A stretch of 64,000 bases of DNA from Knoellia remsis. GTDB taxonomy: Bacteria; Actinomycetota; Actinomycetes; Actinomycetales; Dermatophilaceae. Each line of letters opens with the position of its first letter. Positions within the stretch are counted from its first letter, which is position 1. The notes beneath the pieces were generated by a model. That model saw nothing but the letters and a program-made list of their open reading frames with translations. It was not told where the DNA came from and ran no database searches. The DNA lies in the NCBI RefSeq assembly GCF_003002895.1, contig NZ_PVTI01000002.1, positions 124,001 to 188,000 on the forward strand, in the 5' to 3' direction. The translations under genes and the position numbers were made by a program. Positions 1 to 64,000 of this stretch are shown here, in pieces.

Positions 1-384
1 GACCTCGACCAGCGCCGGCGGCTCGTGCTGCGTGGTGTGCTTGGCGCGGCGTGCCCGCCGCGTCTGCGGCGCTGCCGTGTCGTCGTCGTGTGGTGGTGGG
101 GTGGGTTTGCGGGCGCGGATGAGGTCGGTGAACACGGTCCCGTCGACCTCGCGGACCTCGATCCGCACCGCGACGGTGCGGTCCTTGGTCACCGCGTCCA
201 GCAGCGGCCCGAAGCTGCTGCGCATCCACTCCTCGCCCGCCGCGGGTGGCGGGACCGCGGTCCCGTCGATGGTGACGTCCAGAGTGCCCGTCTCGGTGAC
301 GGTGATGAGGACGTGGGGCAGCATCACCGGTGTCTCGTCGGGCTGCTGGGATGGGGTGCGGTGGAGTGGGTTGCGTCCGCTCAT
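1..384 (-). CDS. Hypothetical ICE transfer-operon protein, 3' end cut by the window edge
   Basis: An open frame of 128 codons begins at an ATG at 384 and runs off the left edge without a stop. The start overlaps the stop of the VirB4 gene by four bases, so it is probably translationally coupled and belongs to the transfer operon. The visible part starts MSGRNPLHRT, has a hydrophobic valine-rich stretch around residues 21-45 that reads like beta strands (HVLITVTETGTLDVTID), and ends in a basic, Pro/Arg-rich region. No family is recognised; a role in the type IV secretion machinery is inferred from position only. Confidence 0.6.
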   Translation of the reverse strand, partial: MSGRNPLHRTPSQQPDETPVMLPHVLITVTETGTLDVTIDGTAVPPPAAGEEWMRSSFGPLLDAVTKDRTVAVRIEVREVDGTVFTDLIRARKPTPPPHDDDTAAPQTRRARRAKHTTQHEPPALVEV

Positions 385-1868
385 GACTGACCGCCCAGGT
401 AGCGGGCGTCGGTCCGGAACAGCTCCAGCTCGACCGGATGGAGCTGATGCTGCGAAATGAAGCTCCTGGACTTGATCTTCCACAGCCCCTGCCCGACCCC
501 GAGGGTGGGGAGGAGCTTCTGCTCGGTGCCGGTCAGACCGAGTGCCTGCGCGGTGGTGCCGAGCTGGTCGGACTCTTGCCGGTAGACGATGCGGGTCTCC
601 GCGTTGGCGAGCAGGCTGTTGGCGAGGGAGCGCATCGCGGAACCCTGGTCGCCGACATTGTCGAGGTCGGTGAGCTTGTGGAAGATCAGCATGTTCGCGA
701 TCCCGTAATGTCGCGCCAGCCTCCAGTGAGCGTCCATGCGTCGTAGCAGGGCGGGGTGGGACATCAGCCGCCAGGCCTCGTCGTAGATCACCCACCGCTG
801 CCCGCCGGCCGGGTCCAGCAGCGCGGATTCCATCCACGCGCTGGAGCAGGTCATCAGCACCGAGATGAGCGTGGAGTTCTCCGTCACTCGCGACAGGTCG
901 AGGCTGATCATCGGCAGCGACGGATCGAACGCCACGGTGCTCGGCCCGTCGAAGAGCCCCCCGAGGTCTCCGGCGACCAGGCGGCGCAGGGCGTGACCGA
1001 CGAGCCGGCCATCCTCCGCGAGGCGCCCATCCGGAGCATCGGTCGGGGTGAGGATGTGGTCCACGACCATCGGCAGGATCGGCACCGTGTTCTCTCGCAC
1101 AGTCGCGGTCAGCGCGAGGTCGATGGCGGTGTGCTCCAACGGCGTCAGCCCGCGCGCGAGCACGATCTCGGCGAGGGCGCCGATCAGGTCGCGACGACGC
1201 GAGGCGACGGTGGAGGACCACTGCTCATCCGACAAGCCACTTGGACGGTGGCCTTCATCGAGCGGGTTCAGCCTTGTGTGCAGTCCGTGACCAAGGACGA
1301 TCGCCCGCCCGCCGACCGCTTCGGCGACGGCGGTGTGCTCGCCTTTCGGGTCGCCGGGTACGTAGACGCGGCGGCCGAACGGCAGGGACCGGGTGTAGAG
1401 AGATTTCGCCAGTGAGGACTTGCCGGAGCCGACGATGCCGGCCAGGACGATGTTGGGGGCGGTGATGATCCCGCGGGCATACAAGACCCAGGGGTCGTAG
1501 ACGAAGCTGCCGCCGGAGTAGAGGTCTTGCCCGACGAACACTCCATCGGAGCCGAGGCCGCCTTCGGCGACGAACGGATACGCGCCCGCCAACGTCGCGG
1601 AGGTGTCCTGATGCCTGGGCAGCCGGAACCGGCCCGGCGACCTAAGCGCGGCCGGGCCGGGTTCGCCGGCTGCGGGCAGGTAGGTCGTCGCGCGGTGTTC
1701 GGCCTTCTCGGCCTCGGCTTTCGCCCGTGCCGCCTGCTTCTCTGCGTGGCGTCGCTCGGCCTGGAGACGTGCCGCGGCCTGTCGGCGTTGCTTGCGCAGT
1801 CGGCGGCGCTCGGCGGCGGGGGCCACCAGGACGGAGGTGTGCAGTCGCTCGGGCTCGGTGCCGGTCAC
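381..1868 (-). CDS. VirB4/TraC-type conjugation ATPase
   Basis: This 495-residue protein is the energy-supplying ATPase of the conjugative type IV secretion channel, acting at the cytoplasmic face of the membrane. A coiled, Arg/Ala/Glu-rich N-terminus (residues about 20-60) precedes the P-loop GIVGSGKSS near residue 145, and a Walker B-like strand RWVIYDEAW lies near residue 350. The GTG start at 1868 overlaps the upstream stop by four bases. It is shorter than classical 800-residue VirB4 proteins because the N-terminal domain is largely absent. In these actinobacterial elements that part is supplied by the neighbouring SCO6880-type protein (family knowledge). Identification is secure at family level. 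Confidence 0.88.
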   Translation of the reverse strand: MTGTEPERLHTSVLVAPAAERRRLRKQRRQAAARLQAERRHAEKQAARAKAEAEKAEHRATTYLPAAGEPGPAALRSPGRFRLPRHQDTSATLAGAYPFVAEGGLGSDGVFVGQDLYSGGSFVYDPWVLYARGIITAPNIVLAGIVGSGKSSLAKSLYTRSLPFGRRVYVPGDPKGEHTAVAEAVGGRAIVLGHGLHTRLNPLDEGHRPSGLSDEQWSSTVASRRRDLIGALAEIVLARGLTPLEHTAIDLALTATVRENTVPILPMVVDHILTPTDAPDGRLAEDGRLVGHALRRLVAGDLGGLFDGPSTVAFDPSLPMISLDLSRVTENSTLISVLMTCSSAWMESALLDPAGGQRWVIYDEAWRLMSHPALLRRMDAHWRLARHYGIANMLIFHKLTDLDNVGDQGSAMRSLANSLLANAETRIVYRQESDQLGTTAQALGLTGTEQKLLPTLGVGQGLWKIKSRSFISQHQLHPVELELFRTDARYLGGQS

Positions 1869-3085
1869 AGGGACAGCCCCCGCCCGGCCGATCCGGTGGT
1901 GCGGGCGGGTCCGGCGAACCAGTCCTTGTCTGCGCCGAGCGCTGTCCGTCGCACGGCGGACGCCTGCGTCGGCTCAGGTGCGGACGGGGCGCCGATCCCG
2001 GCGATCGCCTCCCGCGCCGGCACCACGCCGGGGTCGTCGAGCCTGTCGTCCGACGGAGCGTAGTGCTCGCGCAGGAGGCTGACGTGTCCGGCGAAGGGGT
2101 TGTAGGTGAGGGTGTAGTCGTCCTCGCCGGTGACCACCCGGTCCAGCGCTCCGGTCGGAGGCTCGTCGTAGACGTAGCCGTTCTCGAGCGCGGCCTGGGT
2201 GGTCTCCTCCCCGTAGTCCCAGCCCTTCAGGTGTTCGATCGCCGCGGCGGTGCCGTCCCGGTCGATCACGTCGAGAACCTGGTCGGCTTCCTCGCCTTGG
2301 AGGAACACCACGCTGATCCACCGCCGGGCCGGCCCTGCCAGGTCACCGGCGATGGTGTGTTCAGGAGCCTCGGGCGCCCCGGTGAGTTCGGTGAGGGCGT
2401 CGGTGTTGGTGCGGGCTGCCTCGGCCACCCATTCCGGGAACAGCCCTGCGTGCTCGGGCGTGCTGTCGGGATGGTCGAGGGCGTACTGTCGGGCCTCGCC
2501 GGCCGCGGACAGGAAGGTCGCGAGGTCGCGGATCGCGTGGTCGGCATCGACGGGCTGGCCGGCCCCGGTGAACAGGTCCCGGCCCTCCAGCTCCTGGCCG
2601 GTGGTCGTGTCGGTGATCCGGTAGGCGTAGCGCTGGTGCTCACCCACCGGGGTATCAGGCCAGACCATCAGCCTCAGCGTCCCCGCGGTAACTGTCGTGG
2701 GCACGGGGGCGTCGTGGTCGAGGCCGGTCCGTGCGGGTCCGGGGTGCCAGGCGATCCGCCCGGAGTGGGAGAACGCGGCATTGAGGTGGTCGTGAGCCTG
2801 GTCGAGCAGGGTCCCGGCCTGGTGCAGCTCATCGGCCGCCGCCAAAGCGGAGGGGTCCCCGGCGAGGTGGTCGCCGTCGTCGTGGTGCGCCCGGTCCCGC
2901 TGGGCGAGGTGGGCACTGGCGAGCTGGTCGAGCACCTGCCGCAGCGATCGCATGGTCGCGGTGAGGTCACCGAAGACCTGGTAGGTATCGGCGGGCTGGT
3001 CGAAGACCCGGCTGGCGTGGGCGAGACCCCGCATCGCCTCGGATGCCTCGGCGGCATCGGCGAGTGGGTCGTGGAACGTGGGCAT
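1865..3085 (-). CDS. Conserved hypothetical ICE protein
   Basis: The start is taken at the ATG at 3085 because GGGAGG lies five bases upstream; an in-frame start 51 bases further upstream lacks such a site. The protein (406 residues) opens MPTFHDPLADAAEASEAMRG and has a predicted alpha-helical N-terminal 110 residues rich in Ala, His and Asp. A mixed central region with several WxxG/YxYDE elements follows, then a disordered Pro/Ala-rich tail. There is no signal peptide or membrane helix. It sits between the SCO6880 and VirB4 genes and overlaps the latter, so it is likely a cytoplasmic component or regulator of conjugation. The function is not known. Confidence 0.65.
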   Translation of the reverse strand: MPTFHDPLADAAEASEAMRGLAHASRVFDQPADTYQVFGDLTATMRSLRQVLDQLASAHLAQRDRAHHDDGDHLAGDPSALAAADELHQAGTLLDQAHDHLNAAFSHSGRIAWHPGPARTGLDHDAPVPTTVTAGTLRLMVWPDTPVGEHQRYAYRITDTTTGQELEGRDLFTGAGQPVDADHAIRDLATFLSAAGEARQYALDHPDSTPEHAGLFPEWVAEAARTNTDALTELTGAPEAPEHTIAGDLAGPARRWISVVFLQGEEADQVLDVIDRDGTAAAIEHLKGWDYGEETTQAALENGYVYDEPPTGALDRVVTGEDDYTLTYNPFAGHVSLLREHYAPSDDRLDDPGVVPAREAIAGIGAPSAPEPTQASAVRRTALGADKDWFAGPARTTGSAGRGLSL

Positions 3086-3176
3086 GACAGCCTCCCTGGC
3101 AACGTGGGCGAGCACCCCCGGCGATTCGGGGGCCACCGGTCAGGTGCACCCGCCCACCCACCGAGCACAGGTGCGG

Positions 3177-4646
3177 TCAGATGCGCCGGCACAGCGGCAG
3201 CGCGGCCGCGGTGAACGCCGCGGCCTGCTGCCCGACCAGGAGCCGGGTCTCGCAGGAGGCTTGGATGGCGGCCTGTTCGATCGCCGCCACCCCGGCATCC
3301 AGCTCCTCGACGGTGGGTGCGGAGACGGCGATGAGGCCGGTGTAGCGGAGCACTCCGTGGCCGGCGGTGAGGTCTGCTTCTTGCTGGAGCACGTCGTGGT
3401 ACTCCGCGGTCTGCGCGGCGTCCTCGATCTGCCCGATCTTGGCCCGCTGAGCCCGATCGGAGATGTGCTCGACCTTCTTCTTGCGGATGTCGCGGGCAGC
3501 TTGGTCGGAGCGCAGCGGTGTGCACAGCAACGAGAACGATCGCTGAATCCCCGTCGAGAGCAGGACCGGAGAAAGGAAACCGGGATAGACCAGCGAGCGG
3601 GGCCACTCGGAGACCCACAGCACCGCGTGGTGGGCCGAGTCGGTGCGGATGCGCGACCAGGACTCGTTGACCGCGACCGGCCCGGCGGTGGCGAGGGACT
3701 GGCCGAGCTGGCCGTGGCGTTCGAGGGTGGCGGCGATCGCCGGGTCAAAGGCCGAGCGGAGGATCACCGCGATCTGGCCCGGCGTGAGCCAGCCGGAGGG
3801 TGACAGGTCGGCCGAGCGCAGCGCGGCCGTGAGGGTGTTCATCTCCTGGCGCAGGACCGCGGCCGCGCCGCGCAGGCCGCCGCCGGCGGTCCTGATCTGC
3901 CTGGCGCTGGCGTTCATGTCCAACGCGAGCGACAGCGTGGTGGCGTGCCTCTCGCCGGCGGGGCCGGCGCGGTCGATCAGCTCGGCGTATGTCTGTGAGG
4001 CCCAGGTGTCGTCGGCGGTGCCGTGGGCCTCCCACCACTCCGCGAGCCCGGTGCCGGAGTCCGGCAGCGTCCGTTCCAGGACTTGGAGGGTGGCGATGCG
4101 GCCGGAGCGGCACACGGTGGCGAGGACGCGGCCCCAGGAGGTGACGCGGCGTTCCTGCTCACCGGGGTCGAGGAGCACGAACGCGGGATGCGTCACCTCG
4201 CAGACCACGGTCAGAGTGGCGGTGGTGGGGTCGTGGATGATCCCGGCTCCGGTCTCGGGGTCGGTGTACTCGCGGAGTCGCGCCTGGTCGCCGGGTAGCG
4301 CGAGCGTGCCCACTGGCCGGGGTGCGACGATCCGGCGGCGGTAGAGGAGCTGGCCTACGGTGGTGCGCCAGAGCCACCAGCACGCGACCGGCAGCCACTC
4401 GACCGCGGGCCTTCCGGCGATGGGTATCCAGGTCAAGGCGGCGGCGATGACCCAGATTGGGGCGGTGTAGGCGAGCAGGATGCCGCCGCCGGCGTAGAGG
4501 GCGCCGACGATGGAGAGGATGCCGATGGCGAGGGTGATGAGCTGCGCCAACGACAGCCCCAACAACACGCCCCGGCGGGTGAGGCGGGAGAACTTCACCG
4601 GCACCAACGCCGAGGAGACGCTGTTCTCGTTCTTGGTAGTTGCCAT
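3177..4646 (-). CDS. SCO6880-family type IV secretion protein
   Basis: The 489-residue protein matches the actinobacterial SCO6880/PrgI-linked family that accompanies VirB4 in conjugative elements. Two adjacent hydrophobic helices lie at about residues 25-75 (GVLLGLSLAQLITLAIG and the following segment), followed by a large cytoplasmic domain. Two possible starts are separated by six bases: ATG at 4652 (four bases after GGAAGGAG) and ATG at 4646, giving MATTKNENSV; the latter is used. The reading frame can be extended upstream to 5132, but that extension overlaps the Gly/Pro-rich end of the previous gene and is rejected. It was probably derived from the N-terminal half of VirB4 (inference). 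Confidence 0.8.
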   Translation of the reverse strand: MATTKNENSVSSALVPVKFSRLTRRGVLLGLSLAQLITLAIGILSIVGALYAGGGILLAYTAPIWVIAAALTWIPIAGRPAVEWLPVACWWLWRTTVGQLLYRRRIVAPRPVGTLALPGDQARLREYTDPETGAGIIHDPTTATLTVVCEVTHPAFVLLDPGEQERRVTSWGRVLATVCRSGRIATLQVLERTLPDSGTGLAEWWEAHGTADDTWASQTYAELIDRAGPAGERHATTLSLALDMNASARQIRTAGGGLRGAAAVLRQEMNTLTAALRSADLSPSGWLTPGQIAVILRSAFDPAIAATLERHGQLGQSLATAGPVAVNESWSRIRTDSAHHAVLWVSEWPRSLVYPGFLSPVLLSTGIQRSFSLLCTPLRSDQAARDIRKKKVEHISDRAQRAKIGQIEDAAQTAEYHDVLQQEADLTAGHGVLRYTGLIAVSAPTVEELDAGVAAIEQAAIQASCETRLLVGQQAAAFTAAALPLCRRI

Positions 4647-4653
4647 CGCCATC

Positions 4654-6078
4654 TCACTCCTTCCCGGTGTTGGTCGGCCTCGGCGCCGGAGGCGCGGAGG
4701 GTCCGCCGTTCGGGGTCTTCGGTGCCGGCGTCGATGGCGGTGGGGGCGTCTGTGGCTCCGGGCTGGTACCGGTGTGTCCCTGCCCGGTCTGGCCGGCGGC
4801 GTCGGCGGCGCCCTCGCCCTGTGCACCGAGGGCCTGGCCGGCTTTGGGTCCGGCGGTAGCGGCGTCCTTGGCGACCTTCGCCGCGACCACGGCCGCCGCG
4901 ACCGGACCCGCCGCCGCAGCACCAGCTCCCGCGCCAGCGCCCGCAGAGCTGCTGCCCGCGGTCGCAGCCGTGCCACCGCCGGTCGTCCCCGCCGTCGATG
5001 TCGGCGCAGAGCTGGTGGGCGGCGGTGTCCCGCCGCCACCGGGACCACCGCCACCGGGACCACCGCCACCGGGAGGGCCGCCGCCCGGGCCGCCACCGTC
5101 GTTGCCGTCGAGAACCTTCTTGGGCTCGTCACCGCCGTTGCCGGGCTTGGACGGGATAGGCACGGGCCGGTTCAGCGCCTGCTTCGCGTCCTGTTCGGAG
5201 CCGATCGCATGGTACATGTCGAACCCGACGAACGCGATGAACTTGTAGGTCAGGTAGGGCGCGAACGCGGCCATCGCCATCAGCACGATCCCGGCGATCG
5301 GATCGGCCACTGAGGCCAGGTCGCCGTCGATGGGTGCGCTGACTTGGGTGATGGCGACGAGGAACATCACGACCAGGACGAGCTTGGAGCAGATTAGGGC
5401 GATGACGAACATCGCCCACTTGCTGATCCATCCCCGACTGGCATCCCACGAGGCCCCGGAGAAGGCGAGGGGTGCGAACACGATCGCCACCAGCAGCAGC
5501 GCCTTCCTGACCAGCAAGGAGAGCCAGACGATGGCGGCGGCGGCGATCGCGAGGCCGGCGAGGAAAATGGTGACAATCGCGCCGACGCCGGGGGCGGCGA
5601 TGTTGATGCCGACCAGGCCGGCGGCGAGCAGGGCGATCTTGTCGCCCATGCTCTCGGTGGTCTCCCCGGCGGCCTGGATGATCCCGATGCAGAGCTGGTC
5701 GACAATCTCCAGCAGCAATGCGGTCAGGGTGATGACGACGAAGCTGCCGAGCACGCTCTTGGCGAGCCCCAGGGCGGCACGACTGAGTGCGGTGGGGTCG
5801 CGTCTGATCAGGCCGGTGATGAGCTGGAGGCAGAAGAAGATCAGCATCACGAACACCGCGACGCCGAACAGGATGTTGTAGACGCTCACGTACTCGGGAC
5901 TGGTGACATCCACGAGGGTGGTGGTGTCGAACACGGCCCAGACGGCCTCGAATAGCCAGCCGGCGGCGGCGCCCATCGCTTGGGCAAGCCAGTCGAACGG
6001 CGCCGCCACCAAGGACGCGGCACCTTCGCCGACCGCATCGCACACACTGGAGATGACAGGGACGTCGCAGACACCCAT
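4654..6078 (-). CDS. TrbL/VirB6-like conjugation channel protein
   Basis: This 474-residue polytopic protein has about seven hydrophobic helices between residues 60 and 290, for example VYNILFGVAVFVMLIFFCLQ and AIVTIFLAGLAIAAAAIVWL. That layout is typical of the inner-membrane pore component of type IV secretion systems. The last 170 residues are low-complexity Gly/Pro then Ala-rich and include a near-perfect repeat of PGGGG encoded by a 12-base repeat around 5030-5100. The ATG at 6078 is preceded by AAGGAAG. It ends two bases before the SCO6880 start, so the two are co-translated. Confidence 0.82.
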   Translation of the reverse strand: MGVCDVPVISSVCDAVGEGAASLVAAPFDWLAQAMGAAAGWLFEAVWAVFDTTTLVDVTSPEYVSVYNILFGVAVFVMLIFFCLQLITGLIRRDPTALSRAALGLAKSVLGSFVVITLTALLLEIVDQLCIGIIQAAGETTESMGDKIALLAAGLVGINIAAPGVGAIVTIFLAGLAIAAAAIVWLSLLVRKALLLVAIVFAPLAFSGASWDASRGWISKWAMFVIALICSKLVLVVMFLVAITQVSAPIDGDLASVADPIAGIVLMAMAAFAPYLTYKFIAFVGFDMYHAIGSEQDAKQALNRPVPIPSKPGNGGDEPKKVLDGNDGGGPGGGPPGGGGPGGGGPGGGGTPPPTSSAPTSTAGTTGGGTAATAGSSSAGAGAGAGAAAAGPVAAAVVAAKVAKDAATAGPKAGQALGAQGEGAADAAGQTGQGHTGTSPEPQTPPPPSTPAPKTPNGGPSAPPAPRPTNTGKE

Positions 6079-6112
6079 CACAGAACCTGCTTCCTTGCTC
6101 GATGGATGGGTG

Positions 6113-6433
6113 TTAGACCTGCTGGCCGACGTTCCAGAAGAAGTTGATGAGGGTCACGCTCGCGCCGCAGATCACTGCGGCGCCGCAGGAGACGAGGACG
6201 CCGATCTTGCCCCTGCCCGCGAGGTGCGGGTTCGAGGAGTTGGCGCCGAAGCCCCACACGATCGCGGAGATGATCAGCGCCAGGACCGAGAGGATCAGAC
6301 CGACGGTCATGACGGCGCCGACGATGGTGCGCAGTTGCGCGATACCGGGCAGGCCGTCGCTGTTGGGGTCGATGTTGATGTCCATCGGCAGCACGAGCGG
6401 TGCGGTGAGATAGGTGATGGCGAGGTCGAACAC
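6113..6433 (-). CDS. DUF6112-family small membrane protein, copy 2
   Basis: The 106-residue protein starts at a GTG at 6433 with GGAG five bases upstream. The N-terminus (about 35 residues, FDLAITYLTAPLVLPMDIN) is followed by two hydrophobic segments, one around LRTIVGAVMTVGLILSVLAL and one around IGVLVSCGAAVICGASVTL, separated by a short polar loop NSSNPHLAGRGK. This two-helix layout resembles VirB2-type pilin subunits and the protein lies just upstream of the TrbL-like gene, so a membrane subunit of the mating channel is plausible. It is a paralogue of the gene at 6619-6885. Confidence 0.75.
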   Translation of the reverse strand: MFDLAITYLTAPLVLPMDINIDPNSDGLPGIAQLRTIVGAVMTVGLILSVLALIISAIVWGFGANSSNPHLAGRGKIGVLVSCGAAVICGASVTLINFFWNVGQQV

Positions 6434-6618
6434 GATGGCTCCTGACAGATGCGGACCCGCCGGGAAGGGCGGGGAACACGGACGGGGTTCGCAGGTCAGG
6501 TGCGCCCGCACCTCCACCCCGCCCGTGCCCGGCCGACCTGATCCCCCCACCACGCGAGTGCCGCCCCACCTGGACAGGGCGAGACGGCATCGGCGACGAC
6601 GGCGACGACGGGCGGGTG
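6434..6618. other. Spacer between the two DUF6112 genes, no gene seen
   Basis: No convincing reading frame in the direction of the operon fills this 185-base spacer. It is GC-rich and could hold a transcript-processing or promoter site, but no clear motif was found. Confidence 0.4.
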
Positions 6619-6885
6619 TCAGAGCTGGTCGCCGAGGGCAATGAGCCAGTTCATCCACGCCACCCCGCAACCGGCCAGTGCGGCGGTGCCCACGGCGACG
6701 AGCACGCCGGTGCGGGCCTTGCCGGCCATCGCGTGGTTGCCGTTCGCGGCGGCGATGGCCCACACGATCGCGGACACGATCAGCATCAGGACCGCGATGA
6801 TCAGTACGAATGTGAGCAGCGCACCGATCACCGCCCGGAGGTCGCCGATGCCGCCGAGCCCGTCGAAGTCCGGGAACACGTTCAT
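6619..6885 (-). CDS. DUF6112-family small membrane protein, copy 1
   Basis: An 88-residue, two-helix membrane protein (MNVFPDFDGLGGIGDLRAVI, then helices ALLTFVLIIAVLMLIVSAIV and TGVLVAVGTAALAGCGVAW). It shares with the downstream gene the pattern P-x-x-D-GL-GIxxLRxxxGA, the polar loop ending in AGK/RxxxGVLV and a C-terminal xxxNxxxxxGxQx, so the two are tandem paralogues. No strong ribosome-binding site precedes its ATG. A 185-base spacer that codes for nothing recognisable separates it from its paralogue. A pilin-like role is inferred from size, topology and position. Confidence 0.75.
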   Translation of the reverse strand: MNVFPDFDGLGGIGDLRAVIGALLTFVLIIAVLMLIVSAIVWAIAAANGNHAMAGKARTGVLVAVGTAALAGCGVAWMNWLIALGDQL

Positions 6886-7116
6886 GCCGCATCACCACGG
6901 GCACGTTCTTTGCGGGTGCAGCGAGTGAAAGCGATGCTGGTGGTGTCCGATGATCGAAGTGACGGAATAGCCCTCATGCCGGTAGGTGCGACCCGCTGGC
7001 CCAGCTATGCCGGGACCGGCCGCCTGGTCCGGCGGACGCCACATGACCAGGGTCTTCGCTCGGATTGCCGGCACCGGCTCAGCGGCGGTTGTGGCCGGGA
7101 CGGTGGCCGATCCGGT

Positions 7117-7155
7117 GCTTACATCTGACGCATGATTCGTGCATCAGATGTAAGC
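7117..7155. terminator. 19-base inverted repeat downstream of the cell-wall hydrolase gene
   Basis: Two 19-base arms (7117-7135 and 7137-7155) match at 17 positions around a single central base. The end of the hydrolase gene lies seven bases away. On the minus-strand transcript the first mismatch becomes a U-G wobble, consistent with an RNA hairpin of about 15 pairs and a short loop. No U-tract follows, so it could be a factor-dependent terminator, an mRNA-stabilising stem before the DUF6112 genes, or a DNA operator. Confidence 0.5.
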
Positions 7156-7161
7156 GAATAA

Positions 7162-8808
7162 TCACGGATTCTGAGAGACGGTGACGTGGAGGTGGTCGTA
7201 GTGGCCGCCGGTCACGTCGCCGGGGTCGTGCATGCCGCCGCCGTTGTAGGGGCGCCAGCCCTCGGCGTCGCGGGCGAGGGACCAGATTTTGCCGTCCCAG
7301 ATGAGGTATTCGATGCCCAGGGCTTCGGCGTGAGTCTTCATCCAGTTGGTGACGTCCCAGCCGAGTTCGCGCTGTGCCGGGGTGGGGTGCTGGCCGATGG
7401 CGTTGCCGAACGTGCCGTCGCACGCCCGGCCGAGGGGGTGTTCGGAGACGGTGCCGGGGCGTGGTGAGTAGCAGGCCCAGCTCGTGTCGGGGAACGCGGC
7501 GATGGTCTGCTGGTAGAGGTGCAGCATCCGGGCGGTGATCTGCCCACCAGTGGTGGGGTCGTCGACCATGCGGTTCGGGTCGCCCTCGAACGGCTCCGGC
7601 GACCCACCGGGAGCGCTGCCATTCTCAGGGTCGCAGTCCTCGCCGGGGGTGCCGGGGCCGGTCTCGGGTTCGGGCAGGTCGGCCGCGTCATGGGAGTTGA
7701 GCCAGGCGGCGGGGTCGGTGTGCTCGCCGTTCGTGCCGCCGAGGCGGACCTCGAAATGCAAGTGCGGACCCGTGGAGTTACCGGAACTGCCGATGTCGCC
7801 GATGTGCTGCCCGGCGACCACCTGGTCTCCGGGCGCGACGTGGATGCCGTGCTCCCACATGTGCGCATACGCGGTCGCGACGGTCTGCCCACCGATGGTG
7901 TGCTCGATGACGATGAGCCCGCCGTAGCCACCGGAGAACTCCGCGACCGTGACGGTGCCATCGGCTGCCGCGAGCAGCGGGGTGCCGTCCGGGGCGGCGA
8001 AGTCGGTCCCGGTGTGAAAGCTCTGCTCGCCGGTGATGGGGTGGATGCGTGGCCCGTACTCGGAGGTCAGGACCCAGGTGCCCTCAGGGACCGGGAACAC
8101 CACCCGCGACGACTCCGGCCCAGCCACCGGTACGACCTCGCCGCCCGTGCTCGCTGTGGTGGTGAGGGTGGACAGGATGGTCTCGGCGACTGGCTCGTAG
8201 TTGCGGTACCGGTCGGGGTAGGCGGAGACTTCGACGGCTTGGGCGGCCTCGCCCTTGTCCATCTCCTCCCAGCCGGGAATGTCCAACAGGCCCCGCGGCG
8301 AGGGATGGTTCGGACCGGTGGGCCCGCCGAAGAACGCCTCCGCTTGATAGACGGGGTCCATCAGCTCCGCGACCGTGCCCCACCCGGACTGTGGCCGCAT
8401 CTGAAACAGACCCAGGCTGTCGTGGTCTCCACCGTCCCCGTCGTTGGGGTAGTTCGCCGACTCGGGATAGGCGGACGTGTTGGAGAGCTGGCGCAGGGTG
8501 GATTCGGTGAGTGCGGCCATCAACGCGATGACCAGTCCGTCGCGACTCACTCCGTCGATCTGGCTGCCGGTCTCGATGATCGTCGCGGCGTGGGTGAGTT
8601 GGGTCCGGTTCAGCGTGAAGGTCTCACCGTTGGCGGTGGTGACCTCCAACTCGTCGGGGACGTCCCCGACCGTGACTCCGCCCCCGTTGACGGTGCAGGT
8701 TGCGGTGGCGGTCGCGGCGGGGTTCATCAGCACCCCGACCGAAAGCAACGCCAGAGCGGGTCCGAAGAACACCAGGACCAGCGCGGCGACGGCGACCTTC
8801 TTCAACAC
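7162..8808 (-). CDS. Secreted bifunctional cell-wall hydrolase of the conjugation system (M23 endopeptidase plus D-Ala-D-Ala peptidase-like domain)
   Basis: The 548-residue protein starts at a GTG (8808) and has an N-terminal signal or anchor (MLKKVAVAALVLVFFGPALA). Residues about 60-200 form a transglycosylase-like helical domain (ALTESTLRQLSN, DSLGLFQMRPQSGWG). Residues about 250-375 are an M23 endopeptidase with zinc motifs HTGTDFA and HLHFE. The C-terminal region has EHPLGRACDGTFGN and HYDHLHV, resembling VanY/ARB_07466-type peptidases. It would open peptidoglycan locally so the mating channel can cross the wall, the role VirB1 plays elsewhere. It follows the VirB8-position gene by 15 bases. 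Confidence 0.85.
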   Translation of the reverse strand: MLKKVAVAALVLVFFGPALALLSVGVLMNPAATATATCTVNGGGVTVGDVPDELEVTTANGETFTLNRTQLTHAATIIETGSQIDGVSRDGLVIALMAALTESTLRQLSNTSAYPESANYPNDGDGGDHDSLGLFQMRPQSGWGTVAELMDPVYQAEAFFGGPTGPNHPSPRGLLDIPGWEEMDKGEAAQAVEVSAYPDRYRNYEPVAETILSTLTTTASTGGEVVPVAGPESSRVVFPVPEGTWVLTSEYGPRIHPITGEQSFHTGTDFAAPDGTPLLAAADGTVTVAEFSGGYGGLIVIEHTIGGQTVATAYAHMWEHGIHVAPGDQVVAGQHIGDIGSSGNSTGPHLHFEVRLGGTNGEHTDPAAWLNSHDAADLPEPETGPGTPGEDCDPENGSAPGGSPEPFEGDPNRMVDDPTTGGQITARMLHLYQQTIAAFPDTSWACYSPRPGTVSEHPLGRACDGTFGNAIGQHPTPAQRELGWDVTNWMKTHAEALGIEYLIWDGKIWSLARDAEGWRPYNGGGMHDPGDVTGGHYDHLHVTVSQNP

Positions 8809-8823
8809 GACAGCCCCCTTGTC

Positions 8824-9522
8824 TCAACGCAGGGGGTTGTCGAGCTGGGACAGCCGCAGCAGATGGCAGGTGTCGTACGTCGGTGCGCAGACGATGAACA
8901 CCGTGAACGCCACCGGATGCTCGGAGGTCACCTGCTCGTCGTTCCAGACGCCTTCGCGGTGGCGGGTGCCCTCGATCGTGTACGCGACGGTGCCGGGCGC
9001 GAGCTGCCCGGGCTGGGCCTGCTCGACCGCCTCACCCCACGCCGGCGGCACGAACAGGTTGTCGATGGTGAGGTGCTGGGCGGTGCCGTACTGCCGAAGC
9101 TCCAGCCACGCTTGCCGGCTCGGGAGGTAGGCGGCGACGTCGGAGGCGAGCCCGGCCTGTTCCGCACCCGAGGGGTCGCCCACGGCGAGGACCACCGCGC
9201 TGTAGTCCAAGGGCATCAACCCCGAGGCGGTATCCCAGGCGAACAACGCCTCGGCGACGTTGCCGGCGAAGGTCTCCGGGTCATCGGACGCCTCGATCTC
9301 CGGCAGCCGCGGCATCCCGGTGGGGGTTGGTTCGTCGGGCGAGGTGACCACCGGCCCCGGCCGTGTCCCGCCGTCGCCGTCCGATGTATCGGGCTTCGGT
9401 GGCCCGGCCAGGAGGCCGTAGACGCCGACTCCGGCGAGTACCACGATCGCTACGAGAGCGGCGATGAGTGCGATGAGCCGGTGACGGGAACGAGGATCAG
9501 ACGAGGCGAGTGGGGTCTTCAT
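8824..9522 (-). CDS. Single-pass membrane protein in VirB8/TcpC position
   Basis: The 232-residue protein starts at the ATG at 9522; upstream in-frame codons lack a ribosome-binding site and would overlap the ParB gene. A basic N-terminus is followed by one membrane helix (RLIALIAALVAIVVLAGVGV), a Pro/Thr/Asp-rich linker, and a roughly 150-residue outer domain with a conserved-looking helix and strands (LTIDNLFVPPAWGEAV, VAYTIEGTR, VAFTVFIVCAP). This topology and size fit the VirB8/TcpC class of scaffold proteins, but there is no diagnostic motif, so that assignment is an inference from topology and operon position. Confidence 0.65.
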   Translation of the reverse strand: MKTPLASSDPRSRHRLIALIAALVAIVVLAGVGVYGLLAGPPKPDTSDGDGGTRPGPVVTSPDEPTPTGMPRLPEIEASDDPETFAGNVAEALFAWDTASGLMPLDYSAVVLAVGDPSGAEQAGLASDVAAYLPSRQAWLELRQYGTAQHLTIDNLFVPPAWGEAVEQAQPGQLAPGTVAYTIEGTRHREGVWNDEQVTSEHPVAFTVFIVCAPTYDTCHLLRLSQLDNPLR

Positions 9523-9569
9523 ACCCGACAGGTGCGCCAGTCCTGCCTTCGCGCTCAGACAGCGCCGTG

Positions 9570-10607
9570 TCAGAGGGCGCGCAGGTGTGCACGACCAGTG
9601 GGCGGCTCGTCGGCCGGCTGATGGTCGGAGGCTTGGTGGTCGCGGGCGGCGCGCAGCTCGTCGGCGAACCCGCTCGTGCCGTCGGCGGTGTCCAGGAAGC
9701 CCGCGATCTGCTCGTCGCTCAGATCGGCGGCGAGCTGGTCGGCGTCGTAGTGGGTCCACCACTCGGTCAGCTCGCCCCAGGTGTGGATGAACGCCCGCAC
9801 CGGATACCGCACCGGCTCCCCATCGACACCGGTCAGCGGCACCGGAGGCGGCACCGGCGTCTTGCCCTTCTGCTTCTTGGCGGCGGTGGCGCGGGCGACG
9901 GCTTCGTCGGCCATCTGGTGCAGGTCGGCCTCCCGCGCGTCCTGCGCAGCGATCGCCGCGTCGCGAACCGCCAGGTAGATGGGATGCACGGGCGCGCCGG
10001 CCTCGATCCGCTCCAATCCCGCCCGTGCCTGGGCGCGCAGGCTCTCGGGCTGGGCGGGGTCGGCGACGATCTGTTCGAGGTAGCCGATCTTCTCCAGGGT
10101 CGTGTGCGAGGCGCCCCCGGGGACCATCACCGCCGCCTGCTTACGAGCGACACCGAGCGGACCTGCTGACGGTCCTGCAAAATTTGCAGGACCGTCACTC
10201 CCCGGCTGGTAGTCGCTGCTGAACTGCGTCGATGCCTTCCGCCGGGCGGCATCTTCGGCCATCACCTGCTTCAGCTCCCGGTACAGGGCGGCAGCCTCGC
10301 GCTGGGTGAGCGGCTTGTGGAGCATGTTGTCGTCCTGTTCGGCTAGGAGTTGTCCGAGCCGGTCGGAGAGGCCGGAGCGGACCCACACGTTGACCTTCTT
10401 CTCCCCGAGCTTCCGGATCGCGGCGAGCCTCCTCGCGCCGCAGACGAGGGCGCCGTCCGGGGTGACGGTGATGGGTTGCAGCAGTCCGTCGCGTGCGATG
10501 GAGGCGGCGAGTTCGTCGATGTCGCCCAGCTCGGTGCGGTGTCGGCGGCCGACGCGGATGGACTCGACCGTCCATTCCAGCTCGATGTGTCCCGGATCGA
10601 AGCTCAC
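9570..10607 (-). CDS. ParB-like N-terminal domain protein
   Basis: The 345-residue protein begins with a ParB/Spo0J-type domain: ELAASIARDGLLQPITVTP, then GARRLAAIRKLGEKKVNVWV, with the variant GARR box in place of GERR, followed by a Q-R-E-AA-L-Y helix region. The C-terminal half is Ala/Glu-rich with a WGELTEWWTHYD segment of unknown role. It overlaps the upstream gene by four bases. ParB-like proteins in these elements are thought to act in maintenance or regulation rather than true chromosome segregation; no ParA gene is next to it. The coding sequence contains a perfect 31-base palindrome described separately. Confidence 0.82.
   Translation of the reverse strand: MSFDPGHIELEWTVESIRVGRRHRTELGDIDELAASIARDGLLQPITVTPDGALVCGARRLAAIRKLGEKKVNVWVRSGLSDRLGQLLAEQDDNMLHKPLTQREAAALYRELKQVMAEDAARRKASTQFSSDYQPGSDGPANFAGPSAGPLGVARKQAAVMVPGGASHTTLEKIGYLEQIVADPAQPESLRAQARAGLERIEAGAPVHPIYLAVRDAAIAAQDAREADLHQMADEAVARATAAKKQKGKTPVPPPVPLTGVDGEPVRYPVRAFIHTWGELTEWWTHYDADQLAADLSDEQIAGFLDTADGTSGFADELRAARDHQASDHQPADEPPTGRAHLRAL
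10167..10197. promoter_or_regulatory. Perfect 31-base palindrome inside the ParB-like gene
   Basis: Two exactly complementary 15-base arms (10167-10181 and 10183-10197) surround one central base; the core reads TGCAAA-A-TTTGCA. In the protein it encodes part of a GPANFAGPSAG segment between the ParB domain and the C-terminal half. A perfect palindrome of this length is not required by the amino-acid sequence. It may be an autoregulatory operator, a centromere-like ParB site or a hairpin acting on the transcript. What is seen is only the symmetry. Confidence 0.7.
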
Positions 10608-11515
10608 TGCCCCTCACCCCCGGCGGGACGGCGCCGTGGGGCGGCCAGGGAGAGCGAGAGCACGAGGTCGTCGTCGCGCAGCAGCACCGGCAGCGTCTCG
10701 CCGATCAGCAGCCGCAACAGCACCCCCTTGCCGGCACTGGTGGCGGCGTAGGCGGGGTGGGGGTTGCCGAGCAGTGCCCGCAGCAGCGCGGTCCACGAGG
10801 CGCGGGGCAGGTCCAGTAGGGCGCGGGCGTGCCGGTCCCGCCGAAGGCTCTCATAGGCGGACTGCCGGGTACCGGCCCGCATCAGCGCCCCGCAGACGTG
10901 TTCCACCGAGGCCCGCGCGGTCTCCGGTGCCCAGCCCAGCAGGCACAGCAGGCCGATGGCATCCTCGCTCGCTGACTCAGCGGACATGCACGCCCGATCC
11001 GAACCGCCGGAGCCACCGTCGCCCGCATCGGCGCTGGTGTCGGTCTCGGCCTCTGCCGAGCTGGGGTCGGTGACGTGGAAGGCCGGGTGGTACTCCGTCA
11101 GGGGGTTATCCCGGTCGCCGAACCGCTCCGGGTCGTGGAACACAGACACGTGCGGACGGCGGGCCTGGTGGACCGAGCAGAGCAGTCCTTGGGCGCGTTC
11201 CTCGAAGATGCAGGTGATCCGCACCCCGTGGGTGACCATCGCCCACGGATCATCCGCCCGCCGGGTGGAGTCGTACTGCATCGCGTCGAACGCCGCTGAC
11301 GCCGCCTCCCACGGGTCCAGACCGTGCTTGCGCGCCAGCGGGGTGTACTTCTGTGCGGCGTGGGTCATCAGCTCCCGCGCCACGGGGTCGGAGGCCCAGG
11401 CGCCTTCGCCCGTCTTGTGCAGTCGGTTCAGCAGGGCACGCAGGCCCTCACCGGTGGTGAAGTCCTCCACCGGCTCGCCGTCGTCGTTGTGGTCGTGGTG
11501 TGTCGTGGTGGTCAT
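10604..11515 (-). CDS. Conserved hypothetical ICE protein
   Basis: A 303-residue protein with a His/Asp-rich N-terminus, an alpha-helical region around residues 25-110 (LRALLNRLHKTGEGAWASDP, PWEAASAAFDAMQYDSTRR), an acidic Ser/Asp/Gly linker near 160-180, and a helical C-terminal half ending PRRRPAGGEGQ. The middle contains TCIFEERAQGLLCS and HVSVFHDPERFGD. The N-terminal part with its planned DPWE-AASAAFDAM helix is reminiscent of sigma-factor-like or replication-associated proteins, but no domain is assigned. It overlaps the ParB-like gene by four bases, so the two are likely made together. Function unknown. Confidence 0.65.
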   Translation of the reverse strand: MTTTTHHDHNDDGEPVEDFTTGEGLRALLNRLHKTGEGAWASDPVARELMTHAAQKYTPLARKHGLDPWEAASAAFDAMQYDSTRRADDPWAMVTHGVRITCIFEERAQGLLCSVHQARRPHVSVFHDPERFGDRDNPLTEYHPAFHVTDPSSAEAETDTSADAGDGGSGGSDRACMSAESASEDAIGLLCLLGWAPETARASVEHVCGALMRAGTRQSAYESLRRDRHARALLDLPRASWTALLRALLGNPHPAYAATSAGKGVLLRLLIGETLPVLLRDDDLVLSLSLAAPRRRPAGGEGQ

Positions 11516-11522
11516 GGCCGCC

Positions 11523-11927
11523 TCACCTGTTCATCCCGACACCCGAGCGCACCGGACCCTCGGGAGTAGCACTGCTGCGGCCGAACGCCGACAGTGGCGG
11601 CAACCGCCGTGCCCGGTCGGCGAGGTCGTGCATCCGGTTCGCGAACGGCGCGCGGGCGCGGCGGGCCAGCTCGGCCTCGAAGTCGATACCCCGCCCCGAC
11701 AGCGTCGCGGCGTGCCGGGCGATCAGGTCCGTGGGCCGCACCCACTCCACACCCCGCGCCCGCCTCTCGTGTCCGGGCGTGCCCTGGTCGCCGCGGCCGA
11801 CGTGGGCGGCTTCCACCGCATCCGGTGTGCCGGTCTTCTCGACCGGCTCCGGCCGCTCCTCCGCTGGCTCGGGGGTAGGCCGTCGCCGCTCGTGCTGCTC
11901 GTGTTGTTCGTGTGGGTTCCCGTTCAT
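11523..11927 (-). CDS. Small basic hypothetical ICE protein
   Basis: The 134-residue protein starts at an ATG at 11927 with AGGAGG eight bases upstream, and its start overlaps the stop of the SpdB-like gene. The first 55 residues are charged and probably disordered (repeated HEQHE, then EPAEERPEPVE). Residues about 65-115 contain a helix pair with WVRPTDLIARHAATLSGRGI and FEAELARRARAPFANRMHDL. No signal peptide, membrane helix or known domain is visible. Its place in the operon suggests a small accessory factor of transfer or replication. Confidence 0.6.
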   Translation of the reverse strand: MNGNPHEQHEQHERRRPTPEPAEERPEPVEKTGTPDAVEAAHVGRGDQGTPGHERRARGVEWVRPTDLIARHAATLSGRGIDFEAELARRARAPFANRMHDLADRARRLPPLSAFGRSSATPEGPVRSGVGMNR

Positions 11928-12685
11928 CGGGTCGCCTCCTCACCATCGGTCGTCTCAGGGGTCCTCATGTCAGGAAGGTGCGCAGCCGTGAACCAGCGCC
12001 CGACCGTGGACGGATGCACACCGAGTTCGCGGGCGATGCGCTTGTTCGACCACCCCGCGTCCCGCAGGTCCGCCGCCCGGCCCCTGCGCTCCAGTGCCGG
12101 CGCGGACGTAGACGTGTCGGGCACGTTCCTGCCCGCCCGATGGGCTGGCTCGACCGCGCTGTGCGGTGCGGTCAGCTCTCGCGGCGGTGACGGCGACGGT
12201 GCGTCGAGGACCGCGGGGGACGAGGCCGTGGGGTCGGATGCCGCGACCTCGGGACCGCCGGTGTCGGGTGCGGGGCGGGTGAGGATGACGGTCAGGTGGG
12301 TGATCGCCAGCAGCACCACCGGCGGCACCGCCGCCACACTCGCAGCGAGCACGCCAGGCACGTCGGCATCGGCGGCGACCACGGCGTGCAGGGCGTTGGC
12401 GGTCACCGAGACCGCAGCGCCGCCGATCAGCAGCACCCACGGATACCAAGCTGATCGGTGGGCGGCGAGGGCGACGACGGCGACGGTGGCGACGACGATG
12501 ATGCCGTCCACGATCAGCGGCCACGCCCACGCCTGCCCGGCCCCGACGCCGGACCTCGCAGCCAGGTCCGCCAGCGCGGTGAACGAGAGCCAGAAGGCTC
12601 CGGCGGCGATGAACACCGTCCCCGACACCGCCGTCACCACCGCCCACCGGCGACCCGCTGTCCTGCTCGCGATCGGGGTGGTCAT
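11924..12685 (-). CDS. SpdB-like DUF2637 membrane protein with C-terminal helix-turn-helix
   Basis: The 253-residue protein has four predicted membrane helices in the first 135 residues (for example WAWPLIVDGIIVVATVAVVA and WVLLIGGAAVSVTANALHAV), the layout of DUF2637/SpdB proteins linked to plasmid spread in Streptomyces mycelia. After a Pro/Ser-rich linker, residues about 195-235 carry a helix-turn-helix (RGRAADLRDAGWSNKRIARE, then LGVHPSTVGRWF). The combination of a membrane domain with a DNA-binding tail would tether element DNA to the membrane (inference). The ATG at 12685 overlaps the primase stop by four bases. Confidence 0.78.
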   Translation of the reverse strand: MTTPIASRTAGRRWAVVTAVSGTVFIAAGAFWLSFTALADLAARSGVGAGQAWAWPLIVDGIIVVATVAVVALAAHRSAWYPWVLLIGGAAVSVTANALHAVVAADADVPGVLAASVAAVPPVVLLAITHLTVILTRPAPDTGGPEVAASDPTASSPAVLDAPSPSPPRELTAPHSAVEPAHRAGRNVPDTSTSAPALERRGRAADLRDAGWSNKRIARELGVHPSTVGRWFTAAHLPDMRTPETTDGEEATR

Positions 12686-13656
12686 CACAGCCCCCGCGCC
12701 TTCGACGGCCCGGTTGACGGGCGGGCGGGGTCGGGGCGGAACCAGCCGTCCGCGGCCAGCGGCGAGGAACCCCGAACCGGTGACGACCCATCGCGTGCGT
12801 CACGCCGGGCGGGTGCGGGGTGGACGGTGCGGTAGGCGGAGCGGACCGTGGTGGCGATTTCGCGCTCGGCGAGCCCGGCGTGACCGGCGGCCGCGGTCAG
12901 CACGTCCAGCGCATCGGAGGCGGGGAGCCCATTTTCCGCGAGCCGGCACGCCGCCCAGAACAGGCCGCGGTTCCGCTCACCCTCGCCACGCGCCGCGACC
13001 CACGCCGCCAACCGGGACACGTCCACATCGACGTCCCGATCCGGACCGCCAGACGCGGGACGGCTCGGTGTGGGGCGGGGGTCGAGGAAGTCCCGCAGCC
13101 GCTGCGCATCCAGGGTGCGGGCGGGGCCGGTGTTGATCGTCTCGACCCCGTAGGCGACCGTGGTGCCCTCGATGGAGCGGAGTGAGGGCGGGACGATGAT
13201 GTAGCCGCCGTCGCCGCGGAAGTCGATCCCCGCGCGGGCCGCCTGCCACGACCGCTGCTCCATGCCGGGTGTGGCCGGGTAGTAGGCATGCATCCCACCG
13301 GTGGGCGTGCGCACCAGCAGCTCCCAACCCTCCACCAGCCCGGCGCGGTGGGCGAGGTCGAACCCGGCGCGGCCATCGACCGGGCCATGCACATCCACAT
13401 CCACCACGACCACACCGGACGCGGCGCCGGTCGGGACGCCGATGTTCGCGCCCGGCGACTTCCGCCACCACGCCTCCACCTGATCCAGGTCCGTGGTGGC
13501 GTCGTGGAAGCCATGCTCGGTCGCCGGCCGCTTCCCGACCGGAGCGCACGGGAACACCGGCACCCCCGCAGCCGCGAACTCACGCGCGGCCGCCGACAGC
13601 GGCCACGACCCGCTCATCCGCAGCAGCACCGATGAGACCGCGCCGTGCTCGGCCAT
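12685..13656 (-). CDS. Bifunctional DNA primase/polymerase (Prim-Pol)
   Basis: The 323-residue protein contains the Prim-Pol fold used for element replication or for priming of transferred single strands. Residues about 20-200 include the N-terminal AAREFAAAGVPVFPC element, the metal-binding VVVVDVDVHG and the strand GIDFRGDGGYIIVPPS, all standard for this family. The C-terminal region (RGEGERNRGLFWAACRLAEN, then AEREIATTVRSAYR) matches the helical primase C-terminal domain. There is no helicase domain in the polypeptide, so another enzyme must unwind. Start and stop overlap both neighbours by four bases. Confidence 0.85.
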   Translation of the reverse strand: MAEHGAVSSVLLRMSGSWPLSAAAREFAAAGVPVFPCAPVGKRPATEHGFHDATTDLDQVEAWWRKSPGANIGVPTGAASGVVVVDVDVHGPVDGRAGFDLAHRAGLVEGWELLVRTPTGGMHAYYPATPGMEQRSWQAARAGIDFRGDGGYIIVPPSLRSIEGTTVAYGVETINTGPARTLDAQRLRDFLDPRPTPSRPASGGPDRDVDVDVSRLAAWVAARGEGERNRGLFWAACRLAENGLPASDALDVLTAAAGHAGLAEREIATTVRSAYRTVHPAPARRDARDGSSPVRGSSPLAADGWFRPDPARPSTGPSKARGL

Positions 13657-14768
13657 CACAGCCCCCGACCCTCGAACGCCGGCACCGCGACGGGTCGCGC
13701 ACCTGGCTCAGGCAACGACGCCACCCGACGCGGAGCAGCCGGCTCGGCAGCCGAGCGCGCATGTGCGGGTGCCTCCCGCCGGGCTGCGTCCCGGTCCAAG
13801 CCGGGCGGGGTGCCGTCGCCGATCTGCTCGGTGTCGAGCTGGTCCAGGATCGCCAGGGCCGTCTTGCGGACCCGCTCCCCGGTCGCCTTGACCACCTCGA
13901 CCGGCTCTCTCCCATCGACGCGGGCCGCCCAGGTCGACACGTACGGGATCGTGTAACCGCTCGTGTCCATCCCGTGGGCGGCGCCGATCATCAACGCCAC
14001 CGACTCGGCTTCGACCTCGCCGATGCCGCGATGCTGCCGCGCCTCCTCGGCGTCGGGGCCGTGCAGGAGGACGTGGCCGAGTTCGTGGGCGAGGGTCTTG
14101 ACCTGCGCGGCGGGGTCCATGTTCTCCCGCACCGCCACGGTGTTCGCGGTGTAGTCGGTCATCCCATTCGCGCCGTGGATCATCCCCTCGTGCGGCACCC
14201 GCAGCACCGCGAACCCCGCCGCCTCCACCTGCGCGGCCAGGCCGTCCCACAACCCGGCAGGCGCTTCGCCTTCCAGTAGCCGCGGTGCCGGCGGCTCGGG
14301 GATCGGGTCACCGGACGTCTGCGATGCGTCCCACACATACGCCGGGCGGACGCCGACCATCTTGGAGCGCACCACCTCACCCGGCCGGGGCTTCTCACCC
14401 TTCCCGAGCCGCCGCCAGGAATCCGCATCCGCGGGGTTCGCCGAGGCGAACCGGCCGGTCACCGGCGCGAGAATTTGGTAGCCGGGCTGGCCCTTCTCCA
14501 CCTGCCGGCCGAGCTGCTGCCACTGCTTGTAACCGGCCACATACGACGGGAACGGCTCCGACACCCGGCCGGCCTCGAACGCCTCCATGTGTTGAAGCCA
14601 GATCAAGGTGGCGTTGTTGAAGCTCCTCGACCGGAACCTCGCGGCGAACGCCAGCGCCCGCGCCCAATCCGGCCCCGACACTAGCCGCTCGACCGCGCCG
14701 GTCAGCCGCTCGTGCAGCTCATCGAGCTTCGCCTCGCGTGCTTCGCGGGCTTCCTGCCTCGTCGCCAT
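13656..14768 (-). CDS. ArdC-like antirestriction protein with ImmA/IrrE-type zinc protease motif
   Basis: The start is the ATG at 14768, preceded by GGGAGGAGG; a longer frame to 14825 lacks such a site. Residues 1-150 form the ArdC single-stranded-DNA-binding domain (FRSRSFNNATLIWLQ, the canonical SFNN...L element, and YKQWQQLGRQVEKGQ). Residues about 210-270 have the metalloprotease helix LAHELGHVLLH. In plasmids ArdC protects incoming single-stranded DNA during conjugation, so it is expected to be made early in recipients. It is the first gene of the long minus-strand transfer operon. Confidence 0.85.
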   Translation of the reverse strand: MATRQEAREAREAKLDELHERLTGAVERLVSGPDWARALAFAARFRSRSFNNATLIWLQHMEAFEAGRVSEPFPSYVAGYKQWQQLGRQVEKGQPGYQILAPVTGRFASANPADADSWRRLGKGEKPRPGEVVRSKMVGVRPAYVWDASQTSGDPIPEPPAPRLLEGEAPAGLWDGLAAQVEAAGFAVLRVPHEGMIHGANGMTDYTANTVAVRENMDPAAQVKTLAHELGHVLLHGPDAEEARQHRGIGEVEAESVALMIGAAHGMDTSGYTIPYVSTWAARVDGREPVEVVKATGERVRKTALAILDQLDTEQIGDGTPPGLDRDAARREAPAHARSAAEPAAPRRVASLPEPGARPVAVPAFEGRGL

Positions 14769-15021
14769 CTGCTCTGGCCTCCTCCCGGCATCGACCGCGC
14801 CCAGCACAGGGCGGCGGTGCACCAACTAGGTGCGCCAGGAGAACCAGCAGGTATGTCGAGACGGTCAGCGAACCAGTCGGTTCGATAGGTCGGCCGTCAG
14901 GAGAACTCGTGATGCGCCTGACGTAGGACATACCGGCCTACCGGCAATTTCGTGCTCCGTGGGGTTCGGTGCCGGGATGCTCCCGATATCCCGCTCGTGA
15001 TGCTCAGATCGGGAGCGGCGT
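14769..15021. promoter_or_regulatory. Non-coding gap ahead of the transfer operon
   Basis: This 253-base gap separates the AraC gene from ardC, both on the minus strand. It is the likely place for the promoter of the roughly 14 kb transfer operon. Short dyads such as CCGGCCTACCGGC around 14934-14946 are present, but no convincing -35/-10 pair was found. Confidence 0.35.
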
Positions 15022-15936
15022 TCAGCTCGCGCGAAGGGTCAACTGTCGGTACCGGGTGGGGGTGAGACCGACGTACTTGCGGAACTGCTGGGCGGCGTGC
15101 CCGCGGCTGCGCCAGCCGACCTCCCGCATCGCGGTCTCGATCGGCAGGTCGGTCTCCCGCAACGACTTGGCAAGGTGCTCGGCGCGCAGCATGGTCAGAT
15201 ACGCCAAGGGTGTCTTGCCGTAGGCGTCGGTGAACACCCGACTGAGCTGCGAGGGCGACAGATGCACCCTCACTGCCAGAGCGGCGAGGGTCCACTGCTC
15301 CGCGGGTGCCTGATGCAGCAGCTCGGCGGCCCGGCGAGCCTCGGCACGCAACGGCGCGAACTGGCGGTGGCGCGGGAGGGTGGGCCGGATGCGCGCACGT
15401 TGGGATGGTGATATCCGCACCGGGGAGACCTTGACGAACGGGGCGATCACGTGAGCGATGCTGAACCACACCGCCTGCACCCGGTAGAAGTTCTGGGCGA
15501 AGCCGCCGTCGATGCTCCGCTCGACCAGCTCGTCCAGCCACGGCATGAGCATGCCCGCGCGCTCCTCACCGAGGCGGAGTATCTGCGCCGGATCGGAGTA
15601 GACGGTCTCGGCGAGCCCCTGGGCTTCGAGCCTATCCTGCAACAGCCCGGCGTGCTGCCAGAACACCTGGTCGATCACGTAATCGGTGTCCAGGTAGATG
15701 GTGGTGACGGTGATATGCCCCTCGGGCTCCGAGCCGCACAGCACGTTCGCGCCGAGAATCACCGCGTCGCCGACGTTGACGGGCTTCTGCCCGAACTCGC
15801 TGAACAGAATCGCCGAGCCCGACCTGACGACGATCACCTTCACACAGTCGTAGGCCACCGGACCCACCGGCGAATGGACTGTTCGCGTCCGCGCCAGGAT
15901 CGGCTGATGATCGTTCGACCTTGACGACATCGACAT
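15022..15936 (-). CDS. AraC-family transcriptional regulator
   Basis: The 304-residue protein has an N-terminal cupin-like sensing domain (ILFSEFGQKPVNVGDAVILG around residues 40-62) and a C-terminal double helix-turn-helix at about residues 205-300. The latter shows WTLAALAVRVHLSPSQLSRV and the signature LAYLTMLRAEHLAKSL, then GWRSRGHAAQQFRKYVG. It lies upstream of the transfer operon on the same strand and may control it (inference). The start used is ATG 15936; a second ATG two codons later is equally possible. The inducer is unknown. Confidence 0.85.
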   Translation of the reverse strand: MSMSSRSNDHQPILARTRTVHSPVGPVAYDCVKVIVVRSGSAILFSEFGQKPVNVGDAVILGANVLCGSEPEGHITVTTIYLDTDYVIDQVFWQHAGLLQDRLEAQGLAETVYSDPAQILRLGEERAGMLMPWLDELVERSIDGGFAQNFYRVQAVWFSIAHVIAPFVKVSPVRISPSQRARIRPTLPRHRQFAPLRAEARRAAELLHQAPAEQWTLAALAVRVHLSPSQLSRVFTDAYGKTPLAYLTMLRAEHLAKSLRETDLPIETAMREVGWRSRGHAAQQFRKYVGLTPTRYRQLTLRAS

Positions 15937-15957
15937 CCCCGTGACGCGATGAGGTCG

Positions 15958-16467
15958 CTAAGGCCGGCCGAGGCGGCGTGCGATCGCCTCCTCTGCTCGG
16001 TTCAGTTCGGTTCCGAGTCGCCGGACGGTCTCCGGTGACAGGTCGTCTCGGTTCGCGCACATGGCGATTTCCTCGTTCACGTCCCGGACGAACTCGATCA
16101 CAATGCGCTGTGCTGTTGAGAGCTGGGCACCCTTGCCCTCCGGCTCCGCGCGTCGCGTCGCGTCGCAGAACCCACTCGACGCGATGTTGCCCCGGACGCT
16201 GTGGTGTCTTCTTGTCCGCGGTCGGTGATCGTGTACACGACCCTGCGGCCCGGCCATGTCCCGGTGATGAGCCCATCGTCTTCGATGTTCGTCAGCCCCA
16301 GGCGCGAGATGCCAGACCGGAGTGGACGGTCTGATCCACCACAAGTGGGGACGTGATCGACCAGGAGACGCACGCGCGTGCTTCTCGGATACGTAAGTTC
16401 GGAGTGCCGTCCACGAGCGTGCTGGCCCACACGAGCCAGAGACTTTGTGGCCGTCGATCGTGGACAT
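15958..16467 (-). pseudogene. Frameshifted winged-helix regulator remnant
   Basis: Two overlapping minus-strand frames together resemble one MarR/ArsR-like regulator. One frame (about 16200-16390) carries the wing-helix pattern ISRLGLTNIEDDGLITGTW then RRVVYTITDRGQE. The other (about 15958-16150) carries a helical C-terminus, LSTAQRIVIEFVRDVNEEIA and RRLGTELNRAEEAIARRL. The frames switch near three tandem copies of the pentamer GCGTC at about 16150-16164, a likely slippage site. No single frame covers both halves, so the gene looks broken. The recognition helix is not well conserved, hence the moderate confidence. Confidence 0.4.
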
Positions 16468-16626
16468 CTTCGTTGGTGGGCATCGCTACGCATTGCATGC
16501 CCTCAGCACTGACCAGTGCCGAACTAGAAGGGCTGCGGCCTCGGGTACGGAGCACTCTCGGTTGCGACCAGCCGGGAGCGCTCCTAGCCACAAGCACGAG
16601 AGCGTTGTGGTGGACATGATCGGGAA
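16468..16626. other. Non-coding gap, nothing recognised
   Basis: Short, lower-GC stretch between the regulator remnant and the MFS gene. No promoter, repeat or RNA gene was recognised. Confidence 0.3.
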
Positions 16627-18162
16627 TCAATTGGAGTCCATAGACAGATGATCCTCGTCCTCGTTCACACGCGGGCCGCGAGAAGGGACGAGGAGCAAGA
16701 GAGCCACGACGACGGACATCAGAAGACATACCGAGCCGACGCCGATCTGCGTTAGGTGCCAAGAGGAAGTGAATGCGTCGACTTCGGCGCCGTGGGCGCT
16801 GGTGGCCGTAGTGTCGAGGTTGCCGGCGGCGACATCGGCCGCGTGGCTGGAGTCACCCAGTCGGTCGGCGAGGAACCCTATGAGCGAGGCGCTAAACACA
16901 GCGATCACCAGAGCTTCTGCCGCACCACGGAGCGTGTTGAGGAAGCCAGCGGCGGTCCCGACGAGCCGCGCCGGAGCTAGGGCCATCGCCTGGCCATCAG
17001 TGATACCAAACGAGGCCCCCATGCCGACCCCGATCAGCAGCAGCGGGACCGCGACGAGCGCCGTCGTGTTTTCTGGACCTAGGACTACCAAACTGAAGTT
17101 GCCCGCGACAACGAGCACGAGCGCGGACATGATCAGCAGTCGCGCCGAGATGCCACGATTGACCAACGTGACAGCGAGGGTGGGGGTAACCACCACGGGC
17201 GCTGTCAGCAGCAGCATCGTCAAACCCGCAGCCGCCGGGGTCTGACCTGCAACAGCCTGCAGGTAGGTCGGGAGGAACACCAGCGCGCCGAGGAACCCGA
17301 TTGAGGTCGTCAAGGTCGCGAGACACCAACCCATGAATCCGCGGTCAGAGACGAGTTCGGGCGCGAGCAACGGGGAAGCGCTACGGCGCTGGGCGATAGC
17401 GAACAGAACCAATGCCACCACGCCCACGGCAAATGCCAGCAACGTCATCGGGTGAGCCCAGCCGACCTCCGGCGCTTCAAGGAGAGCAAACATGAAGGCG
17501 CTGAGAGTCACGACGAACAACAGGCTCCCGAGCCAGTCGGTACGGTTGTGAGCGGCGTGAGTTTCTTGAAGCCGCGCGGCTCCGCCCGCGATGAGTGCGC
17601 CAAGTACTGCGAACGTGATGAAGCTGCCGCGCCATCCCGTCAATGCCATCAGAGCACCGATCACCGTCGGCCCTACCGCGATGCCGACCCCGGCCAAGGT
17701 GCCCATGAACGCGAAAGCACGGTTGCGGGCGCCTCCTTCGTAGCTCGATGCCAGCAGCGCTCCGCCCGCAGCCATCACTCCGGCACCACCGATACCGGAC
17801 ACCACCCGTGCGATGTCTACCACGATGACCGATGGCGCCAACGCTGTTGCAAGGAACCCGCCAGAGAACACGACTGAAGCGATGATGAAGATTCGACGCC
17901 GACCCGCGCGGTCCGCGACTGCGCCTGCGATGAGAGTCATTGCAGCAAAGGCCAGGTTATAGCCGGCGACGACCCAATTCAGTGCCGAGCCCGAGGCGGC
18001 GAGTTCCCGACCGATACTCGGTAGTGCGATGGCTGTGCCCGAAATCGACATCGCTACTAGACCGACACCGACCAAGACAACCGGCAGAGTCAGCCGGGAT
18101 GGCGGACGTGGCACGTTCCCGAGTGACACATCCGGGGTAAAACTGGTCGCTTGAGAGTCCAT
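16627..18162 (-). CDS. MFS drug exporter, DHA2-like (14 helices)
   Basis: The start is the ATG at 18162 (GGAAGGAA five bases upstream), giving 511 residues. About 14 hydrophobic helices are visible, with the MFS loop motif AGAVADRAGRRRIF after helix 2 and a motif C-like segment LAGVGIAVGPTVIGAL in helix 5. That set marks proton-driven antiporters of the DHA2 group. It lies divergent from a SoxR gene and behind a SoxR-type promoter, so it probably exports redox-cycling compounds such as phenazines or quinones (inference from regulator type). Its base composition looks less GC-rich than that of the transfer genes, consistent with acquired cargo. Confidence 0.85.
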   Translation of the reverse strand: MDSQATSFTPDVSLGNVPRPPSRLTLPVVLVGVGLVAMSISGTAIALPSIGRELAASGSALNWVVAGYNLAFAAMTLIAGAVADRAGRRRIFIIASVVFSGGFLATALAPSVIVVDIARVVSGIGGAGVMAAGGALLASSYEGGARNRAFAFMGTLAGVGIAVGPTVIGALMALTGWRGSFITFAVLGALIAGGAARLQETHAAHNRTDWLGSLLFVVTLSAFMFALLEAPEVGWAHPMTLLAFAVGVVALVLFAIAQRRSASPLLAPELVSDRGFMGWCLATLTTSIGFLGALVFLPTYLQAVAGQTPAAAGLTMLLLTAPVVVTPTLAVTLVNRGISARLLIMSALVLVVAGNFSLVVLGPENTTALVAVPLLLIGVGMGASFGITDGQAMALAPARLVGTAAGFLNTLRGAAEALVIAVFSASLIGFLADRLGDSSHAADVAAGNLDTTATSAHGAEVDAFTSSWHLTQIGVGSVCLLMSVVVALLLLVPSRGPRVNEDEDHLSMDSN

Positions 18163-18302
18163 TGCTATTCCTTCCAGTCGTGCGCCAGCCGCACATCGAC
18201 ACGACAACGAGGGAGCAGGGCCCGGCCGAGCTTTCGGCTCAAGCGCCGCCGCTGAAGTGCCTTGGGAGGCGTGCGTTCTGCCGCTTCTAGGGGCATACGT
18301 TC

Positions 18303-18333
18303 ACGCTAGAACCTCAACAATGGTTCAGGTCAA
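18303..18333 (-). promoter_or_regulatory. SoxR-type promoter of the MFS exporter
   Basis: On the minus strand TTGACC (18328-18333) and TAGCGT (18303-18308) are separated by 19 bases, the long spacer typical of MerR-family promoters. The spacer holds the dyad CCTGAACCATTGTTGAGG, close to the SoxR box consensus. It lies about 140 bases upstream of the MFS start. Confidence 0.75.
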
Positions 18334-18504
18334 GTGCGGCGCTGCTCGCCAACGGATGCGACTCCGGCTGACTGAGGAGCCATCTGGCGTGAAGGTCGTG
18401 AGACTGGGTGTTGCCCCAACCGTGAGACCACACCTTGTCCACTGTGAGGTCGCGTTCCCCGCTGAGTCTGGCCTGACGCGATGGTTGGCTGGGCAGCCCG
18501 TTGC
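18334..18504. other. Spacer between the two divergent SoxR boxes
   Basis: The 171 bases between the two operators hold no convincing gene; short open frames on both strands lack ribosome-binding sites and overlap the operators. Confidence 0.4.
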
Positions 18505-18535
18505 TTGACCTGAACCATGGTTGAGGTTTTAAAAT
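18505..18535 (+). promoter_or_regulatory. SoxR-type promoter of soxR
   Basis: TTGACC (18505-18510) and TAAAAT (18530-18535) are separated by exactly 19 bases. The spacer holds the dyad CCTGAACCATGGTTGAGG, which differs by one base from the box in front of the MFS gene. It faces the soxR start at 18677, which suggests autoregulation. Confidence 0.78.
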
Positions 18536-18676
18536 GTGGGCGTGCGGGTGTCGCTCCGGCATCAGGCAGCGGAAATGAGTGCGTTGGGCTTGCTTCGCGA
18601 AGCTGGCGTTCCGGAGGTGTCGAGGTGGTCGCCGAAGCGACTGGCACCATCGACCATGAAAAGGTGCAGAGCGACT

Positions 18677-19135
18677 ATGAGACGTCCGAACTGGCAGCAG
18701 ACTGAACTTTCAGTCGGGGAAGTCTCGGCGCGCTCCGGCGTCGCCGTGTCGGCACTACACTTCTATGAGCGCCAGGGTCTCATTACGAGTGCGCGCACAT
18801 CTGGCAACCAGCGTCGCTACCGGCGAGATGCGCTTCGCCGCGTCGCGCTGATCCAGATAGCGCAGCAGGTCGGTATTCCCTTAGCAACGCTTCGCGGCCA
18901 GCTGGAGACCCTGCCGCAAGATCGAGCACCCAGCCGTCAGGATTGGGAGCGACTCACAGCGGAATGGCGGGTTGAGCTAGACCAGCGGATCAGGCGTCTC
19001 GAACAACTCCGGGACAAGTTCACAGACTGTGTGGGATGTGGGTGCCTGTCTATCGACAGGTGCATGCTCGCCAATCGGAATGACCAGCTCGGAGAGGCGG
19101 GAACCGGGCCGCGTCGGCTCCTCGACGGCGAATGA
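18677..19135 (+). CDS. soxR: SoxR redox-sensing MerR-family regulator
   Basis: The 152-residue protein has a MerR DNA-binding domain (LSVGEVSARSGVAVSALHFY, ERQGLI, QRRYRRDALRRV), a dimerisation helix, and the iron-sulfur cluster segment DCVGCGCLSIDRC near residues 116-128 that defines SoxR. The ATG at 18677 is chosen because it places the HTH ten residues from the N-terminus as in known SoxR proteins; two upstream in-frame ATGs have no good ribosome-binding site. It should activate the two divergent 19-base-spacer promoters upstream in response to redox-cycling compounds. Confidence 0.88.
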   Translation: MRRPNWQQTELSVGEVSARSGVAVSALHFYERQGLITSARTSGNQRRYRRDALRRVALIQIAQQVGIPLATLRGQLETLPQDRAPSRQDWERLTAEWRVELDQRIRRLEQLRDKFTDCVGCGCLSIDRCMLANRNDQLGEAGTGPRRLLDGE

Positions 19136-19583
19136 CTCCGGCGCCAAGCGTCCATGCCGTCCTGACCTCAGGCCGCTTGCTGTGAGACCGGAGGGCGGGT
19201 GGCTGCCAGCACTAATCCGAGTGAGCGTCGGCGGTCCGCCGATCGCATCCGTTACGCGAGGGCCACACGAGACTCCATACGGGGCCGAGACGCCAGGAGA
19301 ACAGTGCGCGCCGTTTGACAGCCGACTTGGCGCACTGTCGGGTCTTCGCGTAGGGGAACTGCGCTAGGTCGACGATCCCTGGCCAGCGTTCCGTCTTGGA
19401 GTGCTGTCGCCGTTCAGGTCATCGCCCAGGTGTCCCGAGGGGTGACGCACGAGTTTCTGACAGGCTCTCCGTGATGCCTCTATTCGAGGTACCACGCCTC
19501 TTGCAGGTCGAGGTCAACCTAGGTTGACGGCGCGTTCGCGCGGTCGTCGTCCGCTCACCTGTCCACCGAAGGGCGGTGGCGTG
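19136..19583. other. Non-coding region upstream of the relaxase, candidate oriT
   Basis: No gene is supported in this 448-base region. It contains an inverted repeat with nine-base arms (19301-19309 and 19330-19338, ACAGTGCGC and its complement) and a perfect 16-base palindrome at 19513-19528. Origins of transfer of MobF systems usually lie next to the relaxase gene and contain such repeats. The nick site cannot be identified from sequence alone. Confidence 0.35.
19513..19528. promoter_or_regulatory. Perfect 16-base palindrome ahead of the relaxase gene
   Basis: GTCAACCTAGGTTGAC is fully symmetric and lies about 55 bases upstream of the relaxase start. It fits an operator for a dimeric regulator or an oriT-associated site; the binding protein is unknown. 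Confidence 0.5.
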
Positions 19584-22500
19584 GTGACGGTCTCGATGCG
19601 CGTGATGAGCGCGGGTGATGGCTACAAGTACCTGCTGCGCACGATCGCGGCCGCGGACGGCGACCGTGAGCTGTCCACGCCTTTGACGAGGTACTACGTG
19701 GAGGCGGGAACACCACCGGGCCAGTGGCTCGGGTCCGGTGTCGCCGCGCTCGGCAAGGGTCAGCTCGTCGTGGGGGATCGAGTGTCGGAGGCTCAGCTCC
19801 AGCTTGTGATGGGCATGGGTCGTGACCCGATCACCGGCAATCCCCTCGGGCATGCGTTCCCCGCCTACAAGTCGGTGCCGGAGCGGATCGAGGCCCGGAT
19901 CGCCGACCTCGACCCGGACCTGAGTCCCGGCGCGAAAGGTGAGGCGGTCGCGCAGATCGAGGGCGAGGAGACCGAGCGCGGCAGGCGCCGTGCTGTGGCG
20001 GGGTTCGACTTCACCTTCTCGGTCCCGAAGTCGGCCTCGGTGTTGTGGGCGGTCGCCGATGCCGGCACGCAGGCGCTCATTTGGGAGGCGCATCATCGGG
20101 CGGTTGCGGAGGTGGTTGCGTTCATGGAGCGCGAGGTTGCAGCCACCCGCTCGGGTGCAACCGCCGGTGACGGTGCTGTTGCGCAGGTCGATGTGACCGG
20201 CCTGGTGACGACGGCGTTCGATCACTTCGACTCCCGCGCCGGCGACCCCCACCTGCATACCCACGTCGTCATCAGCAACAAGGTGCAGACCGCGTTCGAC
20301 GGCAAGTGGCGGTCCTTGGATGGTCGGCCGATGCACGCCGCCGTGGTCGCGCTCTCGGAGCTGCACGAGGCGGTGTTCGCCGACCAGATGACCCGCACGT
20401 TCGGCGTCGAGTGGGAAGCAAGGGACATGGGCCGGGACCGGAACCCGGCGTGGGCGATCAGCACCGTGCCGGAGGAGCTGGTCCAGGAGTTCTCCACCCG
20501 CGCAAGGCACATCGACGCCGAGACCGATCGGCTCATCACCGACTACGTGAGCAAGCACGGGCGGCGACCGTCCCCGGCCACGATCGTGAAGCTCCGCGCG
20601 CAAGCCACTCTGTCCACGCGGCCTGAGAAGGAGGTGCGGTCCCTGGCCGACCTGACCGCCGAGTGGCGTACCCGCGCCACCGGCGTGCTCGGCCACGACG
20701 CCACCGGCTGGGCACGCACGATCACCGACAACGACAAGCCATTGCTGCTGCGTGCCGATGACGTCCCCTTGGACGCGATCGCCGAACTCGGCCAGACCGT
20801 GGTCGAGGTGGTGGGTGAGAAACGGTCCAACTGGCGGCGATGGAACCTCATGGCCGAGGCGTCCCGGCAGACGATGGGCTGGCGCTTCGTCACCATGCAC
20901 GACCGCGAAGCCGTCGTGGGGATGATTGCCGACGCCGCCGAATCCGTATCGCTGCGATTGACGCCGCCCGACCTTGCCACCAGCCCGGCCGCGTTCCGGC
21001 GGGTGGACGGCACCAGCGTGTTCCGGCCCAAGCACTCGACCGTGTTCTCCTCCGAGCTGCTCCTGGCCGCCGAAGACCGACTGCTCGACCGCTCCCGCAC
21101 CACGACCGGGCCGACCGTGCCGCTGGCGACGGTCGAGAAGATCGCCGCTCGTCCCGATGCCGAGGGGCGGATGCTCGGCGAGGATCAGGCCGACGCACTC
21201 ATGAAGATCGCGGTCTCCGGCCGTGTCCTCGATGTGCTGGTCGGACCGGCCGGGGCGGGGAAGACGACGGCGATGTCCGCACTGCGTCGGGCATGGGAGA
21301 AGGAAAACGGCGCCGGGTCCGTGGTCGGGCTCGCACCGTCCGCGGTGGCCGCGCAGGTCCTCGCCGACGACCTCGGGATCGCTACGGAGAACACGGCGAA
21401 GTGGTGGCAGAACCACCTCGTTCACGGCGAAGACTTCCGGGCCGGTCAGCTCGTCATCATTGACGAAGCCTCCCTCGCCGGAACCCTCTCGCTGGACCGG
21501 ATCACGCATCTGGCCGAACGAGCCGGGGCGAAGGTGCTGCTGGTCGGCGATTACGGCCAGCTCCAGTCCGTGGACGCAGGCGGTGCGTTCGGGCTCCTCG
21601 TCGGTGACCGGGACGATGCTCCCGAGCTGGTCGACGTGCACCGGTTCACCCATGAGTGGGAGAAGACCGCCTCCCTCGCGCTGCGGCACGGTCGCACGCA
21701 GGTGATCGACACCTACCTCGACCACGACCGCATCCGCGATGGCGAGGCCGAGGCGATGAGCGACGCCGCCTACACCGCCTGGCGCGCCGACCGGGAGCGC
21801 GGGTTGGTGTCGGTGCTGGTTGCTGAGACCCGCGATGACGTGAGCGCCCTCAATCAGCGTGCTCGTGCGGACCTGATCCTCGACGGCACGTTGAAGCCCG
21901 GTCGGGAGGTAGAACTCACAGACGGGACCGCTGCCGGCGTGGGGGACACGATCATCACCCGCCGCAACGACCGTCGCCTACGGGCCGGGAAGACGTGGGT
22001 GCACAACGGCGATGCCTGGACCATCACTGGCGTTCGTGACGACGGGTCGGTCACGATCCGCCAGGCTGGACGCCGGTTCGGCGGTTCTATCGTCCTGCCC
22101 ACGGCCTATGTGGTCGAGCATGTTGATCTTGGTTACGCGGTCACGGCGCATAGGGCTCAGGGCGTCACCGTCGATACCGCGCATGTGCTGGTGGAGCCGA
22201 CCACCACGAGGGAGAACTTCTACGTCGCGATGACCCGCGGCAAGCACGCCAACCGCGCCTACGTGATCCTCGACCGGCCCGACGAACACGCCCACCCGTA
22301 TCCGGGCGACAACGCCGACGCCACCGGCCGGTCCGTGCTGTTCGGGGTGCTCCAGCACGTCGGTGCCGAGCTGTCCGCGCACGAGACCATCACCGCCGAG
22401 CAGGATCAGTGGGGGTCGATCGCGCAGCTCGCCGCCGAGTACGAGACCATCGCCGCCGCTGCCCAACGAGACCGCTGGGCCACCCTCATCCGTGCCTCTG

Positions 22501-23126
22501 GCCTGACTGCCGAACAGGCCGACGCCGCGATCGAGTCCGAGGCGTTCGGGGCGCTCACCGCGGAACTGCGTCGCGCAGAGGCCAACCACCACGACCTCGA
22601 CACCTTGTTCCCGCGGCTGGTGGCCGCGCGCGGGTTCACCGATGCCGACGACATCGCCTCCGTCCTGCACTACCGGGTGACCCGCGCCACCGCCCGCCCG
22701 GCCAGCTCGGGCCGCACCCGCAAGGCGCCACGGTTGATCGCCGGACTGGTCCCGTCCGCCGACGGCCCAATGACCCGCGACATGCGCCACGCCCTCCATG
22801 AGCGGCGCGAGCTGATCGAGACCCGCGCAGACGCCGTGCTCGACACCGCTCGCGACGCCGGAGAAGCATGGACGCGGCCACTCAGTGAGCCACCGCGCGA
22901 CCCCCGCAAAGCAGCGGCGTGGCGACGCTACGCCCGCACCATCGCCGCTTACCGCGACCGGTACGGCATCACCGAGGACACGCCCCTTGGTCCAGTTCCG
23001 GAGAACGCTGCGCAGAAGATCGACCGGGCCAGGGCCGAGGCCGCGTTCCGCCAGCTCGCCGGCCAGCCCGAACCACACCGGCAGCACCGCCCACCCGCTC
23101 CGACCCGGCAGGGCCCGAGCCTGTGA
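19584..23126 (+). CDS. traA: MobF-type relaxase-helicase (TraA-like)
   Basis: The protein of about 1,180 residues nicks and unwinds element DNA for conjugation. The N-terminal relaxase domain has tyrosines near the N-terminus (GYKYLL, RYYVEAG) and the three-histidine metal motif DPHLHTHVV near residue 222. The helicase domain starts with VGPAGAGKTT near residue 553, followed by LVIIDEASLAGTLSL, VLLVGDYGQLQSVDAGG and the late motif GYAVTAHRAQGVT, with FYVAMTRGKHANRAYV after it. GTG codons at 19581 and 19584 follow GAAGGG; 19584 gives MTVSM as in related proteins. Both domains appear intact. Confidence 0.9.
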   Translation: MTVSMRVMSAGDGYKYLLRTIAAADGDRELSTPLTRYYVEAGTPPGQWLGSGVAALGKGQLVVGDRVSEAQLQLVMGMGRDPITGNPLGHAFPAYKSVPERIEARIADLDPDLSPGAKGEAVAQIEGEETERGRRRAVAGFDFTFSVPKSASVLWAVADAGTQALIWEAHHRAVAEVVAFMEREVAATRSGATAGDGAVAQVDVTGLVTTAFDHFDSRAGDPHLHTHVVISNKVQTAFDGKWRSLDGRPMHAAVVALSELHEAVFADQMTRTFGVEWEARDMGRDRNPAWAISTVPEELVQEFSTRARHIDAETDRLITDYVSKHGRRPSPATIVKLRAQATLSTRPEKEVRSLADLTAEWRTRATGVLGHDATGWARTITDNDKPLLLRADDVPLDAIAELGQTVVEVVGEKRSNWRRWNLMAEASRQTMGWRFVTMHDREAVVGMIADAAESVSLRLTPPDLATSPAAFRRVDGTSVFRPKHSTVFSSELLLAAEDRLLDRSRTTTGPTVPLATVEKIAARPDAEGRMLGEDQADALMKIAVSGRVLDVLVGPAGAGKTTAMSALRRAWEKENGAGSVVGLAPSAVAAQVLADDLGIATENTAKWWQNHLVHGEDFRAGQLVIIDEASLAGTLSLDRITHLAERAGAKVLLVGDYGQLQSVDAGGAFGLLVGDRDDAPELVDVHRFTHEWEKTASLALRHGRTQVIDTYLDHDRIRDGEAEAMSDAAYTAWRADRERGLVSVLVAETRDDVSALNQRARADLILDGTLKPGREVELTDGTAAGVGDTIITRRNDRRLRAGKTWVHNGDAWTITGVRDDGSVTIRQAGRRFGGSIVLPTAYVVEHVDLGYAVTAHRAQGVTVDTAHVLVEPTTTRENFYVAMTRGKHANRAYVILDRPDEHAHPYPGDNADATGRSVLFGVLQHVGAELSAHETITAEQDQWGSIAQLAAEYETIAAAAQRDRWATLIRASGLTAEQADAAIESEAFGALTAELRRAEANHHDLDTLFPRLVAARGFTDADDIASVLHYRVTRATARPASSGRTRKAPRLIAGLVPSADGPMTRDMRHALHERRELIETRADAVLDTARDAGEAWTRPLSEPPRDPRKAAAWRRYARTIAAYRDRYGITEDTPLGPVPENAAQKIDRARAEAAFRQLAGQPEPHRQHRPPAPTRQGPSL

Positions 23127-23317
23127 GAACAGGCATCCCGATCGTGGCCGAGGCCGGTGCCCTTCCGCATGTCGGCGCCCCGTCGTAGAATTCGGTGCAG
23201 GTAGCGCCATAGTTATGCGCCGTCGACCGGTTCGGCGGCATGGCCCATCGCTTCGGCGACAAGGCCCTCTCAGGGAAGTTCGTTCGCTACAGAACCCCGA
23301 GGAGAGGACTGTCCGCG

Positions 23318-23695
23318 ATGATCCGCCTGATCTGGAACCTCAGCATCCGTACCCGCCTGTTCCTGCGCACCTGGATGCCGACCAACATCCTGCTCGACGC
23401 GATCCGCACCAGGCGCGGGCTGCGGTGGGGCATCCCGGCGATGCTGCTCGCCGTCCCGTACCTGCTGATCGCGAACCTCTGCGTGCAGGCCATCGCCGAG
23501 AACGGCCCCGGTTGGCTGCACCTGGTCGTGTTGTGGGTGATCTGGAACAGCCTGAAAATGCTCTGGATCGGGCCGGTCAGCGTGATCCTGCTCATCGGTG
23601 CGCGCCTGCGCGAGCGTGCCGAGCGCCGTCGTCAGCAGCGTGCCGAGGTCAGTGAGACAACCCAGGAGTCTCGGGCCGACGCGCTGGTGCACTGA
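23318..23695 (+). CDS. Small two-helix membrane protein linked to the relaxase
   Basis: The 125-residue protein starts at the ATG at 23318, with GAGGAGAGGA about 11 bases upstream. A basic amphipathic N-terminus (MIRLIWNLSIRTRLFLRTWM) is followed by two hydrophobic helices (IPAMLLAVPYLLIANLCVQA and LVVLWVIWNSLKMLWIGPVS) and a charged tail with RLRERAERRRQQRAE. Similar proteins follow MobF relaxases in actinobacterial elements and are often mislabelled sulfate permeases; nothing here supports sulfate transport. It may anchor the relaxosome at the membrane (inference). Confidence 0.72.
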   Translation: MIRLIWNLSIRTRLFLRTWMPTNILLDAIRTRRGLRWGIPAMLLAVPYLLIANLCVQAIAENGPGWLHLVVLWVIWNSLKMLWIGPVSVILLIGARLRERAERRRQQRAEVSETTQESRADALVH

Positions 23696-23731
23696 CCCCG
23701 CGGTCAAACTCCACCGCAAGGCTACGTCTCC

Positions 23732-26431
23732 TCAGGGCCGACGCCGCCGGATAGGAGTGAGACCCCTCCGCGACGATAGGAGCGCGACGTCTTTCCTGGT
23801 GTCCGCAGCCCGGAACCCGCTGATGACCGCCTGCTGCGTCTCGGGCGACCAGTAGATCCGCAGGTCCTGCCGGGCCCGTGTGACGGCAGTGTAGAAGATG
23901 TTGTGCGTGATGTCGTCCTCGTTGGCGCTGGTGATGACGACCTTGACCGCGTCGTACTCCAGGCCCTGGGCCTTGTGGATGCCGACCGCATACGCCACCT
24001 GGAATGGGACGGTGGTGGTGTCGGTGTCGTCGTCCTCATCACTGATGTCGATGTCGTAGACCGCGAATCGCACGGTCGAATCGGAGACCCACTGCAAGTC
24101 GGAGTACTCCTCGACGTCGAACTCGGTCACTGGCCGGTCGAGCCGAACGTCGAACTGAATGCTGCCGTCGGAGGCCTGGATGTCGACGATGGTGCCCTTG
24201 AGGTTGTTGTAGATCAGCGGTTTGAACCGGTTGGTGTCCGCGAACAGGACCGGGTCACCGGCCTTGTACGCCGCCGGCCCCCACGGGACGGCGGGCGAGG
24301 TGTTGCTGGCCTGCAAGAACCGGTTGATGTTGTTGATGCCGTACAGGCCGTCGTAGTTCAACGCCAGAATGATGTCGTCGGCAGAGTGGTTGTCGAAGAG
24401 GCTGGCATCCAGGGCGGTCGAGTACCCGTTGCGGGCGATGGCCTCGGTGATGCCCTCGTCGAGGTTGCGGACCTTGGTCCAGAAGTCGATGAGGTCATCA
24501 CTGCTGGTGCGGTACGGCGTAGCCAGCTCGAAGATGGAAGACGGCTCGATGTAGGACCGAACGATGTTGAACCAGTTACCGAATCTGATGGACTCGATCT
24601 GGAAAACGTCCCCGACGAGCACGATGAGTTTGAAGCTGGTGTTCTGCAGGATGTTGAGGAGGTCGGCGTTACTCACCGTCGAGCACTCGTCGATGACGAG
24701 CAGGTCGAAGTCGCCGGTGGGGTTGTGCTTGTGGCTGGCGATCGTCCGGAAGGTGGATTCTGGCGCGCTCACGCGGCGGCGCAGGTTCTCGACTGCGGGG
24801 TGGGTGTTGGCGAGGAACAGCTTCTGATTACCACCGAAGTAGTTGGCGATGTGGTCGACCATGCGGGTCTTCCCTGTCCCGGCAGCCCCGTAGACGAGCG
24901 CCACGCGGGACTGAGCGAACAACCTGATGAGTGCCGCTCGCTTCGCGGTGTCGTCCACGGTGTGTGCCGTCGTCCCAAGCCACTGTTCCACCGCGGCCGT
25001 GTACCCGCTGATGCCGCTGGCCGCGTGTGCCTGGAGTTTGGTGACGATGTCGTGGGTGTCGTCCTCATAGCTCTGGATGAAGACGTGGCCGTTGTCGAGG
25101 ACGAGGTTACGAGCGGGCCGGTGTTTGTAGTACAGCTTGCTGTTGTAGGTGGCGATGAGGGCTGCTACGTCGCCGAGGTCCTCGAGTTCGGCGATCGGCG
25201 TGTACAAGATCCCGCGATCCTCGACATTGCGCTGTACGCGGCGAGCCAACAGCTCGTGGGTGCGGCCAGCGGTATCGAGGCTGTTGATGAGGTCCCAGAA
25301 CCGCGGGTTGTGGGCCCGCGGTGCGGTGCAGAACGGCATGTCGTCGAACGGGATGCACGAGTAGCTGACGTTGAGGTTCGAAAGGCGGGTGTTCGGTTCC
25401 CAGTGGTACTGCGCCTTCAGCCAGTCGTTGCGCATCCGAAGAAGCAGGTAGCGCAGGAGATTGTGGCCGGGCCTCTTCCCGCGGATGATGCTGCGCGCCT
25501 CGTCGATGGCAGGGAAGATCTGCGGACTCCGGGAGGTGGCCGTTCCCCGTGCCTTGACGTCGTTGTACCACTCATCGGAGGCGTCGATGAGGTCCAGCAG
25601 AGTTGAGCCGCCGGTCAAGCCAGCCATGACGAACTTGTACTCGGCAGAGTCCGTCCGCACCTTCGTCGGCCTCCCGACAAGGCTGGCGAAGTGGTCGACC
25701 TCGCACGGCCGGATGGACACTTCCCAGTTGCGGATGAGGGTCACCGGCATCTGCTGCCCAAAGACTTCGATGCTGGCCGCCTGAAGGCCCAGGTTCGCAG
25801 AGTAGTTGTCCGCGATGTCCATGTCGGTGAACCCAATGATGCGGTCGGCCTTGCTCACTCGATTGACGGCCTTGTAGAACGTGACCTCGTAGAATACTCG
25901 GCCGCCGGTGACGAACGGCCGTGTCTTGTGGATGTAGAACCGGTCGTGACGGGCCGAGGTTGCCCTGCCCAGCTTGTCGATCTCTATGGCGATCTTCTCG
26001 TGGTACTCAGCGAGCGCCGGGTCCTGGTCGAGCGGAAAAAGCTCAAGGTTGCCGAGAATCGCGACGCTGGTTTCGTCGTACAGAAGCGTGCGCAGACGTA
26101 GCATGTACTCGTAGTAGCGGAGCATGAGTCGTTCCGAGGTGTCACCGTCGAATGTGTAGTGAGAGACCGACGGCTTCAGCAAGGTGTGGAACCTTGTGAC
26201 GAAGTTCAGTCGACCGTTCGCCTTCACCCAGGAGAGTGCGGCCTCGATCGCGTCGTAGTTGTACTCGACGTCCCCTCTGCCGGTGTGCAAGCGCACGGCG
26301 ACGCCCTCGACCAAATTCCGTAGCTGCCCCAGGACGTTCTGGGATAGGAGGTCACGCTGACTACGCAGCGTGGCGATGTTGGCGCAGATGACTGCGTCGG
26401 CGGCCGTTATGTGTTCGGCAACGTTGGTCAT
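23732..26431 (-). CDS. Large SF1 (RecD/UvrD-like) helicase with unassigned N-terminal domain, putative defence effector
   Basis: The ATG at 26431 is preceded by GGAGG, giving 899 residues. The last 390 residues form an SF1 helicase: VYGAAGTGKTRM near residue 515, FDLLVIDECSTVSN near 575, KLIVLVGDVFQIES, AYAVGIHKAQGLEYDAVKVV, and FYTAVTRARQDLRIYW near 850. The first 500 residues match no domain I recognise and hold a mix of helices and strands with few motifs, so they may sense or bind a target. It lies 325 bases downstream of a PD-(D/E)XK nuclease gene on the same strand. Helicase plus nuclease is the usual composition of phage-defence systems; the specific system is not recognised. Confidence 0.75.
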   Translation of the reverse strand: MTNVAEHITAADAVICANIATLRSQRDLLSQNVLGQLRNLVEGVAVRLHTGRGDVEYNYDAIEAALSWVKANGRLNFVTRFHTLLKPSVSHYTFDGDTSERLMLRYYEYMLRLRTLLYDETSVAILGNLELFPLDQDPALAEYHEKIAIEIDKLGRATSARHDRFYIHKTRPFVTGGRVFYEVTFYKAVNRVSKADRIIGFTDMDIADNYSANLGLQAASIEVFGQQMPVTLIRNWEVSIRPCEVDHFASLVGRPTKVRTDSAEYKFVMAGLTGGSTLLDLIDASDEWYNDVKARGTATSRSPQIFPAIDEARSIIRGKRPGHNLLRYLLLRMRNDWLKAQYHWEPNTRLSNLNVSYSCIPFDDMPFCTAPRAHNPRFWDLINSLDTAGRTHELLARRVQRNVEDRGILYTPIAELEDLGDVAALIATYNSKLYYKHRPARNLVLDNGHVFIQSYEDDTHDIVTKLQAHAASGISGYTAAVEQWLGTTAHTVDDTAKRAALIRLFAQSRVALVYGAAGTGKTRMVDHIANYFGGNQKLFLANTHPAVENLRRRVSAPESTFRTIASHKHNPTGDFDLLVIDECSTVSNADLLNILQNTSFKLIVLVGDVFQIESIRFGNWFNIVRSYIEPSSIFELATPYRTSSDDLIDFWTKVRNLDEGITEAIARNGYSTALDASLFDNHSADDIILALNYDGLYGINNINRFLQASNTSPAVPWGPAAYKAGDPVLFADTNRFKPLIYNNLKGTIVDIQASDGSIQFDVRLDRPVTEFDVEEYSDLQWVSDSTVRFAVYDIDISDEDDDTDTTTVPFQVAYAVGIHKAQGLEYDAVKVVITSANEDDITHNIFYTAVTRARQDLRIYWSPETQQAVISGFRAADTRKDVALLSSRRGLTPIRRRRP

Positions 26432-26756
26432 CTTGAACCTCCAATGAAGCAGCGACGACACAGATTCCCTCGATACCAAGACCAAAGAGATGGGCCGACC
26501 ACGATGCACGGCTCCCGGTGATTGGTAGGCGACTGGTTCTTCTGGCGGATGTCCAATCTGTGCGGAGTGGCAACTTCTGTGCAGGTCAAGCACCACCCCA
26601 CCTCGTCTGATAGCGGCACCGCAGATCTGATGTACTCGCTGCACCAACCTGTCTCCGGCGATGTCTGCAACCGCATTCTGGGTTGGCCGGTTCCTGACCG
26701 GGAGGTGGTGCGCCGGTTAGGCGTTCCGATGAACAGCTTCATGCAACTGGCGCCGT
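26432..26756. other. Non-coding gap between nuclease and helicase genes
   Basis: This 325-base gap has short open frames on both strands, but none has a ribosome-binding site or recognisable protein. It may contain a separate promoter for the helicase gene; no clear -35/-10 pair was found. Confidence 0.4.
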
Positions 26757-28211
26757 CTACTGCTTTGACGCAGAGGTCTTGTTGTCTCGCCTGGCGTCGA
26801 CGAGGACGAGTTTGATCTGGATGCATTTTTTCTTTGCGAGAGTAGCGATCGTGTCCTCGACGCGCTTGATACGCGCGGGCGCGAAGTCCTCGTCGTAGTG
26901 TCCGATGCACAGGTATACGCCATGGCTGATCTGCTCGGTCTTCATGTATTGGGGCAGTTGGGTCGCGGCGCCCTTGAAGAAGCTGCTGCTGCGGATCACT
27001 TTGACTTCGAGAAGGGCGCGATCTTCCCAGCCCTTGGAGAACTTGAAGTCGACAGGGCCGCGGCCGCGGTTGACCTCCTGGCTGATGTCAACCTGTGCGG
27101 CGCGGCAGGCTTCTGTCCACATCGCGCCGGCGATGGCCTGGATGACTTCTTCCTTTTGCGGGTTGCCGGCGGCCCACAGTGCCCGCCACAGATCAGTGCT
27201 CTCGACCGCGTGCTGGAAGCGTGTCGCGAGGAGTTCGACGAACGCCGGGAACTCCCGCTGCTGGGAAGGAACCTCGGCTGAGGTGATGGGCGACGCTTTA
27301 CCCACGGCCTCTCCGGTCTCCCGCCAGAAGACCAGGCCTTTCGGGTCCATCTCGACGTCGTAGGGCAGGTGGGGCATCTGTGCTACCAGTCGCAGGTAGT
27401 CGGCTGCCTTGTCTGGATACTTGCGGGCGAAGCGTCGTGCCAGGACGCGGCGGTCCGCCTGGTTGAGGCCCTGTGCGATCTCGTAGCTGAAGTCCTGTCG
27501 CAGAAGACGAGCTTCGTGGACCTCGGCCCACTTCCAGAACTCGTCCGGGGTCACCGTCGGGATTTCCTTCAAGAACCGCTCGGGTGCGAGCAGTGCTCCA
27601 CCGTCACCGAAGGGCGACTTAGGTAGTTCGATCTTGGCGTCGGGTAGCCACCTGGATCGCTGCCGGTCCCAGCCGGGGTGCTTGACGGTCACTAGCTCCA
27701 TCGGGATGCCGAGCTTCTTGGACACCTTCTGGGTGTATCGGATGAACCGGTGCTTGAGGATGTTGCAGAGGATGTCGCTGATCCGATCCAGACCGATCCC
27801 GCTGGCGAAGAGGTTGAAGCCCGCGATGGACGCGAGGTCTTCAATATGCCCGTACTGGCGTGCGAGGTCGAGGACGCCTGCCATCTCGCGGGCGAACTTG
27901 GTGCCCGTCCCGGACCCGTGCGGGGCTCCCATGCTCAGGCCGAGGCAGAACTCGTTGGGTTCGGGGAACCTCAGCAGTTCGAGCGCCTTCTTGTATGCGA
28001 GCGAGCTCTGGTTGCCCTTGGATTGCTCGATGAGACGTGCTGCGGCGTCGAAGAAGTCCGTGACTTCCTGCTTGGCACCCGCCCACAGGGGCTTGTTGTC
28101 GTCGAACACCAGGAACGGGTCGACGTACAGCGGCGTGTCTTGGTCAAGCAGGGGATTGAACCACGGACTCTTCTTGCCGTGGGTGACACCGAAGGCGCTG
28201 CTGAACCTCAT
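26757..28211 (-). CDS. Putative PD-(D/E)XK nuclease of the defence-like block
   Basis: The ATG at 28211 has GGGGAG five bases upstream, giving 484 residues. The N-terminus MRFSSAFGVTHGKKSPWFNP and a long helical middle have no match I know. Near residues 383-400 the chain has VDFKFSKGWEDRALLEVKV, with D then ExK on adjacent strands, the catalytic pattern of PD-(D/E)XK nucleases. A strand and a helix with Q in the following TQLPQYMKTEQ also fit, because Q/Y residues commonly follow the ExK motif. The C-terminal tail is basic. Its place between an XRE-ImmA regulator and a helicase suggests a defence role; the substrate is unknown. Confidence 0.68.
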   Translation of the reverse strand: MRFSSAFGVTHGKKSPWFNPLLDQDTPLYVDPFLVFDDNKPLWAGAKQEVTDFFDAAARLIEQSKGNQSSLAYKKALELLRFPEPNEFCLGLSMGAPHGSGTGTKFAREMAGVLDLARQYGHIEDLASIAGFNLFASGIGLDRISDILCNILKHRFIRYTQKVSKKLGIPMELVTVKHPGWDRQRSRWLPDAKIELPKSPFGDGGALLAPERFLKEIPTVTPDEFWKWAEVHEARLLRQDFSYEIAQGLNQADRRVLARRFARKYPDKAADYLRLVAQMPHLPYDVEMDPKGLVFWRETGEAVGKASPITSAEVPSQQREFPAFVELLATRFQHAVESTDLWRALWAAGNPQKEEVIQAIAGAMWTEACRAAQVDISQEVNRGRGPVDFKFSKGWEDRALLEVKVIRSSSFFKGAATQLPQYMKTEQISHGVYLCIGHYDEDFAPARIKRVEDTIATLAKKKCIQIKLVLVDARRDNKTSASKQ

Positions 28212-28395
28212 CTCATGCTCCCCACACCGTGGACCTTTGCTTCGCTGGTCGGCTGCGCGATGGTAGTGCGCTGCCGCATACCGTGCCCGTCCCGCGCGCA
28301 CACGTCCGGCATCGGGTCCTCCATCAGGGCTGAACCCGCGTGCTCAGTTGGAGCGGGAAGGAGTCGCATTGGTTCTCCCGGGGATCGAGGTGGGC

Positions 28396-29535
28396 TCAGG
28401 GTGTGGGGTCGACGGCTAGGCGCAGCCGGGGCTTGGTCTCGCTGCCGGCCGCGACGATGTCGTCGATCTGCTCGACGGTGAAGCGGCTCGCTCTTGCCAG
28501 GTCATCGGTTGTGGTTCCTGCTTGGTTGAGCAGATCGACGGCAGCGCCGAGCAGATACGGGGATTCAGGGGGACCGAGCGGACCGGGTTCGGGGTAGCCC
28601 TGGCTGCGTAGGTGCTGGTTCGCGCGGCGGTAGCTGTGTTCGCCCCATAGTCCGATGGCGTGGCATCGGTAGGCGAGAGCAGCCAGACTGATGCCCCACT
28701 TGGTCTTCGCTTGCAGTAGCGCATCCCAGTCGACCTTGCGTGGCAGGTCCGGCTCTAGCTCTGGTGTCGGTGCTAGGAACTCCGCAGCGAACTGATGTGC
28801 GTGAGTCTCGATGATCTTGGAGCCGGGCTCGACGTCTTGGTGCATCACGAGGTGGCCGAGTTCGTGGGCGGCGTCGAAACGGCTTCGTGCTCGGTCGTCC
28901 TTGAGCGGAGAGAGCAGCACCAGGGGTCGGTGGCCGGCTTCGGTGGAGAACGCGTCAACGCGGGGGTCGATCTCCGGTGGTAGGCGCAGGGCGATGATGC
29001 CGTGAGCCTCAAGGAGACGAACGACGTGTGGGACTGGCCCCGGTTCCACGCCGAGTCGGGAACGGGTGTCGGCGGCGATGGAGGCGATCAGGGTCGGGGA
29101 GGGCTCGTCGTCGACTGGCTCGATGATGTCGGTGATCTGGGGGAGGTCGACGTACTGCTCAATGACCTCGATGACGGCCAATGCGATCTCGGCGAAGGCC
29201 AGGGCCTGGTCGCGGGAGATGGCCGGTGTGGCTCGCAGTGACCGGAAATGAGCGTCGCCCGTGGAGACCGCTGTCAAAGGGCGGCCTTGCCGGAAGAACT
29301 CGATCGGCACGCCCAGAGCCAACGCCAGTTCTGCTGCGACGGTATTCGTGGGCCGGCCCCCGCGCTCGTACTGGGTGATAGCGGCTGCTGTCACGCTGGT
29401 CTGCGCTGCCAGAGCGGTCCGCTGCATCCTGCGTAGGCGCCGCGCAACCGACAGGCGCTTGCCATCGAAGTCGACCAAGGCTCCGCTCGCGCGGCGACGA
29501 CGTGCCCTTTGACGTGACTCGGACTCGAACGTCAC
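28396..29535 (-). CDS. XRE helix-turn-helix plus ImmA/IrrE metallopeptidase protein
   Basis: The 379-residue protein starts at a GTG (29535) that overlaps the upstream stop by four bases. A basic N-terminus is followed by an XRE-type HTH (ALAAQTSVTAAAITQYERGG, then LALALGVPIEFF) at about residues 40-85. The ImmA/IrrE zinc peptidase has its active helix FDAAHELGHLVMHQDVEPGS near residues 220-240 and a downstream AAEFLAP glutamate element. Proteins of this design act as cleavable or cleaving regulators of mobile elements and as antitoxins in XRE-ImmA systems. Coupling to the preceding unknown gene points to a two-gene unit, and it may also control the nuclease and helicase genes downstream. Confidence 0.85.
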   Translation of the reverse strand: MTFESESRQRARRRRASGALVDFDGKRLSVARRLRRMQRTALAAQTSVTAAAITQYERGGRPTNTVAAELALALGVPIEFFRQGRPLTAVSTGDAHFRSLRATPAISRDQALAFAEIALAVIEVIEQYVDLPQITDIIEPVDDEPSPTLIASIAADTRSRLGVEPGPVPHVVRLLEAHGIIALRLPPEIDPRVDAFSTEAGHRPLVLLSPLKDDRARSRFDAAHELGHLVMHQDVEPGSKIIETHAHQFAAEFLAPTPELEPDLPRKVDWDALLQAKTKWGISLAALAYRCHAIGLWGEHSYRRANQHLRSQGYPEPGPLGPPESPYLLGAAVDLLNQAGTTTDDLARASRFTVEQIDDIVAAGSETKPRLRLAVDPTP

Positions 29536-30281
29536 AGTCTGTTGCCTCCTTCCTGCCGGCGCGGCTTGAGCGTCAGAGAGGGCACCGGGGCGGGCTTATC
29601 GCCGAAGGTCGATCCGTCGTCGGAACCGGGTCCTTCACCACTGGTCGAGCTGTCTTGGGCAGGTGTTTCGTCCCACCAGACGGGCGTCACCGCGATCCAG
29701 CGCTGAGCGCTCGCTGTGGGCAGTCCCAACCACCCCGCAGTCAGTCCCGTCCTCAGCTCCGCACCCCACACCAGGAACACCTCACGACAGTGAGTGACCG
29801 CTTCAGAAGCGTTCGGCAACGGAAGCTCGAACAGCGGCTCAGCCTGCGGGTCTCGCGACGGCGGGTCGTACGCGGCGTGGTTGCGTAGCGCTGCGGCCTG
29901 TCTGCCCTCGGAGTCGGACCAATCGAAGTCCGCCTCGAAACTCGGGTGACGCCCCGACCCGAAGGGTGCCTTCACCAAGCGCACGTCAGCTCGGGGAGTG
30001 TGCAGCACCGTCGAGCCGAACTCCTTGCTGGCAACCACACCCGAGGCTCGGAGCGCGGCATTGTCCGGCACCTCGGCGAGCAACCTGTTGGCCAGGTTCC
30101 GCGATGAGAGCACGCTCAAGGTGAAGGCGTCGTCGTGCGCCTCCACCGGTTCGTGGCGCTCTCGGTTGATCCGCCACACCTCGGCGGCCGCAGTCTGAAC
30201 GAAGTCGATCAACCCCGCCTCGGCGAAGCTGGTACGGAGCGAGTCCAGGTGGACTTGCCCATGTGGGTCCCATGACGTCAT
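29532..30281 (-). CDS. Unknown protein coupled to the XRE-ImmA protein
   Basis: The start is ATG 30281 (MTSWDPHGQVHLD); a longer open frame to 30515 has no support. The 249-residue soluble protein begins with a helical region (LRTSFAEAGLIDFVQTAAAE) and continues with strands and loops (EVWRINRERHEP, FDWSDSEGRQAAALRNHAAY, REVFLVWGAELRTGLTAGWL). It contains no P-loop, zinc cluster or membrane helix. The stop overlaps the GTG of the XRE-ImmA gene. That arrangement is seen in toxin-antitoxin pairs with COG2856-type partners, so it may be a toxin or the sensor for the metalloprotease. This is inference; the family is not recognised. Confidence 0.6.
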   Translation of the reverse strand: MTSWDPHGQVHLDSLRTSFAEAGLIDFVQTAAAEVWRINRERHEPVEAHDDAFTLSVLSSRNLANRLLAEVPDNAALRASGVVASKEFGSTVLHTPRADVRLVKAPFGSGRHPSFEADFDWSDSEGRQAAALRNHAAYDPPSRDPQAEPLFELPLPNASEAVTHCREVFLVWGAELRTGLTAGWLGLPTASAQRWIAVTPVWWDETPAQDSSTSGEGPGSDDGSTFGDKPAPVPSLTLKPRRQEGGNRL

Positions 30282-30467
30282 GACACCAGTTAAGCAGGAC
30301 CGCCCGTCAATCGTCGATGCGACACGCTGATGAGCAAGACCGTGGAACATGTGTAGGAAAATTAAGCAGACACGCGTGTTGCTGCTTGAGTCCTCTCCCG
30401 CTTGCTGGCACGCTGGTGCCAGCGGCGGATGTCGTACCCGCCCCCTTCCGAGAGATGAGGTCCCAGC

Positions 30468-30680
30468 ATGGCCAAGAAGCCTGCTAATGCCGGCAAGTCG
30501 TGGACAGCCGCCCATGACGCTCAGCTTCGCCGTGAGGTTGCGCAGAACACCCCGACCAGAGTCCTGGGCCTACACCTTGGCCGGACCGAAGACGCCGTGC
30601 GCAGCCGGGCTGGCGAGCTGGGTGTCTCGCTGAAGCCGACCAACCAGAGTCCCTACGGCACCCGCGGCAAGAAGCGCTAG
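30468..30680 (+). CDS. Small Myb/SANT-like DNA-binding protein
   Basis: The 70-residue basic protein reads MAKKPANAGKSWTAAHDAQL at the start, followed by RREVAQNTPTRVLGLHLGRT and EDAVRSRAGELGVSLKPTNQ. The W-T-x-x-H-D-x-x-L...A-x-xLGRTxxAVRSRAxxL pattern is that of a single Myb/SANT-like three-helix unit with the recognition helix TEDAVRSRA. Such small proteins are widespread, often on or near mobile elements. GAGATGAGG lies about six bases before the ATG. It lies about 360 bases from the element end and may act there; its target is unknown. Confidence 0.72.
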   Translation: MAKKPANAGKSWTAAHDAQLRREVAQNTPTRVLGLHLGRTEDAVRSRAGELGVSLKPTNQSPYGTRGKKR

Positions 30681-31013
30681 GTAGCGGCACGGCCGACCTG
30701 TGAGCGCGAGCGTCGTTGGCTACGGAGTCTCGTAGAGCGGCGGCGTCGGTGCGGAGCAGTTGACGACCACCCAGGCCGGAGGTCGTCGTCCGATCCGCGC
30801 GGCATCGGAGACTTGTGCCATGCGCCGAGCACAAGAACACCTGCCGGCCGCAGTGCGGGCGCACGGCCATGTCGGTGTGCAGGACACGTGCTCCTGGTCG
30901 CTTGGCGGACGGGGAGACAGGGTTGGTGGGAGGTGTCACGATTCGCCGATCAGGCTGTTGCGGTCCGCGGCTCCAGCAGGGGCCGTCTGAGCGCAGCTCG
31001 CGGTAGAATTCCT
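30681..31013. other. Element-terminal non-coding region
   Basis: About 330 bases between the last ICE gene and the junction hold no supported gene. A small hairpin CTACG-GAGTCT-CGTAG occurs at about 30720-30735. A TAGAAT (31004-31009) near the right end could serve as a -10 box firing into the comM remnant, but no matching -35 is evident. Confidence 0.4.
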
Positions 31014-31052
31014 GTACACACACCGAGGTGTACTTTCCATTCCTCGACGAGG
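31014..31052. other. Right ICE-chromosome junction (attR)
   Basis: A short palindrome GTACAC-N8-GTGTAC (31014-31033) abuts the point where comM sequence resumes with TTCCTCGACGAGG (31040-31052). That is the codon string for the conserved Walker B motif FLDEA. Left of it the sequence no longer reads as ComM. The true crossover and any duplicated core can only be fixed by comparison with the left end or an empty site. Confidence 0.65.
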
Positions 31053-31657
31053 CCGGGGAGTTCAAACAGAGCGTCCTGCAGCAGCTCCGCCAGCCGCTCG
31101 AGTCGGGCGTCGCGATGATCACCCGGGCCCGTCAGCACCTGCAGCTGCCGGCCCGCTTCCAGCTCGTGCTCGCGACCAACCCCTGTCCGTGCGGCGGCGC
31201 GTGGCGCAAGGGCTCCGACTGCTCGTGCAGCTCGCTCGCCCTCCGTCGCTACCAGAGCAAGCTGCACGGACCCCTCATCGACCGGGTCGACATCCAGGTC
31301 ATCGTGTCTCCGGTGTCGCGTGCGGCCTTCGGTGACGCGCGTGGCGAGAGCAGCGCCCAGGTCCTCGAGCGCGTGCTCGCGGCCCGGGGCGCCCAGCGGG
31401 AACGATGGGCCGAGCACGGCTGGCGGACGAACGCCGAGGTTCCCGGCCATGTGTTGCGGCGTCAGCCGTGGCGCCTCCCGAGCCGGGTCACCGGCGAGAT
31501 CGACCGAGCGCACGACGAGGGGCGGCTCACGCTGCGCGGGTACGACCGCACCCTCCGGCTCGCGTGGTCGGCAGCCGACCTGCGAGGTCACACCACGCCG
31601 ACCGTGGACGACGTCGGGTTCGCGTTCACGATGCGCTCGGGAGGAGCGGCGGCATGA
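31028..31657 (+). pseudogene. comM: comM (yifB) 3' remnant, magnesium-chelatase-like ATPase truncated by the ICE
   Basis: The frame starts FLDEAGEFKQSVLQQLRQPL and continues through ATNPCPCGG, with the zinc-like Cys residues, and the C-terminal helical domain RLAWSAADLRGHTTPTVDDV. That is the second half of ComM/YifB, which is normally about 500 residues. The Walker A half is missing because the ICE is inserted exactly at Walker B. A GTG at 31028 contributed by the element could give a 209-residue product without a working ATPase. ComM promotes branch migration during natural transformation in other bacteria, so competence may be impaired while the element is integrated. The stop overlaps the dprA start. 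Confidence 0.85.
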
Positions 31658-32787
31658 CGCTGTCAGTCATCAACGCAGGCCGTGGCGCTGCCTCTGCGTC
31701 GGACGAGGAGCGGTGGGCGCGCCTCGCCTGGAGTCGCCTCGCCGAGCCCCAGACCGAAGAGGTGACGGCGTGGCTGCGCAGGCACGGTCCTGTTGAGGCG
31801 TTGGCGAGGCTGCGGGCCGGGTCGCTGGACCCCACGGGGCGCTACGACCAACGGCTCGAGTCGCTCGACATCGACAGCGCACGTCGGTCGCTGGACCGGC
31901 TCGAGGTGCGAGTGGTCATCCCCGGGGACGACGACTGGCCCGAGGGGGTGGAGCAGCTGGCCAACCCACCGATCTGCCTGTATGTCCGCGGCCGGGGCGG
32001 CCTCGGGCTGGTCGAAGGCGGCGTGGCCGTCGTCGGGTCACGGGCCGCCACCCCCTACGGCCTGACCATCGCGACCGAGCTGGGCGAAGGACTGGCCGCG
32101 CGGGGGATCGGCGTGGTGTCCGGGGCTGCGTTCGGGATCGATGCTGCCGCGCACCGTGGCGCGCTCGCGGCCGGCGGGCCGACCGTTTCGGTGCTGGCGC
32201 GAGGGCTGGACCGGGCCTACCCCGCCGCCCATGACGGGTTGCTCCGTGACATCGCCGAGCACGGGGCCGTCGTGAGTGAGCTGCCGCTCGGCTGGGCGCC
32301 CTTCCGGCATCGGTTCCTCGCCCGCAACCGGCTCATCGCGGCGATGACGGCCGGGACGGTCGTCGTCGAGGCGGGTCTGCGCTCCGGCTCGCTCAACACG
32401 GCACGGACCGCTGCGGCGCTCGGTCGGCACGTCGCCGCCGTCCCCGGGCCGGTGACGTCGGTGCAGTCGGCCGGCTGCCACGAGCTGATCCGCGAGACCG
32501 GGGCGAGCCTCGTCACCGACACCGCCGAGGTGGTGGACCTCGTCGGCCGGCTGAGCTTCGACGCCGCCGCACCGGCCCGTGCACCCTCGAGCGCGGAGGC
32601 CGAGCTCGACCCGGTGGCCCATGCCGTCTGGTCGGCGATACCGCTGCGCCGAGGCGCGGACCTCGCCGCGTTGCAACGACTCACCGCGGTCGACACCCCC
32701 ACGCTGTTGTCCGTGCTGGGACGGCTCGGCGCAGTCGGCCTCGTGCGCCGCGACCAGGACCGGTGGCGCAAGGTGCTCCCGGACTGA
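31654..32787 (+). CDS. dprA: DNA processing protein DprA
   Basis: The 377-residue protein has a helical N-terminal domain, the Rossmann fold with VAVVGSRAATPYGLTIATEL near residue 123, and the elements SGAAFGIDAAAHRGAL, RNRLIAAMTAGTVVVEAGLR and SGSLNTARTAAALGRHVAAV. A C-terminal winged helix follows (DTPTLLSVLGRLGAVGLVRR). DprA loads RecA on single-stranded DNA entering the cell during transformation. The ATG overlaps the comM remnant stop by four bases, with GGGAGGAG upstream, so it was translationally coupled to comM; its expression may now depend on promoters within or at the element end. Confidence 0.95.
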   Translation: MTLSVINAGRGAASASDEERWARLAWSRLAEPQTEEVTAWLRRHGPVEALARLRAGSLDPTGRYDQRLESLDIDSARRSLDRLEVRVVIPGDDDWPEGVEQLANPPICLYVRGRGGLGLVEGGVAVVGSRAATPYGLTIATELGEGLAARGIGVVSGAAFGIDAAAHRGALAAGGPTVSVLARGLDRAYPAAHDGLLRDIAEHGAVVSELPLGWAPFRHRFLARNRLIAAMTAGTVVVEAGLRSGSLNTARTAAALGRHVAAVPGPVTSVQSAGCHELIRETGASLVTDTAEVVDLVGRLSFDAAAPARAPSSAEAELDPVAHAVWSAIPLRRGADLAALQRLTAVDTPTLLSVLGRLGAVGLVRRDQDRWRKVLPD

Positions 32788-32796
32788 ACCGCCGGC

Positions 32797-32900
32797 GTGG
32801 CCGGGTGGTCGCGGCGGCGGGGGTGGCCGGGTGGTCGCGGCGGCCGGGGTGGCCGGGTGGTCGCGGCGGCCGGGATGGCCGGGCGGCGAGTGGTGGGGTG
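32797..32900. repeat. 26-base tandem repeat between dprA and xerC
   Basis: Units start at 32797, 32823, 32849 and 32875 (partial), each GTGGCCGGGTGGTCGCGGCG followed by six more G/C-rich bases, with few differences. The array is nearly pure G on the plus strand, with a strong strand skew. It contains no supported gene, although frames through it are open by chance. Confidence 0.85.
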
Positions 32901-32973
32901 GTCGTGGCGGGGTCATCGGCGCGGACGGACCCGCCGACGGGGGTGGTTGAACCCTGAAGGGTCGTCTGGGACC

Positions 32974-33900
32974 GTGACCTGTGTGAGTGCCACCCGGTCG
33001 GAGGTCATCGACGCCTTCGAGCGCCACCTGCGTGCCGAACGGAGCCGTTCCGAGCACACGGTGCGGGCCTACCTCGGTGACCTGCGGGACTTCTTCGCTC
33101 ACCTCGACGGCGAGGGCGGGGAAGCGACGCCGCTGGAGTCGGTGCGGCTGGCAGACCTGCGGGCCTGGTTGGGCGACCTCGCCGCCCGAGGCGCCGCACG
33201 GTCCACGCTGGGACGTCGGTCGGCCTCCCTGCGCACGTTCTTCGCCTGGGCGACCCGTCAGGGCCATGTGCCCACGGACCCGGCGCTCCGCCTCGTCGCT
33301 CCTCGCAAGCACCGCACCCTTCCCGCCGTCCTCGCCCGGCAGGACGCTGCCCAGCTCCTCGACGTCGCTGCCGTCGCGGCGGACGACGACGACCCAGTGC
33401 ACCTGCGGGACCGCGCCGTCCTCGAGCTGCTCTACGCGACGGGCATCCGGGTCGGGGAGCTCACCGGCCTCGATGTCGACGACGTTGACCTGCACGCGGA
33501 CGTCGTCCGCGTCATCGGCAAGGGGGACAAGGAACGCCGGGTGCCCTTCGGGGCACCGGCTCGAGCAGCCGTGCAGGAGTGGCTCGCGAGGGCTCGGCCC
33601 CGGCTGGCGACCGAACGCAGCGGCCCGGCGCTCTTCCTCGGGCGGCGCGGTGGGCGCATCGACCCCCGCCAGGTGCGTAGTGTCGTGCATGCCATGGTGA
33701 GCCACGTGCCCGACGCCCCCGACCTCGGACCGCATGGTCTGCGGCACAGTGCTGCCACCCACCTACTCGAGGGCGGGGCCGACCTGCGCATGGTGCAAGA
33801 GCTGCTCGGCCACGCGTCCCTCTCGACGACGCAGCTGTACACGCACGTGTCCATCGAGCGCCTCGCCGCCTCCTATGCCCAGGCCCACCCCCGTGCCTGA
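32974..33900 (+). CDS. xerC: Tyrosine recombinase XerC
   Basis: The 308-residue protein has a SAM-like N-terminal core-binding domain ([20 protein letters not shown]) and a catalytic domain with the Arg in [56 protein letters not shown] and the nucleophile in TQLYTHV. It resolves chromosome dimers at dif with XerD. Its dprA-linked place is the conserved chromosomal position, so it is not the ICE integrase. GTG at 32974 is used; GTG 32983 is also possible. Confidence 0.92.
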
Positions 33901-34999
33901 CGACCTCGACGTCCCCGACTGGGTGAGCCACCATGGCTCCTCGACCACGGTCGAGGAGCCGGCGCCGCTGCGGCGTGCGGAGCTCCGTCGGTTGGCGGAT
34001 CGGCGTCTGGCCGAGGAGCGGACCGCCGGCGGGGGACGCCGCGACCGACGGGGCCGGCACTCGGCGGTGCCTGACCGACGGTCCACCACGGCACGTCGTC
34101 CAGGCTCGGTGGCGCACCGAGGTGACCTCGGGGAGAGCCACACGTCCTTGGGGTCGACGTCACCGGTTCCGGTGCGTGAGCGTCGTCGCCGTCGGCGCGG
34201 CCCGACAGCGGTGCAGGTGGCTCGACGGAGGGCCGTCGTGGCCGGCGTGTTCGCCGTCCTGAGCGGTCTGTCGCTGTGGTCGTTCTGGCCCGGCGACGAG
34301 CTCAGCGGCTCCGGACGGAGCACAGCCGACCTGACGTCGCAGCGTGCCTCCCTGCCCCGGCCGGACGTCCAGCCTGCCGCGGCAGCGGAGGAGGTTCCGA
34401 CTCCCACCACGAGCGCCACGCCTGCCGCGACGCCACGTCAGGGGCAGGTGCCCGAGGCGGCATCGGGCGACCTCACGGCGTTGGCACTGCCGGCCATCGC
34501 CGCGCCGACGGTCAACCCGACGAAGACGCTGCGGGTGGGGTTCGAGGTCGAGGAGGGTGCTGGCGTGGACTCCGCCGAGGCGGCGCGCATCATCTCCGCC
34601 ACGCTGGGAGACGCCCGCGGCTGGCAGACCGAGGAGCGGGTCCGGTTCCGGGCCGCCACGGCCGAGCAGACCGCGGCGGGAGACGTCGACCTCACCGTCG
34701 TGCTGGCGAGTCCGAAGACGACGGACAAGCTCTGCGCGCCACTGGACACGAACGGCAAGGTGTCCTGCTTCAACCTGCGCAAGGCAGTGCTCAACGCGCG
34801 ACGGTGGACCGAGGCGGTGCCGCACTTCGGGACGGACCTGACGGGGTATCGCCAGTACCTCGTCAACCACGAGGTCGGTCACGGGCTCTACCACGGCCAT
34901 GTCGAGTGCCCGAGCAAGGGAGCGCCCGCGCCCATCATGCTGCAGCAGACCAAGGGCCTCGACGGGTGCAAGGCCAACGCCTGGCCCACCGTCACGTGA
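33875..34999 (+). CDS. DUF3152 membrane-anchored protein with zinc-protease-like motif
   Basis: The 374-residue protein has a long basic, Arg-rich cytoplasmic N-terminus, a hydrophobic segment [20 protein letters not shown] at about residues 120-140, a Pro/Ala/Thr linker, and a C-terminal domain. That domain has [20 protein letters not shown] and the zinc-binding-like helix [13 protein letters not shown], typical of DUF3152. This family is found next to xerC in Actinobacteria and is presumed to be an extracytoplasmic hydrolase; the substrate is unknown. The ATG at 33875 overlaps xerC by 26 bases, and a GTG at 33893 is an alternative start. Confidence 0.82.
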
Positions 35000-35046
35000 T
35001 CGAGGAGCCGTTCGTGGCCGTCGGGGCGGCGCGGCTCGCCCTCGGG

Positions 35047-35649
35047 TCAGGGGCTCGTCGTCCCCTGCGGTAGCAGGATGACCCGGCTCCCACCGAGCAG
35101 GGGACGAGGGTCGGTGTAGCCACTGGGGCTGCTCTCGGTGAGCGCCCCCAGGTGCAGGCACGAGCCACCACAGTGCGTCCGGCCCCGGACCACGCCCAGA
35201 CGCTGCCCGGACGCGACGCGCTGGCCGGTCGTGACGGCTCCGGCGACCGGCTCGTAGGTGCTGCGCAGCCCCGATGTGTGGGTCACCGTGACCGTGCCGC
35301 GCCCGGCGATGATGCCGACGTGCGTGACGACGCCGTCGTCGACCGCGCCGACCTGTTGGCCTTGGTTCGCACTGAGGTCGATACCACGGTGCCCGGCGCC
35401 ATATGTCGACGCCGGCGCGCGGTACGGCGCGAGCACTCGCGGTCGCGGCGACAACGGCCACTCCCACGTGCCGCGCAGCGACGCCGGGTCGATGCGCGCC
35501 GGCGCGAGCGAGCCCCCTGCCGCGACCGGTGTCGGTCCAGGGTCGGGCATCGTGATCACGCCCGCGGGTGCCAGCGAGCCGGCGAGGGTGAGGACGGTCG
35601 CGGCGCGGCGGAGGGCGGCGATGATGGCGGAGCTGCTGACGGTGTCCAT
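35047..35649 (-). CDS. Secreted M23-like peptidoglycan endopeptidase homologue with incomplete HxH motif
   Basis: The 200-residue protein starts at the ATG at 35649 and has a signal-like N-terminus (AIIAALRRAATVLTLAGSLA). The M23 domain contains RAPASTYGAGHRGIDLSANQ (first zinc motif HxGIDL), GIIAGRGTVTVTH and CGGSCLHLGAL. The canonical HxH is here CLH, so one metal ligand is absent and the enzyme may be inactive or bind differently. This CLH variant is common in the M23 protein encoded near rpsB of Actinobacteria (family knowledge). Confidence 0.82.
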   Translation of the reverse strand: MDTVSSSAIIAALRRAATVLTLAGSLAPAGVITMPDPGPTPVAAGGSLAPARIDPASLRGTWEWPLSPRPRVLAPYRAPASTYGAGHRGIDLSANQGQQVGAVDDGVVTHVGIIAGRGTVTVTHTSGLRSTYEPVAGAVTTGQRVASGQRLGVVRGRTHCGGSCLHLGALTESSPSGYTDPRPLLGGSRVILLPQGTTSP

Positions 35650-35746
35650 GGCCCCAGCGTCCGGGTGGCGCCGGGGCCGCGCCACCCGCCGGATGGGTGC
35701 CTGTGGACGGCGCCGACCGGAGCCGCCGCCTGTGGACGAACGCCGG

Positions 35747-36913
35747 TCAAGCCGTGCGCAGCTGCGCGAGACGCCGGGCTGCCTCGCGCAGCACGTCCTC
35801 GCGCTTGCAGAAGGCGAACCGGACGAGGGTGCGGGCAGCGTCCTCGTCGTCGTGGAAGACCGACACCGGCACCGCGGCGACTCCCGCACGGGCCGGCAGC
35901 TCGCGGCAGAACGCGAGTCCGTCGCGCGCTCCCAACTTCGCCACGTCCGCGATGACGAAGTAGGTCCCGCCCGGCACCGACACCGGCAGTCCCAGCTCGT
36001 CGCGCAGCGCTGCGACCAACACGTCCCGCTGCGCCTGCATCGTCCGGGTGAACCCGGCATACACGTCATCACCGAGCCCGAGACCCACGGCGACGGCCGG
36101 CTGGAAGGGGCCCGAACCGACATACGTGAGGAACTGCTTCACGGTGCGTACGGCGGCGACGGCTTCGGCGGGACCGGTGACCCAGCCGACCTTCCAGCCG
36201 GTGACAGAGAAGGTCTTCGCGGCCGACGAGATCGTCAGGGTCCGCTCCGCCATCCCTGGCAGCGTCGCGATGGGCACGTGCTCGCCACCGTCGAACACGA
36301 GGTGCTCGTAAACCTCGTCGGTGACCACCCACGCGTCGAACTCCCTTGCGAGAGAACAGATCAGGTTGAGCTCGTCACGCGTGAAGACCTTGCCGGTCGG
36401 GTTGTGCGGCGTGTTGAGCAGGACGAGCCGGGTCCGTTCCGAGAACGCCGCCCGCAGCGAAGCCTCGTCGACCGCGAAGTCCGGGAACCGCAGCACCGAC
36501 GTGCGACGGACAGCGCCCGCGAGGGCGATCGACGCGGCATACGAGTCGTAGTAGGGCTCGAAGGTGACCACCTCGTCGCCGGGCTCGCACAGCGCGAGGA
36601 TCGTCGCCGCGATCGCCTCGGTCGCTCCCACGGTGACAAGCACCTGGCTGCGCGGGTCAAGAGAGATCCCGTAGAACCGATCCTGGTGTGCCGCAACGGC
36701 ATCGAGCAGCTCGGGCACGCCGGGACCCGGCGGGTACTGGTTGCGCCCGGCGTCGATCGCGGCCTTGGCGGCGTCGAGGACCTCCCGCGGCCCGTCGGTG
36801 TCGGGGAAGCCCTGCCCGAGGTTGACGGCGTCGTGCTCGAGGGCGAGCGCCGACATCTCGGCGAAGATCGTCGACCCGAAGCCCTGCATCCGCTGCACGA
36901 GAGGCGATTCCAT
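35747..36913 (-). CDS. Class I/II PLP-dependent aminotransferase
   Basis: The start is the ATG at 36913, with GCGAGG just before it, giving 388 residues. Fold-type I motifs are clear: NQYPPGPGVPELLDAVAAHQ near the N-terminus, TVGATEAIAATI for cofactor binding, LLNTPHNPTGKV with the conserved Asn, the DEVYEHLVFDG element, and the Schiff-base lysine in ISSAAKTFSVTGWKVGW. It resembles YbdL/kynurenine-type transaminases (MetC-like methionine or N-succinyl-type substrates), but the amino donor cannot be told from sequence. Confidence 0.88.
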   Translation of the reverse strand: MESPLVQRMQGFGSTIFAEMSALALEHDAVNLGQGFPDTDGPREVLDAAKAAIDAGRNQYPPGPGVPELLDAVAAHQDRFYGISLDPRSQVLVTVGATEAIAATILALCEPGDEVVTFEPYYDSYAASIALAGAVRRTSVLRFPDFAVDEASLRAAFSERTRLVLLNTPHNPTGKVFTRDELNLICSLAREFDAWVVTDEVYEHLVFDGGEHVPIATLPGMAERTLTISSAAKTFSVTGWKVGWVTGPAEAVAAVRTVKQFLTYVGSGPFQPAVAVGLGLGDDVYAGFTRTMQAQRDVLVAALRDELGLPVSVPGGTYFVIADVAKLGARDGLAFCRELPARAGVAAVPVSVFHDDEDAARTLVRFAFCKREDVLREAARRLAQLRTA

Positions 36914-36956
36914 GCCTCGCAGGCTACGCGGCTCCCGTCGCCCTACCCTCGATGAC

Positions 36957-37648
36957 ATGTCCACGTCTGCCGACCTCGTCGAGGCGGTCCGAGAGACGCT
37001 GCACACCGGTGCCGACCCGGAGCGCGCGGTGGGACAGCAGCGCTACATGAAGAGCGAGATGCCGTTCCTCGGGCTCACCTCGGCGGATCGGCGTGTCGCG
37101 CTGCGCCCGCTCATGGGCGACCCGGGACTGCGGCTCGCCACCCGCGGGGAGTGGGAGGGCACGGTCCGTCGCCTCTGGGACGAGGCCGCGTTTCGTGAGG
37201 AGCGGTATGCCGCGCTCGACCTGCTCCGCCATCGCGCCTACCGCGCGTGGCGGGACCCGGAGGTCATGCCGCTCGTCGAGGAGCTCGTCGTCACGGGGGC
37301 GTGGTGGGACCTCGTCGACGAGCTGTCCAACGTCGTGGGGGAGGTGCTGCTCGTCGATCCCGAGGGGAGGGGCTGCGGATGCGCGAGTGGGCCGAACGCG
37401 ATGACCTGTGGCTGCGACGGTCGGCGATCATCAGCCAGCTGCGTCACCGGGAACGCACCAACACGCAGCTGCTCGAGGACGTCATCGTGCCCAACCTCGG
37501 CGACCGGGAGTTCTTCGTGCGCAAGGCAATCGGGTGGGCACTGCGGCAGTACGCACGCACGAACCCGGCGTGGGTCCGCGACGTCGTCACCCGGCATACG
37601 GACTCCATGTCGGGACTGAGCCGGCGTGAGGCCCTCAAGCACCTGTGA
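36957..37648 (+). pseudogene. DNA alkylation repair protein (AlkD-like) with a frameshift
   Basis: Two overlapping frames together make a complete HEAT-repeat AlkD-like glycosylase of about 230 residues. The first runs MSTSADLVEAVRETLHTGAD through GAWWDLVDELSNVVGEVLLV and ends at about 37370. The second resumes as LRMREWAERDDLWLRRSAII and ends at 37648 with WVRDVVTRHTDSMSGLSRRE. The switch falls in a G-rich run GAGGGGAGGGGC (37362-37373), where one missing base restores the frame. It could be a real inactivating mutation, a phase-variable tract, or a sequencing error. The tryptophans (AWWDLVD, REWAERDDLWLRR) typical of AlkD are kept. Confidence 0.8.
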
Positions 37649-37692
37649 CGCTCCCGTGGCGCACCTGTGCGTTCGGGTCTAAGGTCCGATGT

Positions 37693-39819
37693 ATGAGCGC
37701 GCGCACCGTCCGCCGAGTCGTCCCCCTCTTCGCCCTCATCGTGCTTGCCCTCGTCGGCACGTCGGCGGGTGCCAGTCCGGCAGCCGGCCGCGCCGCGGAC
37801 CCGAAGCCGACGCCGTGGCGTGCCGACCAGTGGCCGCAGACCCAGCCGTGGCAGAAGGACGGCCCCAAGGGCTCGCCCACGCAGCGCCGGATGGCCCAGG
37901 AGCTGCGAGCCGCCGGCTTCCCGGCACCGATCGACCCACAGGACTGGGAGAACCCGGACGAGATGACGTGGGAGGACTACACCAAGCCGCCGGGCACGAC
38001 GTGGAACGACCCGTCCGTCCAGGGCTCCAAGGACACCTTCAAGGGTGCGCTCGTCTTGCTCGACTACCCCAACCAGCCGTTCGTCGTGACCCAACCCCAG
38101 GGGTCGACGGTGTTCGGCAACCCGAGCAGCGTCGCCAGCAACGTCCCGCGCTCGCAGGTGGCCCAGTTCTACGAGGATTTCCTCAACAAGCCCGGGGCCC
38201 TCAACGGTGGCCGGACCATCCACGAGTACTGGATGGAAGACTCGGGCGGCCGCTACGGCGTCGACCTCACGGCGTTCGGGCCGTACACGATGCCCGGCAA
38301 GGACCACGAGTACGGCCTCGAGTTCCAGGGCCAGGAGGCCTGCCCCGCCGGTGACACGTGCACCCGCAACATCCGCACCGACGGGCTCGCCCTGTGGCAG
38401 GGCGCGGAGGGCGCCGCGATCCGCGAGCAGTTCGACTTCGTCTTCATCCTCTCCGCCGGCCAGGACGAGTCCTCGACGTGGCAGGAGTTCGGGATGATGA
38501 AGTTCCCGACCAAGGAGGACGTCACCGACCCCTTCGGCCCGCCGGACAGTGCCCTGCCGAACTGGTCCGACACGCGCTACGTCGACTGGACCTCGTGGGC
38601 GTCGGGCTCGACGATCTGGCCCAACGCCGGGGGCGGGTCCTCGACGCAGGCCGAGAGCAGCGGCATGGGCGTCTACGCCCACGAGCTGAGCCACATCCTC
38701 GGCATCGGCGACAACTACAACAACCCCTACGGCATACCGCCGAGACGGTCCTACTCGGGCATCTGGGACATGCTCAGCCGCGGCTCGTTCAACGGTCCCG
38801 GTGGCCCGCACAGCCGGTGGGTGATCCCGGCGACGGGTGGCGGGTCCCTCGGAGCCCAGCACATGCTGCGCAACAAGATGAAGCTCGAGATGGTCGACGA
38901 GGCCAACGTGCTCAGGCTGTCCCGTGAAGCGCTCGCCGACTCCGGTCTCGCCGTCGCGACGGTGACGGCCCGCGCGGTCGAGCCGGGTGACGCCGGCCTG
39001 TCCGGCATCAACGTCGAGCTGGAGAACGGCGACCGCTCACCGGCGTGCAGCACCGCGACCAACCCGCTGTGCGACGGCGGCGGCTACGACAACTACACGG
39101 TCGAGGTCGTCGACCGTATGGGCGCCGACTCCTTCACCCCCGACTCCGGGGTCCTGCTCGCCAAGACCAAGAACGCGAACCGCTCGCCGTTCGCCTGGGT
39201 CATCGACGCCAACCCGCAGGACATCGGCATGACCGACTACGTCCTCCCCGACGGCACGAAGGTGCCGATCACCATCGGCGACTACCGCCAGCTCTCCGAC
39301 GCCCTGTTCAAGGCGGGCGCGAAGTCCGGCAGCCAGTACGAGTACGTCGACGAGGCCAACCGGCTGCACTTCTACGTCCTCGACCTGAAGCGTGACGCCC
39401 AAGGCGTTCTCACCTACACGGTCGCCGTGCGCTCGCTCGACGGCTCCGGCGACCAGCAGCGCGGTGTCGCCCTCCAGGGCCGGGCCGCACCCAAGGGCTC
39501 GGACGGGCTGAGCACCTGCCGCTTCCGGCTCACCAACACCGGGTCCGGCGTGGGCGACTCGTCCGGTCAGCCGGAGGACGTGACGCCGTACCTCGACAGC
39601 GACGTCTACCGGCTCTCGGCCTCGACGTCGACCGCCGGCTGGAGGGTCAACCTGCCCAACGAGCTGGCGACGGCCCAGGCGGGGGAGAGCGTCGAGGTGC
39701 CGGTCCAGGCCCTCGCCGCCGACGGCACGAAGCGACCGGCCAGGGTCACGTTGACGGCGACGAGCGAGAGCGACCCGAGCAAGACCGCCACCGCGACCTG
39801 CACCGCCATCGCCCGCTGA
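37693..39819 (+). CDS. Secreted M6-family metalloprotease
   Basis: The 708-residue protein starts at an ATG (37693) with signal peptide VPLFALIVLALVGTSAGASP. The mature part carries an immune inhibitor A/M6-type domain with conserved VPRSQVAQFYEDFLNKPGAL, the zinc helix YAHELSHILGIGDNYNNPYG and a following SGIWDMLSRGSF, the Met-turn type region of this clan. The C-terminal 250 residues hold beta-rich domains, including TLTATSESDPSKTATATCTA that may bind substrate or cell wall. It is expected to be exported and to degrade proteins outside the cell. Confidence 0.85.
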   Translation: MSARTVRRVVPLFALIVLALVGTSAGASPAAGRAADPKPTPWRADQWPQTQPWQKDGPKGSPTQRRMAQELRAAGFPAPIDPQDWENPDEMTWEDYTKPPGTTWNDPSVQGSKDTFKGALVLLDYPNQPFVVTQPQGSTVFGNPSSVASNVPRSQVAQFYEDFLNKPGALNGGRTIHEYWMEDSGGRYGVDLTAFGPYTMPGKDHEYGLEFQGQEACPAGDTCTRNIRTDGLALWQGAEGAAIREQFDFVFILSAGQDESSTWQEFGMMKFPTKEDVTDPFGPPDSALPNWSDTRYVDWTSWASGSTIWPNAGGGSSTQAESSGMGVYAHELSHILGIGDNYNNPYGIPPRRSYSGIWDMLSRGSFNGPGGPHSRWVIPATGGGSLGAQHMLRNKMKLEMVDEANVLRLSREALADSGLAVATVTARAVEPGDAGLSGINVELENGDRSPACSTATNPLCDGGGYDNYTVEVVDRMGADSFTPDSGVLLAKTKNANRSPFAWVIDANPQDIGMTDYVLPDGTKVPITIGDYRQLSDALFKAGAKSGSQYEYVDEANRLHFYVLDLKRDAQGVLTYTVAVRSLDGSGDQQRGVALQGRAAPKGSDGLSTCRFRLTNTGSGVGDSSGQPEDVTPYLDSDVYRLSASTSTAGWRVNLPNELATAQAGESVEVPVQALAADGTKRPARVTLTATSESDPSKTATATCTAIAR

Positions 39820-39841
39820 CCCGGGCTGACCGCTGACCTTT

Positions 39842-39887
39842 GGCCACCTCGCCTCAGGGTGGCCGCTGACCCGGGCTGAGTCAGCGG
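39842..39887. terminator. Convergent terminator hairpins
   Basis: Two overlapping stems, GGCCACC/GGTGGCC (39842-39864) and CCGCTGAC/GTCAGCGG (39863-39887), lie between the convergent metalloprotease and DUF1232 genes. They may form alternative hairpins, one for each direction. A 17-base direct repeat CCGCTGACCCGGGCTGA also occurs here and just upstream. Confidence 0.6.
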
Positions 39888-39963
39888 GCCCACGGACATG
39901 CAATGGCCTCGGTGATGCCGTATGCCGGGTGCGCGCCGTGCGTGCCGCGGCCCACCGTGGTCG

Positions 39964-40284
39964 TCACTGCCGGTTCGTCGGTCCGCGTCGGAGGCGGCCG
40001 AAGTCGACGCCCGAGTCGGTGAGGACCTTGCGGGCGCGGGCCAGCCGCAGCGCGAACAGCACGGCCACCCCGAGGATCCCGGCGTCGTCGGCCAGGCCGA
40101 GCGGCCCCAGCACGGCCTCGGGCAGCACGTCCACCGGGCTCAGCAGGTAGAACCCGGCCATCGCCAGCGCCACGACCCCACGCGGCGGGATCCGGTAGCG
40201 CCACATGAGGAAGCCGACCACCAGCGCGAACAGGCCCACCAGCACGGCGAGCGCGATGAGCACCACCCTGATGACGTCGTCCAC
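39964..40284 (-). CDS. DUF1232 (YkvA-like) small membrane protein
   Basis: The 106-residue protein starts at GTG 40284 (VDDVIRVVLIALAVLVGLFA). After an N-terminal helix comes the family core YRIPPRGVVALAMAGFYLLS, then PVDVLPEAVLGPLGLADDAG, which matches the DUF1232 consensus sPiDliPefipvlGllDDa. The protein is a small inner-membrane protein of unknown role. The upstream frame extends to 40365, but the extension contains a large inverted repeat and is rejected. Confidence 0.85.
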   Translation of the reverse strand: MDDVIRVVLIALAVLVGLFALVVGFLMWRYRIPPRGVVALAMAGFYLLSPVDVLPEAVLGPLGLADDAGILGVAVLFALRLARARKVLTDSGVDFGRLRRGPTNRQ

Positions 40285-40325
40285 ACCACCCAGTGTGCCC
40301 CGCTCGGCCACGTCACCCCCGACTG

Positions 40326-40366
40326 ATTGCGCACAGTTCGCACGGCCCGTGCGAACTGTGCGCAAT
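40326..40366. terminator. 19-base-pair perfect hairpin downstream of the MFS gene
   Basis: Perfect complementary arms at 40326-40344 and 40348-40366 with a three-base loop lie 25 bases past the stop of the minus-strand MFS gene and upstream of the DUF1232 gene. A stem of this strength would terminate or stabilise the MFS transcript. There is no clear U-tract. Confidence 0.7.
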
Positions 40367-40390
40367 AAGTCGTGGGGTGCGAACGGGCAA

Positions 40391-41629
40391 TCAGTGGGAA
40401 ATGTCGTCGCCGGCGTGGGCGATGGAGTCCAGCTGCCGCCACACGAGCAGCAGCGTCACGCCCGCCCCGACCCCGGCGAACCAGAATGGCGCCGCCACAC
40501 CCCACCGGCTCGCGATGAGCCCGCCGAGGGCCTGCCCGACGAGCAGCCCGGCGACGAGCCCGAAGGAGTACACCGACGCGACGCGCCCCTGGAACTCCAT
40601 CGGCGTCGCCCGTTGCCGCACCGTCGTCGACACCGCACCCCAGACGAACGCATAGGACCCGAAGACGAACATGAGCACGAGCGCCAGCCAGTGCACCGTC
40701 GTCAGGGCCAGCGCGAAGTGCACGACGACCTCGAGCGTGAGACACACCTTCATGAGCGTCGCCAGCGAGAACCGCGCCTCCAGCCGGTCGAACGAGACGA
40801 TCGCGAGCAGCCCGCCGATTCCCGAGGCGGTCGACAGCACGCCGAAGCCGACCGCCCCGACCCCGAGCCGCTCCTGCGCCCAGAGCACGAGGATCCCCCA
40901 CGGCGCACCCCACGTGAGGTTGAAGACGAAGATGACGATCGACAGGGTCCGAACGGCCGCGTTGTCCCGGATCCAGCGCAGCCCCTCGACGATGTCGTGC
41001 CGGATGTGCCGGTCCTCGCGGTCCGTCCGGTCGGGGGCGGGCAGGTCGAGCCGCGTGAAGAGCCACGCCGCGAGCAGCACCGCGGCCGCCTGTGCACCGA
41101 AGGGCAGCGCCATTCCGGCGGCAAACAGGAACGCACCGATCGGCGGCCCGAGCAGGTCGTTCGCGACGAGGTAGCCGGCGAGCATGCGCGCGTTGCCGAT
41201 CGCGAGGTCCTCGCGGCGCACGATCATCGGCAGCACCGCGCGCGTCGCGGAGTCGGCGAACTGCTCGGCCACGCCCATGAGCAGCAGCGTCCCCAGCACG
41301 ACCCAGATGGTGACGACGTCGGTGACGATCGTCGCGACGAGCACGCCGATGACGAGCGAGCGCAGCACGTTCGCGGTCACGACGAGCGTGCGGCGGCTGA
41401 CCCGGTCGGCCAGCGCGCCGGCATACAGGGCAAGGACGAGCGTCGGCAGCCGCTGGACGACGACCGCGGCCGCGATGAGGGTCGGGTTGCGGGTCAGCGA
41501 CGCGACGAGCAGGGGACCGGCGGCGAGGGCGATGCCGTCGCCGAGGTTGCTCAGCCACACCGACGCGAGGTTCCACCGGAACGGGGTACCGAGGCGCGCC
41601 GGCGCGACGATCTCCCCGAGGCGTGACAC
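40391..41629 (-). CDS. MFS transporter
   Basis: The 412-residue protein starts at a GTG (41629, MSRLGEIVAPARLGTPFRWN); an upstream frame to 41905 has no start evidence. About 12 hydrophobic helices are seen, with the motif GALADRVSRRTLVVTANV after helix 2 and the N/C-domain repeat. The family is that of MFS efflux proteins related to enterobactin exporter EntS (MFS_3, family knowledge), but the substrate is unknown. It is divergent from rpsB, with 290 bases between their starts. Confidence 0.85.
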   Translation of the reverse strand: MSRLGEIVAPARLGTPFRWNLASVWLSNLGDGIALAAGPLLVASLTRNPTLIAAAVVVQRLPTLVLALYAGALADRVSRRTLVVTANVLRSLVIGVLVATIVTDVVTIWVVLGTLLLMGVAEQFADSATRAVLPMIVRREDLAIGNARMLAGYLVANDLLGPPIGAFLFAAGMALPFGAQAAAVLLAAWLFTRLDLPAPDRTDREDRHIRHDIVEGLRWIRDNAAVRTLSIVIFVFNLTWGAPWGILVLWAQERLGVGAVGFGVLSTASGIGGLLAIVSFDRLEARFSLATLMKVCLTLEVVVHFALALTTVHWLALVLMFVFGSYAFVWGAVSTTVRQRATPMEFQGRVASVYSFGLVAGLLVGQALGGLIASRWGVAAPFWFAGVGAGVTLLLVWRQLDSIAHAGDDISH

Positions 41630-41919
41630 GAGCGGTGAGCCTACGCGCGGCCACGTGCGCGGCCTACCGGATTTCTCGGTATGCCGTCCGCGCGCGTACG
41701 ATGTGGGCTGGTTCTCGTGTGCTCGCACCCGGGGATCAAATTCGCGCGTCGCACCTCCGCTGACTGGATCACCACGAAGCGGGGCGCACCACGATGGTCC
41801 GGATGTCCCGCTCAGGCGAGCGGACGGCATACGGCGTGGTGTGTCGCCGGCGCCAGGCAGGCGGCCACAACACCGTGAGTCGCCGACGGAACCGAAAAAC
41901 CACACAAGGAGAACACGGC
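41630..41919. other. Divergent intergenic region upstream of rpsB
   Basis: The 290-base gap has two copies of the 13-mer GCGGACGGCATAC in inverted orientation (41679-41691 and 41820-41832). It must hold the rpsB promoter and leader, but no clear -35/-10 pair was identified. The strong ribosome-binding site AAGGAG lies at about 41906. Confidence 0.4.
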
Positions 41920-42894
41920 ATGGCCGTCGTCACCATGCGCCAGCTCCTCGAGAGCGGCGTCCACTTCGGGCACCAGACCCGTCGCTGGAACCCCAAGATG
42001 AAGCGCTTCATCATGACGGAGCGCAACGGCATCTACATCATCGACCTCCAGCAGTCGGTGACCTACATCAACAACGCCTACGAGTTCGTCAAGGAGACCG
42101 TGGCCCACGGCGGCACGATCCTCTTCGTCGGCACGAAGAAGCAGGCGCAGGAGCCGATCGCCGAGCAGGCGACGCGCGTCGGGATGCCCTACGTCAACCA
42201 CCGCTGGCTCGGTGGCATGCTCACGAACTTCCAGACGATCTCCAAGCGTCTGACCCGGCTCACCGAGCTCGACGAGATCGACTTCGACGACGTCGCCGGC
42301 TCGGGTCGCACCAAGAAGGAGCTCCTCCTCCTCAAGCGCGAGCGCGACAAGCTCGACAAGACCCTCGGCGGCATCCGCGGCATGTCCAAGGTGCCGTCCG
42401 CCGTCTGGGTCGTCGACACCAAGAAGGAGCACCTCGCCGTCGACGAGGCCCGCAAGCTCGGCCTCCCCGTCATCGCGATCCTCGACACGAACTGCGACCC
42501 CGACGAGGTCGACTACAAGATCCCCGGCAACGACGACGCGATCCGCTCCGTCACGCTGCTGACGCGGGTCATCGCCGACGCCGTCGCCGAGGGTCTCATC
42601 GCGCGCTCGGGTGGCAACAACGCCGCCGCCGACGCCGAGGGCACCGGCGAGGAGCCGCTGGCCGAGTGGGAGCGCGAGCTCCTCGGTGCCGAGGCCGACC
42701 AGGCCGCCGCCACCGCCGAGGCCGTCGCCCCGGAGGCCGGCGCGACCGCCGCCGCGGACGCCCCCGAGGCTGCTGACGCTGCGACCGACGCCGACCCGGC
42801 CCTCGAGGTCCCGGTCGCCGAGTCGGCTCCGGCCGACGAGGTCGCCGCCGTCGAGGCCACCGAGGCCGAGCAGGCCCCGGCCGAGAAGGCCTGA
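41920..42894 (+). CDS. rpsB: 30S ribosomal protein S2
   Basis: The 324-residue protein starts at the ATG at 41920 (AAGGAG nine bases upstream). It begins [20 protein letters not shown] and contains [43 protein letters not shown] and [20 protein letters not shown], all standard for S2. The C-terminal 90 residues form an Ala/Glu/Asp-rich acidic tail, longer than in E. coli but common in high-GC Gram-positives. Cotranscribed with tsf. It contains no copy of the GGCATAC word. Confidence 0.97.
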
Positions 42895-42951
42895 CCGCAC
42901 CACCTCCTTCCCAGCCCGCCCTTTCGACAAGAGAGAGAAGCGAATTCATCC

Positions 42952-43782
42952 ATGGCGAACTACACCGCCGCTGACATCAAGGCGCTGCGTGAGTCCACCG
43001 GCGCCGGCATGCTCGACGTCAAGAAGGCCCTCGACGAGGCCGACGGCGACCAGGCCAAGGCCACCGAGATCCTGCGCGTCAAGGGCCTCAAGGGTGTGAC
43101 GAAGCGTGAGGGTCGCACGACCTCCAACGGCCTCGTCGCCGCCAAGGCCGAGGGTGGCGTCGGCACGCTCGTCGAGGTCCTCTGCGAGACCGACTTCGTC
43201 GCCAAGGGCGAGAAGTTCATCGCCCTCGCCGACCAGGTCCTCGCCCAGGCCGTCGACACCCAGGCCGCCGACGCGGACGCGCTGCTCGCGAGCACCCTCG
43301 CGGACGGCAAGACCGTCAAGGAGCTCCTCGACGACGCCAACGCGACGATCGGCGAGAAGATCGAGGTCAAGCGGGTTGCCCGCCTCGAGGGCCCGACGGT
43401 CGTGTCCTACCTCCACAAGACCAGCCCCGACCTGCCCGCGCAGATCGGTGTCCTCGTGGCGACCGAGGGTGGCGACGACACCGTCGCCCGCGACATCGCG
43501 ATGCACATCGCGGCGTTCAGCCCGACGGTCCTCACCCGCGAGGAGGTCGACGCCGAGACGGTCGAGAACGAGCGTCGCGTCGCCGAGGCCACGGCCAAGG
43601 AGGAGGGCAAGCCCGAGGCTGCGCTCCCGAAGATCGTCGAGGGTCGCGTCAACGGCTACTTCAAGGACAACGTGCTGCTCGAGCAGCCGTTCGCCAAGGA
43701 GCCGAAGAAGACCGTCGCCAAGGTCGCCGAGGAGGCCGGCGCCACGGTCAAGGCCTTCGCGCGCTTCCGCGTCGGAGCCTGA
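42952..43782 (+). CDS. tsf: Elongation factor Ts
   Basis: The 276-residue protein is the nucleotide exchange factor for EF-Tu. It starts MANYTAADIKALRESTGAGM, followed by the UBA-like helices and the classic motif EVLCETDFVAKGEKFIALAD. The second and third repeats and the C-terminus AFARFRVGA are intact. The gene follows rpsB by 57 bases with a ribosome-binding site AGAGAGAAG. No GGCATAC word lies within the coding sequence. Confidence 0.97.
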   Translation: MANYTAADIKALRESTGAGMLDVKKALDEADGDQAKATEILRVKGLKGVTKREGRTTSNGLVAAKAEGGVGTLVEVLCETDFVAKGEKFIALADQVLAQAVDTQAADADALLASTLADGKTVKELLDDANATIGEKIEVKRVARLEGPTVVSYLHKTSPDLPAQIGVLVATEGGDDTVARDIAMHIAAFSPTVLTREEVDAETVENERRVAEATAKEEGKPEAALPKIVEGRVNGYFKDNVLLEQPFAKEPKKTVAKVAEEAGATVKAFARFRVGA

Positions 43783-43807
43783 TCTCGGTTCTCCCGCAAC
43801 GCATTCC

Positions 43808-43843
43808 GGTATGCCGTCCGCTCTCGTGAGCGGGCGGCATACC
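43808..43843 (+). terminator. tsf terminator made of an inverted GGCATAC-word pair
   Basis: Arms of 16 bases (43808-43823 and 43828-43843) match at 15 positions, the exception being a G-U wobble in RNA, with a four-base loop TCGT. Each arm contains GTATGCC or GGCATAC, so two copies of the signature word in opposite orientation form the hairpin. It begins 26 bases after the tsf stop. The same arrangement is seen in uptake-sequence terminators of Neisseria and Haemophilus. Confidence 0.8.
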
Positions 43844-43881
43844 TGCGTCCAGGGCTGGTCGCCGCAGGCACGGGGTGAGGG

Positions 43882-44517
43882 CTACCCGCCGGAGGCGCGG
43901 GTGAGCCAGGGGTGGAACAGCTTCGTCACCCTCGGCAGGATGAGGTAGGTCATGAGCGGGGTCGCGACGAGCGTCGAGAGCAGCACCCGCGCCCACGCCG
44001 GCCAGTCGCCGGTGAACGGCGCCATGAGGTAGGTCAGCGCGAGGCTCGTCGGGAAGAACGCGAGCCAGATGATGCTCGCCTGCTTCCAGCGCGGCGGTGC
44101 CGGGGGAGCGGTGAGCGCGCCGAGCTCGTCGACCGAGCGTTCCTCGGGCTCGTCGAACCAGCCCTCGATGCCGGTGCGGTGCTCGACCCGAGTGTCCTCG
44201 ACGAGGTTCGTCGCGGCGGCGAGCCAGCGGTTGCGCTCGGTGGACTCCTGCCAGGCGTCGAGGGAGGAGCGCGAGTCGAACCGGTAGAGCATGTGCCACT
44301 CGCTCGATGCCGTCGACGGCCGCACCCAGCCCGAGCCGAGGAACCCCGGGAAGTGGCTCGCCATCGACGCCCCTGCCTCGGCCCACGCCCGCATGAGCAG
44401 CTCGTCCTCGGGCCGGACCTTGCGGGTGATGGCGACGGTGACCGGGCCACCGGACGTGCCGCGCGGCGTGCGGTCGGGAGCGCTGTCGGGCAGGGGAGCG
44501 GAGGGCTGGTCACTCAC
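43882..44517 (-). CDS. Antibiotic biosynthesis monooxygenase-domain membrane protein
   Basis: The 211-residue protein starts at a GTG (44517). Residues about 25-120 form an ABM/dimeric alpha-beta barrel-like domain (VTVAITRKVRPEDELLMRAW, SSEWHMLYRFDSRSSLDAWQ), followed by a linker and two or three membrane helices in the C-terminal half (ASIIWLAFFPTSLALTYLMA, VLLSTLVATPLMTYLILP). Such fusion proteins are known as YgiN/HMG-type ABM proteins with a membrane tail; a heme or small-molecule role is possible but not shown. Confidence 0.78.
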   Translation of the reverse strand: MSDQPSAPLPDSAPDRTPRGTSGGPVTVAITRKVRPEDELLMRAWAEAGASMASHFPGFLGSGWVRPSTASSEWHMLYRFDSRSSLDAWQESTERNRWLAAATNLVEDTRVEHRTGIEGWFDEPEERSVDELGALTAPPAPPRWKQASIIWLAFFPTSLALTYLMAPFTGDWPAWARVLLSTLVATPLMTYLILPRVTKLFHPWLTRASGG

Positions 44518-44542
44518 GGGGACCAGTGTGCCGACGCGCCCG

Positions 44543-46045
44543 TCACCGGGTCGAATCCGGGACGCGCCCCGTCGGCTGCTGTGGCGTCCCGAGCACCGAC
44601 GCCCGCCACGTCTCGTGGGCAGTGGTCAGCCGATCCACGACATCGGGGCGTTCCTCGGCGAGGTTGCGCGTCTCACCGGGATCGGTGACGAGGTCGAACA
44701 GCCCGAGCCCGAGGATCGGTTCGGCGCGCTCGATCTCGCGCAGCGCCTCGACCTCGCCGCTCTCGGGGTCGGTGAAGGAGAGCTTCCACCGGCCCTGTCG
44801 CACGGCCCACTGGAAACCGTTGTCCCAGTGCAGTTCTCGCTCGGCGAGGCCCGGGTCACCGTCGCGCAGGAACGCCAGCAGGTCGGTCCCGTCGCAGTGG
44901 TCGTATGCCGTCCGCTCGGCTCCCGCTGCGGCCAGGAGCGTGGGGTAGAGGTCGAGCGAGGAGACGACCCCGGACCGTTCGACGCCGCCGGTGACACCAC
45001 CGCCAGGCCAGCGCCACAGGAACGGGACGCGGATCCCGCCCTCCTGGAGGGTGTACTTCGTGCCGGCGAGCGGGGTGTTGTCGGCGTGGTTGCAGTTCGA
45101 GCCGCCGTTGTCGGTGAGATACACGACGACGGTGTCGTCGGCGGCACCCGTGGCGTCGAGGGTGTCGAGGAGGGCGCCGATCTGGGCGTCCATGAGCTCG
45201 AGCTGGGCGAGGTAGTAGTCGCGCCCGTGCTCGAGCTTCGGCGCCACCTGCCCGTCGTACCAGCCGCGGTAGTCGCTCCCATCACCCTCGTAGCCGCTCT
45301 GCGTGGGCAGGCCGCGACGCTCGAGCTCCTCGGGCGGCAGCTGCCAGCAGAAGTTGTGCACGGCGTTGAAGGCGAGCATGAGGAAGAACGGCCGCTCGTC
45401 GCGCTCGTCGCTGGCGTCGCCCGGGTCACTTGCATGCGCGGTATGCCGCGTCACGAAGTCCCGGGTCCGCTCACCGAGCTCGTCGGTGAGGAACCGGTCG
45501 CAGTCGACCGGGGTGTCGCCCTCGAGCATCGGCTGGACGGCGTTGACCCGCGCCGCGAAGGGCCCCAGCTCCTCGGCCAGGGCCGCGGAGTGCCGCAGGT
45601 AGTTGAGGCGGCCGGTCTGCTGCCCGGCGAGCCCGTAGAACGTCTCCTCGAACCCGTGGTGCGGCGGGGTGGCCCGGTCGCTGACGTCCTCGGGGCCGTA
45701 GTGCACCTTGCCGAAGTAGCCGGTGGCGTAGCCGAGATCGGCGAACCGCTCGGCGAGGGAGGGCAGGTGGTCGGGGAAGCACGAGTCGTCGAACCATCGC
45801 GCGCCCCAGCGGGCCTGGTGCTGCCCGGCGATGAGTCCAGCGCGCGACGGTGAGCAGCTCGGCGCCGTGACGTAGGCCTCGGTGCACGAGACGCCCTCGG
45901 CGGCGAGCCGGTCCAGGGCGGGCGTGCGGACGTCCGTGTGCCGGCCCAGGGCGCCGCGGTCGGCATACCCGTGGTCGTCCGAGACGATGAGGACGACGTT
46001 CGGGCGGGCCGGCGTCGCGCGGCGGGAGGGAGCCGGCTCGGACAA
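44543..46045 (-). CDS. Type I sulfatase
   Basis: The 500-residue protein has the sulfatase fold: NVVLIVSDDHGYADRGALGR with metal-binding aspartates, the active-site signature APSCSPSRAGLIAGQHQARW in which the Cys of C-x-P-S-R is converted to formylglycine, and the FGKVHYGP, VYLTDNGGSNCNHADNTPL and GIRVPFLWRWPGGG elements. The start is a TTG at 46045 with GGAG six bases before it. No signal peptide is seen, so it is probably cytoplasmic. A maturation enzyme is not in the window. It interrupts the tsf-pyrH adjacency found in most Actinobacteria. Confidence 0.88.
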   Translation of the reverse strand: MSEPAPSRRATPARPNVVLIVSDDHGYADRGALGRHTDVRTPALDRLAAEGVSCTEAYVTAPSCSPSRAGLIAGQHQARWGARWFDDSCFPDHLPSLAERFADLGYATGYFGKVHYGPEDVSDRATPPHHGFEETFYGLAGQQTGRLNYLRHSAALAEELGPFAARVNAVQPMLEGDTPVDCDRFLTDELGERTRDFVTRHTAHASDPGDASDERDERPFFLMLAFNAVHNFCWQLPPEELERRGLPTQSGYEGDGSDYRGWYDGQVAPKLEHGRDYYLAQLELMDAQIGALLDTLDATGAADDTVVVYLTDNGGSNCNHADNTPLAGTKYTLQEGGIRVPFLWRWPGGGVTGGVERSGVVSSLDLYPTLLAAAGAERTAYDHCDGTDLLAFLRDGDPGLAERELHWDNGFQWAVRQGRWKLSFTDPESGEVEALREIERAEPILGLGLFDLVTDPGETRNLAEERPDVVDRLTTAHETWRASVLGTPQQPTGRVPDSTR

Positions 46046-46208
46046 CGGGATCTCCTGAGGTCAGGGGCGGTGACGGCAGCGCGCGAGGCCGCACGCGGCA
46101 TACGAGGACAGGATGGCAGTGTGCGAGGATGCGGGGCACCGCCGACCGCCGCCGACCGACGGGCGACCCGCCGGCGAACCACCGCCAAGACGCTTGTGCC
46201 GAGGAGGC

Positions 46209-46964
46209 ATGGTGACCACTGACGTCCAGACACAGCCCGCTCCCAGCACCACCGGTGAGCGGCCCCGGAGGGTCCTCCTCAAGCTCAGCGGTGAGGTGTT
46301 CGGTGGTGGCCGGATCGGCGTCGACCCCGAGGTCGTGCGCGGCATCGCGGCGCAGATCGCGGACGCCGTCCGCAGCGGCGCCCAGGTCGCCATCGTCGTC
46401 GGCGGCGGCAACTTCTTCCGCGGCGCGGAGCTGCAGCAGAAGGGCATGGAGCGCTCGCGCGCCGACTACATCGGCATGCTCGGCACCGTCATGAACTGCC
46501 TCGCCCTGCAGGACTTCCTCGAGAAGGAGGGCATCGACACCCGCGTCCAGACCGCCATCGCCATGGGCCAGGTCGCCGAGCCCTACATCCCGCGTCGCGC
46601 CATCCGCCACCTCGAGAAGGGGCGAGTCGTCATCTTCGGTGCCGGCGCCGGTATGCCGTACTTCTCCACCGACACGGTGAGCGCGCAGCGGGCGCTGGAG
46701 TGTCACTGCGACATCGTGCTCATGTCCAAGAGCGGCGTCGACGGCGTCTACGACTCCGACCCGCGGACCAACCCGGACGCTCGCAAGCTCGACACGATCA
46801 CCTACGGCGAGGCGCTGCAGAAGGGCCTCAAGGTCGTCGACGCGGCCGCGTTCAGCCTCTGCATGGAGAACGGGCTGCCGATGATGGTGTTCGGCATGGA
46901 GGGCGCGGGCAACATCACCCGGGCCATCCAGGGCGAGCGCATCGGCACCCTCGTCACCGCCTGA
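46209..46964 (+). CDS. pyrH: Uridylate kinase (UMP kinase)
   Basis: The 251-residue protein makes UDP from UMP. Amino-acid kinase motifs are visible: [55 protein letters not shown], and the C-terminal [16 protein letters not shown]. The N-terminus is longer than in E. coli and Thr/Gln/Pro rich. ATG 46209 is used, but the GAGGAGG is very near, so GTG 46212 is an alternative. It belongs to the pyrH-frr-cdsA-rlmN gene string. Confidence 0.95.
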
Positions 46965-47002
46965 GACTCCCCCGGGCCGCTCACGACGGCTGAAGGCCCG
47001 CT

Positions 47003-47030
47003 CGCCGCCCTGTCGCTGCAACGGGCGGCG
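47003..47030. terminator. Hairpin between pyrH and frr
   Basis: CGCCGCCC at 47003-47010 pairs with GGGCGGCG at 47023-47030, loop 12 bases, followed by GCGATCTTTG. It may act as a partial terminator or processing signal in the operon. Confidence 0.5.
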
Positions 47031-47100
47031 GCGATCTTTGACACACTGGACCCGCGCCACGCGAGGTTCGCGGACGGCATACCGAAGGAGACCTGCCCCG

Positions 47101-47658
47101 ATGATCGACGACACCATGCTCGAGGCCGAGGAGAAGATGGAGAAGGCCGTCGAGGTGGCCAAGGAGAACTTCTCCGGCATCCGCACCGGCCGTGCCCACC
47201 CGGGGATGTTCAGCAAGATCGTCGTCGACTACTACGGTGCGCCGACGCCGCTGCAGCAGCTCGCGTCGTTCCAGACGCCCGAGGCGCGCACGATCCTCGT
47301 CACGCCCTTCGACAAGGGCGCGATGGCGAACATCGAGAAGGCGCTTCGCGAGTCCGACCTCGGGGTGAATCCCAGCAACGACGGCAACATCATCCGCTGC
47401 GTCCTGCCCGCGCTCACCGAGGAGCGGCGCAAGGAGTACATCAAGATGGCGCGCGCGCAGGGTGAGGACGCCAAGGTCTCCATCCGCAACATCCGCCGCC
47501 AGGCCAAGGAGTCCATCGAGAAGCTCGTCAAGGATGGCGAGGTCGGCGAGGACGAGGGCTCGCGCGCCGAGAAGGACCTCGAGACGACGACGAAGAAGTA
47601 CGTCGACACCGTCGACGACCTGCTCAAGGGCAAGGAGTCCGAGCTGCTCGAGGTCTGA
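47101..47658 (+). CDS. frr: Ribosome recycling factor
   Basis: The 185-residue protein starts [20 protein letters not shown], with [20 protein letters not shown], the conserved [20 protein letters not shown] and [20 protein letters not shown], then the final helix. It separates ribosomal subunits after termination with EF-G. The start at 47101 has AAGGAG about ten bases upstream. A copy of the 13-mer GCGGACGGCATAC lies about 20 bases before the start (47070-47082). Confidence 0.97.
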
Positions 47659-47677
47659 CCTCGGCGTCCGACGTCCG

Positions 47678-48553
47678 ATGAGCACTCCCGCCATGAGTGA
47701 AGCGACACCTGCCGAGCAGGCCGAGGGCCCGACTCGGGTGACCCGCTCGTCGCGTGCCGGGCGCAACCTGCCGGCGGCCATCGGGGTCGGGGTCGGGCTG
47801 GCGCTCGTCATCATCGCCTCGCTCGCGTTCCGGAGGGAGGCGTTCCTCGCCGTCCTCGTCGTCGCGATCTGGGTCGGCGCGTGGGAGATGCGCCGGGCGG
47901 TGCGCCAGGCCGGGATGGACGTGCCGTTCGTGCCGGTCGTCGTCGGTGCGGTGTCGATGTTGCTGTCGGCGTACTTCCGCGGGCCGGAGGCACTGATCCT
48001 CACCTTCGGGCTGACCTGCGTCGGCGTGCTCGTGTGGCGCGTCGCCGACGGGCTCGACAAGGCGATGAACGACATCGCCGGGGCGCTGCTCGTCGTGCTC
48101 TACCCGTGCTTCCTCGGCGGGTTCGCGTCGCTGCTGCTCGCGGCCGACGACGGGCACCTGCGCATCGTGTTCTTCATCCTCGTCACGACGTTCTCGGACA
48201 TCGGCGGTTATGCGTTCGGGGTGCTCTTCGGCAAGCACCCCATGGCGCCGTCGCTGTCGCCGAAGAAGTCGTGGGAGGGGTTCGGCGGCTCGGTGCTCAC
48301 CTGCGCGCTCGTCGGTGCGGTGTCGATCGTGCTGCTGCTCGACGGCACGTGGTGGCAGGGAGCCGTCATCGGTGTCGTCGTCGCCGGCGCGGCCACCGTC
48401 GGCGACCTCATCGAGTCGAGCATCAAGCGCGACCTCGGCATCAAGGACATGGGGGCGCTGCTGCCCGGGCACGGCGGGATCATGGACCGGCTCGACTCGC
48501 TCGTCCTCTGCGTCCCCGTCGTCTGGGCGCTGCTGCTCTGGGCGCTGCCCTGA
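47678..48553 (+). CDS. cdsA: Phosphatidate cytidylyltransferase
   Basis: The 291-residue membrane protein makes CDP-diacylglycerol. It has about eight hydrophobic helices and the family signature SSIKRDLGIKDMGALLPGHG followed by GIMDRLDS near the C-terminus, with SDIGGYAFGVLFGKHPMAP and the SPKKSWEG element before it. ATG 47678 is used; ATG 47693 is also possible. It starts 20 bases after frr. Confidence 0.93.
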   Translation: MSTPAMSEATPAEQAEGPTRVTRSSRAGRNLPAAIGVGVGLALVIIASLAFRREAFLAVLVVAIWVGAWEMRRAVRQAGMDVPFVPVVVGAVSMLLSAYFRGPEALILTFGLTCVGVLVWRVADGLDKAMNDIAGALLVVLYPCFLGGFASLLLAADDGHLRIVFFILVTTFSDIGGYAFGVLFGKHPMAPSLSPKKSWEGFGGSVLTCALVGAVSIVLLLDGTWWQGAVIGVVVAGAATVGDLIESSIKRDLGIKDMGALLPGHGGIMDRLDSLVLCVPVVWALLLWALP

Positions 48554-48601
48554 CCCTGAGGTTCGTCCGGCGAGCCTCGCGCGGGTGAGAGAATCGACGC
48601 G

Positions 48602-49831
48602 ATGACCTCCCTGCCCGAGCCCACGACCGCTCGCCCCGCCCCGGGCCAGCTCACCTTCCAGGCGCCCCGCCGCGGCAAGCCTCCGAAGCACCTGGCCGAC
48701 CTCAGCGCGCCGGAACGCAAGGCCGCTGTCGAGGAGTTGGGCCACAAGGGCTTCCGCGCCAAGCAGCTCTCGACGCACTACTTCGAGCGGCTCGTCGAGT
48801 CGCCCGACGACATGACCGACCTGCCCAAGGCGATCCGCGACGACCTCGTGCGCGACCTCCTGCCGCCGTTGCTCACGCCGATCGTGCAGCGCACCGCCGA
48901 CGACGGCGCGACGATCAAGTCGGCGTGGCGGCTGCACGACGGCGCGATCGTCGAGTCGGTGCTCATGCGCTACCCCAACCGGGTGACGATCTGCATCTCG
49001 AGCCAGGCCGGCTGCGGCATGAACTGCCCGTTCTGCGCGACCGGCCAAGCCGGCCTGACCCGCAACATGTCGACGGCTGAGATCGTCGAGCAGGTCGTGT
49101 ATGCCGCCCGCTCGCTACGCCGTGGCGAGCTCGCCTCCCAGCCCGGTCCCGTTGCGGGAGAAGGCGACCCGGCGGGGGAGGGGAGTGCCGAGCTCGGGGC
49201 CGAGGACGGCATACCGGAGTTCGAGGGACCGACACGGATCTCCAACGTCGTCTTCATGGGCATGGGCGAGGCGCTCGCGAACTACAAGGCGTCGATCGGC
49301 GCGATCCGCCGCCTCACCGACCCGGCACCCGACGGCCTCGGCATGTCGGCGCGCGGCATCACGATGTCGACGGTTGGGCTGGTTCCCGGCATCGACAAGC
49401 TTGCGGCAGAAGGCATCCCGGTCACGCTGGCACTGTCGCTGCACGCGCCCGACGACCAGCTGCGCGACGAGCTCGTCCCGATCAACACGCGGTGGAAGGT
49501 CGACGAGGCCCTCGACGCGGCCCACCGCTACTACGAGGCCACCGGCCGGCGGGTGAGCATCGAGTACGCGCTCATCCGCGACATCAACGACCACGCGTGG
49601 CGGGCCGACCTGCTCGGCGAGAAGCTGCGCGCCCGCGGCAAGGGCTGGGTGCACGTCAACCCGATCCCGCTCAACCCGACGCCGGGCTCGAAGTGGACCG
49701 CCTCGCGACCGGGGGTCGAGCAGCAGTTCGTCGAGCGGCTGCGCGCCCACGGCATCCCCACGACGATCCGCGACACCCGCGGCCAGGACATCGACGGCGC
49801 CTGCGGCCAGCTCGCCGCCGCCACGGCCTGA
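48602..49831 (+). CDS. rlmN: Dual-specificity 23S rRNA/tRNA (adenine-C2)-methyltransferase RlmN
   Basis: The 409-residue radical SAM enzyme has the cluster motif [20 protein letters not shown] near residue 137, the [13 protein letters not shown] element and the C-terminal DIDGACGQL, whose Cys resolves the methyl-protein adduct. An acidic Gly/Glu/Ala insertion of about 30 residues near residue 180 is typical of actinobacterial RlmN. Frame and start are clear. It methylates A2503 of 23S rRNA and A37 of some tRNAs. Confidence 0.94.
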
Positions 49832-49851
49832 GGCTCCAACCCGTCACGATG

Positions 49852-49874
49852 GTAATACCGGTTATACTTCGATC
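49852..49874 (+). promoter_or_regulatory. Putative autoregulated leaderless promoter of the MazEF-type pair
   Basis: GTAATACCGGTTATAC (49852-49867) is an imperfect 16-base dyad that overlaps TATACT (49863-49868), a good -10 box. The ATG of the antitoxin gene begins at 49875, so transcription would start at or next to the start codon and the mRNA would be leaderless. There is no ribosome-binding site. Confidence 0.55.
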
Positions 49875-50108
49875 ATGAAGACGGCCGTTTCCATTCCTGA
49901 CGACGTTTTCCGCGAGGCGGATCACGTGGCTGAGCGGCACGGCTGGACCCGCTCGCAGCTGTACACCCACGCCATCCGCTCCTTCCTGTCGGAGCAGGAG
50001 GATGATCCGGTGACGGCTGCGCTCGACGCGTTGGCGGATGAGATGGGGGCTGAGGCGCCGACCGTCAACGGTCGGGACCTCATTTCGTCCGGTGCGTGGG
50101 AGTGGTAG
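49875..50108 (+). CDS. MazE-like ribbon-helix-helix antitoxin
   Basis: The 77-residue protein starts MKTAVSIPDDVFREADHVAE, a ribbon-helix-helix N-terminus (the strand KTAVSIPDDVF and helix ADHVAERHGWTRSQLYTHAI), and ends in an acidic region that would wrap the toxin (ALADEMGAEAPTVNG). It lies just upstream of and overlaps a MazF-type gene. The promoter dyad upstream is a likely binding site for the complex. Confidence 0.85.
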   Translation: MKTAVSIPDDVFREADHVAERHGWTRSQLYTHAIRSFLSEQEDDPVTAALDALADEMGAEAPTVNGRDLISSGAWEW

Positions 50109-50443
50109 CCCGCGGGGAGGTGTGCTGGGTCGACTTCGGGGAGCCGGTCGGGTCAGAACCCGGCTATCGCCGACCCGCGGTCGTCGTGTCCTCGGACAGG
50201 TTCAACCGATCACGCATTGCGACAGTGATCGTCAGTGCCGTGACCAGCAACCTCCGCTTGGCTGCGGCGCCCGGAAACGTCGAGCTCAGTGCCGGCGATG
50301 CGGGGCTGCCGAAGGCCAGCGTGGTCAACGTCTCGCAGACCTTGGTCGTGGACCGCTCACGTCTCACCGAGACCGTTGGTCGCCTCGATTCAGCGACGAT
50401 GCGCTCGGTTGACGCAGGCTTGCGCCTCGTCCTCGGTCTCTGA
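50096..50443 (+). CDS. MazF/PemK-type endoribonuclease toxin
   Basis: The 115-residue protein has MazF elements: ARGEVCWVDFGEPVGSEPGY then RRPAVVVSSDRFNRS, the core VIVSAVTSNLRLAAAPGNVE, the KASVVNVSQTLVVDRSRL strand region and a C-terminal helix. The R-P-AVVV and VNVSQ...D residues are the family's catalytic and core positions. It starts with a GTG at 50096 overlapping the antitoxin gene (a second GTG at 50102 is possible). It is expected to cleave mRNA when free of antitoxin. Confidence 0.88.
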   Translation: MGVVARGEVCWVDFGEPVGSEPGYRRPAVVVSSDRFNRSRIATVIVSAVTSNLRLAAAPGNVELSAGDAGLPKASVVNVSQTLVVDRSRLTETVGRLDSATMRSVDAGLRLVLGL

Positions 50444-50444
50444 G

Positions 50445-50468
50445 GGCCACGGCCTGTGCGCCGTGGCC
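50445..50468. terminator. Bidirectional terminator between MazF and LOG genes
   Basis: GGCCACGGC (50445-50453) and GCCGTGGCC (50460-50468) form a nine-base-pair stem with loop CTGTGC, between two convergent genes, immediately after the toxin stop. Confidence 0.7.
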
Positions 50469-50490
50469 GTGCGTCGTCGGTTTCCCCGAG

Positions 50491-51594
50491 TCAGGTGAGG
50501 GCGAGGTCGGCGGCCTCGTCGACGGTGTCGACGAGGTGCACGGCCCGGCCCAGCGCCCGGTCCCGGCCGAGGGCCTGGATCGCATCCCAGACCGGCACCT
50601 GCCGCGTCCAGTGGTCGACGCCGACGAGGACGAGCGGCGGCAGCGTGCGCTCCTCGGGGGCGTAGTAGAGCGGCGTGATCGCCTGGAAGATCTCCTGCAC
50701 CGTCCCCGCCGCGCCGGTCAGCACGATGAGTCCGGCGGTGGAGCAGGCGAGCAGCCCGTCCTCGCGGATGGCGTTGCTGAAGTACTTCGCGATGCCGTTG
50801 CCGAACACGTTCGGCGGTTCGTGCCCGTAGAACCACGTCGGGATTCCGATCGAGCGAATCGCAGTGTCCGGCAAGGGGATTCGCACGAGGTCGTCATAGA
50901 CCTCGAGCGCCACGCGCGCCCAGTCGTCGACCGACGGCAGGAACGACGGTATGCCGGCCAGTCGCCCGAGTGCGTCGCTCACCGCGGCGTCGTCCGGGCA
51001 GAGCGCGCCGAGGTTCGCGGCCTCCATGGCGCCGGGCCCGCCACCGGTCGCGACGACGAGGCCCGCGGAGGCGATTCGTTGCCCGAGACGCGCGGCGCTG
51101 GCATACGCCTCGCTGTCGCGCATGAGCGCGTGCCCGCCCATGACGCCGACGACGGGGGACTCGCCGAGGACGTCGCGCAGGGCATCGGTGACGGAGTCGT
51201 CGTGGATCGCGCGGAGCAGGGTGACGAAGGCGTCGTGGCGCAGCTCGGCGCGCTTGGCCCACTCGTAGGCGAGGTAGTCGGGGGTCGACTCGTAGCCGCT
51301 CTCGGCGAGGCCGGCGTAGAGTTCGTGCGGCTGGTAGAGCGTGGCGCGGTAGGGGTTGACCGGGGCCGCCGGATCGGTGGGGAAGACGAGGGCGCCCTGC
51401 GTGCGGAGGTGCGTGTCGAGCTCGGGGGAGAGGCGGCCGCCGAGGACGACGAGACCGTCGAGGTCGGAGCGGGCGAGGAGCTCGTCCTCGTGGCCGGACA
51501 GGTCGAGGTCCTGGAGGCGCAGTCCGGTGAGGGGCCGACTGTCGGCGAGGGCGGCGTCGAGGTCGGCGACGGACTCGATCTCGGTGTCACGCAT
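50491..51594 (-). CDS. LOG/TIGR00730-like Rossmann-fold protein
   Basis: The 367-residue protein starts at the ATG at 51594. The first 110 residues are unusual for the family. The core shows VGVMGGHALMRDSEAYASAA, LVVATGGGPGAMEAANLGAL and GLIVLTGAAGTVQEIFQAI, corresponding to the nucleotide-binding and PGGxGTxxE motifs of cytokinin-type phosphoribohydrolases, in which the first residues are altered (TGAAGTVQE). It may hydrolyse nucleotide monophosphates or be a nucleotide-sensing homologue; activity cannot be asserted. Confidence 0.8.
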   Translation of the reverse strand: MRDTEIESVADLDAALADSRPLTGLRLQDLDLSGHEDELLARSDLDGLVVLGGRLSPELDTHLRTQGALVFPTDPAAPVNPYRATLYQPHELYAGLAESGYESTPDYLAYEWAKRAELRHDAFVTLLRAIHDDSVTDALRDVLGESPVVGVMGGHALMRDSEAYASAARLGQRIASAGLVVATGGGPGAMEAANLGALCPDDAAVSDALGRLAGIPSFLPSVDDWARVALEVYDDLVRIPLPDTAIRSIGIPTWFYGHEPPNVFGNGIAKYFSNAIREDGLLACSTAGLIVLTGAAGTVQEIFQAITPLYYAPEERTLPPLVLVGVDHWTRQVPVWDAIQALGRDRALGRAVHLVDTVDEAADLALT

Positions 51595-51631
51595 GGCGCC
51601 GACTGTAGACGCGGCGCGTGTGAGGCTGCAC

Positions 51632-51660
51632 TTGACCGGTACAGTGCACACCGCTACTGT
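51632..51660 (+). promoter_or_regulatory. Promoter with symmetric operator ahead of the small gene
   Basis: TTGACC (51632-51637) and TACTGT (51655-51660) are 17 bases apart. The -10 region lies in the 13-base dyad CGCTACTGTAGCG (51652-51664), and two direct copies of CGGTACAG flank it (51637-51644 and 51663-51670). A repressor binding site overlapping the promoter is likely; the divergent or downstream LacI gene is a candidate. Confidence 0.6.
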
Positions 51661-51693
51661 AGCGGTACAGAAGCCCGCCAGAAGGAGAGTCCC

Positions 51694-51924
51694 ATGGACC
51701 TGTTGCCCCTCGCCAGTCTCACCGCCACGCGCGCCCAGGAGCGCCACTTCGCCGGCGCTCGCGTCGACGGCCCGGCCCAGCCCGGACGCCCCACGGCTGA
51801 ACCGCGGCTGCGGACCGGTTCCGCTGCCCTGCGGACGCACTTGGCCGGTGCGCTGCGCCGCATCGCGTCCGCCGTGGAGCCGCGCAGCGCGTGCCGGCCG
51901 ACGGCCCGGCCCGCCGCCCGGTGA
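51694..51924 (+). CDS. Small protein of unknown function behind a strong promoter
   Basis: The 76-residue protein starts MDLLPLASLTATRAQERHFA, after a strong GAAGGAG. The rest is basic, Arg/Ala/Pro-rich, with a likely helix LRTHLAGALRRIASAVEPRS. There is no signal or known domain. The presence of a well-formed promoter and ribosome-binding site supports a real gene. It may be a small regulator or membrane-associated protein. It lies upstream of and near a LacI gene. Confidence 0.6.
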   Translation: MDLLPLASLTATRAQERHFAGARVDGPAQPGRPTAEPRLRTGSAALRTHLAGALRRIASAVEPRSACRPTARPAAR

Positions 51925-52019
51925 TCCCGGGCGCCGGCCGCATGCCGGTGCCGGACCTCGCGGTGGACCGGATAGCGTCTGCCCCGGGAGCCGCGCGGTT
52001 CCCGGAGAGCGAGGAGCAC

Positions 52020-53105
52020 GTGGGCCGGGTGACGCTGCAGACGGTCGCGGACAAGGTCGGCGTGAGCCGGATGACCGTTTCCAACGCCTTCTCCCGGCCC
52101 GACCAGCTCTCGGCGCAGCTGCGCGAGAAGATCCTCGCCGCGGCGGACGAGCTCGGGTACACCGGGCCGGACCCGTCGGCGCGGGCGCTCGCCCGGGGCG
52201 CCACCGGTTCGGTCGGAGTCCTGCTGTCGAACAGCACGGCGACAGCGTTCTCGGACGAGGTCGCGTCCGCGTTCTTCGGGGCCATCGCCCACACCCTGAA
52301 CGAGTCCGGCCTCGCCCTGACCCTGCTGTCGAGCGAGCCGTCCGGTGAGGTGGTGCCCGCCCGGGACGTCGCCATGGACGGCGTCATCGTCTACAACTGC
52401 GACCCTGCGTCCGGGGCTCGTGAGCAGGTGGTGCGGCGCGGACTGCCCATCGTCAACGTCGACCAGGCATCCGAGGCCGGAACCCCGGGGGTCAACGTCG
52501 CCGACCGTGAGGGTGCCCGGGCCGCGGCCCGGCACATCGTCGAGCTCGGCCACACGAAGGTGGCGCTCGTGACGAAGTCCGGCGAGCCGCCATACGGCAT
52601 CGTCGACCCGGGCGAGGCGGACCGGCACCGCGCGAGCGACGGCTACGCCTCGATCGAGCGCCTCGCCGGGTGGACGGAGGCGCTGGAGGAGGCGGGGGTG
52701 ACGCCGGTCGTCTACCGGCTGCCCATCGACGCCATGGGCGGTCACGGCGCGATCCTCGCCGAGATCCTCGAGGCCGCGCCGGACACGACGGCGGTGCTCG
52801 CCTTCTCCGATGTCATCGCCGCCGACATCGTCCTCGAGGCGCAGGACTCCGGCATCGACGTGCCCGGCCGGCTCTCCGTCGTCGGCTTCGACGACAACCC
52901 CCTCGCCCTGCGGCTGCGACCGCAGCTCACGACCGTCCGCCAGGACGTCTCCGAGAAGGGGCGGCTCGCCGCGTCGATGCTCGTCGACGCCGTGCGCTCG
53001 CGACGTGCCGGTGGAGACGCGTCGCCGGCAGCCTCGGTCACGCTGCCCACCGAGCTCGTCATCCGCGGGTCGACGGGACCACCCTTCGAGGCGCCGGGCG
53101 CGTAG
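52020..53105 (+). CDS. LacI-family transcriptional regulator
   Basis: The 361-residue protein begins MGRVTLQTVADKVGVSRMTV, the classic LacI HTH, with a hinge region and periplasmic-binding-type sensor domain (SVGVLLSNSTATAFSDEVAS, VDGVIVYN-type element, LGHTKVALVT, GRLSVVGFDDNPLALRL, QPLTTVRQ-like RPQLTTVRQDV). GTG at 52020 with GAGGAG nearby is used; a longer frame begins at 51891. It would control sugar or phosphate genes nearby, but no target can be told. Confidence 0.85.
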   Translation: MGRVTLQTVADKVGVSRMTVSNAFSRPDQLSAQLREKILAAADELGYTGPDPSARALARGATGSVGVLLSNSTATAFSDEVASAFFGAIAHTLNESGLALTLLSSEPSGEVVPARDVAMDGVIVYNCDPASGAREQVVRRGLPIVNVDQASEAGTPGVNVADREGARAAARHIVELGHTKVALVTKSGEPPYGIVDPGEADRHRASDGYASIERLAGWTEALEEAGVTPVVYRLPIDAMGGHGAILAEILEAAPDTTAVLAFSDVIAADIVLEAQDSGIDVPGRLSVVGFDDNPLALRLRPQLTTVRQDVSEKGRLAASMLVDAVRSRRAGGDASPAASVTLPTELVIRGSTGPPFEAPGA

Positions 53106-53148
53106 GGTCGAGAGCATCCCGCCCATCCACCCAGCGAGGAGCAGGCAG

Positions 53149-53661
53149 ATGACCGACTCAGGCAAGGGCTTCGACTTCAAAAAGCTCACCGACGCCGCCA
53201 AGGACGCGGCTGCCAAGGCCAAGGACGCCGCGACCAACGCGGCCAACGAGAACCGCGACAAGGTCCACGGCATGGTCGAGAAGGCCGCCACGAAGATCGA
53301 CGAGAAGACCGACGGCAAGTACGCCGACAAGGTCGCCAAGGCCAAGGGCGCGGCCCACTCCGGCTTCGACAAGGTCGCCGACCAGGCCCCGGCTCCGGGT
53401 ACCCGGACCGACGCGCTGCGCGACGACCTCCCGTCCACCGGCCGTCCGACCACGGGCGCCCCGGCGACCGACGGTCCGTTCACCGAGGGGCCGGCGACGG
53501 ATCGTCCGGTCGGCGACCGGCCGGTCACGGCGGACTCGCCGTTCCCGCGCGACCACGAGGCGCCGGGCGCCGACACCGACCCGCGCGGCGACTCGCCCTT
53601 CCCGCAGGACCCCGAGGCGCCGCACGGCGGCACGCCAGGAACCCACGGAACCGGCCAGTAG
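53149..53661 (+). CDS. Rv0909-like small charged protein
   Basis: The 170-residue protein opens GKGFDFKKLTDAAKDAAAKA, with a Lys/Ala/Asp heptad-like helix through about residue 75 (ENRDKVHGMVEKAATKIDEK), then a Pro/Thr/Asp-rich disordered tail. The N-terminus resembles the Rv0909/antitoxin-like family (family knowledge); no toxin gene lies adjacent, so an antitoxin role is unproven. A ribosome-binding site GAGGAG lies near the ATG at 53149. Confidence 0.7.
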   Translation: MTDSGKGFDFKKLTDAAKDAAAKAKDAATNAANENRDKVHGMVEKAATKIDEKTDGKYADKVAKAKGAAHSGFDKVADQAPAPGTRTDALRDDLPSTGRPTTGAPATDGPFTEGPATDRPVGDRPVTADSPFPRDHEAPGADTDPRGDSPFPQDPEAPHGGTPGTHGTGQ

Positions 53662-53680
53662 CCTTCCGAGAGAACCCTCG

Positions 53681-53718
53681 ACGGCACCTGTGACTTCGCT
53701 GGCAGTCACAGGTGCCGT
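53681..53718 (+). terminator. Strong rho-independent terminator
   Basis: Perfect 15-base arms (53681-53695 and 53704-53718) with an eight-base loop are followed by TCGTCTTT. It lies 20 bases after the stop of the small charged protein. Confidence 0.88.
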
Positions 53719-53778
53719 TCGTCTTTGGGGCGACGGTCGTTCGCCGGCGGTTCATCCAACGGGAGTGGGGTGTCGCCC

Positions 53779-55293
53779 ATGACTCCTCTGATCCGCAGTT
53801 CCCGACGCACCACCCTCGCCCTCGCCACGGTGAGTGCCCTCGCCATCACCGGCACCGCGGCATACGCCGCCTCCGGCCTCGCCGCCACCGGCGGCGCCAC
53901 CCGACTCTCCGGCGACCAGACCGCCGCCGTCAAGAAGGCCATCGACGGCGGCAAGGCCCGCAACGTCATCCTCCTCATCGGCGACGGCATGGGCGACTCC
54001 GAGATCACCTCGGCCCGCTACTACGAGTACGGCGCGGCCGGGCGCCTCCCCGGCATCGACGCCCTCCCGCTCACCGGTCAGTACACGACGTACTCGCTCT
54101 ACAAGGACGGCAAGCCCGACTACGCGCCCGACTCCGCCGCGACCGGCACGGCGTGGGCGACCGGCACGAAGACCTACGACAACGCGGTCTCGGTCGACAT
54201 CGAGGGCAAGCCGCTCCCGACCCTGCTCAAGCTCGCCAAGGAGCGCGGTCTCAAGACCGGCAACGTCACGACGTCGGACATCCAGGACGCCACCCCCGCC
54301 GTCCAGGTCGCCAACATCTCGCAGCGCTCCTGCTTCGGTCCGGAGAAGACGAGCACCACCTGCCCCGAGGCCGCCCTCGAGAACGGCGGCCCCGGCTCGA
54401 TCACCGAGCAGCTGCTCACGACCCGCCCCGACGTCACCCTGGGCGGTGGCGCGAAGACGTTCGCCGAGAAGGCCAAGGCGGGCGAGTATGCCGGCCAGAC
54501 CCTTGCGCAGCAGGCCACCGCCCGCGGCTACCGCACCGTGACGGACGTGGCCGGCCTCGAGGCCGTCACCGAGGCGAACCAGGACACGCCGCTGCTCGGC
54601 CTCTTCGCCCCCGGCAACCTGCCGGTGCGCTACACCGGCCCGAAGGCGACGCCCACCGGTGGCGCCCTCCCGCCCGTGAAGTGCACGGCCAACCCGGAGC
54701 GCCCCTCGACCCAGCCCACCCTGGCCCAGATGACGACGAAGGCCATCGAGCTCCTCGACACCCCCGCCGCCCAGAGCGAGGGCAAGGGCAACGGCAAGGC
54801 CAAGGGCCACGACAAGGGCAAGGCCAAGGGGAAGGCCAAGGGCCACGACAAGGCCAATGCGCAGGCCAAGGGCGACAAGGGCTTCTTCCTCCAGGTCGAG
54901 GGCGCGAGCATCGACAAGCAGGACCACGCCGCCAACGCGTGCGGGCAGATCGGTGAGGCCATCGACCTCGACGAGGCCGTCCAGGCGGCCCTCGAGTTCG
55001 CCAAGAAGGACGGCAACACCACGGTCATCGTCACCGCCGACCACGCCCACACGAGCCAGATCGTCGAGGGTGGCTCGACCACGCCCGGCCTCACCGCCAA
55101 CCTCCTCACCAAGGACGGCTCGCCGCTGACGATCGCCTACGGCACCGGTGCCGCCGGAGACTCGCAGCAGCACACCGGTTCACAGCTGCGCGTCGCCGGC
55201 TACGGTCCGCAGGCGGCCAACGTCGTCGGCCTGACCGACCAGACCGACATGTTCTTCACCATCTCGCGCGCACTCGGTCTCGGGGAGCGCTGA
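53779..55293 (+). CDS. Secreted alkaline phosphatase (PhoA-type) with lysine-rich insertion
   Basis: The 504-residue protein has a Tat/Sec-type signal ([20 protein letters not shown]) and PhoA family elements. [20 protein letters not shown] supplies metal ligands, [20 protein letters not shown] the serine nucleophile, [19 protein letters not shown] and [13 protein letters not shown] metal and phosphate ligands. A Lys/Gly/His-rich insertion of about 35 residues ([20 protein letters not shown] at its start) lies near residues 335-370, not a usual feature. Residues and order otherwise are intact. Start 53779 is preferred over an upstream ATG at 53725. Confidence 0.88.
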
Positions 55294-55318
55294 GTCGCGG
55301 CTGCTTCCCAGTCCGTAT

Positions 55319-55352
55319 GACGGCCCGGTCACCTCGCGGTGACCGGGCCGTC
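55319..55352 (+). terminator. Strong rho-independent terminator of the phosphatase gene
   Basis: Perfect 15-base arms (55319-55333 and 55338-55352) with loop TCGC, followed by TCTGGTT. The stem is almost entirely G/C. Confidence 0.88.
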
Positions 55353-55451
55353 TCTGGTTCGACGCGCCCCGGGGCGCTGGGTCGTCGAGCGGTGCCCGAG
55401 TGCGTGCGGCGCCCCGCACGCGAGAGGCGCGCGGACGGCATACTCGAACGT

Positions 55452-56912
55452 ATGGCTGTCTCGCAGAAGTCTCTGCTCGCATCCGTCCCCACCCAGCTGT
55501 TCATCGGCGGTGAGTGGCGCGACTCGCTCAGCGCCCAGACGTTCCCGGTCCACGACCCCGCGACCGGCGGCGTCCTCACCGAGGTCGCCGACGCGACCAT
55601 CGCCGACGGCACCCTCGCCCTCGACGCAGCCGTTGCGGCACAACAGGACTGGGCCACGACGCCACCGCGCGAACGTGGCGAGATCCTCCGTCGCGCGTTC
55701 GAGCTCATCACCGAGCGCGCCGACGAGTTCGCGCTGCTCATGACCCTCGAGATGGGCAAGCCGGTCGCCGAGGCGCGCGGTGAGGTCGCCTACGGCGCGG
55801 AGTTCTTCCGGTGGTTCAGCGAGGAGGCGGTGCGCATCCACGGCCGGTATGCCGTCAACCCCGCGGGCGGGTCGCGCTTGCTCACGATGAACAAGCCGGT
55901 CGGGCCGGCGTTCATGATCACGCCGTGGAACTTCCCGCTCGCGATGGGCACCCGCAAGATCGGTCCCGCCATCGCGGCCGGATGCACGATGGTCATGAAG
56001 CCCGCGAGCGAGACTCCGCTGACGATGCTCGCGCTCGCCGCGCTGCTCACCGAGGCGGGGCTGCCCGACGGCGTCCTCAACGTCATCACGACCTCGGACA
56101 CCGCATCGGTCTCCGAGCCGATCATCCGCGACCCGCGGCTGCGCAAGCTCACCTTCACCGGGTCCACGGCGGTGGGCAAGCTCCTCGTCGAGCAGTCGGC
56201 CGAGCAGCTGCTCCGGGTGTCGATGGAGCTCGGCGGCAACGCACCCTTCCTCGTCTTCGACGACGCCGACGTCGACGCGGCCGTCGAGGGCGCGATGCTC
56301 GCGAAGATGCGCAACATCGGCGAGGCGTGCACGTCGGCGAACCGGTTCCTCGTGCACGAGTCGGTGGCCGAGGAGTTCGCGGCGGCGTTGGCCCGGCGCA
56401 TGGGCGCGCTTACCGTCGGCAAGGGGACCAAGGCCGGCGTCGAGGTCGGCCCGCTCATCACCGACAAGGCCCGGGACGGTGTGCACGAGCTCGTCACCGA
56501 CGCCGTCGACCGGGGCGCGCGGGTCCTGACCGGGGGAGAGAAGGTCGCCGGCCGCGGGCACTTCTACGCACCGACCGTGCTGACCGAGGTGCCGGCCGAC
56601 GCCCGGCTGCTGCGCGAGGAGATCTTCGGACCGGTCGCACCGGTGACGACGTTCGCCGACGAGGACGAGGCGGTGCGCCTGGCCAACGACACCGAGTACG
56701 GACTGGTCGCCTATGCCTACACGCGCGACCTCGGCCGGGTCATCCGGGTGTCCGAGGCACTGGAGTTCGGCATGGTCGGGGTCAACACCGGGATCGTCTC
56801 GAACGCGGCGGCGCCGTTCGGCGGGGTGAAGCACTCCGGGTTCGGGCGTGAGGGCGGGTTCGAGGGCATCCACGAGTACCTCGAGACGACGTACGTCTCG
56901 CTCAACCCCTGA
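55452..56912 (+). CDS. gabD: NAD(P)-dependent succinate-semialdehyde dehydrogenase
   Basis: The 486-residue aldehyde dehydrogenase starts MAVSQKSLLASVPTQLFIGG, with PWNFPLAMGTRKIGPAIAAG (cofactor), LTFTGSTAVGKLLVEQSAEQ, MELGGNAPFLVFDDADVDAA with the general base Glu, and the catalytic Cys in GEACTSANRFLVHESV. The C-terminal GVNTGIVSNAAAPFGGVKHS and GREGGFEGIHEYLETTYVSL are those of SSADH/GabD. It oxidises succinate semialdehyde in GABA breakdown; no GABA transaminase gene is in the window. A copy of the GCGGACGGCATAC 13-mer lies just upstream (55431-55443). Confidence 0.9.
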   Translation: MAVSQKSLLASVPTQLFIGGEWRDSLSAQTFPVHDPATGGVLTEVADATIADGTLALDAAVAAQQDWATTPPRERGEILRRAFELITERADEFALLMTLEMGKPVAEARGEVAYGAEFFRWFSEEAVRIHGRYAVNPAGGSRLLTMNKPVGPAFMITPWNFPLAMGTRKIGPAIAAGCTMVMKPASETPLTMLALAALLTEAGLPDGVLNVITTSDTASVSEPIIRDPRLRKLTFTGSTAVGKLLVEQSAEQLLRVSMELGGNAPFLVFDDADVDAAVEGAMLAKMRNIGEACTSANRFLVHESVAEEFAAALARRMGALTVGKGTKAGVEVGPLITDKARDGVHELVTDAVDRGARVLTGGEKVAGRGHFYAPTVLTEVPADARLLREEIFGPVAPVTTFADEDEAVRLANDTEYGLVAYAYTRDLGRVIRVSEALEFGMVGVNTGIVSNAAAPFGGVKHSGFGREGGFEGIHEYLETTYVSLNP

Positions 56913-56955
56913 CTGTCGGCGCCCACCCTGGTCAGGGACCATTGATGGCCACCCA

Positions 56956-57007
56956 TTGCGACTTCGCAGAGTGCGGAGCCCGGCGGCGGCGCTCTGCGAA
57001 GTCGCAA
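56956..57007. terminator. Convergent terminator, 16-base inverted repeat
   Basis: Perfect complementary arms TTGCGACTTCGCAGAG (56956-56971) and its complement (56992-57007) with a 20-base loop sit between the convergent dehydrogenase and permease genes. Confidence 0.7.
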
Positions 57008-57027
57008 GAGGTCGGGGGACGGGACGG

Positions 57028-58431
57028 TCAGGCCTCGATGCGCAGGGCCTCGACGGGCGCGATGTCGATCGCACGGCGCGCCGGGCCACGGGACGCGAGC
57101 AGCACGAGCACCAGGCCGCACACCGCGATCGCCGCGAGCGACACCCACGGCACACCCCAGACGAAGCCGGACCCCTGCGACCCGACGAGGGACTGGGCGG
57201 CGCTCGTGCCGTAGATGATTCCGAGCACCGTGCCGAAGAGGATCGCCGACACCGACAGCGCGACCGACTCCTTGGTGATCATCGTGCGGACCTGGCGCTG
57301 GGTGAAGCCGAGCGTGCGCAGCAGGCCGATCTCGCGGTGCCGCTGGATGACCGTGAGCGACATCGTGCTGACGAAGCCGACAGCCGCGATGAGCGAGGAG
57401 ATGACGATGATGCCGACGAGCACGGCCGTCGTGACGTCCATGATCTGCAGGGCCTCGGCCCGCTGCTCCGCGTCGAGCTCCCACGCGTCCACGGAGGCGC
57501 GCAGGGCGGCCATCCCGGAGGCGAAGGTCGTGACGAGGGTGACGCCGATGACCAGGCCCATCGTCGAGCGGGTCGTGCGCAGCGGGTCGAGGAGGGCGTT
57601 GCGCCGCGCCACGACACTCGCCGGGTCCCGCCCGAGGAGGCGGCTGAACGCCGCGACCATCGACGGGATGACGAGGCGCGCCCCGACGAGGAACCCGGTG
57701 CTCGCGCCCGCTGCACCGAAGAAGGACAGGACGAAACCCGCCTCCGGGGCGCTCTCCCCGGCGAGGGCGCCGGCCGCGAGGACCCCGAACCCGCCGACGA
57801 TGCCGATGCCGGCGACGACGGCGCGCAGGAGCGAGGCCCGTCCCGACGCAGTGACCGGGGCCGCGGTCCCGGACAGTGCCGCTGCAGGGGAGACCTGCAG
57901 CACGCCACGTGAGCCGAGCCACCCGGCGCACATGGCGCACACGGCGATCGCCCAGAAGGCGACGACCAGCGCGGAGCTCACCAGCGGGTAGTCCGCCTCG
58001 GGCAGCGTGCCGCGCGCCACGAGGACGGCACGAGTCGCGTGCGTCAGCACGGTGCCCACGACCACCCCGGCGAGGGCACCGAGGGCGCCCACCGTCGCGG
58101 TGCCGCGCACGACCGAGACCCGCAGGTCCTTCGCCCGTGATCCGAGCAGCCGCAGCAGGGCGATGTGCCGGAGCCGGCCGGAGATGACCGTGTCGACCGC
58201 GCCGATGATGACGATGGCGCCGACATAGAGGGCGATGAGGATGAAGACGCCGGCGACGATGCCGAGCATGAGTCCGACACTCCCGCCGGACTCCTCGCTC
58301 ATCGCCGCGAGCACCGTCGAGGTCATGATGAGCACCGCGGCATACGCGCCGCTCAGGCCGGCCACGAGACCGACGGTGCCGAGCTCGCGCAGCGAGCCGA
58401 GGACGAGGTTGCCCTTCGAGGAGTGGTTCAT
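57028..58431 (-). CDS. ABC transporter permease, FtsX-like
   Basis: The 467-residue protein starts at the ATG at 58431, overlapping the ATPase stop. It has about eight to ten helices, with FtsX/MacB-type domains at both halves: VAGVFILIALYVGAIVIIGA, LLRLLGSRAKDLRVSVVRGT, and a second copy near the end with IQRHREIGLLRTLGFTQRQV and VRTMITKES. Such permeases export antimicrobial peptides or lipids, or relay sensing to a two-component system. It lies next to an ABC ATPase and a NarL-type two-component system. Confidence 0.85.
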   Translation of the reverse strand: MNHSSKGNLVLGSLRELGTVGLVAGLSGAYAAVLIMTSTVLAAMSEESGGSVGLMLGIVAGVFILIALYVGAIVIIGAVDTVISGRLRHIALLRLLGSRAKDLRVSVVRGTATVGALGALAGVVVGTVLTHATRAVLVARGTLPEADYPLVSSALVVAFWAIAVCAMCAGWLGSRGVLQVSPAAALSGTAAPVTASGRASLLRAVVAGIGIVGGFGVLAAGALAGESAPEAGFVLSFFGAAGASTGFLVGARLVIPSMVAAFSRLLGRDPASVVARRNALLDPLRTTRSTMGLVIGVTLVTTFASGMAALRASVDAWELDAEQRAEALQIMDVTTAVLVGIIVISSLIAAVGFVSTMSLTVIQRHREIGLLRTLGFTQRQVRTMITKESVALSVSAILFGTVLGIIYGTSAAQSLVGSQGSGFVWGVPWVSLAAIAVCGLVLVLLASRGPARRAIDIAPVEALRIEA

Positions 58432-59201
58432 GCCGCACCGACCTCGAAGCCGATGAGCAGCTCGGAGATCTGCTGCGGGGTGAGCGGACCGTGGTCGCCC
58501 ACGAGGTGACCGTCGGCGATGACGAGGATGCGGTCGGCATACGACGCCGCGACCGGGTCGTGGCTCACCATGGCGATCGTCTGGCCGTACTCGCGCGACG
58601 CCGTGCGCAGGAGGGTGAGCACCTCGCGCGAGCTGCGCGAGTCGAGGTTGCCGGTCGGCTCGTCGGCGAAGACGATCGCCGGGCGCGACGCGAGGGCGCG
58701 GGCGATGGCGACGCGCTGCTGCTGGCCGCCGGAGAGCTCGCTCGGTCGGTGCCCGACGCGCTCGGTGAGGCCGAGGGTGGCGATGAGGTGCTCGATCCAC
58801 TGCTGCTGCTCGCGGGTCACGGTGCGCCCAGCGAGCTCGAACGGCAGCAGGATGTTCTCGCGCGCAGTGAGGGTGGGCACGAGGTTGAAGGCCTGGAAGA
58901 TGAAGCCGACCTCGCTGCGGCGCAGCCGGGTCCGGGCGTCGTCGTCGAGGTGCGTCAGCGGTGCGCCGGCGAGGATGACCTCGCCGCTCGTGGCGTCGTC
59001 GAGCCCGGCCGCGACGTTCATCAGCGTCGACTTGCCCGACCCCGACGGACCCATGATCGCGGTGAACTGACCGCGGTGGATGTCGACGTCGATGCCGTCG
59101 AGGGCGGCCACCCTGCCGGTGCCCTCGCCGTAGATGCGGGAGACCCGTCGAAGGGAGACGACGGGCTGGGTTGCGTTGTCCTGGAACGGTGTTGAAGTCA
59201 T
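58428..59201 (-). CDS. ABC transporter ATP-binding protein
   Basis: The 257-residue protein has Walker A GPSGSGKSTLMNVAAGLD, the Q-loop FQAFNLVPTLTARENI, the signature LSGGQQQRVAIARALASRP, Walker B IVFADEPTGNLDSR and the H-loop MVSHDPVAASYAD. The MacB/LolD-type set of residues marks ATPases for FtsX-like permeases. Start at 59201 is used; a longer frame through the upstream repeats is rejected. It is co-transcribed with the permease (ATGA overlap). Confidence 0.92.
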   Translation of the reverse strand: MTSTPFQDNATQPVVSLRRVSRIYGEGTGRVAALDGIDVDIHRGQFTAIMGPSGSGKSTLMNVAAGLDDATSGEVILAGAPLTHLDDDARTRLRRSEVGFIFQAFNLVPTLTARENILLPFELAGRTVTREQQQWIEHLIATLGLTERVGHRPSELSGGQQQRVAIARALASRPAIVFADEPTGNLDSRSSREVLTLLRTASREYGQTIAMVSHDPVAASYADRILVIADGHLVGDHGPLTPQQISELLIGFEVGAA

Positions 59202-59435
59202 GCCCACGACGCTAGGTGCGTGGTGGGGTCGCGCACATCGGCCGCGGTGCCGATTCTGGGTCAGCCCTGAGATGTATGCCGACGTATGCCCTCCGCCCAC
59301 CCGCGAGGTATGCCGCCGGTGTGTCCCGAAGTCACCCAATTGGGCGAGCTGGTCACGGCCGGCGTGTCCCGAAGTCACCCAATTGGGCGAGTTGGTCCCG
59401 AAGTCACCCAATTGGGCGAGTACGGCACGAGAGGG
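59202..59435. promoter_or_regulatory. Intergenic region upstream of the ABC transporter with three direct repeats
   Basis: Between the response regulator gene end and the ABC ATPase start, both on the minus strand, lie three 25-base direct repeats and three GTATGCC words (about 59274-59313). No gene is supported. Because the minus-strand ABC operon starts at 59201, this is its promoter region. Confidence 0.6.
59324..59420. repeat. Three identical 25-base direct repeats with a CCCAATTGGG core
   Basis: Identical copies occur at 59324-59348, 59367-59391 and 59396-59420, with starts 43 and 29 bases apart. Each contains the perfect ten-base palindrome CCCAATTGGG. They lie upstream of the ABC transporter operon and next to a NarL-type response regulator gene, and are candidate binding sites for that regulator. 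Confidence 0.85.
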
Positions 59436-60083
59436 TCAGAGGAGGCCGTGCTCGTAGGCGTAGACGACGAGCTGGACCCGGTCGCGGAGCGCGAGCTTGG
59501 TGAGGATGCGGGACACGTGCGTCTTCACCGTCGCCTCGGAGAGGAACTCGGCCGTGGCGATCTCGGCGTTCGACAGTCCTTGCGCCGCGCGCAGCAGGAT
59601 CTCGCGCTCGCGCGGGGTGAGGCGCTCGTAGTCGGCCCCGGGCGGGCTCGTCGAACGTTCCCGGAACCGCTCGAACACCGCCCGGGTGGCTCCGGCCGCG
59701 ACCACCTGCGTCCCCTCCGCGACTGCTCGCACCGCCGCGAGGAGCAGCTCGGGCCGGGTCTCCTTGAGGACGAACCCGGACGCGCCCGCCTCGATGGCAT
59801 CGGCGACGAGCTCGTCGACGTCGAACGTCGTGAGCACCAGTACCCGCGGCCCGGCGTCACCGAAGCGCTCGACGACCCGCCGGGTGGCCTCCACCCCGTC
59901 GACCCGCGGCATCCGCACGTCCATGAGCACGACGTCCGGACGGACCGACTCGACGAGAGCCACCGCTTCGGAACCGTCGCCGGCCTCGCCGACGATCTCG
60001 AGGTCGTCCTGGCTGCCCACGACCATCGAGATCCCGGCGCGGAAGAGGGCTTGGTCGTCGACGAGGGCGACACGGATGGTCAT
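59436..60083 (-). CDS. NarL/LuxR-type response regulator
   Basis: The 215-residue protein starts MTIRVALVDDQALFRAGISM, with phospho-acceptor Asp in DVVLMDVRMPRVDGVEATRR, the switch Thr in VLVLTTFDVDELVADAIEAG, and a LuxR HTH near the C-terminus (LTPREREILLRAAQGLSNAE then ATVKTHVSRILTKLALRDRV). Its start overlaps the kinase stop by four bases. It likely controls the ABC transporter operon downstream (inference). Confidence 0.93.
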   Translation of the reverse strand: MTIRVALVDDQALFRAGISMVVGSQDDLEIVGEAGDGSEAVALVESVRPDVVLMDVRMPRVDGVEATRRVVERFGDAGPRVLVLTTFDVDELVADAIEAGASGFVLKETRPELLLAAVRAVAEGTQVVAAGATRAVFERFRERSTSPPGADYERLTPREREILLRAAQGLSNAEIATAEFLSEATVKTHVSRILTKLALRDRVQLVVYAYEHGLL

Positions 60084-61327
60084 GCTCCACCTTCTCGTGC
60101 GGACGGGTCCGCTGGCCAGCCGCCCCCGGGTCGCGGCGTACCGCTCGTGGGGATGTGGGCACGGACGACCCAGTCGCCGTCCTCGGGTCCGGCAGCGAAG
60201 GTGCCGCCCGCGACGGCGGCCCGCTCGCCCATACCGACGAGACCGTGGCCACCGGGCGGCTTCGCCGCATCGGATCGAGTCGGTATGCCGTTGCGTACCG
60301 TGAGCGCGTAGCCGTCGGTCCAGTCGATGCCCACCGTGACGGGCCGCGTCAGGTCTCCGTGCTTGAGGGCGTTCGTCAGGGACTCCGCGAGCAACCGGTG
60401 CGCGGTCAGCGCGAGGAGCGGCGACTCGTCCGGGGTGCCGCTCTCGGCGAGCTCGACCTCCATCCCCGACGCCCGCATGCGTTCGAGCAGGACGTCCTGC
60501 TGTGCGCGCCCCGGCGTGCTGGGCTGCAGGTCGGGGTCGCGGAGCTGGGCGACGATCGTGCGCAGGTCGGCCATCGCGGCCCGGGCCGTCTCACCAATGA
60601 CCTCGAGCGCCTGCTCCGCGCCAGCCGGGTTGTCCCGCAACGCATACCGCGCACCGTCACTCTGCGCCGCGACGACGGCCCACGAGTGAGCGACGACGTC
60701 GTGCATGTCCGCCGCGATGCGCCGCCGCTCCTGCTCGACCTCGAACAGGTCCGCGATGCGCGCCCGCTCGACGGCCTCGACGCGGGCGTCGACGCGCGCC
60801 TGCACCGACTGCCGTTGCTGCCACCGCAGGTAGCCCCAGGCCCACCCGCCGAGGCAGAACACGGCCGCGCTCGAGCCGAGCGCGACCGCCGTCGTGAGGC
60901 GCTCGACGAGGCTCGTGCCGGGCTCTCGCACGTCGGGAGCGGCGAGATCGGGCCAGCCACGCGTCGCGCCGAAGAGGGCGGCGACGGTGACCGCGACTCC
61001 GGCGGCCACGAGCCCGAACCGGCGCACCCGGCCGTCCTGGTGGGCGCCGAGGGTGAGGAACAGCACGGCGTATGCCGTGTTCGCGAGGTAGGCGATGGTG
61101 TCACCGGCGACCTGGGTCACCGCTGCGGCGAACCCCAGGAGCGACATCGCCTGCCACGACAGGCGGCGCACGGCCAGCGCAGCGGCGAGGAGGACGACCG
61201 CGACCGGGGCGGTGAGGCCCAACCCGACGTGGACGAGCAGCATGACCGCGGCGAAGACCAGCGCGGTGACGACGTCGAACGCCAGCTGGCGTCGCGTCGG
61301 CCGGTCCTCACCCCACACGTCGGTCAC
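60080..61327 (-). CDS. NarL-family sensor histidine kinase
   Basis: The 415-residue protein starts at a GTG (61327, VTDVWGEDRPTRRQLAFDVV) and has about five membrane helices in the first 160 residues. Then comes HisKA_3 with the phospho-histidine in ERRRIAADMHDVVAHSWAVV and a GHKL ATPase domain ending GGHGLVGMGERAAVAGGTFA. The membrane part lacks a large outer domain, so it may sense membrane state or partner with the ABC permease. An upstream frame to 61642 is rejected. Confidence 0.9.
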   Translation of the reverse strand: MTDVWGEDRPTRRQLAFDVVTALVFAAVMLLVHVGLGLTAPVAVVLLAAALAVRRLSWQAMSLLGFAAAVTQVAGDTIAYLANTAYAVLFLTLGAHQDGRVRRFGLVAAGVAVTVAALFGATRGWPDLAAPDVREPGTSLVERLTTAVALGSSAAVFCLGGWAWGYLRWQQRQSVQARVDARVEAVERARIADLFEVEQERRRIAADMHDVVAHSWAVVAAQSDGARYALRDNPAGAEQALEVIGETARAAMADLRTIVAQLRDPDLQPSTPGRAQQDVLLERMRASGMEVELAESGTPDESPLLALTAHRLLAESLTNALKHGDLTRPVTVGIDWTDGYALTVRNGIPTRSDAAKPPGGHGLVGMGERAAVAGGTFAAGPEDGDWVVRAHIPTSGTPRPGGGWPADPSAREGGA

Positions 61328-61415
61328 GCGCCACAGCGTACGACCCGCAACACCGGGGTCGCCTCGTTCTCGCGGCTCGTGCGGCCCACGCCGCGCGACG
61401 GTGCTGCACGGCACA

Positions 61416-61916
61416 ATGGCGCCCGTGACCTCCCCCGTGACCGGACGCCGCAGCGCCCTGACGTGGCTCGCGCCCCTGCTCGCCATCGCCCTCGTCGTCG
61501 GGCTCTGGTGGCTCGCGACCCGCGACACGAGCGACGCCGGGACCGACGGCACCCAGCCCGGCGCCCGGGTGACGGCGACCGCGGGACCCAGCGGGACGGC
61601 ATACCCGTCGACGGGAAACACACCCGACTCCGGACTCGACACGATCCCCGAGTCCCGGCTGCCGCGCGAGGCCCGCGCGACCCTGGGGCTGATCCGCGCC
61701 GGCGGGCCGTACCCGTACGACCAGGACGACGAGACCTTCCAGAACCGCGAGGGGATCCTGCCGCAGCAGAAGCGGGGCTACTACCGCGAATACACCGTCG
61801 AGACACCGGGATCCGACGACCGCGGTGCCCGACGCATCGTGCGTGGGCGGGCCGGCGACACGTACTGGACCGACGACCACTACGACAGCTTCCGACAGAT
61901 CCAGGAGGGTCAGTGA
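61416..61916 (+). CDS. Secreted or membrane-anchored guanyl-specific ribonuclease (RNase Sa/barnase superfamily)
   Basis: The 166-residue protein starts MAPVTSPVTGRRSALTWLAP, with an N-terminal hydrophobic segment that can act as signal or anchor, and a roughly 90-residue C-terminal domain. The latter closely follows RNase Sa: LPREARATLGLIRAGGPYPY, QNREGILPQQKRGYYREYTV (catalytic Glu), ETPGSDDRGARRIVRG (catalytic Arg residues), and TDDHYDSFRQI (catalytic His). The disulfide cysteines of RNase Sa are absent. It is followed directly by its cognate inhibitor gene (TGATG overlap). Confidence 0.88.
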   Translation: MAPVTSPVTGRRSALTWLAPLLAIALVVGLWWLATRDTSDAGTDGTQPGARVTATAGPSGTAYPSTGNTPDSGLDTIPESRLPREARATLGLIRAGGPYPYDQDDETFQNREGILPQQKRGYYREYTVETPGSDDRGARRIVRGRAGDTYWTDDHYDSFRQIQEGQ

Positions 61917-62260
61917 TGCGCATCCTCGGAGACCGGGTGGACCTCGACGGCCTCATCGCCGACGCCGAGGAGGAGGGTCGGACCGTCGAGGTCATCCCCG
62001 CCGGTGCGACGAAGGAGGAGTCGCTCGCGGCGTTCTCGGAGGTGCTGAACTTCCCCGAGTGGTTCGGCATGAACCTCGACGCGCTCGCCGACTGCCTCGA
62101 CACCTTCGCCCGGGAGACGACGAACGAGTGGGAGCTCGTCTGGGACGGGGTCGCGAGACTGCGCGAGTCCGACCCGAAGGCAGCGGCCGGGATCGAGTCG
62201 GTGCTCGCCGACGTCGGCGCGGACCACCCGAAGGTCCACATGACGATCATCAACCGCTGA
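61916..62260 (+). CDS. Barstar-like ribonuclease inhibitor
   Basis: The 114-residue protein starts MRILGDRVDLDGLIADAEEE and contains the barstar core: FSEVLNFPEWFGMNLDALAD, where the FPxWFGxNxDAL motif binds the RNase active site, and CLDTFARETTNEWELVWDGV. It lies behind GGAGG and overlaps the RNase gene stop, which makes a toxin-antitoxin-like immunity pair. It is cytoplasmic, protecting the cell from any unsecreted enzyme. Confidence 0.9.
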   Translation: MRILGDRVDLDGLIADAEEEGRTVEVIPAGATKEESLAAFSEVLNFPEWFGMNLDALADCLDTFARETTNEWELVWDGVARLRESDPKAAAGIESVLADVGADHPKVHMTIINR

Positions 62261-62371
62261 GGGCTGCGAGCCGAGCGAGCCAGAGAGCGGTGAGTGAGCC
62301 AGGGCTGGCTGCATCGCTCGCCAACTGGTGCATCCCTCGACTCCGAGGTCCGCCAGTGGGAGCGTGGGCAC

Positions 62372-62974
62372 ATGACGAACCCACCTGACCTCACGCCGGC
62401 CACCGACCGGCTCGGCGATGTCGTGCGCGGCGTCAACGACGACCAGCTGGGCGCGCCGACGCCGTGCGATGGGCGCACCGTCTCGCAGCTCCTCGCCCAC
62501 GTCGACGGGCTGACCCAGGCCTTCCGCGCGAGCGCCGACAAGGAGCTCGGGCCGCTCACCGACACCAACCCCGACGCCGACGGCTGGCCCGACGCCGACC
62601 CGGCCTGGCGCGACGACATCCCCACCCGCTCGGACGCGCTCGCCGCCGCCTGGCGACAGCCCGAGGCATGGACCGGCATGACTCGGGCCGGGGGCTTCGA
62701 TGCTCCCGCCGAGGTGATGGGTCTCGTGGCGCTCGGCGAGGTGACCTTCCACGGCTGGGACCTCGCGAAGGCCACCGGGCAGGCGTTCGAGCCGGACGAC
62801 GCGACGGTGCAGGCGCTCGCGGCATACGTCGAGGGTTTCGACCCGGCCGGGACGCCCGGCACGTTCGGTGCCGCCGTCGAACCACCGGAGCATGCCACGG
62901 CCTTCGAGCGGGTCCTCGCGCGGACCGGCCGCGACCCGCGGTGGCGTCCGCCGACGACGCTGCGTGCGCTGTGA
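62372..62974 (+). CDS. TIGR03086-family mycothiol-dependent-type metal-binding protein (DinB-like)
   Basis: The 200-residue protein starts MTNPPDLTPATDRLGDVVRG, with metal-binding His positions in SQLLAHVDGLTQAFRASADK and VALGEVTFHGWDLAKATG, characteristic of the TIGR03086 group of DinB/mycothiol maleylpyruvate isomerase-like proteins. A substrate is not known. The ATG at 62372 is the one matching the family start. Confidence 0.85.
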   Translation: MTNPPDLTPATDRLGDVVRGVNDDQLGAPTPCDGRTVSQLLAHVDGLTQAFRASADKELGPLTDTNPDADGWPDADPAWRDDIPTRSDALAAAWRQPEAWTGMTRAGGFDAPAEVMGLVALGEVTFHGWDLAKATGQAFEPDDATVQALAAYVEGFDPAGTPGTFGAAVEPPEHATAFERVLARTGRDPRWRPPTTLRAL

Positions 62975-63007
62975 GGCGCGCCTGAGGCCCGCTGGCAGGA
63001 TGACCGG

Positions 63008-63535
63008 GTGACCACACCGAGCGACACTCGCGTGACCCTGTCCGAGATCATGCGCGCGACCGAGGCGAACCTCCTCGGCACCGTGCACGGCGGCAACCTC
63101 ATGAAGGCGGTCGACTCCATCGCCGGCGTCGTCGCCAACCGGTATGCCGGTGGGCCGGCCGTGACGGCCGCGCTCGACGAGATGACGTTCCTGACGCCGG
63201 TGCGCGTCGGCGACATCCTGCACTCGAGCGCGCAGCTCAACTGGGCCGGCCGCTCCTCGATGGAGGTCGGGGTGCGGGTCGAGGTGGACCGGTGGGACTC
63301 CAACACCGACCGGGTCCACGTCGCCAGCGCCTACCTCGTCTTCGTCGCCGTCGACGCCGACGGCAAGCCCAAGGCCGTCCCGCCGCTCGACCTCGAGACG
63401 CCCGAGGAGAAGCGCCGGTTCCGCGAGGCGCAGATCCGCCGCGAGCACCGGCTCGCCCGACGGGCGGCCATCGAGGCGTCCCGCGAGGCCGAGCTCGCCG
63501 AGGGCATGGCCGCTGCGTCGGAGGGTGACGCGTGA
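63008..63535 (+). CDS. Acyl-CoA thioesterase, hotdog fold
   Basis: The 175-residue protein starts at a GTG (63008) and reads [20 protein letters not shown] then [20 protein letters not shown], typical of YciA-like thioesterases; the His/Asp ([14 protein letters not shown]) fit the active site. It is followed by a highly charged C-terminal helix ([20 protein letters not shown]). Its stop overlaps the dxr start. Confidence 0.9.
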
Positions 63536-64000
63536 GCCAGCGCTCCGTCGCCATCCTCGGCTCGACCGGGTCGATCGGCACCCAGGCCCTCGACGTCATC
63601 GGCCGCAATCGCGACCGGTTCTCCGTCGCTGCGCTCTCTGCCGGGTCCAACATCGACCTCGTCGCGCGCCAGGCCGTGGAGTTCGACGTGCCGCTCGTCG
63701 CCGTCGCGTCCGGCTCGCCCGAGGAGGTGCGCACCGCGATCGGTGCGTATGCCGCGCGCGCCGGGCACACGGCATACGCACCGGAGATCGTGGTCGGGGA
63801 CGGCGCGGCGGTGACCGCCGCCGGGACCGGGGCCGACGTCGTGCTCAACGGCATCACCGGCTCCATCGGGCTGCGGCCCACCCTCGCCGCGCTCGAGGCC
63901 GGGTCGACGCTCGCGCTCGCGAACAAGGAGTCGCTCATCATCGGCGGCGACCTCGTGCGGCGCGCCGCGAAGCCGGACCAGATCGTGCCCGTCGACAGCG
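63532..64000 (+). CDS. dxr: 1-deoxy-D-xylulose 5-phosphate reductoisomerase, 3' end outside the window
   Basis: About 156 residues of the N-terminal part are present from the GTG at 63532: [20 protein letters not shown] (NADPH binding), followed by [40 protein letters not shown] and [20 protein letters not shown], all hallmark Dxr motifs. It makes methylerythritol phosphate in the non-mevalonate isoprenoid pathway. The gene order rlmN...dxr fits Actinobacteria. The gene is cut by the window end. Confidence 0.95.

Follow-up and report, generated by a model that had tools for sequence, protein, structure and literature searches.

Evidence for an ICE with a large serine recombinase in the Walker B codons of comM

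Insertion of elements by large serine recombinases (LSRs) into comM and the targeting of its Walker B motif are both already known as classes. According to the passages of Durrant et al. (2022; PMC10083194) on which we draw, 12.4% of predicted site-specific LSRs target Mg-chelatase genes and competence genes are enriched; the elements described there likewise integrate by LSR into a gene of the comM/YifB family. Those same passages name neither Walker B nor the crossover codon, whereas here the codon, the crossover dinucleotide and the ICE cargo are resolved. The motif itself is the target of two other systems: in Tn6022 and Tsy, TnsF recognises 10 bp of the Walker B region of comM, and Walker B has been suggested to act as a conserved anchor (Mol Cell 2023; PMC10293859). 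Tn6022/AbaR and Tsy share with the locus described here the gene, the motif and a possible loss of transformation (PMC10293859), but they rely on Tn7-like or tyrosine-recombinase machinery with TnsF, and the enzyme here is an unrelated one, a serine recombinase of actinobacterial ICEs.

Among actinobacterial ICEs, RUSTI and BreLI (PMC5526665, PMC6579920) likewise carry T4SS-type single-stranded transfer genes. RUSTI, however, has a XerD-like tyrosine recombinase and a tRNA-Leu site, and the site of BreLI is the 3' end of a ribonucleotide reductase gene, unlike the LSR and comM site found here. We considered both as possible published members of the present element group and rejected them. What is added here is the exact codon and crossover, a third type of enzyme acting on Walker B, and a set of end-promoter and leader features; the exact position of the insertion seems to be new, as does a junction feature that appears to turn the integrase on and off. 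The first-pass annotation had set this locus apart from the AbaR islands of Acinetobacter. The element is indeed of a different type, but the contrast is narrower than was suggested, because LSR targeting of Mg-chelatase/comM genes has been published and Tn6022 and Tsy also use Walker B.

We analysed a stretch of 64,000 nucleotides, called the window here, which corresponds to bases 124001-188000 of a 246-kb contig in the 3.57-Mb draft genome of Knoellia remsis (negative coordinates lie to its left). Our conclusion is that a 36,058-bp LSR-carrying ICE is very probably integrated in the Walker B codons of comM, with crossover on the dinucleotide GA. As a reading of sequence, this rests on both junctions, the restored frame, the LSR beside attL, the conjugation genes and the recurrence of the arrangement elsewhere. 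The features are as follows.

-5018 (G000:C2:118982; L004:3982), outside the window: attL core
L004 about 4000-4015, just inside attL: left arm AATGGAAAGTGCACCT
-4963 to -3308: LSR of 551 aa, first gene inside the left end, same direction as comM
1..31039, no strand assigned: part of the ICE within the window; about 5 kb more, including the LSR and a VirD4-type coupling protein, lies to the left
381..1868, minus strand: VirB4/TraC-type ATPase (NCBIfam NF045971 1e-17, TraC 2e-11)
12685..13659, minus strand: Prim-Pol primase/polymerase (PF09250)
19524..23126, plus strand: MobF/TrwC relaxase-helicase (PF08751 6e-91; NF041492 above its cut-off)
28396..30515, minus strand: defence pair at the right end, RmrA (28396-29535, PADLOC 4e-146) and RmrT-like (29532-30515, PADLOC RmrT 2e-29)
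31004..31009, plus strand: -10-like box TAGAAT, pointing out of the element
31026..31041, plus strand: right attP arm AGGTGTACTTTCCATT, inverted relative to the left arm
31028..31657, plus strand: comM 3' fragment, 209 codons from an element-supplied GTG, with neither Walker A nor the ChlI domain
31040..31053, plus strand: attR core TTCCTCGACGAGGC, an exact 14-bp repeat with a single occurrence in the window
31654..32787, plus strand: dprA (TIGR00732, 212 bits), whose ATG overlaps the comM stop (ATGA) and which has its own SD GGGAGGAG upstream

The comM frame picks up again at the codons TTC CTC GAC GAG (FLDEA) at 31040 and stays open to the stop at 31657. Pfam assigns Mg_chelatase (positions 111-204) and Mg_chelatase_C to this 3' piece; the missing 5' part, with the ChlI domain and the Walker A half, lies 36 kb upstream (G000:C2:118058-119008), outside the window. 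The three domains of the ComM/YifB family, ChlI, Mg_chelatase and Mg_chelatase_C, are divided between the two pieces, and when the flanks are joined they fall into one in-frame ComM of 513 codons (513 aa). Along its whole length, this reconstructed protein shares 73-80% identity with the product of intact comM in 8/8 other genomes of the genus. No unoccupied site from the same strain or species, and no circular form of the element, was seen. A search of the full genome with the 3' piece returned only the piece itself, and other ChlI or Mg_chelatase matches are weak, partial and in other frames, none of them a second comM. With no second complete copy found in this search, the reading of a split comM stands.

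The first-pass annotation had read the locus as a full actinobacterial ICE inserted at the Walker B codons of comM, beside dprA, with the frame resuming at FLDEA, the ATPase split and a 209-residue frame opened by a GTG from the element; it had also looked to the left end for a core and a junction in the 5' part of comM. All of this was borne out, the left junction lying about 5 kb outside the window at the same 14-bp core. The GTG at 31028, which comes from the element arm, does open a 209-codon frame, without a good ribosome-binding site, and an element-supplied GTG is in frame in all 15 elements with both ends. We rejected it as a real start, since it lacks an SD and transcription is predicted to begin about 12 nt upstream of it; its being in frame may only reflect fixed arm spacing.

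An assembly chimera, or a decayed comM pseudogene beside unrelated neighbours, could in principle give a similar picture, and the draft state of the genome, in 62 contigs, speaks for this. Both junctions, however, fall within the one contig, the same junction occurs in 15-17 independent assemblies, and both comM pieces remain open and keep the conservation of the family. We regard either explanation as scarcely credible.

The ends of the element locate the exchange precisely. The 14-bp core is present at both of them, and the arm sequence GTGTACTTTCCA has a single occurrence in the whole genome. Across the 15 elements for which both ends are available, attL is host-like before GA and element-like after it, and attR is element-like before GA (for example CCTTGCT) and continues with host GAG or GAA. 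Because host and element sequence change over at GA in these 15 end pairs, we infer that exchange takes place on this dinucleotide, here 31049-31050, with which the Walker B Glu codon GAG begins. The surrounding stretch, GVLFLDEA, ranks 1st in DNA conservation among 505 eight-codon comM windows, as judged against 17 intact comM gene loci in which two genes are represented twice. The crossover thus falls in the most conserved stretch of comM, implying that the same target is available in distant hosts. These junctions also bear on whether a Tn7-like transposon of the Tn6022/AbaR type, or Tsy, was delivered to Walker B by a TnsF selector. Targeting of the same 10-bp region is known for both (PMC10293859), but the end of the element carries an LSR instead, and the junctions consist of a recombination core, inverted attP arms and a GA crossover that is fixed in 15 elements, which makes such a transposon very improbable here.

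The gene content is that of an ICE. The LSR starts 41 bp past the left core, with the ribosome-binding site AAGGAGG, and its Resolvase, Recombinase and Zn_ribbon (zinc ribbon) domains all score above the Pfam cut-offs (3/3). The VirD4-type coupling protein has T4SS-DNA_transf/TraG-D_C domains, and other genes encode an SCO6881-like membrane protein, a cell-wall hydrolase, ParB and an ArdC-like protein. An integrase with defined attL and attR is therefore combined with a relaxase, a coupling protein and a VirB4 ATPase; on this content, assignment as an ICE is well supported, and self-transfer is predicted.

The ICE also carries cargo. A module at 15022-19135 comprises an AraC-type regulator, an MFS transporter and a MerR-type regulator, and at 23732-26647 lies a 971-aa helicase-domain protein that resembles the PADLOC candidate PDC-S53 over nearly its full length (1285 bits). 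The right-end block (26657-31053), made up of a 514-aa PDC-M36A-like protein, RmrA and RmrT, is 93-97% identical to elements of two other genera (G093, G070), against only about 77% for the G093 backbone, suggesting that the defence cargo at one end was exchanged recently. A short 70-aa ORF (30468-30680, plus strand), located between these genes and attR and without a Pfam match, may encode a small regulator close to the right end.

The same site is occupied elsewhere too. Among 84,980 species genomes, a single scan yielded 25 relatives of the LSR, 16 of them directly downstream of a comM 5' fragment ending at the Walker B codons (FLDE), with the comM 3' piece elsewhere in the genome in each case. 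A class-wide sample added one further case, L126, whose LSR is 66% identical and sits behind a comM cut at the same site. The other nine have no comM fragment at the LSR: five are in genomes with intact comM, one (L023, G189) is from a genome whose comM is split and bears the right end of the element, and the remainder are on short contigs or have a comM state outside the comparison. The relatives in genomes with intact comM imply that the LSR group is not found exclusively at the Walker B site. Hosts whose ComM proteins are only 44-54% identical have LSRs that are up to 86% identical, which argues that the element moves horizontally between lineages, with an inferred spread across families.

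Several other arrangements of comM were seen. In the class-wide sample, a 47%-identical LSR (L128, G270) adjoins a comM 3' piece on the opposite strand; a more distant LSR of this kind may target the same gene with its ends arranged oppositely. Two Walker B-site elements, L113 (G070) and L120 (G005), have kept the right end but lack the LSR end and are thus likely immobilised. A second comM insertion site, at codon ~82-88, is occupied in five genomes of the family (L109/G140, L110/G096, G094, G103 and G005), and its LSRs differ, being serine recombinases of 489 aa in G140 and 470 aa in G096. At this second site G096 also carries a terminase-like gene, named from sequence by eye, and phage-type elements may thus use it.

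That relative, at codon ~86 and with a different LSR, lends some weight to the idea that the element in our window is itself a prophage or phage-derived, as does the fact that LSRs are common phage integrases. The presence of a MobF relaxase, VirD4 and VirB4 argues otherwise, and no relative of the LSR was found among 50,697 records of a phage collection (nor in a plasmid collection). A phage origin is therefore highly improbable, and we retain the ICE.

The right end of the element has a further conserved feature. In 18/18 right ends the arm GGTGTACTTTCC is preceded, at a distance of 20-27 bp, by a TANNNT box, compared with 0-1/18 in other 8-bp bins. The sequence upstream of the arm is otherwise unalike (median 27% identity), and there is no clear -35 element. 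Judged from the sequence, an outward promoter at this end would drive the LSR only in the circle, where it is predicted to face and transcribe the LSR gene, whereas in the integrated element it would face the comM 3' piece and dprA instead.

In the LSR leader, CCTCC precedes AAGGAGG. RNA folding predictions, made on related elements whose arms double as integrase binding sites and from an inferred transcript start, give a median probability of the SD being unpaired of 0.005 over 15 elements in attL, with host sequence upstream, and of 0.35 in attP, with the element's own right end upstream; exposure is higher in attP in 15/15 elements. The SD is predicted to be partly exposed in attP because a hairpin of 16-21 bp takes up the anti-SD bases. 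Shuffled right ends gave a median of 0.008, and scrambling the sequence before the SD in attL gave a mean of 0.35. The gain in exposure is small in G186, G193 and G201, and attL is not silent in G192, G194 and G195. In several elements the comM frame stops within the hairpin loop, which could couple translation of comM and the LSR and weaken repression.

These predictions suggest, tentatively and as a possibility rather than a probability, that the attachment site also controls the integrase, as a switch that acts through both RNA and promoter. While the element is circular, transcription from the right-end promoter would run through attP, the long hairpin would sequester the anti-SD and the LSR would be translatable. 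Once integrated, the LSR would be without the right-end promoter, and RNA reading through from comM would pair CCTCC with AAGGAGG, silencing it. A literature search on attP control of integrase translation returned nothing matching.

The consequences for ComM follow from the position of the break. With Walker A on one polypeptide and Walker B on another, we infer that ComM lacks activity for as long as the element stays integrated; excision would be expected to restore it, as the joined flanks predict. The genome has comEC and dprA. One possibility is that comM is subject to a regulated, reversible switch of the active-lysogeny type, with excision timed to competence. The perfect restoration of comM on joining the flanks and the presence of these two genes would fit such a switch, but nothing points to timed excision, LSRs normally depend on a directionality factor to excise and none was identified here, and the relatives in G070 and G005 are likely immobilised. 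We consider regulated switching unlikely, and favour an integrated ICE that disrupts comM.

Micrococcus luteus, an actinobacterium, is naturally transformable; the M. luteus paper searched does not mention comM, and we found nothing that establishes a function for ComM in Actinobacteria. Because no such role is established, we offer lower transformation through comM insertion as a hypothesis; the altered dprA expression that the first-pass annotation also proposed is likewise conjectural. In Acinetobacter, inactivation of comM reduces transformation by one to two orders of magnitude and does not abolish it (PMC11472951).

Overall, the Walker B codons of comM are a point of convergence for three unrelated recombination systems, Tn7-like elements, Tsy and the LSR group, and a catalytic motif thereby serves mobile DNA as an address that is hard for hosts to alter. 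The exact attB/attP pairs, with their known crossover, are useful for site-specific integration tools in high-GC Gram-positives. The attP switch, if true, would provide a simple account of how the integrase is made in the circle and kept silent in the chromosome.
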